Assembly: GCF_003265365.1 (NCBI RefSeq)
Contig: NZ_AUPM01000060.1
Span: forward strand, 15,195 to 54,147
Direction of reading: 5' to 3'
Length of the DNA: 38,953 bases
DNA from: Petrotoga sp. 9PW.55.5.1
Lineage (GTDB): Bacteria > Thermotogota > Thermotogae > Petrotogales > Petrotogaceae
Below are positions 1-38,953 of this stretch, piece by piece. The position numbers and the translations under genes are program-made. The notes under the pieces were generated by a model that worked only from the letters and a program-made list of their open reading frames with translations, was not told where the DNA came from and did no database searches. How positions within the stretch are numbered: position 1 is the first letter of the stretch; each line of letters starts with the position of its first letter.

Positions 1-190
1 AAGGGGAATTAAACCGACTACCCCGTCTGCAGCACAAAACGCTGCATCCACCCCTTCAAAAAGGGGAATTAAACCGACTACCCCGTCTGCTGCCACACCC
101 CGGCTGCGACAAAGAACGTCGCATCCACCCCCTCTCAAGAGGGGAATTTCTATTACATTTACCCCTTCACAGAAGGGGAATTAAACCGCT
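1..190. repeat. Cluster of hairpin-bearing repeat units
   Basis: The core AAGGGGAATTAAACCG occurs at 1, 61 and (minus its first base pair context) about 173, and GAGGGGAATT at 139. GACTACCCCGTCTGC follows at 16 and 76. Each GGGG block pairs with a preceding CCCC block: CCCCTT 51-56 with AAGGGG 61-66, CCCCTCT 129-135 with AGAGGGG 138-144, and CCCCTTC 162-168 with GAAGGGG 172-178. A second hairpin lies inside each full unit: GCAGC 29-33 with GCTGC 41-45, and GCGAC 106-110 with GTCGC 118-122. Its stem changes while its pairing is kept. Unit spacing is irregular and the left edge is cut by the window. No coding potential is seen. Confidence 0.75.
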
Positions 191-284
191 CTATTAGATT
201 TGGATAAAGTAGGGGGGGAGTAGTCAAATACAAATAAGTATATGAATTGGGGTGAGATCGACAAAAAATATTAGAATTAAAACT

Positions 285-312
285 AAAGCATGCTGTTAGC
301 ATGCTTTTTTTT
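285..312 (+). terminator. Rho-independent terminator
   Basis: A perfect 9-bp stem (AAAGCATGC 285-293 with GCATGCTTT 299-307) closes a 5-nt loop and runs into eight T residues at 305-312. It would end transcription coming from upstream of the window and insulates the permease promoter that follows. Confidence 0.85.
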
Positions 313-320
313 ATTTTATT

Positions 321-350
321 TTGTACTTGATTGTTAAATTATGGTATAAT
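321..350 (+). promoter_or_regulatory. Sigma-70 type promoter of the permease gene
   Basis: TTGTAC at 321-326 is followed after 18 nt by TATAAT at 345-350, which carries an extended TGG element just before it (342-344). The transcript would have a leader of about 100 nt before the ATG at 460. I see no purine riboswitch core in that leader. Confidence 0.6.
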
Positions 351-459
351 ATATTAATTTATATTTAAGCCATTTGATTTTGCATTTTACTTTTTTTGTT
401 AGATTTATTAAGTATTAGCGATTTTTCTAATATGAATATACTACGGAGGAGGTATTTAT

Positions 460-1803
460 ATGGATGATGCAAAAAAAGTAAGTGTAAATAACGAAGAAGT
501 TGTTTACAGATTGGAAGACAAACCGCCTTTTTTTGAAACAGTTATTCTTAGTATTCAGCATATGTTGGCTATGTTTGTGGGGATTATTACACCTCCTTTA
601 ATTATTGCGGGTGTTGCGGGTTTGAATCCAGTAGAAACTGGGTATTTTGTTAGTATGGCTTTGATTATTTCAGGGGTTACTTCTTTTATGCAAGCAAAGA
701 AAATTGGACCACTGGGTGTTGGGATGTTGGCTGTTCAAGGTACTAGTTTTACTTTTGTTCCAATGGCAATTGTTGCAGCTAATGTTGGTGGTTTGCCTTT
801 AGTATTAGGAATGGCACTTATAACATCGCCTGTTGAAATGATTTTAAGTCGTTTTTTAACTCAAACTAGGAAGATATTTCCTCCTGTTGTTTCTGGTACT
901 GTGGTTATGCTTATAGGGTTGGGATTGATTCAAACAGCTGTTAATGATATAGGAGGAGGAGTTGGCGCTACCGATTGGGGAAGTGTTCCGAACTTATTGA
1001 TGGCTTTATTTGTTTTAATTGTAATAGCAATTGCTCATATATATGGTAAGGGGATTATAAAAGCAGGAGCGGTGGCAATTGGCTTAGTGGTTGGTTATCT
1101 CTTGGCAATTCCTTTAGGGATGGTAGACTTTGCACCAGTTGCAGAATCTGGTTGGATTACTGCACCTATTCCTTTTAAATATGGACTTTCAATCAAATGG
1201 AGTTTGATTCTACCATGGATTTTAGCTTACATTATCACAACTGTTGAAACTGTCGGGGATTTAACAGCAATAGCAGAGGTTAGCGGAGAGCCTGTTGAGG
1301 GTAAGGTTCATGATGAAAGATTAAAAAGAGGTGTTTTAACAGATGGTGTAGGTAGTGCCTTGGCCGCTGTTTTTAATACGTTACCGAATACAACTTTTAG
1401 TCAAAATATTGGGGTTATTCAGTTGAGTAAAGTTGCAAGTAAAGTTGTAGGAGTGGGAGTAGCAATTGTTTTGATGTTATTAGGGTTCTTCCCAAAAATT
1501 GGCGCTTTGGTTAGTGTAATGCCTAAACCTGTCTTAGGTGGAGCTACGATTGCATTATTTGGTATGGTGGCTACCTCAGGAATGAGAATTGCATTAAGAG
1601 GTGGTTTAACCGATAAGAAAATGTTTATTTTAGCAATTTCTTTAGCTTTAGGACTAGGAGTTACTTTCAGACCAGATATTGTTAATCAGCTTCCTGAATG
1701 GATGGCAATTATTTTTTCCTCGAATATAACCGTAGGTGCATTAACAGCAATAGTTCTGAATTTGTTGATGCCGGAACCAAAAAACAAAAAGAAAAATCAA
1801 TAA
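460..1803 (+). CDS. NCS2 family xanthine/uracil permease
   Basis: A 447-residue, very hydrophobic protein of the nucleobase-ascorbate transporter branch of NCS2, acting in the inner membrane as a proton-coupled importer of xanthine, urate or uracil. The first transmembrane helix carries the family's QH pair (QHMLAMF, about residues 33-39). The signature NTTFSQNIG lies near residue 312, and the conserved ETVGDL segment near 262. The ATG at 460 follows GGAGGAGGT by 6 nt. It has its own promoter and heads the purine gene block, which favours xanthine or urate over uracil. The substrate cannot be fixed from sequence alone. Confidence 0.88.
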   Translation: MDDAKKVSVNNEEVVYRLEDKPPFFETVILSIQHMLAMFVGIITPPLIIAGVAGLNPVETGYFVSMALIISGVTSFMQAKKIGPLGVGMLAVQGTSFTFVPMAIVAANVGGLPLVLGMALITSPVEMILSRFLTQTRKIFPPVVSGTVVMLIGLGLIQTAVNDIGGGVGATDWGSVPNLLMALFVLIVIAIAHIYGKGIIKAGAVAIGLVVGYLLAIPLGMVDFAPVAESGWITAPIPFKYGLSIKWSLILPWILAYIITTVETVGDLTAIAEVSGEPVEGKVHDERLKRGVLTDGVGSALAAVFNTLPNTTFSQNIGVIQLSKVASKVVGVGVAIVLMLLGFFPKIGALVSVMPKPVLGGATIALFGMVATSGMRIALRGGLTDKKMFILAISLALGLGVTFRPDIVNQLPEWMAIIFSSNITVGALTAIVLNLLMPEPKNKKKNQ

Positions 1804-1879
1804 ATAGAAATATTAACGATTAGAGACGAATATTCAGAATTATTCTCGTTTAAACGTGAAATAGGTAATAAATAGAAAT

Positions 1880-1908
1880 TTTACAATTAAGCTTGAAAGC
1901 GCTATAAT
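1880..1908 (+). promoter_or_regulatory. Promoter for the catabolic gene block
   Basis: TTTACA at 1880-1885, a 17-nt spacer and a perfect TATAAT at 1903-1908 lie about 75 nt before the ATG at 1985. It is the last clear promoter before a long collinear run of genes. Confidence 0.65.
1893..1908 (+). promoter_or_regulatory. LacI-family (cre-like) operator candidate
   Basis: TTGAAAGCGCTATAAT matches the cre-type pattern WTGNNARCGNWWWCAW at all but one fixed position. It lies between the -35 box and the end of the -10 box, where a bound repressor would block initiation. A 10-bp perfect palindrome, CGTTTAAACG, lies upstream at 1847-1856. The binding protein is unknown; no regulator gene is encoded in this window. 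Confidence 0.4.
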
Positions 1909-1984
1909 TGTTATTTAATAAAGGATATTAGTTGTTAATATATTGTGGTTGTTTTCATTATTACTATATGATTGGAGGAAAAGT

Positions 1985-3463
1985 ATGATTGATTTAACAG
2001 TGAAAAAAGAAGGTTTAGAAAAAGTTATTGAAAGAGCTAAAGAAAAGAATATCATAATTCCTACATTTTCACAGATGAGAAACCCAGAATTAATTCCCGA
2101 TAAAATAAAGGCAAAATTAAAAGATATTGGTTTGTGGGATATTAATTCTTTAAATTTGTTTAGAATAACTTGGAAAAATGAACCCGTTTCAAAAGGCGGT
2201 TTATATGGGAACGTTAATTATTTTGAATTACCTTCTGAGTTAACTGGAGTTAAAGCTAGAATATTAGCTTTAGTAGGAAAATGGTTTCCGACTGGAGCTC
2301 ATAAGGTTGGAGCTACTTTTGGATGTTTGGTTCCAAGATTAGTTACAGGGCAATTTGATCCCACTAGCCAAAAAGCTGTATGGCCTTCAACCGGTAATTA
2401 TTGTAGAGGGGGGGCATACGACGCTCATCTTTTAGCGTGTGAGTCAATTGCAATATTGCCAAAAGGAATGAGTAAAGAAAGATTTGAATGGCTTAAAAAA
2501 GTAGCGGGTGAAGTTATAGGTACACCAGGTAGTGAGAGTAATGTTAAGGAGATTTTTGACAAATGTAAAGAATTAAAAGAAAAATACGGCGATAAAATAG
2601 TTATTTTCAATCAGTTTGATGAGATGGGGAATCGTTTGTGGCACCATGAAGTTACTGGTCATGCAATGGAAGAGGTTTTAAATGATATTATGGGTAGTAA
2701 AGATAGATTAGCGGGTTCTGTTTTTACTTCAGGTTCTTCTGGAACATTAGGTGCTGGAGAATATTTAAAAGACTTATTCCCAAACAGTAAATTAGTTGTT
2801 GGGGAAGCTTTACAATGTCCTACATTGTTAAACAATGGTTTTGGAGCTCATAGAATTGAGGGAATTGGGGATAAACATGTTCCATGGATTCATAATGTAA
2901 AAAATACTGATATGGTTATAGCTATAGACGATGAAGATACAATGAGTTTGGTAAGGCTTTTTAACGAACCTGCGGGTAAAAAGTTTTTAAAGGCACAGGG
3001 TATAGATGAAAAGTTAGTAGAAAATTTAAACTTACTTGGAATATCTTCAATTGCTAATACTCTTTCTGCAATTAAATTTGCTAAATATTATGAACTTACA
3101 GAACACGATATTGTAATGACGGTTTTTACTGATTCAATGGAACTTTATGGTTCAAGATTGGAAGAAATGAGAGAAGAATTCGGAGAATACAACGAGCATC
3201 AAGCTGCTATTGACTATTATCAACATCTAATTGGTATTAAAACAGATAATATGCAAGAGCTTAATTATTATGACAGAAAAAGAATTCATAATCTAAAATA
3301 CTATACTTGGATAGAACAACAGAATAAAGATTTGAATGAGCTCAATGCACAATGGTATGAAGCGGATGAATATTGGGGTGGCATGCGAGAAACTGCAAAC
3401 AAGATTGATGAACTTATTAATGAGTTTAATAAAAAGACTGGGTTATTGGAGGAAATAAATTGA
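1985..3463 (+). CDS. Fold-type II PLP-dependent lyase-like enzyme
   Basis: A 492-residue enzyme of the tryptophan synthase beta/cysteine synthase superfamily. The PLP lysine is K107 in PTGAHKVGAT, STGNYCRGG (135-143) is the substrate-carboxylate loop, and a glycine-rich phosphate-binding loop SGSSGTLGAG lies near residue 250. It is about 100 residues longer than the usual diaminopropionate ammonia-lyase, with an added helical C-terminus. The start is the ATG at 1985, six nt after GGAGG; a longer frame from 1943 lacks a ribosome site. It overlaps the next gene and sits with ygeY, hydantoinase and ygeW. A beta-elimination role on a diaminopropionate-like intermediate is inferred from this context. 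I do not recognise a characterised close relative. Confidence 0.75.
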   Translation: MIDLTVKKEGLEKVIERAKEKNIIIPTFSQMRNPELIPDKIKAKLKDIGLWDINSLNLFRITWKNEPVSKGGLYGNVNYFELPSELTGVKARILALVGKWFPTGAHKVGATFGCLVPRLVTGQFDPTSQKAVWPSTGNYCRGGAYDAHLLACESIAILPKGMSKERFEWLKKVAGEVIGTPGSESNVKEIFDKCKELKEKYGDKIVIFNQFDEMGNRLWHHEVTGHAMEEVLNDIMGSKDRLAGSVFTSGSSGTLGAGEYLKDLFPNSKLVVGEALQCPTLLNNGFGAHRIEGIGDKHVPWIHNVKNTDMVIAIDDEDTMSLVRLFNEPAGKKFLKAQGIDEKLVENLNLLGISSIANTLSAIKFAKYYELTEHDIVMTVFTDSMELYGSRLEEMREEFGEYNEHQAAIDYYQHLIGIKTDNMQELNYYDRKRIHNLKYYTWIEQQNKDLNELNAQWYEADEYWGGMRETANKIDELINEFNKKTGLLEEIN

Positions 3464-4704
3464 AGTATGTAAAGAATCTAGTTTGTATCAGTTGTGGAGA
3501 AAGTTATGAAGCTTCTCCAACCCAATATCTATGTCCTAAATGTGGAGAAAAAGGTATTCTTGACGTTCAGTACGATTATGAAAAAATTAAAAAAGAGTGG
3601 TCAAAAGAGGATTTATCTAGTAACAATAATCCAGGCATTTGGCGTTATGCTCCTTTATTGCCTATAGAGCCAAATAGTGTCAAACCTCCTTTGAGAGTGG
3701 GAAATACTCCAGTTTATGAAAGCAAAGCTATGGCAAAAGAATTAGGAGTATCTACTCTTTATATAAAAGATGATGGGCTTAATCCTACGGGATCTCTTAA
3801 AGATAGAGCGTCATCTATAGCTGTTGTAAAGGCGCAGGAAGCGAGAATTAATGTTGTAGCCTGCGCCTCTACAGGTAACGCAGCTTCTTCCTTAGCAGGA
3901 AATATAGCTTCAATGGGAAACGAAATGAGAGCTGTGATATTTGTTCCCGAACGAGCTCCAATAGGTAAAGTTACTCAACTTTTAATATACGGGGCATTAG
4001 TTATTTCTGTAAAAGGTTCATACGAAGAAACTTTTTATTTATCAGAAGAGGCGATAAATAAGTGGGGCTGGTACAATAGAAATGCGGCTATAAATCCATA
4101 TTTAGTTGAAGGTAAAAAAACATCTTCAATTGAATTTGCAGAACAGTTGAATTGGAATATGCCTGATTGGTTAGTTTATTCGGTAGGGGATGGTTGTACT
4201 ATTGCTGGTGCGTGGAAAGGAGTTTACGATTTAAAACAGATAGGCTTTATAGATAAAGTTCCAAAATTGTTAGGAGTTCAGGCTGAAGGGTGTGCGCCCA
4301 TTACTAAAGCTTTCAAAAGTGGGAAAGATTTAATAGTTGAAAAAGAAAATACTTTAGCTGATAGTATAGCTGTTGGGAAGCCTAGGAATTATATCAAAGC
4401 AATTAAAGCTGTAAAGGAATCCAAAGGCGATATGGTTATCATTAGTGATAATGAAATATTAGATATGATGAAAGTTTTAGGTAAAAAGACGGGGATTTTT
4501 GGAGAACCTGCTGGTGTAGCCGGCGTTGCGGGGATAAAAAAAGCAGTGGAAAATGGGATTATCAAACCTTATGAATCTGTTGGTGTGGTAATTACAGGTA
4601 ATGGTTTAAAAGATATAAAAAATGCTCAAAAATCTGTAGGAGAACCTTTAAGAGTTAGTACAGATATAAATGAATTATATAATTTATTGAATGATTATTT
4701 TTAA
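3460..4704 (+). CDS. Threonine synthase-like PLP enzyme with zinc ribbon
   Basis: A 414-residue fold-type II PLP enzyme of the threonine synthase family. An N-terminal zinc ribbon (C9, C12, C25, C28) precedes the catalytic domain. K114 in NPTGSLKDR is the Schiff-base lysine, ASTGNAASS follows near residue 137, and FGEPAGVAGVAG is near 346. The TTG start overlaps the preceding TGA (TTGA) and follows GGAGG by 7 nt, so the two PLP enzymes are translationally coupled. No homoserine or threonine genes are nearby. A catabolic lyase or replacement role with its partner is therefore more likely than threonine synthesis, although true ThrC activity cannot be excluded. Confidence 0.75.
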   Translation: MKYVKNLVCISCGESYEASPTQYLCPKCGEKGILDVQYDYEKIKKEWSKEDLSSNNNPGIWRYAPLLPIEPNSVKPPLRVGNTPVYESKAMAKELGVSTLYIKDDGLNPTGSLKDRASSIAVVKAQEARINVVACASTGNAASSLAGNIASMGNEMRAVIFVPERAPIGKVTQLLIYGALVISVKGSYEETFYLSEEAINKWGWYNRNAAINPYLVEGKKTSSIEFAEQLNWNMPDWLVYSVGDGCTIAGAWKGVYDLKQIGFIDKVPKLLGVQAEGCAPITKAFKSGKDLIVEKENTLADSIAVGKPRNYIKAIKAVKESKGDMVIISDNEILDMMKVLGKKTGIFGEPAGVAGVAGIKKAVENGIIKPYESVGVVITGNGLKDIKNAQKSVGEPLRVSTDINELYNLLNDYF

Positions 4705-4769
4705 TTTTTATTCTCTTTAATACCTGAACGATATTTTTATTCTCATAATTGAAAGGAGACATATCAAAA

Positions 4770-5972
4770 ATGAATTATAAAGAAATTTTAAAGAAAGCAG
4801 AAGATTATAAAGAAGATATATCAAAGTTTCTTAGAGATATGATCGCTATTCCAAGTGAGAGCGGCAAAGAAAAAGACGTTATTTTAAGAATTAAAGAAGA
4901 AATGGAAAAAGTTGGTTTTGATAAAGTTGAGATTGATCCTATGGGTAATATTCTAGGCTATATAGGGCATGGAAAACATCTTATTGCTATGGATGCTCAT
5001 ATTGACACTGTGGGGATAGGGGATATTAACCTTTGGCAATATGATCCATACAAAGGTTATGAAGACGATGAAATTATCGTTGGAAGAGGTGCTAGTGACC
5101 AAGAGGGTGGCATGGCTTCTATGGTTTATGCAGCAAGAATCATAAAAGATTTAGGGTTGGAAGATGATTATACTTTACTTGTAACAGGTACAGTACAAGA
5201 AGAAGATTGTGACGGGCTTTGTTGGCAATATATAATTAATGAAGATAAGATAAAACCAGAATTTGTTGTTATTACAGAGCCTACCTCTTGTAATATATAT
5301 CGTGGGCAAAGAGGAAGAATGGAAATTAAAGTTTCTACTCATGGAGTAAGTTGTCACGGTTCTGCTCCAGAAAGAGGAGATAACGCCATTTATAAAATGG
5401 CTGATATTATTAACGAATTAAAGGTTTTACATACATGCTTAAAGAATGACAATTTTTTGGGAAAAGGCAGTTTAACAGTTTCTGAGATTTTCTTTTCATC
5501 TCCTTCTAGATGTGCGGTTGCAGATGGATGTTCAATATCAATAGATAGAAGATTAACTTGGGGAGAAAGTTGGCAAGGTGCAATAGAAGAGATTAAAAAT
5601 CTGCCCGCTTCAAAAAGATATAACGCGGATGTAGAATTATATACTTATGAAAAGCCATCCTACACGGGTTTAATATATCCAACTGAGTCATACTTTCCAG
5701 CATGGGTTTTGGAAGAGGATCATCCAGCTTGTCAAACATTAGTAAAAGCTTATGAGAATTTATTTGATGAGAATCCTTTAGTTGACAAATGGACTTTTTC
5801 TACAAATGCTGTTTCAATTATGGGAAGATACGGTATACCTTGTATTGGATTTGGGCCTGGACATGAAGATCAAGCACATGCTCCAAATGAAAAAACTTGG
5901 AAAAGTGAACTAGTGAAAGCAACTGCTATGTATGCAACAATTCCAAAATTATATGTACAAAATTTTTCATAA
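4770..5972 (+). CDS. ygeY: YgeY family M20 metallohydrolase
   Basis: A 400-residue cytoplasmic M20 peptidase/deacylase-like hydrolase of the type called selenium metabolism-linked YgeY. Metal-site residues are in place: H77 and D79 (DAHIDT), bridging D110 (ASDQEGG), general base and ligand E144/E145 (QEED), a glutamate in TEPT near 172, and a C-terminal histidine in [11 protein letters not shown]. The ATG at 4770 is preferred over an upstream TTG at 4749, because GGAG at 4755-4758 precedes the ATG. In gut bacteria ygeY belongs to the gene set needed for anaerobic urate/purine use, probably cleaving an amide of a ring-opened intermediate. Its neighbours here match that set. Confidence 0.85.
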
Positions 5973-5997
5973 AAATATTAGAAAGAGGGTATGATTT

Positions 5998-7353
5998 TTG
6001 CTTATTAAAAATGGAATAGTTGTAACCTCAAAAAATTGTGAGAAAAAGGATATAAGAATTAAGGCTGAAAAGATAGTAGAAATTAATTATAATTTATCTC
6101 CTTTTTTAGATGAAGAGGTTATTGATGCAAAGGATAAATATGTGATACCTGGTGTAATAGATAGCCACACTCACTTTAGCCTCCATTCCAGAGGAACAAC
6201 AAGTATAGATGATTTTTATTCTGGAGGAGTATCAGCATCACTAGGAGGCGTTACTACTCATATCGATTTTGCCGATAGTGAAGATGGTTCTTTGATGAAA
6301 GGTCTAGAAAGTAGATTGGAAGAAACTATTAATTCTGTTATAGATTTTCATTTTCATATAGTAATAGACGACAAATTCAATCCTATTAAAGATAATGCTC
6401 AATTAAAAGAGATCAAAAATTTTGGAATATCTAGTTTAAAGGCTTTCACTACGTACAAAGGGTTGTATATGATTTCTGAAGATAAATGGGAACCTCTTTT
6501 TATAAAAGCAAAAGAAAACGATTTAATCATAGCAATTCATTGTGAGGATGACGAAATAATTCAAAGAAATGTTGAAAAGTTCAAAAAAGAAAAGAAGTTA
6601 GGAGTTCAATACCATCCTGATATTAGGCCTTCTATAGCGGAAGCTAAAGCTATAAGGAAGGTATGTGAAATTGCAGAGAAGGTTAAAGCAACTATATACA
6701 TAGTACATCTTTCTTCAAAGGAAGGATATGAAACAGTAAAAACTTTTAAAAACAAAGATTTTGATTTGTTAGTAGAAACTACTCCTCATTATCTTTTATT
6801 AACTAAAGATAAGTTAAAAGGTTCAGATGGACGATTGTATTTGATGACTCCTCCTTTGAGAGAAAAAGAGGATAACGAAGCTCTTTGGCAAGGCATTAAA
6901 GAAAATGTTATTGATGTTGTAGCAACAGATCATTGTGCATACAGTAAAGAACAAAAATTAATGGGAAAAGATTCACTGGATATTTTCCCAGGTATACCCG
7001 GAGTTGAAACACTTCTTCCATTGGTTTATACGTATGGAGTAAAAAATGGTCTTTTTTCAATTAATAAGATGGTTGAACTTTTATCAACAAACCCTGCTAA
7101 GATATTCAAACTTTTTCCTAAAAAAGGTGTTATAGAAAAAGGTTCAGATGCAGATTTAGTTATATTTGATCCTAATATCAAAGAAATATTAAACGATAAA
7201 AACACCCATTCTAATGCGGGTTATAATCCTTTTAACGGATTCGAGGTCGAAGGTATGCCCGTAACTACGATTTTAAGAGGAAAAGTAATAGTAAAAGATA
7301 GAGAGTTTGTTGGTGAAAAAGGGTATGGAAAGTTTGTAAAAGCTGAATTTTGA
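5998..7353 (+). CDS. hydA: Dihydropyrimidinase/hydantoinase-like amidohydrolase
   Basis: A 451-residue cyclic amidohydrolase that opens hydantoin- or dihydropyrimidine-like rings. The complete binuclear metal centre is visible: H57 and H59 (HTHF), carboxylated K148 (SLKAF), H181 (IHCED), H237 (VHLSS) and D311 (ATDHC). The TTG start at 5998 follows GAGGGT by 7 nt; a nearby ATG at 5991 is out of frame. It lies between ygeY and ygeW, the same company as the E. coli hydantoinase gene ygeZ (hyuA). Its substrate here is probably a reduced or hydroxylated purine-derived ring. The pyrimidine pathway is less likely because no other pyrimidine gene is present. Confidence 0.87.
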   Translation: MLIKNGIVVTSKNCEKKDIRIKAEKIVEINYNLSPFLDEEVIDAKDKYVIPGVIDSHTHFSLHSRGTTSIDDFYSGGVSASLGGVTTHIDFADSEDGSLMKGLESRLEETINSVIDFHFHIVIDDKFNPIKDNAQLKEIKNFGISSLKAFTTYKGLYMISEDKWEPLFIKAKENDLIIAIHCEDDEIIQRNVEKFKKEKKLGVQYHPDIRPSIAEAKAIRKVCEIAEKVKATIYIVHLSSKEGYETVKTFKNKDFDLLVETTPHYLLLTKDKLKGSDGRLYLMTPPLREKEDNEALWQGIKENVIDVVATDHCAYSKEQKLMGKDSLDIFPGIPGVETLLPLVYTYGVKNGLFSINKMVELLSTNPAKIFKLFPKKGVIEKGSDADLVIFDPNIKEILNDKNTHSNAGYNPFNGFEVEGMPVTTILRGKVIVKDREFVGEKGYGKFVKAEF

Positions 7354-7391
7354 GAAGTTATAAAATTATATATATATCGGAGGAATGAACT

Positions 7392-8402
7392 ATGAATACA
7401 TTATTTAGAGGCAAAGATTTCATTTCAACACAAGATTGGAGTAGAGAAGAATTAGAAACTGTGTTTGAAGTTTCTAAGGAACTTAAAAAGAGATTTGCAA
7501 TGGGTGAAGTAACAGATCATTTATTAAGAGCAAAAACCGTATTCATGCTTTTCTTCGAACAATCAACAAGGACGCGTAATTCTATTGAAGCTGGTATAAC
7601 TCAATTAGGTGGTCACGCCCACGATCTCACACCCGATAAAATGCAACTTTCCCATGGCGAATCCGCCAAAGATACTGCAATTGTTTTAAGTAGATTCGGT
7701 CATGGTATAGCTATTAGAAATTGTTTTTTTGGCATCGGAAACAAATATTTAAGAGATGTAGCAAAGTATGCAGATGTGCCAGTTATTAGTCTGCAAGACG
7801 ATATTTATCATCCTTTACAAGGATTAGCTGATCTATTGACCATAAAAGAAAAAGTCGGAGATAACCTCCAAAACGTTAAAGTAACTGTATCTTGGGCTTA
7901 TGCTACTTCTCATGCTAAACCACTTTCGGTCCCACAAACTCAAGCACTCCTCTTTACTAGATATGGCATGGATGTTACTATAGCTCATCCAAAAGAATTC
8001 CCTTTGATGCCAGAAATTATTGAGCAAGCTAAAGAAAACGCTAAAAAGTACAATGGTAGTATTAAATTTACAAACGATATGGATGAAGCGTTTGAAGGGG
8101 CTCAAATAGTTATTCCAAAAAATTGGGGAGGATTTTTAGGGGTTGAAGATCCTGATTCAGAAGAAGGCAAAAAAGAAATGAAAGCAAATTTAGAAAAGTA
8201 TAAAGATTGGATTTGTGATGAAAGAAGAATGGCACTTGCTGATAAAAACGTTTTATACATGCACGCTATGCCTGCTGATAGGGGAAAAGAAGTAACTGAT
8301 TCTGTTATAGATGGCCCTCATTCTATTATATATGATGAAGCTGAAAATCGTTTACATACTGCTAAAGCAATTATGGCTTTAACAATGGGCGGAAGACCGT
8401 AG
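7392..8402 (+). CDS. ygeW: Knotted carbamoyltransferase, YgeW family
   Basis: A 336-residue transcarbamylase-fold protein. The carbamoyl-phosphate motif is FEQSTRTR (55-62), HPLQ lies at 140-143, and HAMPADRGKEVTD near the C-terminus marks the knotted YgeW-like branch rather than aspartate or ornithine transcarbamylases. It is a cytoplasmic trimer by family. YgeW enzymes are thought to work in the phosphorolytic direction, releasing carbamoyl phosphate from a ureido compound so that carbamate kinase can make ATP. No carbamate kinase is found in this window. The ATG follows CGGAGGAA by about 8 nt. Confidence 0.9.
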   Translation: MNTLFRGKDFISTQDWSREELETVFEVSKELKKRFAMGEVTDHLLRAKTVFMLFFEQSTRTRNSIEAGITQLGGHAHDLTPDKMQLSHGESAKDTAIVLSRFGHGIAIRNCFFGIGNKYLRDVAKYADVPVISLQDDIYHPLQGLADLLTIKEKVGDNLQNVKVTVSWAYATSHAKPLSVPQTQALLFTRYGMDVTIAHPKEFPLMPEIIEQAKENAKKYNGSIKFTNDMDEAFEGAQIVIPKNWGGFLGVEDPDSEEGKKEMKANLEKYKDWICDERRMALADKNVLYMHAMPADRGKEVTDSVIDGPHSIIYDEAENRLHTAKAIMALTMGGRP

Positions 8403-8410
8403 TTTATAGT

Positions 8411-8419
8411 GGAGGTGAT
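8411..8419 (+). promoter_or_regulatory. Ribosome binding site deciding a non-AUG start
   Basis: GGAGGTGAT is a near-perfect anti-Shine-Dalgarno match. The downstream frame has no ATG, GTG or TTG within range. The only codons at normal distance are ATT at 8422 (6 nt after GGAGG) and ATT at 8425 (9 nt). The first GTG, at 8458, is 42 nt away and has no ribosome site. Confidence 0.65.
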
Positions 8420-8421
8420 TA

Positions 8422-10713
8422 ATTATTTTTAAATTCGTTAATAAACCAATTAAAAGAGTGGATGCTTACGAAAAGGTTACTGGAAAAGCCAAATTTGCAG
8501 ATGATTTGGAGTTTGCTAATATGCTCTATGCCAAAGTACTAAGGACAAAATATCCATCCGCAAAAATTCTTAACGTTAACGTTGATAAGGCTTGGGAAGT
8601 AGCTGGAGTTAAGTCAGTTATTACAGCAAAGGATGTTCCAAATAATAGATTCGGAGTTATAGTACCTGATCAACAAGTTTTTGCTCAAGATAGGGTGTTT
8701 TACATAGGAGATGGAATAGCTGCGGTTGCAGCTGAAAGTATAGAAGCAGCTGAAAAAGCAGTAGAACTTATTGAGGTTGAGTATGAGGAACTTCCTGGGG
8801 TCTTTGATCAATTAGAAGCTAGAAACACAGCTCCCATACACCCCGAGAAGAATAGTAATGAAGTTGTTCATCATAAGTTGAGAAAAGGTAATGTGGAAGA
8901 AGGTTTTAATAATTCTGATATTATTCTTGAAAGAGAGTATGAAACACAATTTATTGAACATGCTTACTTAGAGCCAGAAGTTGTAATAGCTGTGCCTTAT
9001 GAGAACAATAGTTTAGTCACTATATATGGTTCAGTACAAAATCCTTTTGCATGTAGAAATGCGGTTGCGGCTGTATTGAAAGTTGGTTATAACCAGGTTA
9101 GAGTCATTCAAAATCATATTGGAGGTTCTTTTGGAGGGAAAGATGAAGTTATCTCTTCAATGGCTGCTCGAGCCGCAGTTTTGGCTTTAAAAACCAATAG
9201 ACCGGTTAAATTAAAAAATTCGAGGGAAGATTCTATAATTGAGAGTTATAAAAGACATCCCTACAAAATGAAATACAAAGTAGGTGTCACAAAAGATGGA
9301 AAAATAAAAGCAATGGAGATAGAAGCTGTTGCTGATAGTGGTGGTTACGCATGTCAGACCCCATTTGTGACATGGAGATCAGTTGTTCAGGCGACAGGAC
9401 CTTACGAAATTCCTAATGTGAAAACTGATACTTATGGATATTATACAAATAATGTTTATACTGGGGCTATGCGTGGTTATGGTTCACCGCAAGTTATATT
9501 TGCGCAAGAATCTCTTATGGACGAATTAGCAAAAGAGTTGGGAATGAATCCTTTAGAGTTTAGATTAAAAAACATATTTAGAGATAATTCTATCACTGCA
9601 AGTGGGCAATTGCTTAATAATCATAAGGTGAGTTTAGAAGAGGTTATTAAAAAAGCATCTGAAAAAATTGATTTCATGAATAAATACAATAAATATAGTA
9701 AAGAACAAAATAGTGATAAAAGAAAAGGAATAGGTATGGCCGTTAGTTATCGAGGAGTTAGTTTGGGAGCAGAAGCTGTAGATGCTGCAGGCGTTGTTTT
9801 ATCTATTCAAAAAGATGGTTCAGTTTATTTTTATAGTGGATTGGCTGAAAATGGGCAAGGTTTGAAAACCGCCTATACTCAAATCATATCTGAAGAGTTA
9901 GGAATTAACATTGATAAGATAAATTTTTTAATAGTCGATACTTTAATTTCTCCGGATAGCGGTTCTACTGTTGCATCTAGAGCTACATTGGTAGGAGGAA
10001 ATGCAACAATCGACGCAGCAAAAAGATTAAAGAAAAAACTAACAGAATTTTTAATTAAAAAACATAACTTGTCTTGTTCGGAATTATTTTTTAGAGATAA
10101 CAACATTTACCTACCAGACGGAGAAAAATTAATTTCTTTCGATGAAGTTGCTACTCAAGCTTATAACTCAGGTGTTTTTCTCTCTACTTACGGTTGGTAC
10201 AAATCTCCTCAAATTAGCTGGGATGAAGAAGTTGGGCAAGGGAACCCTTATTTTACTTATGTTTATGGGTGCCAAATAGCGGAGGTAGAAGTAGATACAG
10301 GAACCGGTGAGATTAAGGTTCTAAATATGGTTGCAGCTCATGATGTAGGAAGAGCTATAAATCCTGCAGGTGTTTTAGGGCAAATTTATGGTGGAATCAT
10401 GATGGGTTTAGGTTATGGAATTATGGAAGAAGTAGATATAGAAGAAGGTTATATTAACAATACAAATTTTGATGAATATTTGATTCCCACCGCCAAAGAT
10501 ATGCCAAATATATATCCTATAATTGTTGAAAATCCTGATCCTGTTGGACCATACGGCGCGAAATCCATTGGAGAGCCGACTTTAGAATTAGGAGCAGCTG
10601 CTATCTCTAACGCAGTAGCACAAGCTATTGGTAGAAGAATTAGATCACTACCTTTGAATTTAGAAAAAGTTCTCATAGGCCGCTCTCTTAAAAAAGGAAG
10701 GAAGAAAAAATGA
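8422..10713 (+). CDS. Molybdenum hydroxylase large subunit (XDH-like)
   Basis: A molybdopterin-binding catalytic subunit of the xanthine dehydrogenase family, about 763 residues. Motifs in order are KRVDAYEKVTGKA near residues 11-23, GGSFGGKDE from about 234, MRGYGSPQ at 350, AENGQG in the second half, and GAKSIGEP with the presumed catalytic glutamate near 718. The start is unusual. The conserved leader VNKPIKRVD lies upstream of the first GTG (8458), so translation probably begins at ATT 8422 or 8425 behind a strong ribosome site. It overlaps the FAD subunit gene by ATGA. The likely substrate is a purine (hypoxanthine, xanthine or urate); I cannot fix direction or position of hydroxylation. 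Confidence 0.9.
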   Translation: MIFKFVNKPIKRVDAYEKVTGKAKFADDLEFANMLYAKVLRTKYPSAKILNVNVDKAWEVAGVKSVITAKDVPNNRFGVIVPDQQVFAQDRVFYIGDGIAAVAAESIEAAEKAVELIEVEYEELPGVFDQLEARNTAPIHPEKNSNEVVHHKLRKGNVEEGFNNSDIILEREYETQFIEHAYLEPEVVIAVPYENNSLVTIYGSVQNPFACRNAVAAVLKVGYNQVRVIQNHIGGSFGGKDEVISSMAARAAVLALKTNRPVKLKNSREDSIIESYKRHPYKMKYKVGVTKDGKIKAMEIEAVADSGGYACQTPFVTWRSVVQATGPYEIPNVKTDTYGYYTNNVYTGAMRGYGSPQVIFAQESLMDELAKELGMNPLEFRLKNIFRDNSITASGQLLNNHKVSLEEVIKKASEKIDFMNKYNKYSKEQNSDKRKGIGMAVSYRGVSLGAEAVDAAGVVLSIQKDGSVYFYSGLAENGQGLKTAYTQIISEELGINIDKINFLIVDTLISPDSGSTVASRATLVGGNATIDAAKRLKKKLTEFLIKKHNLSCSELFFRDNNIYLPDGEKLISFDEVATQAYNSGVFLSTYGWYKSPQISWDEEVGQGNPYFTYVYGCQIAEVEVDTGTGEIKVLNMVAAHDVGRAINPAGVLGQIYGGIMMGLGYGIMEEVDIEEGYINNTNFDEYLIPTAKDMPNIYPIIVENPDPVGPYGAKSIGEPTLELGAAAISNAVAQAIGRRIRSLPLNLEKVLIGRSLKKGRKKK

Positions 10714-11579
10714 TTGAATATGAATTTTTGAAAGCAAAATATTTAGGAAATGCTTTAAAAATATTAGATAGTTATAAAAACGTTAAGTTATTGGCTGGAG
10801 GTACAGACATACTTGTAGATATTCATAAAAAAAGTAAACGATTAGGTGATTTTAACTATATTTTGGATATTTCTAATATTGAAGAATTAAAATATATCGA
10901 AGAAACTAGCCAAACAGTAGAAATAGGACCGTTATGCACTCATACAATGTTAATAGAATCAGAATTAATAAGTAATATGTATCCGTTTTTAGTTACAGCA
11001 GCCAAAACAATTGGTTCTCCGCAAATTAGAAACAGGGGAACTGTGGGAGGCAATATCTCTAACGCTTCGCCAGCTGCGGATCTCGTTCCTCCTTTAATAG
11101 CTTTAAAAACTCAACTAGAATTGAGTTCTGTTGAAGGGAAGCGCTTTGTTCCTTTAGAAAAATATATAGTTGGACCTTATAAAACATCTCAAAATCCCAA
11201 TGAATTAATTACAAAAATAATAATTCCAAAGATTGATAAAGAATATTTTGGTGTTTTTTTGAAGATAGGGAGGAGAAGAGCTGTAAACATTGCAAGGCTT
11301 AACTTAGCGATTCTTGCAAAAGTAAAACAAAATATAATCGAGGATATTAGAATAGTACCTGGTTCAGCTACTCCATATCCAGTAAGATTTACTAATTTAG
11401 AACAAGAAATAATCGGTAAAAGAATTGATCAAATAATTTTAGAAAAGATAACACCTAAGATATCTGAAGAAATGATTTCAATTACAGGTGAGAGATGGTC
11501 TACTCCTTATAAAAAACCCGCCTTGGAAGCTTTGTTTAAACGTGGAATGGAAAGCATATTTGCTGTGTTTAACAATTAG
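10710..11579 (+). CDS. Molybdenum hydroxylase FAD-binding subunit, set 1
   Basis: A 289-residue medium subunit of the CoxM/XdhB type. It passes electrons from the iron-sulfur subunit to NAD+ or another acceptor. FAD contacts are seen in AGGTD (29-33) and QIRNRGTVGGN (105-115). The length is normal for the family. The ATG overlaps the stop of the large subunit in ATGA and follows GGAAGAAAAAA, so its translation is coupled. With its neighbours it forms a heterotrimer in the order large, FAD, FeS. Confidence 0.92.
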   Translation: MIEYEFLKAKYLGNALKILDSYKNVKLLAGGTDILVDIHKKSKRLGDFNYILDISNIEELKYIEETSQTVEIGPLCTHTMLIESELISNMYPFLVTAAKTIGSPQIRNRGTVGGNISNASPAADLVPPLIALKTQLELSSVEGKRFVPLEKYIVGPYKTSQNPNELITKIIIPKIDKEYFGVFLKIGRRRAVNIARLNLAILAKVKQNIIEDIRIVPGSATPYPVRFTNLEQEIIGKRIDQIILEKITPKISEEMISITGERWSTPYKKPALEALFKRGMESIFAVFNN

Positions 11580-11593
11580 AGGAGGAAGATTCA

Positions 11594-12073
11594 ATGAATA
11601 AAATTAGCGTAACTTTTTATGTTAACGGGAAAAAAGAGGTTCTTGAAGTAACACCAAAAGAAAGACTTTTAGATACTTTAAGAGATCAGCTAAAATTAAA
11701 AAGTGTCAAAGAAGGTTGTGATGTTGGAGAATGTGGAGCTTGTACTGTAATACTTAATGGACAAGCTGTCCATTCTTGTTTAGTATTAACTGCTCAACTC
11801 GATGGAGATGAGGTGTACACAACAGAAAGTTTAGAAAAAGATGGGTTATTGGATCCTCTTCAGCAAGCTTTTATAGACCACCAAGCTGTACAGTGTGGTT
11901 TTTGTACCCCTGGTATTCTTATGTCGGCAAAGGCTCTATTAAATAAGAATCCCAATCCTACAAGAGAAGAAATTAAAACAGCTATAGAAGGTAATTTATG
12001 TAGGTGTACTGGTTATGAACAAATTATACAAGCTATTGAAAGTGTTAGCGAAAAAAAACTAAGTAGTAGGTGA
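11594..12073 (+). CDS. Molybdenum hydroxylase [2Fe-2S] subunit, set 1
   Basis: A 159-residue small subunit carrying two [2Fe-2S] clusters. The plant-ferredoxin-type cluster uses C42, C47, C50 and C62 (GCDVGECGAC). The second, typical of this family, uses C101, C104, C136 and C138 (CGFC and CRCTGY). It mediates electron transfer between the molybdenum site and FAD. The start ATG follows GGAGGAAGATT. The first deaminase gene starts only 4 nt after its stop. Confidence 0.93.
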   Translation: MNKISVTFYVNGKKEVLEVTPKERLLDTLRDQLKLKSVKEGCDVGECGACTVILNGQAVHSCLVLTAQLDGDEVYTTESLEKDGLLDPLQQAFIDHQAVQCGFCTPGILMSAKALLNKNPNPTREEIKTAIEGNLCRCTGYEQIIQAIESVSEKKLSSR

Positions 12074-12077
12074 TCGT

Positions 12078-13442
12078 ATGTCTAATATTTTAATAAAGAA
12101 TGTAAAAAGTATCGTTACTATGAATGAAAACAGAGAAATATTGGAAGGGTATTCTATACTTATAAAAGGAAATAAAATAGAGAAAATAGGTAAGGATATA
12201 GATATAAGTGATGAAAAATTGGATGAAATAATTGACGGTTCAAACTGTTATGTTTACCCAGGATTAATCAATACTCACCACCATTTTTATCAAACTTTAA
12301 CTAGGAATATTCCTCAAGCTCAAAATGTTGAGCTATTTGATTGGTTAAAGTTTTTGTATCCAATATGGGCGAAAGTATCCCCTAAGGCGGTTTATTATAG
12401 TACACTTGTTGCTGCTGGAGAACTTTTGAAAACTGGATGTACTACCTCTGTTGATCATTTTTATGTTTTTCCAAAAGATCAACCGCCTGATTTGCTAGAC
12501 AATGAATTTAACGCAGCTAAAGATATTGGAATAAGATTGCATGCGAGTAGAGGAAGTATGTCTTTGAGTGAAAAAGACGGCGGCCTACCTCCTGACTCGG
12601 TAGTTCAAACTGAGAGAGAAATTTTAGAAGATTCTCAAAGAGTGATAGAAAAATTCCATGACCCTACTGTTTATTCTATGAATAGAGTAATTCTTGCCCC
12701 ATGTTCTCCTTTTTCAGTAACCAAAGAGTTGCTTGAAGAATCAATAAAACTTGCTCGCCAATACAATGTTTCCAGCCATACGCATTTAGCTGAAACTAAA
12801 GATGAAGAGCAATTCTGTTTAGATAAATTTGGTATGCGACCTCTTGAATATATGGAAAGTTTAGGATGGACAGGACCAGATGTTTGGTATGCACACGGTG
12901 TTCATTTCACCGAAAAAGAAATAGATAAACTTGCTTCAACAAAAACTGGAGTGGCACACTGCCCCGTTTCAAATCAAAAATTAGCTTCAGGGGCTGCTAA
13001 AATTCCTTATATGTTAAAAAAAGGCCTTAGATTAGGGCTCGCAGTTGATGGAAGTGCTAGTAATGACTCATCGAACATGATTTTAGAGATGAAAATTGGT
13101 TTTCTAATGAATCGTTTGATACATGGAATTAAAAGTATTACTGCCGAAGATATTTTGCACATAGCAACAGTAGGAGGAAGCCAATTAATTAACCAACCAG
13201 AATTGGGTAGTTTAGAAGAAGGAAAAGCTGCCGATTTATTTTTAGTTAATACAAACAGACTAGGATACGCTGGAGGACTTTACGATCCTATTTCTCTTTT
13301 AATTAACACAGGAGACTCACAGATCGTAGACATAACCATAGTTAACGGTGAAATTGTAGTTAAACAAGGACAACTTGTTAATGTAGATGAAAGAAAGATA
13401 ATCGAAGAGGCCAACAAAATATCAAAAGCTATGGTTGAATAA
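12078..13442 (+). CDS. 8-oxoguanine deaminase-like amidohydrolase
   Basis: A 454-residue amidohydrolase of the AtzB/TrzN-type branch that includes 8-oxoguanine deaminase (which yields urate). The mononuclear metal site is intact: H67 and H69 (NTHHHF), H236 with catalytic E239 (THLAE), H273 (YAHGVH) and D324 (AVDGSASND). Its start is 4 nt after the FeS gene stop, behind TAGGTGAT. Between two molybdenum hydroxylase sets, a purine deaminase is the natural reading. Guanine, 8-oxoguanine and isoguanine cannot be told apart by eye. Confidence 0.82.
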   Translation: MSNILIKNVKSIVTMNENREILEGYSILIKGNKIEKIGKDIDISDEKLDEIIDGSNCYVYPGLINTHHHFYQTLTRNIPQAQNVELFDWLKFLYPIWAKVSPKAVYYSTLVAAGELLKTGCTTSVDHFYVFPKDQPPDLLDNEFNAAKDIGIRLHASRGSMSLSEKDGGLPPDSVVQTEREILEDSQRVIEKFHDPTVYSMNRVILAPCSPFSVTKELLEESIKLARQYNVSSHTHLAETKDEEQFCLDKFGMRPLEYMESLGWTGPDVWYAHGVHFTEKEIDKLASTKTGVAHCPVSNQKLASGAAKIPYMLKKGLRLGLAVDGSASNDSSNMILEMKIGFLMNRLIHGIKSITAEDILHIATVGGSQLINQPELGSLEEGKAADLFLVNTNRLGYAGGLYDPISLLINTGDSQIVDITIVNGEIVVKQGQLVNVDERKIIEEANKISKAMVE

Positions 13443-13453
13443 GGAGGTCTTTA

Positions 13454-14782
13454 ATGCTGCTTTTAACCAACGCTAAGATTTTAACTTTTGATGAGAATAT
13501 GACAATTATCGAAGATGGAGCAATTTTTATCGAAAATGGAACAATCAAAGATATCGGGAATACCGAAGAGTTAGAAATGAAATACCCTGATGCGATTTTT
13601 AAAAATGTTAAAAATAATATAGTAATGCCAGGACTAATAAATACTCACACGCATTTATACAGCACATTTGCTAGAGGTATGGGTTTAAAAGATAAACCAC
13701 CATCAAATTTCGTGGAAATTTTAAAAAAATTGTGGTGGCGTTTGGATAATACTTTAAATGAAAAAGATATATATTATAGTGCTCTTTTTGCTATATGCGA
13801 ATGTATCAGGAATGGTGTGACGACTATTTTCGACCATCATGCTAGTTATAACTATATCGATGGAAGTTTAGATATTATCGAAGATGCTGTTAAAAGATGT
13901 GGAATTAGAGCTAATTTATCCTATGAAATATCAGATAGACATGGTAAAGAAAAATCACAAGCTGCAATTAAAGAAAACGAAAGGTTCATAAGAAAAGTAC
14001 AACGTATTAAAAACAGTCATTTAAAGGGTCTGATAGGATTACATGCTTCTTTTACATTAGAGGACGAAACACTTAAAACCGTTTCTGAATTATCCCAAGA
14101 ATTGAACGTTCCTATTCACGTTCATGTTGCAGAAGGGATTCAAGATTACCAAGACAGTGTAAAAAGAGGGTACAACGGGGTAATAGATAGATTAAATAGA
14201 TTTAATATCTTAAATCCTGGATCTTTGCTCGTTCATGGGGTTCACATACAAAAAGAAGAAATTGATGTCGTGAAAAGAAGCGGTTCATATTTAATTCATA
14301 ACCCCGAATCAAATATGAACAACGCTGTGGGAGCCGCTCCCATTAAAAGCTTTATTGAAAACAATATCGTTACAGGTTTAGGAACAGATGCATATACACA
14401 CGATATGTTTGAGAGTATAAAAACTGCAAATTTACTATATAAACATGAATCAAAAGATCCAAGAGTTGGATGGAACGAGGTTTACGATATGGCTTTTATT
14501 AATAATAAAAAGATAGCAAGCAGGTTTTTTGACAAAAAATTAGGCTCTATTGAAAAAGGATTACCTGCAGATTTAATAGTTATTGATTATTCTTCTCCAA
14601 CACCAATTGAAAAAGAAAATGTCTTTGCCCATATTTTATTTGGAATGAATGGGTCTATGGTACAAACAGTTCTTGTTGATGGGAAAATACTTATGGACAA
14701 TCGGGAGGTGACTTTTTTAGATTATGAACAATTACGAAGAAGAACTCAAATACAAGCAAGAGACTTCTGGCAAAGATTTTAA
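13454..14782 (+). CDS. ssnA: SsnA-type aminohydrolase
   Basis: A 442-residue amidohydrolase resembling SsnA, a member of the E. coli ygeW-xdhD region and of the gut urate-degradation gene set. Metal ligands are H65 and H67 (NTHTHL), H222/H224 (IHVHVAE), H261 (VHGVH) and D312 (GTDAY). It shares the fold of the preceding deaminase but is clearly divergent from it, so the pair is not a recent duplication. The ATG follows GGAGG by 6 nt. Its last 59 nt overlap the next gene, which takes its ribosome site from inside ssnA. The substrate is unproven. Confidence 0.85.
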   Translation: MLLLTNAKILTFDENMTIIEDGAIFIENGTIKDIGNTEELEMKYPDAIFKNVKNNIVMPGLINTHTHLYSTFARGMGLKDKPPSNFVEILKKLWWRLDNTLNEKDIYYSALFAICECIRNGVTTIFDHHASYNYIDGSLDIIEDAVKRCGIRANLSYEISDRHGKEKSQAAIKENERFIRKVQRIKNSHLKGLIGLHASFTLEDETLKTVSELSQELNVPIHVHVAEGIQDYQDSVKRGYNGVIDRLNRFNILNPGSLLVHGVHIQKEEIDVVKRSGSYLIHNPESNMNNAVGAAPIKSFIENNIVTGLGTDAYTHDMFESIKTANLLYKHESKDPRVGWNEVYDMAFINNKKIASRFFDKKLGSIEKGLPADLIVIDYSSPTPIEKENVFAHILFGMNGSMVQTVLVDGKILMDNREVTFLDYEQLRRRTQIQARDFWQRF

Positions 14783-15641
14783 AGAATACTTTTCTCCCAG
14801 CAACATTCAAGATGCAGTAGAATTACTGAGTGAATATGGTTCAGATATTAGAATTATAGCAGGTGGAACAGATATTCTTGTAGAATATTTTGATAAGTTG
14901 TACGAAATTGAAAGATGGCTTGACCTTAAAAATATTGAACAGATGAAAAAAATAGAAGTAAAGAATGACGTTATAGAAATTGGCTCACTTGTTACACATG
15001 CTCAAATTGAGAAATCTGAAACAATTAGAGAATACCTACCTGTTTTAAAGGCAGCTGCTTGGGATGTAGGTTCACCCCAAATCAGAAATCGTGGAACTAT
15101 TGGCGGCAATATCTGCACTTCTTCTCCTGCAGGAGATTTATTGGCTCCACTTATTGCTTATGATGCTATTTTTAGATTAGTTTCTAAAAACAATACAAGA
15201 GACATATCTGCTGAAGATTTTTTCGTTGGCCCAAAAAGAAACATTCTTCAAAATGATGAGATATTATACAAAATTATTATCCCTATCCCTAAGAAAAATA
15301 CTTATGGAAAATGGATTAAAGTTGGAAAAAGAAAGGCTTTAATTATTTCAAGCATAACTCTTGCTTTTGTAATTTCCTTTGACAAGGATAATAGAATAGA
15401 AAAAGTTCGATGTTGCCTTGGTTCAGTTGCCCCAACTCCTGTTTCTATAAAACAGATTGAGGAGATAATGTTGAATAAGAAATTAAGCGACATAGAGTAT
15501 GAAAATATTGGGAGAATCGTTTCAGAAAGCATTTCCCCTATTGATGATATTAGAGGTACTAAAGAGTATCGACGTGAAGTAGCAAAAAGAATTACTATCA
15601 ATGCTTTAGAAGAAATAGAAAGGATGGTGAGGGTAGGTTGA
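14724..15641 (+). CDS. Molybdenum hydroxylase FAD-binding subunit, set 2
   Basis: A 305-residue FAD subunit like that of set 1, with AGGTD (46-50) and QIRNRGTIGGN (119-129). It has an N-terminal extension of about 18 residues rich in Glu and Lys before the usual start of the fold. The ATG at 14724 lies 13 nt after GGAGGTG (14704-14710), inside the end of ssnA. An in-frame TAG at 14718 rules out an earlier start. Gene order from here is FAD, FeS, large, medium, the order of the nicotinate dehydrogenase operon ndhFSLM of Eubacterium barkeri. Confidence 0.9.
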   Translation: MNNYEEELKYKQETSGKDFKEYFSPSNIQDAVELLSEYGSDIRIIAGGTDILVEYFDKLYEIERWLDLKNIEQMKKIEVKNDVIEIGSLVTHAQIEKSETIREYLPVLKAAAWDVGSPQIRNRGTIGGNICTSSPAGDLLAPLIAYDAIFRLVSKNNTRDISAEDFFVGPKRNILQNDEILYKIIIPIPKKNTYGKWIKVGKRKALIISSITLAFVISFDKDNRIEKVRCCLGSVAPTPVSIKQIEEIMLNKKLSDIEYENIGRIVSESISPIDDIRGTKEYRREVAKRITINALEEIERMVRVG

Positions 15642-16132
15642 AAATATCTATAACTGTAAACGGAGAAGTAAGAAATCCTGATGTAAGTTCAACTACCCGC
15701 TTGTTAGATTTGTTAAGAGATGATCTAAAGTTAACTGGGACTAAAGAAGGTTGTGGAAAAGGAGAATGTGGGGCATGTACAGTTATAATGAATGGTGAAC
15801 TAGTTACTTCCTGTTTAGTTTTAGCTTATCAAGCTGATGGAGCAGAAATTATAACAGTTGAAGGATTAGGATTTGAAGATAAAATTGATCCAATTCAAGA
15901 AGCGTATATCGAAACTGGTGCAGTTCAATGCGGATTCTGTACTCCAGGGTTTATCATTTCAACTAAAAAGTTGTTAGAAGAGAATCCTCATCCTACCGAT
16001 GAAGAGATCAGAAGGGGACTTTCAGGAAATATATGTAGATGCACAGGATATCAAAAGATTATAGACGCCGTGAAATTAGCCTCTAAAAAGTTAGAAATGA
16101 TTAAAAGAGGTGAGAACGTTGAAGCCAAATAA
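15638..16132 (+). CDS. Molybdenum hydroxylase [2Fe-2S] subunit, set 2
   Basis: A 164-residue small subunit with all eight cluster cysteines: C39, C44, C47 and C59 for the first cluster, and C98, C101, C133 and C135 for the second. The TTG start overlaps the preceding stop (TTGA), and a purine-rich GAGGGTAGG lies immediately before it. Its C-terminal codons overlap the start of the next subunit gene, consistent with coupled synthesis of a stoichiometric complex. Confidence 0.92.
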   Translation: MKISITVNGEVRNPDVSSTTRLLDLLRDDLKLTGTKEGCGKGECGACTVIMNGELVTSCLVLAYQADGAEIITVEGLGFEDKIDPIQEAYIETGAVQCGFCTPGFIISTKKLLEENPHPTDEEIRRGLSGNICRCTGYQKIIDAVKLASKKLEMIKRGENVEAK

Positions 16133-17408
16133 GTATATAGGTGAAAATGTTTTTAAAGTAGATGCAAAAGATAAAGTTACAGGAAAAGCCATTTATCCCG
16201 ATGATATATATTTTGAAGATATGCTTTATGTAAAAGTCAAAAGAGCAACTCATCCTCATGCAATTCTTCAAAAAATAGATGTTAGTAAGGCAGAAGCTCT
16301 ACCTGGGGTTGTAAAAGTAATTACAAAAAAAGATTTCCCTAATTTAAACAAATTTGGATTGATTATAAAAGATCAACCTGTTTTAGTTGGAATAGGCGAG
16401 AAAATGAGGTTCATGGGAGATGCCCTTGCAATTGTAATTGCTAAAAATAAAGAAATCGCTAATAGAGCTGTAAAATTGATAAAGGTTGAAGTAAAAGAGT
16501 TAGAAGTAATCTCAAGTCCCTTTAGAGCAATGGAAAGCGATGCGCCAAAAATTCATGAAGAAGGAAATATATTACTTACTCATTATTTAAACAAAGGAGA
16601 CATCGAAAAAGGATTCAAAGAATCTGATGTAATAATAGAAAAAGAGTATAAAACTCAGCATATAGATCAGCTGCCTCTACAGGTAGAATCAGGAGTAGCC
16701 GTGTACGATGAGAATAGTGGGGTTGTTACTATCTGGGCTGCGACTCAGTGGATTCATGATAGCCAAGCGGATATTGCTCAATCACTTAATTTACCAAAAG
16801 AAAAAATAAGAATTATCCAACCAGTAATTGGTGGAGCTTTTGGAAGAAAAGAAGACATATCTGTTCATATTCATTTGGCGTTAGCTGCAATGGCAACTAA
16901 AAGACCTGTTAAATTGACTTACACAAGGGAAGAGTCTATGACAGCTCAGTCAAAAAGGCATCCAATATATATTAAAGCAAAAACTGGTGCAACCAAAGAT
17001 GGGAAGTTAAAAGCTTGGGAAGTAGAAGTTGTTGGAGATACAGGTGCTTATGCATCAAGTGGGCCTGCCGTAGTTCATAAAGGAATGTATCATTGTACTG
17101 GTCCTTACGATGTTCCAAACGTAAAGGGTGTTGCTTACACTGTTTATACAAATAACACCTATGGTGGAGCTATGAGAGGCTTTGGAACAACTCAAATGGC
17201 ATTTGCTTATGAATCTCAAATGAATATCCTCGCTGAAGAATTAGGCATGGATCCAGTTGAACTTAGATTAAAGAATGCATATAGAATTGGCTCTACAACA
17301 CCTAACGGTCAAAAATTAATCCAAAGTGTTAACGTTATTAAAACGATCGAAGAAGCTGTAAAACTCTCCAAAGAAAAAGAAGGTGTTTTTTATGAAGAAA
17401 AAAGGTAG
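16119..17408 (+). CDS. Molybdenum hydroxylase large Mo subunit (NdhL-like)
   Basis: A 429-residue protein equal to the N-terminal part of a molybdopterin hydroxylase large subunit. KVTGKA lies near residue 20, GGAFGRKED from about 238 and MRGFG near 352. The frame ends at TAG 17406, where one-piece homologues, including the set 1 protein, continue. The rest is encoded by the next, overlapping gene in another frame. A natural split is known in nicotinate dehydrogenase (NdhL about 50 kDa, NdhM about 37 kDa), and the sizes and gene order here match. The TTG at 16119 behind AGAGGTGAG is preferred to the GTG at 16110. The substrate may be nicotinate or, given the context, a purine. Confidence 0.85.
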   Translation: MKPNKYIGENVFKVDAKDKVTGKAIYPDDIYFEDMLYVKVKRATHPHAILQKIDVSKAEALPGVVKVITKKDFPNLNKFGLIIKDQPVLVGIGEKMRFMGDALAIVIAKNKEIANRAVKLIKVEVKELEVISSPFRAMESDAPKIHEEGNILLTHYLNKGDIEKGFKESDVIIEKEYKTQHIDQLPLQVESGVAVYDENSGVVTIWAATQWIHDSQADIAQSLNLPKEKIRIIQPVIGGAFGRKEDISVHIHLALAAMATKRPVKLTYTREESMTAQSKRHPIYIKAKTGATKDGKLKAWEVEVVGDTGAYASSGPAVVHKGMYHCTGPYDVPNVKGVAYTVYTNNTYGGAMRGFGTTQMAFAYESQMNILAEELGMDPVELRLKNAYRIGSTTPNGQKLIQSVNVIKTIEEAVKLSKEKEGVFYEEKR

Positions 17409-18390
17409 AGGCATGGCGACTATAATGTTTGGTTATGGATATGGTGAAGGGTTCCCCGATTATTCTCATGCAAGTGTAGAGTTAACGGATGATGAAAAGA
17501 TTTTAGTTAAGACTGCCGCTGCCGATGTTGGACAGGGAGTACTAACTGTTATTACTCAAGTAGCGGCTGAAGTTTTGAAAGTAGACATAAATAAAGTAGA
17601 AGTAATTCAAGGAGACACCCATAAGACTAAAAATTCTGGTTCCACATCAGCAACACGTCAAACAACTTTTAGTGGAAATGCTGTAAAAATGGCCAGTGAG
17701 GATTTGCTTGGGAAAATATATCATTATGCAAGTGTAGAGTTTAATAGTAACTATCCTGAATTAGGGATTAAAGATGGAACAGTTTTTTTAAATGAAAATC
17801 CAGATAAAAAAATCAGCATATGGGAGCTTAAAAAGTTAGTTGAAAAGAAAGGTGAAAACTTAAAAGGCGAGGCTACATATTTCCCACCCACATATGCACC
17901 TAATCCTGAAAATGGACAATCTGATTTGTTGTATGTTGCATATACTTTTATGACACAAATTATAGACGTTGAAGTTGACACTAATACAGGAGTTGTCGAA
18001 GTCAAAGATGTTTATACTGCTCTTGATTGTGGTAAAGCAATAAATCCAATCAACGTAGAAGGTCAAATAGAAGGCGGCACAGCTCAAGGTATAGGTATGG
18101 CACTTATGGAAGAAACAGTGATAAAAGAAGGTATAACACTAAATCCTAATATGACTGGTTACCTTGTTCCAACTTCACTGGATGTTCCAAAATTTCATTC
18201 TGTTTTAGTTGAAAACGGAGATTCTATTGGCCCGTTTGGAGCTAAAGGTATAGGCGAACCAACAACCATTGCAGCATCTCCAGCAATAGCGGATGCAATT
18301 TATAACGCAATAGGAGTAAGGTTTTATGAATTACCTATAACTCCTGAAAAAATTATCGCAGCTTTAAAGGAAAAAGAAAACTGTGATTAA
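17392..18390 (+). CDS. Molybdenum hydroxylase medium Mo subunit (NdhM-like)
   Basis: A 332-residue protein corresponding to the C-terminal part of a molybdopterin hydroxylase. DVGQG lies near residue 43, SGSTSATRQ near 83, and GAKGIGEP with the presumed catalytic glutamate at 289. Its ATG at 17392 overlaps the end of the large-subunit gene by 17 bp in the +1 frame and follows GAAGGTG by about 6 nt. An independent start is therefore credible. The alternative is a single-base change in the T6 or A6 run at the junction that broke one 760-residue gene. Matching length to NdhM favours a genuine split. Confidence 0.82.
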   Translation: MKKKGRGMATIMFGYGYGEGFPDYSHASVELTDDEKILVKTAAADVGQGVLTVITQVAAEVLKVDINKVEVIQGDTHKTKNSGSTSATRQTTFSGNAVKMASEDLLGKIYHYASVEFNSNYPELGIKDGTVFLNENPDKKISIWELKKLVEKKGENLKGEATYFPPTYAPNPENGQSDLLYVAYTFMTQIIDVEVDTNTGVVEVKDVYTALDCGKAINPINVEGQIEGGTAQGIGMALMEETVIKEGITLNPNMTGYLVPTSLDVPKFHSVLVENGDSIGPFGAKGIGEPTTIAASPAIADAIYNAIGVRFYELPITPEKIIAALKEKENCD

Positions 18391-18940
18391 CAATATATTT
18401 TTAACTGGCAGAATCGGGGTTGGAAAAACAACCATTATAAAAAAGATTTTAAAGAAACTGAAACCAAAAATCGGAGGCTTTACGGTTTATAAAGAGGGAG
18501 AAATATTCAATTGGAATGCTTTTTATCTAATTGAGAGCAGTTATCTAATCGATGAAAAAATTGTTTTAAATTTATCTGAAGAGAATAGATTCGCATATCG
18601 AAAAGAGAATTACTTTAAGTGGTTAGTTAATACAAAAGCCTTTGATGAAGTTGGTGTGAGATTACTTTCTCCGTCGAATTTTGTTGACATTATTATAATG
18701 GACGAATTAGGTAGATTTGAATTAAATGCTTATGAATTTCAAAAAAAGGTGTATTCTCTATTAGATTCTAAAATTCCTGTTTTAGGTGTCATAAAAGATG
18801 AATCAAATGAATTTCTTGATAAAATTCGTAATAGAACAGATGTAGAAATTTTTAAAATTACCGAAGAGAATAGAGAGAGCCAATACGAAGATGTATATAA
18901 TTTAGTTAAAAATTTAATAAGTTATCAAAAATCTTTTTGA
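18383..18940 (+). CDS. THEP1-like P-loop NTPase
   Basis: A 185-residue P-loop protein of the THEP1 nucleoside-triphosphatase/nucleotide kinase family. Walker A is GRIGVGKTT (9-17) and the Walker B region is IIIMDELGRFE (103-113). The length is typical. The GTG start lies 8 bp inside the end of the medium subunit gene, so it is coupled to the molybdenum enzyme. In E. coli the comparable place holds yqeC, another small putative nucleotide-binding maturation protein. A role in cofactor maturation or nucleotide salvage is inference only. Confidence 0.8.
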   Translation: MINNIFLTGRIGVGKTTIIKKILKKLKPKIGGFTVYKEGEIFNWNAFYLIESSYLIDEKIVLNLSEENRFAYRKENYFKWLVNTKAFDEVGVRLLSPSNFVDIIIMDELGRFELNAYEFQKKVYSLLDSKIPVLGVIKDESNEFLDKIRNRTDVEIFKITEENRESQYEDVYNLVKNLISYQKSF

Positions 18941-18952
18941 GGATGTGATTGT

Positions 18953-20038
18953 ATGGCTGATATATCTGTTAATCTTTTGGGAATGTTATTAAAAAATCCA
19001 GTTATGCCCGCGGCAGGACCCCCTATTAGAAACGGTGAGGCTGCTCATAGAGCAAAAGAAGGTGGAGCTGGAGCTATAGTCACTAAAACCGTTTCCGTTG
19101 AAGCTGCAAAAGTTCCAAAACCTAATATGGCTCAAGTTAAAGGTGGTTTTATAAACACAGAATTATGGTCCGAACTTCCTTTAGAAAAATGGATAGAGGA
19201 AGAGTATCCAAAAGTGGTTGAAACAGGATTGCCAGTTATTATTGGAGTAGGATATACCGCTGAAGAAATTAGAGAAGTTATTCCAAAGGTAGAAAAATTT
19301 GCAGATGGTTTTGAATTATCAACTCATTATTTAGGTGGCGATCCAACCCCTATGATTAACAGTATCAAAGCTGCCAAAGAGTCAACTGATCTTCCTGTAA
19401 TGGTTAAATTAAGTCCACAGATTGATATTCCTACATTTTCCAAAGAAGCTGAAAAAGCTGGTGCAGACGGGATTGTGCTGATAAATTCTTTTGGTCCAAC
19501 ATTGGATATAGATTTGGAAACTGGACGAGCCTTACTAGGTAGTAAAAATGGTTATGGTTGGCTTTCAGGACAAGCGATCTTTCCTTTGGCACTTAAATCC
19601 GTCTTTGAGGCGGTAAAATCCGTTAATATTCCTGTCATTGGTGTAGGAGGTATAAGTACCGCTAAAGAGGCCGTAAAGATGATTATGGCAGGTGCTCAAG
19701 CTGTACAGGTATGTACGGCAGCTATTTTAACCGGCCCACAAATATATGGAAAAATATCTAAAGACATTGAAAATTTTCTTGATAGTCATGGTTACAAATC
19801 TTTAGATGAAATTAGAGGGATTGCCCAACAGAATATTATTGATCAGCCAAGGTATGAGTTGGTAATACCTAATGTTAACGATGAAAAGTGTACAGAATGT
19901 GGTCTTTGTTTAAAAAGTTGTGTTTATGATGCAATACATTTGGTTAAATCACTTAACAGTGTAAGAATTGATAAGGATAAGTGTGAAGGATGCGGTTTGT
20001 GTGTTTCTAGATGCAATTTTAATGCCTTAACTATCTGA
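18953..20038 (+). CDS. PreA-like dihydroorotate dehydrogenase-family flavoprotein
   Basis: A 361-residue protein with an FMN-binding TIM barrel (about 1-300) of the dihydropyrimidine/dihydroorotate dehydrogenase family, fused to a two-[4Fe-4S] ferredoxin module (C313, C316, C319, C323; C344, C347, C350, C354). GVGGIS near residue 215 is the FMN phosphate loop. The catalytic Cys of class 1 enzymes (LSCPH) is replaced: the segment reads ELSTHY, with T124 at that place. The NAD(P)H-oxidising partner PreT is absent nearby. It probably reduces a purine-derived ring, possibly in the place of YgfK; plain uracil reduction seems unlikely. Confidence 0.8.
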   Translation: MADISVNLLGMLLKNPVMPAAGPPIRNGEAAHRAKEGGAGAIVTKTVSVEAAKVPKPNMAQVKGGFINTELWSELPLEKWIEEEYPKVVETGLPVIIGVGYTAEEIREVIPKVEKFADGFELSTHYLGGDPTPMINSIKAAKESTDLPVMVKLSPQIDIPTFSKEAEKAGADGIVLINSFGPTLDIDLETGRALLGSKNGYGWLSGQAIFPLALKSVFEAVKSVNIPVIGVGGISTAKEAVKMIMAGAQAVQVCTAAILTGPQIYGKISKDIENFLDSHGYKSLDEIRGIAQQNIIDQPRYELVIPNVNDEKCTECGLCLKSCVYDAIHLVKSLNSVRIDKDKCEGCGLCVSRCNFNALTI

Positions 20039-20063
20039 AATATACGGAAGGAGACTACTTTTT

Positions 20064-21776
20064 ATGTCTAATAAGAACCTTTTGTCCGTTGCTTTAGGAA
20101 AAGAAAAGGCAGATATTGTTTTTAAAAATGGTAAAATAATTGACGTTTTTAATGAAAGAATTATTGAAGAAGACTTGGCCATTTCGAATGGGAAAATTAT
20201 TGGTTGGGGTAATTATTCTGGAGTTAAAGAAATTGATTTAAATGGGAAATACATTTCTCCCGGTTTTATTGATGCTCATTTGCATTTAGAAAGCACAATG
20301 GTTTCTGTTGAAGAGTTTGCTAAGACAGTCATTCCCTTAGGAACATTAACGATTGTTGCTGATCCCCATGAAATTGCAAACGTTGCTGGAGAGATAGGTG
20401 TTGAATATTTTCTTAATTTAGGAAAGAATTTACCTTGGAATTTTAATTTAATGATTCCTTCTTGTGTTCCCGTAACTCCTTTTGATAAATCAGGCGCCGT
20501 TTTAGATGCTTTAAAGATAAAAGAAATGTTATCAAAAAATCAATTCTTTGGTTTAGGAGAGGTAATGGATTTCGAAGGTGTTATAAATGGTCAGGATTAT
20601 ATATGGGATAAGATAGAGTTAATGCAAAATTATTTTATCGATGGTCATGCACCAAAATTAAACGGTAAATTATTAAATGCTTATCTTTTAGCGGGTATTA
20701 GAGCGGACCACGAAACAACAACTTCACAAGAGGCTTTAGAAAAAGTTTCTAAAGGTTTGTATGTAATGGTAAGAGAAGGTTCGGTTACAAGAGATTTAGA
20801 AAGTATATTACCAGCAATAAACGACTCTAATGTTAGCTATTTTCTATTTGCAACAGATGATAGGCATCCTGAAGATTTATTATCAGAAGGACATATTAAT
20901 TTCATGATTAAAAAGGCCATAAATTTGGGTATGAATCCTTTAAGAGCAATTAGGCTTGCAACAATTAATGCAGCTAAAGCCCTTGGGATCAATTATTTAG
21001 GAGCTATTGCCCCTGGTTATCAAGCGGATTTAATTATTGTAGATAATTTGAATGAGCTAACTATAAAGGAAGTTTATAAAGATGGAATTTTGGTAGCAAA
21101 AGATGGAAAGTTTCTTTTTTCTATAAATAGTGGTAATTCACCAAAGCCAGAGCTGGTATTTAACTCTATTAAAATTCCTAAAATTAAAGAAAATGATTTT
21201 CATCTGCCACATGGTAAAACTTATAGAGTCATGAGTTTAATAAAAGATCAGATAGTTACTAAATTAGATTTTTTTTCTCCAGAATCCGAATTATATGAAG
21301 ATGAATTAATAAAAAATGGGATAAATAAAATTGCAGTTGTGGAAAGGTACCAGAAAAATGGTAAAATAGGACTAGGCTTATTAAAAGGATTTAATTTAAA
21401 ATCCGGCGCAATTGCTAGCTCAATAGCTCATGATTCTCATAATATCATAGTTATAGGGAGCAATTCTTACGATATGAAAGTTGCTGTTGAAAAGATATCT
21501 GAACTTCATGGTGGAATCGTTGTAACTAAAGATGGAAACGTGCTAGATTTTTTACCGTTACCAGTTGGAGGATTAGTTTCTGAAGAACCTATTGAATATG
21601 TTTCACAAAAGTTGAAAGATCTAAGAAAAATCGTCTACGACTTAGGTGTAAAGATTCAAAGTCCATTTATGACTTTAGCTTTTATGGGTTTACCAGTTGT
21701 TCCAGAACTAAAAATTACTTGCGAAGGATTGTACGATGTTGTAAACCATTCCTTCGTAAGTTTGGTGTTAGAATAA
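20064..21776 (+). CDS. ade: Adenine deaminase
   Basis: A 570-residue amidohydrolase matching the bacterial adenine deaminase family in length and layout. The metal-binding core begins with DAHLHLESTM (H72, H74). ADPHEIANVAG lies near residue 100, HAPKLNG near 194 and the C-terminal adenine deaminase domain with GGIVV near 480. It converts adenine to hypoxanthine and ammonia in the cytoplasm, feeding the molybdenum hydroxylases. GGAAGGAG lies about 10 nt before the ATG. The next gene, a purine permease, follows after 25 nt. Confidence 0.92.
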   Translation: MSNKNLLSVALGKEKADIVFKNGKIIDVFNERIIEEDLAISNGKIIGWGNYSGVKEIDLNGKYISPGFIDAHLHLESTMVSVEEFAKTVIPLGTLTIVADPHEIANVAGEIGVEYFLNLGKNLPWNFNLMIPSCVPVTPFDKSGAVLDALKIKEMLSKNQFFGLGEVMDFEGVINGQDYIWDKIELMQNYFIDGHAPKLNGKLLNAYLLAGIRADHETTTSQEALEKVSKGLYVMVREGSVTRDLESILPAINDSNVSYFLFATDDRHPEDLLSEGHINFMIKKAINLGMNPLRAIRLATINAAKALGINYLGAIAPGYQADLIIVDNLNELTIKEVYKDGILVAKDGKFLFSINSGNSPKPELVFNSIKIPKIKENDFHLPHGKTYRVMSLIKDQIVTKLDFFSPESELYEDELIKNGINKIAVVERYQKNGKIGLGLLKGFNLKSGAIASSIAHDSHNIIVIGSNSYDMKVAVEKISELHGGIVVTKDGNVLDFLPLPVGGLVSEEPIEYVSQKLKDLRKIVYDLGVKIQSPFMTLAFMGLPVVPELKITCEGLYDVVNHSFVSLVLE

Positions 21777-21801
21777 ACATTCCAAAAGAGGGGGTAGGAA
21801 C

Positions 21802-23124
21802 ATGGCTGAATCAAAACAGGTAGGCTTTTTGGAAAGAACTTTTAAATTGAAGGAAAACGGAACTAACGTTAGGACGGAAGTATTGGCAGGGATTACCACG
21901 TTTATGACCATGGCTTATATTATTTTCGTAAACCCATCTATTTTGAGTGATGCTGGTATGCCTTTCAATGGAGTCTTTATTGCTACTATTGCAGGAGCTA
22001 TTTTAGGTACTGTGATGATGGCACTTTTAACGAACTATCCTTTTGCATTAGCTTCAGGAATGGGATTGAACGCATTTTTTGCTTATTCTGTTGTTATAGG
22101 AATGGGAGTTACTTGGCAAACCGCTCTTGGTCTTGTATTTATTGAAGGTATCATATTTATTATCTTGAGCGTTACCCCTGTTAGACAAATGATAGTTAAC
22201 TCTATTCCCATGGGCTTAAAAACAGGTATAAGTTCTGGAATTGGTTTGTTTATAGCTTTTATTGGATTACAAAATGCTGGAATAGTGGTAGCTGATCCCG
22301 CTACTTTAGTTAGAATGGGCGACATATTTTCGGGAACGGCTTTAATCGCTATTTTAGGCTTAATCATTACTGGAATTTTGCACGCATTAAGAGTTAAAGG
22401 GGCTTTACTAATAGGTATTATTATTGCAACTATCTTAGGATTGTTCAATGGGGTTACGCCAACTCCTCAAGGGGTAGTGGCTTTGCCTAAAATGGCAGAT
22501 TGGAATCAGGTTTTATTTGAATTAGACTTAAGATCAGCCTTTAGCTTTAGTATGATAGGTGTTTTAATTTCTTTCTTATTCGTAGACCTTTTCGATACAG
22601 CCGGAACTTTAGTAGGAGTTAGCCAACAAGCAGGATATTTGAAAGAGGACGGTTCTCTTCCAAAGGCAGATAAAGCTCTCTTGGCGGATGCTATAGCTAC
22701 AACAGGCGGAGCTCTTTTTGGAACAAGTACAGTAACAACATATGTTGAATCTGCTTCTGGAGTTTCTGAAGGAGGTAGAACAGGTCTTACAGGTTATGTT
22801 GTTGCAATTTTATTTTTCTTATCACTGTTTTTTCAACCAATAATTGCTATAGTTCCAGGTGCAGCAACTGCTCCAGCTTTGATAATAGTAGGTGTAATGA
22901 TGTTATCCAATATAAGGTCTATTAAATGGGATGACTTTACAGAAGTTTTACCCGCTTTTGTTGCTATGATAGCTATGCCACTAACTTATTCAATTTCAAA
23001 TGGAATAGCTTTAGGATTCATTACATATCCAATAATTAAATTATTCACTGGAAAAGCTAAAGAGGTTCATTGGTTAGTATATCTTTTATGTGTATTGTTT
23101 ATCGTGTATTTTATATGGTTATAA
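21802..23124 (+). CDS. AzgA/PbuG-type purine permease
   Basis: A 440-residue polytopic membrane protein of the AzgA-like branch (hypoxanthine, guanine or adenine importer). The family pattern is clear: AGITTFMTMAYIIFVNP near residues 29-45, ASGMGLNAFFAY near 84-95, and DLFDTAGTLVGV near 261-272. It is a different branch from the permease at 460, so the block carries two import routes for different purines. It follows adenine deaminase directly. The ATG is preceded by GAGGGGGTAGGA. Confidence 0.9.
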   Translation: MAESKQVGFLERTFKLKENGTNVRTEVLAGITTFMTMAYIIFVNPSILSDAGMPFNGVFIATIAGAILGTVMMALLTNYPFALASGMGLNAFFAYSVVIGMGVTWQTALGLVFIEGIIFIILSVTPVRQMIVNSIPMGLKTGISSGIGLFIAFIGLQNAGIVVADPATLVRMGDIFSGTALIAILGLIITGILHALRVKGALLIGIIIATILGLFNGVTPTPQGVVALPKMADWNQVLFELDLRSAFSFSMIGVLISFLFVDLFDTAGTLVGVSQQAGYLKEDGSLPKADKALLADAIATTGGALFGTSTVTTYVESASGVSEGGRTGLTGYVVAILFFLSLFFQPIIAIVPGAATAPALIIVGVMMLSNIRSIKWDDFTEVLPAFVAMIAMPLTYSISNGIALGFITYPIIKLFTGKAKEVHWLVYLLCVLFIVYFIWL

Positions 23125-23156
23125 ATTAGAAATAAAAAAATAGAAAGGTTGGTTTA

Positions 23157-23747
23157 ATGGTTACGTCCATAGTTTTGGCAGCTGGAGAATCTAAAAGAAT
23201 GGGAGAAATAAAGCAGTTACTTCCTTGGGAAGATAAAACTATAATAGAGAGCGTTGTTTTCAATCTAATACGTTGTCAATATATAAAAGAGATAAGAGTT
23301 GTACTTGGAGCTAATTATGAAAAAATTAAACCAATTTTTTCTAATATTAGTGAAAAGAAAATAAAAGTATTAATTAATGAAAATTATAAAAACGGAATGA
23401 TAACAACCGTTTGGACAGGTTTGAAACTTCTCCCAAAAGATACAGAATATATTCTTTTTACTTTGGGAGACATGCCTTTAATTAGAACAGCTACTTATAA
23501 TCAATTGATGACAGAATTAATTAAAAGTAAGCCCCCTATTTTAGCCCCTACATATATGGGCTGTAGGGGGCATCCTTTGATAGTTCATAAAACATTTGTA
23601 CCCGATATATTTAAGTTAAATGGGCCTGGTGGGCTAAGGAATCTTTTGAAACTTTACCCTGAAAAAATTAATTATTTAGAAATAGAAGATGAAGGTATAT
23701 TAATTGACATTGATACTCCCGAGGAATACGAAAAATATAAACATTAA
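23157..23747 (+). CDS. mocA: MocA-like molybdenum cofactor nucleotidyltransferase
   Basis: A 196-residue nucleotidyltransferase of the MocA/MobA family, which adds a nucleotide (CMP for MocA) to molybdopterin to make the dinucleotide form used by xanthine dehydrogenase-type enzymes. LAAGESKRMG (7-16) is the nucleotide-binding loop and LGDMPL near residue 102 the metal site. GCRGHP near 139 is typical of MocA. E. coli has a homologue (mocA, formerly ygfJ) in the same gene region. This supports maturation of the two hydroxylases above. CTP versus GTP use is inferred from family. Confidence 0.87.
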   Translation: MVTSIVLAAGESKRMGEIKQLLPWEDKTIIESVVFNLIRCQYIKEIRVVLGANYEKIKPIFSNISEKKIKVLINENYKNGMITTVWTGLKLLPKDTEYILFTLGDMPLIRTATYNQLMTELIKSKPPILAPTYMGCRGHPLIVHKTFVPDIFKLNGPGGLRNLLKLYPEKINYLEIEDEGILIDIDTPEEYEKYKH

Positions 23748-23769
23748 TCTAATACAAAGGAGTTTTTTT

Positions 23770-24774
23770 ATGAAAAAGTATTTCTTATTCTTTATATTTA
23801 TTATCTTATTAATGCTAACTACGCTTTTTTCTTCTGACTTTGTTATTGTGAGAGATATGATTGGAAGAGAAGTGAAAGTTCCCCTTAATGTTGAAAGAAT
23901 TATAACTACCTATAAACCGGCTACACAGTTTGTCTTTGCATTAAATGAGCAAGATAAGTTAGTAGGTGTAGATGATGGATCAAGTAGAGAAAAATTATTC
24001 AGTTACATATATCCAGAAATAAAAAATTTAACGCCTGTGGGTTCAAAAAGAGAAGGAGTAAATATTGAAACAATCGCTTCACTACATCCAGATGTGGTTA
24101 TTTTATTTCCCCATAACGAAGCAGAATTAACAGCTTCTAAACTTGAACAATTAGGGATAGCATCTTTCGTAATCAATCCGGAAAGTTTGGAACAAATTAG
24201 AGAAACTAACATATTACTTGGTAAAGTATTAGGTTTAGAAGAAAAGGCAAGAATAGTCGATGAACAGTTTGAAAATATTCTTAATATATTACAAAGGACA
24301 AAGAACTTACCAAACAATCAAAAAAAAGTTATTTATTTTGCTAATTCAGAATTATTAGATACAGTTGGAGAAGGTTTATTGCAAAATGATATGATAGAAT
24401 TAGCAGGGGGTATAAATCCTGCCGCAATGAACAAAAAAGGTTTTGTGAAGATTTCCCCTGAACAATTGATCGTTTGGAATCCTGATATGGTAGTTACTTC
24501 TCAATTATATAGAGGGAATATAGATGATTTATTAAATGATCCTAAATATCGTTATGTCAATGCTTTTAAAAATAAAGAAGTTTATCGATTCCCTTCAGAA
24601 TTAGAACCATGGGATTTTCCTAGTCCTTCTTCATATTTAGGAATGTTATGGTTGGCTATAAACGCTCATCCCGATTTATTTACAGATATTGATTATGAAC
24701 AAATTGTAAATGATTTTTATTATACATTGTACGGGATCTCTTACAATGAACTTTTAAATAAGGCAAATAACTAA
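23770..24774 (+). CDS. ABC importer substrate-binding protein (MolA/BtuF-like)
   Basis: A 334-residue periplasmic-binding protein of the helical-backbone class used for siderophores, cobalamin and, in MolA, molybdate. Residues 1-20 form a signal peptide (MKKYFLFFIFIILLM) without a lipobox cysteine. RDMIGREVKVP opens the mature domain, and WDFPSPSSYLG near residue 283 is a conserved distal motif. The ATG at 23770 after AAAGGAG is chosen over an in-frame upstream codon at 23704 that overlaps mocA. Following mocA and serving molybdenum enzymes, molybdate or tungstate is the likely ligand; iron chelates are the alternative. Confidence 0.82.
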   Translation: MKKYFLFFIFIILLMLTTLFSSDFVIVRDMIGREVKVPLNVERIITTYKPATQFVFALNEQDKLVGVDDGSSREKLFSYIYPEIKNLTPVGSKREGVNIETIASLHPDVVILFPHNEAELTASKLEQLGIASFVINPESLEQIRETNILLGKVLGLEEKARIVDEQFENILNILQRTKNLPNNQKKVIYFANSELLDTVGEGLLQNDMIELAGGINPAAMNKKGFVKISPEQLIVWNPDMVVTSQLYRGNIDDLLNDPKYRYVNAFKNKEVYRFPSELEPWDFPSPSSYLGMLWLAINAHPDLFTDIDYEQIVNDFYYTLYGISYNELLNKANN

Positions 24775-24795
24775 AAATTACTTGGAGATATAAAA

Positions 24796-25815
24796 ATGCA
24801 TATACAAAGTCAAAGAAAAATATTGACACTATTAATTGTGTTATTAATCTCGGTTTTTATAATTTCTCTTTTTATAGGGAGATACAAAATATCTATATCT
24901 GATATTTTAACAAATATGGGAACACGAATTATTAGAGAAGAGCCTATAAATAGCAACGATTGGAACGTTTTTTTCTATATACGTTTACCAAGAATAATTT
25001 TAGTAACTATAGTTGGTGCTATTTTATCCATGACTGGGGCGACATATCAAAGCGTTTTTAGAAATCCTTTAGCTTCACCTTCGATTTTAGGAGTATCAGC
25101 TGGATCAGCTTTTGGGGTAGCTTTAGGGATTTTGCTGAACAAAGAGGGTTTGTTAGGACCTTACTTATTCTCCTTTTCTTTTGGGCTTATAGCGGTGTTT
25201 TTGACTTTTTATATCTCTGTATGGAGTAAAGTTAAGGGAGTTACAGTTTTAGTCTTAGCTGGAATGGCTGTAACTTCTTTTTTCAATGCAGGAGTTTCTT
25301 TAATACAGTACTTAGCTGATCCCTATGAGAAATTACCAAATATTGTTTTTTGGCTGATGGGAGGATTTAACAGAGCAGGATGGAGAGAGGTTTATATTTC
25401 TCTATTTACTATGGTTCCAGGTATTATAATACTTTTAATATTAAGATGGCATTTAAACGTTATGTCAATGGGGGATGAAGAAGCTATATCGATGGGTGTC
25501 AACGTTAAATGGACGAGGATATTACTAATATTTGTGAGTACTGTGATGATTGCTCCAACAGTTGCTGTTGCAGGCCAAGTGACTTGGATAGGTTTGGTAA
25601 CTCCTCATATAGCTAGATATATTATAGGAGCGAATCATAGGTATATGCTTCCAGCAGCAGGTGTTTTAGGAGGCATATTGTTATTAATTATGGATAATAT
25701 TGCACGAACTCTCACTCCATCTGAGATACCTATAAGTATTGTTACTGCATTTATTGGCGCTCCTTTTTTTGTGTATCTTCTTATACGTAGAAGAGAAAGT
25801 GGGTGGAATCAATGA
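24796..25815 (+). CDS. ABC importer permease, FecCD/MolB-like
   Basis: A 339-residue permease of the BtuC/FecCD family with about ten transmembrane helices. The hallmark GATYQSVFRNPLASPSILG lies near residues 80-98. GLVTPHIARYIIGANHR near 272-288 is the coupling region facing the ATPase. It acts as a homodimer in the inner membrane. It overlaps the ATPase gene by ATGA, completing a type II importer with the binding protein upstream. The ligand is inferred from context to be an oxyanion such as molybdate. Confidence 0.88.
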   Translation: MHIQSQRKILTLLIVLLISVFIISLFIGRYKISISDILTNMGTRIIREEPINSNDWNVFFYIRLPRIILVTIVGAILSMTGATYQSVFRNPLASPSILGVSAGSAFGVALGILLNKEGLLGPYLFSFSFGLIAVFLTFYISVWSKVKGVTVLVLAGMAVTSFFNAGVSLIQYLADPYEKLPNIVFWLMGGFNRAGWREVYISLFTMVPGIIILLILRWHLNVMSMGDEEAISMGVNVKWTRILLIFVSTVMIAPTVAVAGQVTWIGLVTPHIARYIIGANHRYMLPAAGVLGGILLLIMDNIARTLTPSEIPISIVTAFIGAPFFVYLLIRRRESGWNQ

Positions 25816-26573
25816 TAAAGGTTAAAAACCTATCTTTTTCATATGAACCTAATAAAAAAACAATCGATGATATTAATTTTTCTTTTAATAAAGGAGAGCT
25901 TGTAGCTTTGTTAGGACCAAATGGTTCTGGGAAAACTACTATTTTGAAATGTTTAAATGGCCTATTAAAACCGTATTTCGGAGAAATTTATATCGAAGAT
26001 ACTAATATCCGCCATTTAAAAAATAGAGAGATTGCCAAACTTATTAGCGTTGTACCTCAAGAACATGCATCGGTTTTTTCTTATTCTGTGTTGGATATAG
26101 TATCAATGGGTGTAACGCCTTATCTAACCTTAGGGAAAATGCCTAATAAGAAAGATTACCAGAAGGCTTTTGAAATGCTGAAATTTTTCAATATTGGAAA
26201 GCTTTCAGAAAAAAATTTCAATCAATTAAGTGGTGGAGAAAAGCAATTAGTTTTAATAGCAAGAGCTTTGATGCAAGATACTGATTATTTAGTAATGGAT
26301 GAACCTACATCTCATTTGGATTTTAAAAATCAGTACTTATTAATGAAAGAAATGAAAAAGTTGAGTGAAGAAGGAAAAGGGGTTATTACTGCTCTACATG
26401 ATCCAAATTTGGCTCTCAGATTTTGCGATAAAATTATTATGGTAAAAAATGGAAAAATAATTTCAAGTGGTAAAAAAGAAAAAGTTATGAATGCAAAGAA
26501 TCTTCAAACTCTGTATGAAGTTGATATATCGGTAGATTATATTAAGGATAAAAGCATTATTTACATAAATTAA
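25812..26573 (+). CDS. ABC importer ATPase, FecE/MolC-like
   Basis: A 253-residue ATPase with all expected motifs: Walker A GPNGSGKTT near residue 36, Q-loop PQEHAS near 80, signature LSGGEKQ near 136 and Walker B YLVMDEPTSHLD near 157. It energises the permease encoded by the overlapping upstream gene. The ATG at 25812 (in ATGA) follows GGGTGG; a GTG at 25803 would add three residues but lacks its own site. It ends the putative molybdate transport operon segment. Confidence 0.9.
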   Translation: MIKVKNLSFSYEPNKKTIDDINFSFNKGELVALLGPNGSGKTTILKCLNGLLKPYFGEIYIEDTNIRHLKNREIAKLISVVPQEHASVFSYSVLDIVSMGVTPYLTLGKMPNKKDYQKAFEMLKFFNIGKLSEKNFNQLSGGEKQLVLIARALMQDTDYLVMDEPTSHLDFKNQYLLMKEMKKLSEEGKGVITALHDPNLALRFCDKIIMVKNGKIISSGKKEKVMNAKNLQTLYEVDISVDYIKDKSIIYIN

Positions 26574-26604
26574 GAAATATAACGAATTATTGGAAGGTGT
26601 TGCT

Positions 26605-28761
26605 ATGGAAGTCAAAAGTCAATCCACAAAAAGTGGCAGATTTAAAGTAACAAAAGGCGAACCAATATTGGGAACTAGAATTGAAGATAATGGGGTTAAT
26701 TTTGGTATATATACAAGAAATGGGCCTTCTGTAACCTTGGAAATATACGAAAAGTATTATGATGAAACTCCTATTTTCAAATATACGTTAGATAAGATTG
26801 CTAATAGAACAGGAGATGTTTGGCACGTATTTGTTGAAAATATAGGAGCTGGATATTATTATGGATGGAGAATAGAAGGACCATATGAACCAGAAAAAGG
26901 ACATAGATTCAATCCAAACAAGTTACTTTTGGACCCGTATGCCAAAGTTCTTGGTGGCAAATTAGACTTTTCAGATTATTCTATTTACGGTTATGATAGA
27001 GATAGCAATGAAAAAGATCTCAGTTTTTCTTCCCTCGACTCAGCCAGATCAGGTTTAAAATCAGTTATTTGGAATTGTAAAAATTACAATTGGAAAGATG
27101 ACATACATCCTAGACATTCACTGAATGATCTTGTTATCTATGAGATGCATGTGAGGCTTTTTACGATAAGTCCGAATTCTGAAGTTGAACATAGAGGAAC
27201 ATACAAAGGAATAATTGAAAAAATTAATTACCTGAAAGAACTTGGCGTAAACGCTGTAGAATTAATGCCAGTGTTTTCATTTTCTATGAACGATAATCTC
27301 AACATAAATCCTTTAACAGGGGAAAGATTAAAAAACGTATGGGGATACAACCCTATAAGTTTTTTCTCTGTAACAAACAATTATAGATATGGGCTTAAAA
27401 TAGGTGACGAGGTTGTACAGTTTCAAGACCTTGTTTATGAATTACATAAGAATGGTATAGAGATAATTTTAGATGTTGTGTACAATCATACTGCAGAAGG
27501 AAATGAGATGGGTCCTACTTTAAATTTCAGAGGATTAGAAAATTCTGTCTATTACTTATTGAGTAGGGCAAATCCAAGATATTATGAAAATTATTCAGGA
27601 ACTGGAAACACGATAAATTCAAGTCATTATGTTGTTAAACAGATGATTCTAGATAGTCTTAGACATTGGGTTTCAGAGATGCATATTGATGGTTTTAGAT
27701 TTGATTTGGCATCAATTTTAGGAAGAGACCCTAAAGGTAATTGGGTTGGAGACCTTTCTTTGTTAAAAGATATAGCTGACGATCCTATTCTTGCTGGAAC
27801 AAAACTTATTGCAGAAGGATGGGACGCTGCAGGTGGGTATTATGTTGGCGATTTTCCTACAGGATGGGCAGAATGGAACGGAAAATTTCGAGATACTGTG
27901 AGAAAATTTATAAGAGGAGATAACGGAACAGTTACAGACTTAGCCACAAGAATTGCAGGAAGTCCCGACCTTTTTGAGAGAAGAGGAAGAAAACCATACC
28001 ATAGTGTTAATTTTGTTACTTCCCACGATGGTTTTACGTTATGGGACTTAGTGTCTTATAATAACAAACATAACGAAGCAAATGGAGAGAACAATAAAGA
28101 TGGAACGGATGCTAATTATAGTTTCAACCATGGTGTGGAAGGTGAAACAAATGATGTGAAGATTATAAAATTAAGAAAACAACAAATAAAAAATTTTATA
28201 ACTATATTAATGGTTTCTCAAGGACTACCTATGATTTTGATGGGTGATGAATTCTGCAGAACTCAACTAGGTAATAACAATACTTACTGTCAAGATAACC
28301 AAATATCTTGGGTAGATTGGAGTAGAAAAAACAAATTTGAAGATATCTTTGAATTCACCAAAAAGATGATAAATTTTAGAAAAAAACATTGTGCACTAAG
28401 AAGAGACAGATTTTTCACAGGAAAAGACATAGGAGGAGATGGAATTGCTGATATTACCTGGCATGGAGTCGAACCTTTTAAACCAGATTTCAGTTATTAT
28501 TCACGTAGTTTAGCTTTTATGATAAGTGGAGATGATTACATAACAAATTGTCAAGAGAAAGATCAAGACATTTACGTTGCTTTAAATGCCTTCGATCAAG
28601 ATCTTATATTTGAAATCCCTAAGCTTCCTAATGGAAAAAAATGGCATAGAGTCGTTGATACTTCCAAAGAAAGTCCAAAAGATTTTCTTGAAGAGCCATT
28701 GAAAGTAGAAAGTCCAAAATACAAAGTCAAATCTAGAAGTTCAATTGTTTTAATATCTTAA
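26605..28761 (+). CDS. glgX: Glycogen debranching enzyme, isoamylase type
   Basis: A 718-residue GH13 debranching enzyme. An N-terminal CBM48-like domain (about 20-110, GVNFGIYTRNGPSVTL) precedes the catalytic barrel with DVVYNHTAEG, nucleophile D in DGFRFDLAS, acid in IAEGWDA and the transition-state pair in TSHDGF. It hydrolyses alpha-1,6 branches of glycogen or limit dextrins in the cytoplasm. The ATG at 26605 after GGAAGGTG is chosen over the TTG at 26590. It lies within 31 nt of the ABC ATPase and 24 nt of fhs. Functionally it does not fit the purine block; carbohydrate storage genes are not otherwise present. Confidence 0.9.
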   Translation: MEVKSQSTKSGRFKVTKGEPILGTRIEDNGVNFGIYTRNGPSVTLEIYEKYYDETPIFKYTLDKIANRTGDVWHVFVENIGAGYYYGWRIEGPYEPEKGHRFNPNKLLLDPYAKVLGGKLDFSDYSIYGYDRDSNEKDLSFSSLDSARSGLKSVIWNCKNYNWKDDIHPRHSLNDLVIYEMHVRLFTISPNSEVEHRGTYKGIIEKINYLKELGVNAVELMPVFSFSMNDNLNINPLTGERLKNVWGYNPISFFSVTNNYRYGLKIGDEVVQFQDLVYELHKNGIEIILDVVYNHTAEGNEMGPTLNFRGLENSVYYLLSRANPRYYENYSGTGNTINSSHYVVKQMILDSLRHWVSEMHIDGFRFDLASILGRDPKGNWVGDLSLLKDIADDPILAGTKLIAEGWDAAGGYYVGDFPTGWAEWNGKFRDTVRKFIRGDNGTVTDLATRIAGSPDLFERRGRKPYHSVNFVTSHDGFTLWDLVSYNNKHNEANGENNKDGTDANYSFNHGVEGETNDVKIIKLRKQQIKNFITILMVSQGLPMILMGDEFCRTQLGNNNTYCQDNQISWVDWSRKNKFEDIFEFTKKMINFRKKHCALRRDRFFTGKDIGGDGIADITWHGVEPFKPDFSYYSRSLAFMISGDDYITNCQEKDQDIYVALNAFDQDLIFEIPKLPNGKKWHRVVDTSKESPKDFLEEPLKVESPKYKVKSRSSIVLIS

Positions 28762-28785
28762 TAATTCTTAAAAGGAGGATTTTTA

Positions 28786-30450
28786 ATGCTTACAGATATT
28801 GAAATCGCAAGGGGAGCAAAATTAAAGAGAATCGAACTCATAGCTAACGAATTAGACATTTCTGAAGAATACTATAGTTTATACGGAAAAAATATCGCAA
28901 AGGTATCTCATAATTATTTAAACGAACTAAAATTTAAAGAAGATGGGAAACTAATAATGGTTACAGCAATTACTCCTACGCCTGCAGGAGAAGGTAAAAC
29001 CACCACAAGTATATCTTTATCAATGGCTTTAAATAAGATCCATAAGAATTCATTAGTAACTTTAAGAGAACCCTCGTTGGGACCGGTAATGGGAATAAAA
29101 GGTGGAGCAGCAGGTGGTGGTTATTCACAAGTTCTTCCAATGGAAGATATTAACCTCCATTTTACAGGAGACATACATGCCATAACATCCGCTCATAATC
29201 TAATTTCCGCTGTTATAGATGATTATATCAAGTACGATAAATTGAATATAGACCCTACAAGGGTTTCATGGCCTAGGGCGATGGATATGAATGATAGAGC
29301 CCTAAGAGAAATTATAGTAGCACTAGGAGGAAGAAAAAACGGTTATCCAAGACAAGATGGATTCATAATTACCGCTGCATCAGAAATTATGGCCATACTA
29401 TGCTTGTCCCAGAATATGGAAGAGTTAAAAAACAAATTATCCAATATAGTAGTTGCAAGAAATAGAAAAGGTGAACCTATAACTGTGAAAGATTTAGAAA
29501 TTGAAGGGGCATTAACAGTCTTATTAAAAGATGCTATAAATCCAAATTTAGTTCAAACTATAGAAAACACTCCTGCTTTTGTTCATGGTGGGCCATTTGC
29601 AAATATAGCTCACGGAACTAATTCAATACTTGCAACTAAACTCGCATTAAAACTTTCTGATTATGTTGTCACTGAATCTGGTTTTGGATCAGATCTTGGA
29701 GCTGAAAAATTCTATGACTTTGTTTCACCTACTTTCGGATTGAAACCATCAGCTACAGTTCTTGTTGCAACGATAAGAGCACTAAAGTACCATGGAGGAC
29801 AAAAGAAAGATGAATTGAATACTCCAAATACGGAGAATTTGAAAAAAGGTTTAGCCAATTTACAAGTCCACGTAGAAAATTTGAAGAAGTTTAATCTTCC
29901 GGTAATTGTTTCGATAAACAAATTTTATTCAGACACAGAAGAAGAGATTTCCATAGTTGAAAATTTTTGCAAAGAATTAGGTGTCGAATCTAGTGTCAAT
30001 GAGGGATTTGAAAAGGGTTCTCAAGGAGCTATTGATTTAGCTGAAAAAGTTGTTAGACTAACTGAAAAGGAATCAAACTTTACTCCCATATACAATTTTG
30101 CAGATCCTATAGAAGAAAAGATAGATAAATTAGCAAAAAATATATACCGCGCTGGAAAGGTAGAGTACACATCTTCTGCTTTATCTTCATTAAAATATCT
30201 TAAAAAGTATGGTTATGATAAACTTCCTGTAATTATAGCTAAAACACAGAATTCAATCTCAGATGATCCGAATAAATTAGGAGCTCCAAAAGATTATACA
30301 TTTACAATAAGAGACTTTGAATTATCCGCTGGTGCTGGATTTGTTGTTGCATTGGCTGGAGATATACTCAGAATGCCTGGACTTTCAAAAGTTCCAAACG
30401 CTGTTAATATGGACATAGATGAAAAAGGTGACATCTCTGGATTATCTTAA
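28786..30450 (+). CDS. fhs: Formate-tetrahydrofolate ligase
   Basis: A 554-residue enzyme that interconverts formate, ATP and THF with 10-formyl-THF, ADP and phosphate. The nucleotide loop [12 protein letters not shown] (63-74) is clear, and [19 protein letters not shown] follows near residues 96-114. The length is normal. A strong GGAGG precedes the ATG by 7 nt. It is directly followed by folD and xdhC. In purine-fermenting clostridia this reaction runs towards formate to gain ATP from formyl-THF. The position beside a purine block suggests the same here, but biosynthetic use is equally possible. Confidence 0.95.
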
Positions 30451-30477
30451 AAAGTTAAAAAGTATAGGAGGTTTAAA

Positions 30478-31284
30478 ATGTTTATCGATGTAAAAGACAC
30501 AATAAAAAAAATTAAAGAAGAAATAGATATTATAAAAAATGAGTTGACTTTCGAACCCAAACTTGTTAGTTTAGTTGTTGAACCTGATAAGTCTACTTTA
30601 TCTTATCTAAATTCCCAGAAACGAAGTGCGAAAAAATATGGAATAAACTTAGAAATTGTTGAAAGCAATAATCTAGTAGAAGATCTTCAAAGACATAACG
30701 AAGATGAAAATACTCATGCAATATTTGTTGCTCGACCTTTGAAAAAAGGTTTTACAGAATTAGATATTGCAAAAAACATCTCCCCATTTAAAGATGTAGA
30801 AGGAGTCAGTTTATACAATATAGGTTCAATGTTTTATGAAAAAGAACTTTTCATACCTTGTACAGCAGAAGCAGTAGTAAAAATTATAGAAGATTTTATA
30901 GACGTTAAAGGAAAGAACGTAGTTATAATCGGAAGAAGCACTACAGTTGGAAAACCTGCTGCTATACTGCTTCAAAAACGCGGTAGGGATGCTACTGTAA
31001 CAGTTTGCCATTCAAAAACAGAAAATTTAAAAGAAGTAACAAAAAGAGCTGATATATTAGTAGCAGCAATAGGTAGAGCCAATTTTGTTGATAAAAGTTT
31101 TGTAAAAGAAGGAACAACCGTTATCGATGTAGGAATAAATGTTGTTAACGGCAAGGTAGTAGGGGATGTTTCACAAGATGTTTCTGAAATATGTAATTTG
31201 ACTCCCGTTCCTGGAGGAGTTGGGAGTTTGACAACAGCAATACTAATGAGAAATGTATTTAGAGCCGCAAAAGGTGAGTTTTAA
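30478..31284 (+). CDS. folD: Methylene-THF dehydrogenase/methenyl-THF cyclohydrolase
   Basis: A 268-residue bifunctional FolD, slightly shorter than the usual 280-300. The catalytic segment YLNSQKRSAKK (about 39-49) contains the conserved Tyr and Lys. SPFKDVEGVS near residue 105 is the folate loop, and GRSTTVGKPAA near 155-165 the NADP-binding loop. PVPGGVGSLT lies near the C-terminus. It links 5,10-methylene-THF to 10-formyl-THF, the substrate of the preceding ligase. Its TAA stop shares one base with the ATG of the xdhC-like gene, tying one-carbon and molybdenum enzyme genes in one transcript. Confidence 0.93.
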   Translation: MFIDVKDTIKKIKEEIDIIKNELTFEPKLVSLVVEPDKSTLSYLNSQKRSAKKYGINLEIVESNNLVEDLQRHNEDENTHAIFVARPLKKGFTELDIAKNISPFKDVEGVSLYNIGSMFYEKELFIPCTAEAVVKIIEDFIDVKGKNVVIIGRSTTVGKPAAILLQKRGRDATVTVCHSKTENLKEVTKRADILVAAIGRANFVDKSFVKEGTTVIDVGINVVNGKVVGDVSQDVSEICNLTPVPGGVGSLTTAILMRNVFRAAKGEF

Positions 31285-32117
31285 TGAATATTGAATTATT
31301 AAAAATTATAAACAAAGAAATAGAAGAAGGGAAATCGGGCGTTCTATGTACGGTTATTAGAGCAGTAGGTTCTACCCCAAGAGATATTGGAGCAAGTATG
31401 TGGGTTAGAGCCGACGGCTCAACAATAGGAACAGTTGGCGGAGGCCCTTCAGAAAAAGAAGTTATAGAAAAAGCAAATGAAATGATAAAAAAAGGAGAAA
31501 TAGAGCCTAAAATTTATGACGCAGTACTAAGAGAAAAAGAAAGTGATGGAAAATCTATTTGTGGTGGGGAAATAAGCGTTCTATTAGAACCATTGGGAAA
31601 CGAACCAAAAATAGTAATATTTGGAGCTGGTCACGTAGGTAAAGCTTTAGCAAGAGTTGCAAGTATAACGGGATTTAAAACAATCGTTTGGGATGATAGA
31701 GAAGATTTGGCTAATCAGCAAAACATTTCTTGGACAGAAACTATAATTTGTTCTTTAGATGAAGCCTTTAAGAAAATAAATTTTGATAAGAACACTTATG
31801 TAGTTGTTCTAACTCGCCAGCATTCATTAGACGAAGATGTTGTAAGATTGCTAGAAGGTAAATCTTTCGCTTATTTGGGTGTAATTGGTTCATTAAGAAA
31901 AACATTAAAAATGAAAGAAAACTTATTAAAGAGAGGAGTTTCAAAAAGTTACGTAGACAAAATTTATCAACCTATTGGGATTCCAATAGGTGCGGAAACT
32001 CCTGAAGAAATTGCTATTTCAATTTTGGCTGAAATTATTGCGGTTTATAGAAAGGCTAATATAACTGTTTTAAGAAATACTTATTCAATAAAGGAGAAAT
32101 CTTTGAGTGAAATATAA
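31284..32117 (+). CDS. XdhC/CoxI-family Moco maturation factor
   Basis: A 277-residue protein with an N-terminal XdhC/CoxI domain (GSTPRDIGASM 29-39, GTVGGGPSE 49-57, CGGE 93-96) and a C-terminal Rossmann domain (FGAGHVGKALA from about residue 113). XdhC proteins hold the molybdenum cofactor, help its sulfuration and insert it into xanthine dehydrogenase-type enzymes. It would serve the two hydroxylases encoded earlier. A conserved Cys, C93, is present. The gene overlaps folD by one base and the next gene by 11 bp. Confidence 0.9.
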   Translation: MNIELLKIINKEIEEGKSGVLCTVIRAVGSTPRDIGASMWVRADGSTIGTVGGGPSEKEVIEKANEMIKKGEIEPKIYDAVLREKESDGKSICGGEISVLLEPLGNEPKIVIFGAGHVGKALARVASITGFKTIVWDDREDLANQQNISWTETIICSLDEAFKKINFDKNTYVVVLTRQHSLDEDVVRLLEGKSFAYLGVIGSLRKTLKMKENLLKRGVSKSYVDKIYQPIGIPIGAETPEEIAISILAEIIAVYRKANITVLRNTYSIKEKSLSEI

Positions 32118-33279
32118 CTTTGATGAAATAATTGATAGAAGAAATACAGAATCAGCTAAATGGAAGGCTTTAAAACAGTTATATGGAAGGGAAGATATCA
32201 TCCCTATGTGGGTAGCTGATATGGATTTTAAGTCTCCTCCCGAAATTATACAAAATTTGAAAGAAAGAGCAGATCATGGGGTATTTGGCTATCCAATGAT
32301 AGATGATAATTATTTTGATTCTTTTGTAAATTGGGTTAAAAAAAGACATGAGTTGAATATCAGTAAAGAATGGATAATAACAGCAGATGGAGTTGTTGAT
32401 GCTTTAAAAATAGCGATTCTTGCTTTTTCAAAACCTGGAGATAAAGTAGTAATTCAAACACCAGTTTATTATCCCTTTTATAACATCATCAAATCTAACG
32501 GAAGAGAGATATTACGTAACTCTCTAAAAATAGAAAACGGAAATTATATAATGGATTATGAGGATTTAGAGAAAAAGTTATCCGATAAAAGAACGAAACT
32601 ATTCATACTTTGTAATCCTCACAATCCAGTTGGTAGGGTGTGGACAAAACAAGAGCTTGAAAAATTAAGTGATCTATGTGTTAAACACAACGTTATTCTA
32701 TTATCGGATGAAATACATTCAGATCTTATATATCCAAGTAACAAACATATCCCTATTGTATCTATTTCTCAAGAAATAAAAGAAAAATCACTAACCTTTT
32801 ATGCTCCAAGTAAAACTTTTAACTTAGCAGGCTTAAAGGCCTCGTATGTAGTTATCCCAAACAATGAATTAAGAAACGAATACAAAAATACTATTGAAAG
32901 TATTTCAAGTAGTAGCCTAAATATATTTGGCATGATAGCTGCCAAAGCAGCATATGAAAAAGGTGAAGGTTGGCTTAAAGAGCTACTAATTTATCTAGAA
33001 AATAATATAGATTTTGTAATAAGCTTTTTTAATGATAAGCTACCGAAAGTAAAAATTACAAAGCCCGAAGGGACATACTTAATGTGGTTAGATTTTAGAG
33101 CGTATGGAGATGAAGAAAAGATAAAAGAAATGCTTGTAAACAAAGCAAAAGTTGGATTAGAAGAAGGAAGCATTTTTGGAGAAGAAGGGAAAGGTTATTT
33201 TAGAATGAACATAGGGTGTCCAAAAAGTGTCATAGAAAAAGTTTGTAATAACATTTATAATGCTTTTAAAGACCTGTAA
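32107..33279 (+). CDS. MalY/PatB-type PLP C-S lyase/aminotransferase
   Basis: A 390-residue fold-type I PLP enzyme of the MalY/PatB cystathionine beta-lyase branch. WVADMDF (35-41) is a marker of this branch, CNPHNPVGR lies at 169-177, D201 contacts the pyridine nitrogen and K236 in PSKTFNLAG forms the Schiff base. It catalyses beta-elimination from cystathionine or cysteine, giving pyruvate, ammonia and a thiol. The GTG start overlaps the XdhC-like gene by 11 bp and follows GGAG by about 11 nt. Coupling to xdhC hints at sulfur supply for the cofactor or beta-elimination in the catabolic route; both are guesses. Confidence 0.85.
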   Translation: MKYNFDEIIDRRNTESAKWKALKQLYGREDIIPMWVADMDFKSPPEIIQNLKERADHGVFGYPMIDDNYFDSFVNWVKKRHELNISKEWIITADGVVDALKIAILAFSKPGDKVVIQTPVYYPFYNIIKSNGREILRNSLKIENGNYIMDYEDLEKKLSDKRTKLFILCNPHNPVGRVWTKQELEKLSDLCVKHNVILLSDEIHSDLIYPSNKHIPIVSISQEIKEKSLTFYAPSKTFNLAGLKASYVVIPNNELRNEYKNTIESISSSSLNIFGMIAAKAAYEKGEGWLKELLIYLENNIDFVISFFNDKLPKVKITKPEGTYLMWLDFRAYGDEEKIKEMLVNKAKVGLEEGSIFGEEGKGYFRMNIGCPKSVIEKVCNNIYNAFKDL

Positions 33280-33297
33280 ATTATTTTAATTGAAGGA

Positions 33298-33306
33298 TGG
33301 TATAAT
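33298..33306 (+). promoter_or_regulatory. Extended -10 promoter
   Basis: TGGTATAAT is a perfect extended -10, identical to that of the promoter at 342-350, with no good -35 box. It lies in the 182-nt gap after the purine block and would start a transcript with a leader of about 150 nt for the phosphohexomutase and recombinase genes. Confidence 0.55.
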
Positions 33307-33461
33307 CTAAATGTAAATATATTACACTCTAAGAAGTTAGAAACGCTAAGTGAAAAATATTTCGATGATTAGGATATTTTCATTTTATCACAAGAGTTAA
33401 AAAAAGGTAATATTTGAAATGAAAGTGGGAGTGTATACGCAAAAGACAGGAGGTAATGATT

Positions 33462-35195
33462 TTGAGAGATTACAAGAAAATTTATTATAATTGGCTCAAT
33501 AATCCTATTATTGATGAAGAATCAAAAAAAGAGTTGAAAAAAATCGAAAACAACGACGAAGAAATAAAAGAGAGATTTTACAAAGACTTAGAGTTTGGAA
33601 CAGCCGGCTTAAGAGGAAAGTTAGGAATTGGTACCAACATGATGAACATTTATACTGTGGGAAGAGCAACTCAGGCTCTTGCTGATTATATAAAGGATTT
33701 TGGACATGAAAGAATGAATATGGGAGTTGTTATAGCTTACGATGTGAGGCATTTTTCAAAAGAATTTGCTAAACAGTGTGCACTAATTTTTGCTGGTAAC
33801 GGCGTAAAAGCTTATTTGTTTGAAGATATAAGACCAACGCCAGTACTTTCTTTTGCTGTTAGATACTTAAAAACTACAGCGGGTATTGTAGTTACAGCGA
33901 GTCATAATCCTAAAAATTACAATGGATACAAAGTTTATTGGGATCAAGGTTCACAAATTTTAGATGATGTAGCCAACGGTATAGTAGAAAAAATAGAAGA
34001 AATTGGCTACGATTTTGATAAAATCAAGAAAATTCCTGAAAATGAAGCTATAAAAAAGAAGTTACTTCAATATGTTCCAAAAGAACTAGACGAAGAATAT
34101 TTAAAAAGAGTTGAGAGTTTAGCTTTAAGAGATAAAGAGATTGATAAAAACATCAACATAGTTTATACTCCATTGAACGGTACCGGAAACTACTTTGTCA
34201 GACGTGTATTAAAAGATAGAGGGTTCAACAATGTTTTTGTTGTCAAAGAACAAGAACTTCCTGATCCAGATTTCAAAAGTGTTGCTAATCCAAACCCGGA
34301 ATATGAAGTTGCTTTTGAAGAGGCAAAAAAATTAGGTGATCAGAAAAACGCAGATTTACTATTAGCAAATGATCCAGATTGTGATAGAACAGCTATTGAA
34401 GTATTAAATAACAATGAGTATAAAATGCCTAACGGTAACCAAGTAGGTGCTTTGTTGGTAAACTACATTCTAGAGAGTAAAAAAGAAAATAAAAGTTTAG
34501 ATACTAACTCGGCAATTATAAAATCTATAGTTACAGGAGATTTATCAAAAAGAATTGCTGATAAATATGGGATAACTGTGTTTGAGACACTCACGGGTTT
34601 TAAAAATATCTGTGGAAAGGAAAATGAACTAGAAAAGGAAGGAAAGTATAAATTCTTATTTGGTTTTGAAGAAAGTATAGGTTATGTTATGGGAGATTTC
34701 GTTAGAGACAAAGATGGCGTTATTGCATCTATGTTAATTTCAGAAATGGTTGGCTATTACAAAAATAAGGGTAAAAATTTGTTAGAAGTTCTAGAGGATA
34801 TTTATAAAGAGTTTGGATATGAATTAGAAAATAATTTTTCTTTAGTTCTAGAAGGAATTGCAGGGCAGGAAAGAATTAATAGAATAATGGAAAAATTTAG
34901 ATATAATTTTCCCAAACAGATATCTGATTTAAAATTAGCTAAGTACGCCGATTATTCAAAAAATCAAATGTATTATTTATACGAAAACAAGACAGAGGTA
35001 ATTACGGAGATCCCTTCATCAAATGTTTTAAGATTCTGGTTTAATGATGGTTCTTGGTATGCAGTTAGACCTTCGGGAACAGAACCAAAACTTAAGATTT
35101 ACATCTACTCTTATGACAAAAATAAAGAAGAATCAAAAAGAAAACTAAATTCAATAAGAAAAACGATAGATGACATTATAGATTCTGTGCAATAG
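33462..35195 (+). CDS. Phosphoglucomutase/phosphomannomutase
   Basis: A 577-residue alpha-D-phosphohexomutase of the PgcA-like long type. Domain landmarks in order are the active phosphoserine in TASHNP (S147), Mg-binding NDPDCDR near residue 305, sugar-binding GFEESIGY near 404 and phosphate-binding RPSGTEPK near 535. It interconverts hexose 1- and 6-phosphates. An ATG at 33456 lies only 2 nt after GGAGG, too close to use. The TTG at 33462, 8 nt after GGAGG, is the likely start and shortens the protein by two residues. Confidence 0.92.
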   Translation: MRDYKKIYYNWLNNPIIDEESKKELKKIENNDEEIKERFYKDLEFGTAGLRGKLGIGTNMMNIYTVGRATQALADYIKDFGHERMNMGVVIAYDVRHFSKEFAKQCALIFAGNGVKAYLFEDIRPTPVLSFAVRYLKTTAGIVVTASHNPKNYNGYKVYWDQGSQILDDVANGIVEKIEEIGYDFDKIKKIPENEAIKKKLLQYVPKELDEEYLKRVESLALRDKEIDKNINIVYTPLNGTGNYFVRRVLKDRGFNNVFVVKEQELPDPDFKSVANPNPEYEVAFEEAKKLGDQKNADLLLANDPDCDRTAIEVLNNNEYKMPNGNQVGALLVNYILESKKENKSLDTNSAIIKSIVTGDLSKRIADKYGITVFETLTGFKNICGKENELEKEGKYKFLFGFEESIGYVMGDFVRDKDGVIASMLISEMVGYYKNKGKNLLEVLEDIYKEFGYELENNFSLVLEGIAGQERINRIMEKFRYNFPKQISDLKLAKYADYSKNQMYYLYENKTEVITEIPSSNVLRFWFNDGSWYAVRPSGTEPKLKIYIYSYDKNKEESKRKLNSIRKTIDDIIDSVQ

Positions 35196-35232
35196 TTGAA
35201 AAATTAATATTGGCATCTTCAGGGGGAATTCT

Positions 35233-36123
35233 ATGAATGAAACATCGTATAATAATGAAATTAATAATGATCAAATAAATGAATATATAGACGAGTTCTT
35301 ATCCTACCTGAAATTTGTAAAAAGACGTGCTGATTCAACTATAAAAGAATATCAAAAAGTTTTGAATAATTATAAAAAGTACGTAATAAAATATGGATTA
35401 AATAGAACCTGTTTTCTAAAATATTTACAAGAGATATCCAATCTCTCTCAAAGAACTATAAAACTTAGAATAGTAGTTTTAAAATCTTTTTTAAATTATC
35501 TGTATGAAAACGGAGAAATAACAGGAAAAAATTATTGGAAAGATGCGAGTACTAAAATTCCAAGCGATGTACCTAAAGGGCTAACCGAAGATCAAATAAA
35601 AATATTTTTCTCCGTTATCGATGATATTTTTGATAGGATGTTTTATTCTCTACTATTAAATACAGGATTAAGAATATCAGAAGCTTTATCTTTGAAAAAA
35701 GAAAGTATCGTTTTTAATCAAAATTACGCTGAAATTATAGTAAAAGGGAAAGGAAATAAAGAAAGGTATCTTAAAATTTCAAAAGAGTATGCAGAAGAAC
35801 TATTATCTTTTTCTGAAAATAAGGAGTATATATTTTCCAATAACAATGATGTTCCTTTCTCTTCTCGAACTATGGAGCGTAGATTCAAAAAATATGTTAT
35901 AAAAGTCAATGAAAAAATTGATCAATTGAAAAATAAAGGGTATAAAAATATAAATTATTTGAATGCCACCCCTCACGCGCTTAGGCACACTTGCGCTAAA
36001 AGGCTTCTTAACTCGGGGAAAAATCTAGAAGAGGTACGTTACATATTGGGACATACTACAATTTCTACTACTGGAATATATGTTAGATCTGACAATCATA
36101 CTTCTCTATTAGATAAAATTTAA
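35233..36123 (+). CDS. Tyrosine recombinase, Xer-like
   Basis: A complete 296-residue tyrosine recombinase. An N-terminal SAM-like core-binding domain (about 15-100) is followed by the catalytic domain with the full set R147 (GLRISEA), K173 (KGKGNKER), H248 and R251 (HALRH), H274 (LGHTTI) and nucleophile Y283 (GIYVR). It could be the chromosome dimer-resolving Xer of this organism or a recombinase of a mobile region. It sits beside an insertion-sequence remnant, but the pgm neighbour and the intact catalytic set fit a housekeeping role. GGGGGAATT precedes the ATG. No dif-like site was identified by eye. Confidence 0.9.
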   Translation: MNETSYNNEINNDQINEYIDEFLSYLKFVKRRADSTIKEYQKVLNNYKKYVIKYGLNRTCFLKYLQEISNLSQRTIKLRIVVLKSFLNYLYENGEITGKNYWKDASTKIPSDVPKGLTEDQIKIFFSVIDDIFDRMFYSLLLNTGLRISEALSLKKESIVFNQNYAEIIVKGKGNKERYLKISKEYAEELLSFSENKEYIFSNNNDVPFSSRTMERRFKKYVIKVNEKIDQLKNKGYKNINYLNATPHALRHTCAKRLLNSGKNLEEVRYILGHTTISTTGIYVRSDNHTSLLDKI

Positions 36124-36155
36124 ACCGGCTCACCCCCGGTTTATTCCTTTTCTTA
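36121..36155 (+). terminator. Hairpin after the recombinase gene
   Basis: TAAACCGG (36121-36128) pairs with CCGGTTTA (36136-36143) around a 7-nt loop, and a T-rich tract follows. The first three bases are the recombinase stop codon. It also lies at the breakpoint of the opposite-strand IstA remnant. Confidence 0.6.
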
Positions 36156-36295
36156 GCTTTCCCTTCGTATACTTCGTAATACTTTTTCACTGTCCTTCTA
36201 TCTACTGCGTATATACTTGCTAATTCAGAAAAATTCGGTTTCATTCCCATCACTTTTATTATTTCTATCTGCTCTTTCATCTCTTTCATCTTCAA
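36130..36295 (-). pseudogene. Remnant of an IS21-type IstA transposase N-terminus
   Basis: On the - strand a frame beginning at 36295 encodes about 55 residues with a helix-turn-helix: KEQIEIIKVMGMKPNFSEL followed by ASIYAVDRRTVKKYYEVYEG. This resembles the N-terminal DNA-binding domain of IstA transposases, which are normally about 400-500 residues. After RNKP the resemblance stops at the hairpin beside the recombinase stop codon, so nearly all of istA, all of istB and the element ends on that side are gone. No direct repeats were found by eye. Confidence 0.6.
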
Positions 36296-36401
36296 TATCC
36301 TTAATTATCTAAACTCCTTAAAATATTTTTATAATTTTTCAATATTTAAATTAATAATTTTATTTTAGAATAAAAATAATTTGATTTTTTTATTCTATAC
36401 C

Positions 36402-36430
36402 TTGACTTTTGAAAAATAAGGTGATATAAT
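36402..36430 (+). promoter_or_regulatory. Consensus sigma-70 promoter
   Basis: TTGACT (36402-36407), exactly 17 nt, and TATAAT (36425-36430) form the strongest promoter in the window. It lies about 52 nt before a small ORF with an excellent ribosome site. Confidence 0.8.
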
Positions 36431-36481
36431 TTATTTAAATTATTGATTCATAACTTAATATTATTAAAGGAGGGAATAATA

Positions 36482-36595
36482 ATGTTCAAAAAAATATATA
36501 AAAAACTTAGAAAAAATGACTCTTATTATACTGCCTATGACAATCTCGATAAAGAGTTATACTACTTTTATTTAGAAAATATTAGAAGGTTATGA
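36482..36595 (+). CDS. Small ORF, 37 residues, upstream of the MFS exporter
   Basis: The ATG at 36482 follows AAAGGAGGG with 8 nt spacing, directly downstream of a consensus promoter. The peptide is basic at its N-terminus (MFKKIYKKLRK) and then rich in tyrosine (seven Tyr) and acidic residues. It ends with TGA at 36593, 34 nt before the MFS start. I do not recognise a family. It could be a leader peptide controlling the exporter, a small membrane-associated or regulatory protein, or the trimmed start of a lost gene. Translation signals are strong, but function is unknown. Confidence 0.55.
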   Translation: MFKKIYKKLRKNDSYYTAYDNLDKELYYFYLENIRRL

Positions 36596-36629
36596 GAGAT
36601 TGGAGAAAAATGAAAGAAAGGGGGATAAA

Positions 36630-37874
36630 ATGCCAGGTTCTAAAGGAAGTTTAAACCTTTTAACAAAGAATAGAAATTTTTTACTTTTATTCTTTGGAAG
36701 GCTTGTTTCAAGTGTAGGAACAGCAATTTTTTTTATCTCTATTCTTTGGTCTGCTGCAACTGAGATAGGCGGAGTTGCAGCAGTTAGCGCTATTTTATCT
36801 ACGGTAGCAGTTGTCAATATAATCTTTTCTCCTTTTGCAGGAGTCTGGGCCGATAGGTGGAAGAAAAGGAATATTCTTGTTATAACAGATATAACATGTG
36901 GTGTGATCCTCTTGTTGTTAGGTTCCTTTTTTGGCACTTATTTATTCCAAATATGGGTGTTAATTTTGGCAATTTTTGGATTACAGATCTGCGGAAGCTT
37001 GTTTGGCCCTGCTTTACTCTCTTTGATACCCGTTATTGCTGATGACAAAGATCTTTTTCAAGCAAACGCTTTAATCTCAATGACTGATAGACTTTCCCAA
37101 ATTATAGGAATGGCAATAGGTGGGGTACTTATTTCTTTAGTAGGTATAAAAGGAGCAATTTTTATAGACGCTATTACATTTATTTTATCAGCTGTATCTG
37201 AAATGTTCATAAATATAGAAGAAATAAATAAAAAAGAAGTAAAAACTCACAAAAAAATTCGAATGTGGCCAGATATAAAAGATGGATTTAAAGTGATATG
37301 GTCTAATATTGAATTGAAATGGTTAATACTTTTAGAAATTATAGCTGATTTCTTCGGTACAACTATTTTTGTTTTTTTGCCAATATTAGCTGATCAAATA
37401 TTGAAAGTTGATTCCGCAGGGTATGGAATTATGCAGGCAATGTTAGGTGTAGGTTCATTAATTTCTGCTCTTGTCCTTTCATTTGTTAAAGAAATAAAAA
37501 TGAAATATACAGCCTTGACCATTGCCGGTATACTTTCAGGATTATCTTTAATGTCTCTTGGGATAGCTAATAGATATCTTTATGCGTTATTCTCTCTTCT
37601 TATTTTAGGAATTATGAGTGAAATTGTAAATGTTAATGAAAATCTTATAATTCAAAGAAGAACGCCAAAAGATACAAGAGGACGAGTCTTTGCCTTACGT
37701 TCTACGATGGACAATTCTTTAAGACCTTTTTCTTTTGCTTTAGCTGGAGTATTAGCAACTATCTTTCCTTTGCAAAATATTTTTATAGTTTTTGGACTTA
37801 TAAGTAGCATAATAGGGCTAATGTATATATTTATCCCTATTCGATTAAAAAAACAAGAAATAGCGGTAGACTAA
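36630..37874 (+). CDS. MFS transporter, MefA/EntS-like exporter
   Basis: A 414-residue major facilitator of the MFS_3 type with about 12 transmembrane helices. FFGRLVSSVGTAIFF opens helix 1, and FAGVWADRWKKRN near residue 70-82 is the conserved loop 2-3 motif of the superfamily. SLFGPALLSLIP and RRTPKDTRGRVFALRST are characteristic of the macrolide/siderophore efflux subgroup. The ATG at 36630 after GGGGGATAAA is used; a TTG at 36600 would add a charged, non-family leader. It likely exports a drug, siderophore or other small molecule; the substrate is unknown. Confidence 0.88.
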   Translation: MPGSKGSLNLLTKNRNFLLLFFGRLVSSVGTAIFFISILWSAATEIGGVAAVSAILSTVAVVNIIFSPFAGVWADRWKKRNILVITDITCGVILLLLGSFFGTYLFQIWVLILAIFGLQICGSLFGPALLSLIPVIADDKDLFQANALISMTDRLSQIIGMAIGGVLISLVGIKGAIFIDAITFILSAVSEMFINIEEINKKEVKTHKKIRMWPDIKDGFKVIWSNIELKWLILLEIIADFFGTTIFVFLPILADQILKVDSAGYGIMQAMLGVGSLISALVLSFVKEIKMKYTALTIAGILSGLSLMSLGIANRYLYALFSLLILGIMSEIVNVNENLIIQRRTPKDTRGRVFALRSTMDNSLRPFSFALAGVLATIFPLQNIFIVFGLISSIIGLMYIFIPIRLKKQEIAVD

Positions 37875-38130
37875 ATTTTCATTTAAAAACAACATAATAT
37901 TTACTTTGGTTCTATTGTTAACAAGCCCATATTCATTAACTTTTACCTTTTTAATCAACTATACTGTAACTATCATCAAAAAAGAGAAAACGAAAACAGA
38001 GTATAAAACGTGATAAAAAACATCTTAATTAAAGTTTACATAAGGTTTTTTGAGCCGATCTCTGAAAATATATTTTGATCTATATTTGAACCTGATAAAA
38101 AAATTACTTGAAAATCATATAGAAAAGGGT
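37875..38130. other. AT-rich stretch without recognised features
   Basis: About 250 nt between the MFS gene and the decayed coding stretch. I see no open frame of useful length, no clean hairpin with a T tract and no RNA gene. Confidence 0.5.
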
Positions 38131-38132
38131 AA

Positions 38133-38665
38133 GATAAAAATAGTGTTTGGTCTTATGAGTTTGTAAGAGAAGAAGGTTAATTACAAAATCAGAAGGTTGG
38201 ATAAAAGATGAAAAAGTTCATTGTTATTTTATTGACAGTGGTATTGCTATCAGGGGAGTTTTTGTTTGGGCAGGTGATAATGAAGGAATCGCAGGTTTCG
38301 AATCATTAAATCCTGGAGAAATTGTAAGTTATATTGATGAAAGTTGGTAAGTATGCATTTTTAATTTTTAAAGAGTATTGGAAAAAGGATTAAAAAGACA
38401 AGAAGTGTTTGAACATAGTGAGCAAATTATCATTAGATATTTATGTTAGTGGTTCAAAATTCTAAAGAGTGTTTTTATTTAAAAAATGAATATTTTTCCA
38501 TGCTAGCTTTTAGTTGATAATAATGATTTTTCATTAGGGAATGTATTTGAAAGTAAAGAAAAATTAGAAAATCTTTTAGCAGTATCACAACAAGAATATA
38601 GTAAAACATTTGATAAAACCAAATATAAAAGCTGTTCCAATTGTTTTTTAGAATCAAACTACTGA
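38133..38665 (+). pseudogene. Decayed coding stretch before the ABC exporter
   Basis: Three short protein-like segments lie in different frames. At 38133-38180 the frame reads VWSYEFVREEG then stops. At 38159-38350 a second frame continues with ITKSEGWIKDEKVHCYF and later GIAIRGVFVWAGDNEG, ending at TAA. At 38507-38665 a third frame reads NDFSLGNVFES and ends with KYKSCSNCFLESNY. The last piece recalls the C-terminal region of SPASM radical SAM proteins (FSxGN, then CxxC). Stops and frame changes between the pieces indicate gene decay or a deletion that joined fragments of more than one gene. The family assignment is weak. Confidence 0.4.
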
Positions 38666-38691
38666 TCAAACGAATCATTGGAGGTTATTAT

Positions 38692-38953
38692 ATGAACAAA
38701 TTTGCGAAAAGGCTTATAAAATATGGTGTAAAAAATTATAAAAGATATATGATTATCATATTTCTTTTAGGTATGATAGCTATTGCATTTGGTTCGCTGA
38801 ACCCTTTTTTTCTTCAATACTTAATTGATGAAATAATATCGCTTCAAAAAATTAATATCTTACCCTATTTTTTGTTTTTTTTGATTGGGGTAGTAGCTTT
38901 AGATAGGTTATTCAGTTATTTTTTTAATACTTACCATCGAAAAGTTAACTTCC
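38692..38953 (+). CDS. ABC exporter transmembrane domain, 5' end only
   Basis: The first 87 codons of a gene cut by the window end. The ATG follows GGAGG by 7 nt. After a basic start (MNKFAKRLIKYG) come hydrophobic helices: MIIIFLLGMIAIAFGSLNP (about 20-38) and FLFFLIGVVALDRLFSYFF (about 63-81). LNPFFLQYLIDEII between them is typical of helix 1 to loop of ABC exporters of the multidrug/peptide class. The ATPase domain would lie beyond the window. Proximity to a possible SPASM remnant could mean a peptide exporter, but this is unproven. Confidence 0.7.
   Translation, partial: MNKFAKRLIKYGVKNYKRYMIIIFLLGMIAIAFGSLNPFFLQYLIDEIISLQKINILPYFLFFLIGVVALDRLFSYFFNTYHRKVNF

Follow-up and report, generated by a model that had tools for sequence, protein, structure and literature searches.

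The reductive route of uric-acid breakdown was worked out only between 2023 and 2025, and it matters for gout and for purine balance in the gut. In the systems described so far (the E. coli ygeW-ssnA-xdhD and C. difficile uac clusters), YgeY forms 2,3-diaminopropionate (DAP) and YgeX (DpaL), which is equally active on the L- and D-isomers, splits DAP to pyruvate and ammonia (PMC12507026); a role for UacX in the pathway is taken from the same work (PMC12507026). We analysed a 38,953-nucleotide stretch of the genome of Petrotoga sp. 9PW.55.5.1, referred to here as the window. It shares with these systems the SsnA, YgeY, HyuA, YgeW-like, xanthine dehydrogenase-type and UacX-like genes; however, in place of the terminal YgeX it carries two PF00291 enzymes of other clades, which we call PLP1 and PLP2. 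The features of the cluster are as follows.

460..1803, + strand: NCS2 xanthine/urate-type permease (PbuX/UacT-like); TIGR03173, 431 bits (cut-off 414)
1985..3463, + strand: PLP1, a CysK-fold PLP enzyme of an uncharacterised family, 492 aa, catalytic lysine K107 in TGAHKVG
3460..4704, + strand: PLP2, a zinc-ribbon, threonine-synthase-derived PLP enzyme, 414 aa, catalytic lysine K114 in GSLKDR
4770..5972, + strand: YgeY, ureido hydrolase; TIGR03526, 720 bits (cut-off 321.5)
5998..7353, + strand: HyuA-type D-hydantoinase; TIGR02033, 437 bits (cut-off 393)
7392..8402, + strand: YgeW-like carbamoyltransferase; PF02729 and PF00185, with TIGR03316 at 213 bits, below the cut-off of 500
8458..12073, + strand: xanthine dehydrogenase-type Mo, FAD and Fe-S subunits, set 1; Mo by profile match, FAD and Fe-S by position and sequence
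12078..13442, + strand: 8-oxoguanine deaminase-type amidohydrolase; NF006055, 592 bits (cut-off 532)
13454..14782, + strand: SsnA aminohydrolase; TIGR03314, 564.8 bits (cut-off 455.5)
14724..18390, + strand: xanthine dehydrogenase-type subunits, set 2; from the ORF table and a reading of the sequence
18953..20038, + strand: UacX-like (PydA/DHODH-type) reductase with C-terminal ferredoxin motifs; DHODH family models
20064..21776, + strand: adenine deaminase; TIGR01178, 613 bits (cut-off 472.5)

SsnA, YgeY and the D-hydantoinase all score above their cut-offs and share one neighbourhood with the xanthine dehydrogenases, and the UacX-like DHODH is assigned by family only. This is a cluster for the reductive uric-acid pathway, with the other enzymes or their likely counterparts present and YgeX absent. 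The large subunit of the second xanthine dehydrogenase set is split at approximately 17383–17408. The window also encodes a PatB-type C-S lyase, and an Rfam scan of the window returned no matches.

PLP1 and PLP2 lie directly upstream of ygeY, and the NCS2 permease precedes PLP1. Both genes have GGAGG as a ribosome-binding site or upstream of the start, which is ATG for PLP1 and TTG for PLP2, and the start of PLP2 shares the bases TTGA with the stop of PLP1. PF00291 is found in both proteins (3.3e-11 for PLP1 and 3.7e-68 for PLP2). Three cysteines near the N terminus of PLP2 (C9, C12 and C25) are conserved without exception in 29 relatives, in keeping with a predicted zinc ribbon. PLP1 has an N-terminal extension and a helical C-terminal extension of about 90 residues; no Pfam domain scores above cut-off in these extensions, and the C-terminal part has no solved relative of note. 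An earlier note, made from the letters of the window, had described a 492-residue enzyme with K107 in TGAHKVG overlapping a zinc-ribbon, threonine synthase-like enzyme with K114. The coordinates and the 4-base overlap were confirmed, and the character of the second enzyme is borne out by its invariant cysteines and by the threonine synthase models that it passes (see below).

A search of the rest of the 2.08-Mb genome, as of the window, found no DpaL. The genome encodes six PF00291 proteins: PLP1, PLP2 and four that we read, from their sequences and neighbours, as probable CysK, ThrC (beside Hom), OrtB and TrpB. Against the DpaL model NF006058, PLP2 reaches 40.6 bits (cut-off 276) and PLP1 is not among the matches. 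PLP2 similarly falls far below the cut-off of the OrtB model NF040741 (47 bits, 550), as PLP1 does for the CysK model TIGR01139 (102 bits, 351), and no NCBIfam model places PLP1 above its cut-off. PLP2 does pass two threonine synthase models, NF006050 (310.5 bits, cut-off 303) and TIGR00260 (215.8 bits, cut-off 167.1). These scores, together with the CysK fold of PLP1, would allow the pair to be given its ordinary annotation, with PLP2 as a threonine synthase and PLP1 as a cysteine synthase. The presence elsewhere in the genome of a ThrC beside Hom and of a CysK speaks against this, as does the shortfall of PLP1 against the CysK model.

To place the two proteins, we built a tree of 102 rows (quick search, SH-aLRT support; the Fn1055 sequence, discussed below, was left out). 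PLP1 (23 rows, support 100), PLP2 (33 rows, 99), DpaL (14 rows, 100) and ThrC (9 rows, 95) form separate clades. PLP1 branches next to CysK, on a long stem, and ThrC-like proteins surround PLP2; both lie outside the DpaL clade. The long branches in this tree make the deep joins unsure. PLP2 thus lies outside the bona fide ThrC clade and PLP1 in no characterised family, so the placement that the earlier note had named as a refutation of its reading was not found. Two other assignments of PLP1 or the pair were discarded. The TGAHK motif is common to PLP1 and TrpB, but the likeness is superficial because PLP1 groups with CysK, and the TrpB of this genome is a separate gene that branches apart. 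A thiolase of the OrtA/OrtB type was rejected as well: PLP1 is similar in size to the OrtB of this genome (476 aa), but OrtB is a separate gene located elsewhere and branches apart.

The AlphaFold model of PLP2 (pLDDT 92.9) has threonine synthases as its closest solved relatives in both fold and sequence (Z of 40–46), with identities of 33–38% to bacterial and 25–26% to plant enzymes. The arginine of the NPxRxEGQK motif of ThrC is taken to be a ligand of the phosphate of O-phosphohomoserine. This otherwise invariant residue (R163) is replaced by L, M or T in all 32 aligned PLP2 sequences, and further ThrC-invariant columns are changed in PLP2 (N192 to D244, T243 to D301, V156 to R207 and Q167 to K219). 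Loss of the arginine and gain of two acidic residues would suit the cationic DAP better than O-phosphohomoserine. The label ‘threonine synthase’ on PLP2 is likely to be a misannotation. With the arginine lost, the clades separate and a strict co-occurrence with YgeY (below), we consider the ordinary annotation of the pair extremely improbable.

PLP1 (pLDDT 94.8) also adopts a known fold, that of CysK (Foldseek 2.5e-17; VIA-align Z 36), and its nearest solved neighbours are beta-cyanoalanine synthase, O-acetylserine sulfhydrylase (OASS) and Fn1055 (Z of about 35–37). Fn1055, a cysteine hydroxyl-lyase from Fusobacterium, produces serine and H2S from cysteine and water, and Thr73, Ser74, Gln147 and Asp232 have been named as its key residues (PMC12940168). 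S135, T136, Q210 and D296 of PLP1, which are invariant in 53 sequences, align with these four residues at a constant numbering offset of 4, if T/S swaps are allowed, whereas the residue of E. coli CysK that corresponds to D296 is Ala. PLP1 and Fn1055 thus have their fold in common (Z of about 36), as well as the four residues named for catalysis, Asp232 among them, but they are only about 22% identical, differ in genomic setting, and PLP1 has its N-terminal and 90-residue C-terminal extensions. The earlier note had raised the possibility of a heteromer or of two consecutive eliminations; the residues of PLP1 speak for beta-replacement by water no less than for elimination.

We then examined how the two genes are distributed. 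Relatives of PLP1 have 79–80% identity within the genus and in one neighbouring genus, and 41–46% in about 60 further Thermotogota. Across 103 Thermotogota genomes, PLP1 occurs in 66, PLP2 in 66, a strong YgeY in 63 and DpaL in none. The same 26 of 38 genera hold PLP1, PLP2 and YgeY (genus-level Fisher test, 3.7e-10, on genus counts that are not phylogenetically independent). PLP2 is often unlinked to PLP1 in this phylum (for example, approximately 690 kb away in genome G052, and also in G081), and a search restricted to adjacent genes would not have detected it. The idea that PLP1 alone replaces DpaL and PLP2 is a local extra, which drew on the lack of PLP2 beside most Thermotogota PLP1 genes, was dropped once PLP2 was found unlinked in the same genomes.

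Both solutions occur in Clostridia. Our sample of 341 genomes from this group includes 26 with YgeY, 20 of which have a strong YgeY score; 9 of these 20 carry the pair without DpaL, 10 carry DpaL without PLP1 or PLP2, and 1 carries DpaL and PLP1 without PLP2 (near-exclusion of pair and DpaL, Fisher test, 6e-6). The exception (G192) has a divergent, isolated PLP1. Two operons show the exchange directly: one reads HyuA-SsnA-UacX-Xdh-Ade-PLP2-PLP1-YgeY-YgeW-carbamate kinase (L269) and the other YgeW-YgeY-HyuA-YgeX-Xdh (L278). They are alike save for a swap, with PLP2-PLP1 at the place of YgeX. Like DpaL, the pair consists of fold-type II PLP enzymes and holds the position beside ygeY, but it belongs to different clades and comprises two genes instead of one.

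We consider it probable, with good support from gene content, that the PLP1–PLP2 pair stands in for DpaL (YgeX) as a non-orthologous replacement and carries out the end of the reductive uric-acid pathway. Observed are the gene content, the co-occurrence of the genes, the near-exclusion with DpaL, the clades and the residues; the substrate, the products and the order of steps are inferred. The upstream enzymes of the pathway would make DAP, which PLP1 and PLP2 together would convert to pyruvate and two ammonia. The observation in the earlier note of two PLP enzymes where one DpaL is expected extends, by the Thermotogota, Clostridia and operon comparisons, to a widespread and conserved variant.

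Beyond these groups, a scan for PLP1 with one genome per species yielded at least 580 confirmed relatives, the best 80 of which have 63–74% identity. Those 80 come from Chloroflexota, Halanaerobiales, Bipolaricaulota, Synergistota and Clostridia, as well as from Deltaproteobacteria-type groups, Burkholderiaceae, Actinomycetota and Asgard archaea; we found no viral copies. In 50 of the 80 best loci, and in many phyla, a PLP2 gene is located at most 9.5 kb from PLP1 and invariably on the same strand, so the arrangement is not due to chance. At least one further urate-pathway gene is present in 53 of the 80. Carbamate kinase and ABC-transporter subunits also recur as neighbours, and FTHFS and FolD stand beside PLP1 in two loci (L060 and L107).

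Such conservation could reflect a heteromeric DAP ammonia-lyase, in which only the PLP1–PLP2 assembly is active or an intermediate such as 2-aminoacrylate is passed between the subunits. The four-base overlap, the co-directional neighbours across phyla, the near-obligate co-occurrence in Thermotogota and the catalytic lysines, which no aligned relative of either enzyme has lost, would all fit such a complex. However, the genes are unlinked in many Thermotogota and parted by one gene in many Chloroflexota, and such frequent separation implies that tight coupling is not required. Moreover, 7 of 50 PLP1 genomes, including three Asgard MAGs, lack a clear or strong PLP2. We regard a heteromer as unlikely.

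Exceptions to the replacement pattern raise a different alternative, namely that the pair serves a serine/cysteine or other amino-acid branch under shared regulation with purine breakdown, with DAP removed by an unrecognised enzyme. YgeY above cut-off is lacking in 18 of the 50 PLP1 genomes, and in pair-bearing genomes without a strong YgeY the pair may have another substrate. DpaL above cut-off is present in 7 of the 50, with a split copy in one more, and Desulfosporosinus lacus (L133) carries DpaL and the pair in a single cluster. The D296 signature of cysteine hydroxyl-lyase in PLP1, the PatB-type C-S lyase in the window and the two loci in which FTHFS and FolD adjoin PLP1 also lean in this direction. 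Set against them are the near-exclusion with DpaL in Clostridia, the zero count of DpaL in Thermotogota and the several operons in which the pair occupies the place of YgeX beside YgeY, and we think it quite unlikely that the pair belongs to such a branch.

If the pair does replace DpaL, its residues suggest, tentatively, a division of labour in which PLP1 acts first, to give serine, and PLP2 second, to give pyruvate. PLP1, a CysK-type enzyme with the hydroxyl-lyase aspartate, would swap the beta-amino group of DAP for water (DAP + H2O → serine + NH3). PLP2, a derivative of ThrC that has lost the arginine and gained invariant aspartates, would release the amino group that is left (amino acid → pyruvate + NH3). 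A fuller version, which is possible but a shade more doubtful, has PLP1 as a DAP hydroxyl-lyase and PLP2 as a lyase to pyruvate, with part of the carbon leaving as serine to one-carbon metabolism; the placement of FTHFS and FolD next to PLP1 in some genomes suggests such a serine exit. If this version held, anaerobic urate breakdown would end by a new enzymatic route, with two activities that belong to no known enzyme family. Of the 65 Thermotogota that carry the pair, 47 also have SdaA, although this genome does not, and a PLP2 that was a plain L-serine dehydratase would therefore often be redundant.

The two enzymes might instead divide their work by stereochemistry, either by handling opposite configurations of DAP or with one as a D-to-L racemase and the other as an L-DAP ammonia-lyase. 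DpaL accepts either isomer by itself, so its replacement would then take two enzymes of narrower scope. The pathway hydantoinase is of the D-type, YgeX acts equally on both isomers (PMC12507026), an R configuration has been proposed for ureido intermediates (PMC12990295), and serine and aspartate racemases are among the fold neighbours of PLP2; a stereochemical split would also explain why both enzymes are retained with or without SdaA. The closest relatives of PLP2 are nevertheless threonine synthases and not racemases, PLP1-only genomes exist, and the residues do not single this reading out; we consider a stereochemical division somewhat unlikely.

We found no paper in the open-licence literature that treats the PLP1–PLP2 pair; the pathway itself is known, and the two-enzyme terminal variant appears to be undescribed in the literature searched. 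YgeX has been scored in gene neighbourhoods as any PF00291 protein (PMC12507026), which would merge the pair variant with the classical YgeX variant. Surveys that use a generic PLP domain or DpaL only will miscount the organisms that carry the pair. Two large uncharacterised enzyme families gain a concrete candidate substrate, and many anaerobic bacteria seem to carry out the last step of uric-acid breakdown with two never-studied vitamin-B6 enzymes instead of YgeX. Carriers of the pair variant are found in Thermotogota, Chloroflexota, Halanaerobiales, Synergistota, Clostridia and further groups.

PLP2 (3460–4704), the zinc-ribbon enzyme derived from threonine synthase that is encoded beside PLP1, matches the NCBIfam equivalog model NF006050 ('threonine synthase') with 310.5 bits against a cutoff of 303 bits, and 'threonine synthase' is therefore the likely label for this family in public annotation. 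The evidence of the present analysis says otherwise.

A divergent clostridial subfamily of PLP1 (32–37% identity), with the motifs FPSGSHKVG and PSTGNFGIG, was found at four PLP1 loci (L269, L270, L271 and L277); at L277 the gene lies apart from urate genes, in a genome that has DpaL and lacks PLP2. Asgard archaeal MAGs (loci L122, L130 and L136) encode PLP1 proteins 65–67% identical to that of the window, and no clear PLP2 was found in the genomes of these MAGs; the archaeal PLP1 genes may reflect either recent transfer or contamination. Desulfosporosinus lacus, in which PLP2–PLP1 and YgeX occur together within a single purine cluster (L133, 16785–18008), is an exception to the exclusion between DpaL and the pair.

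At two Synergistota loci (L060 and L107), PLP1 is adjoined by genes for formate–tetrahydrofolate ligase and FolD, which also occur farther on in the window (28786–31284). This arrangement might connect PLP1 and PLP2 with serine and one-carbon metabolism.

Among the other genes of the window, the carbamoyltransferase (7392–8402) scores well under the YgeW model; ornithine carbamoyltransferase models are nearer. No carbamate kinase was seen within the window. In the second set of xanthine dehydrogenase genes, the large subunit (16110–18390) is split into two overlapping ORFs, with T6 and A6 runs adjoining the break (around 17383–17408); either a genuine frameshift or a mistake in the assembly could account for this. 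The window opens (1–190) with short repeats of ggggaattaaaccgactaccccgtctgc and its variants.
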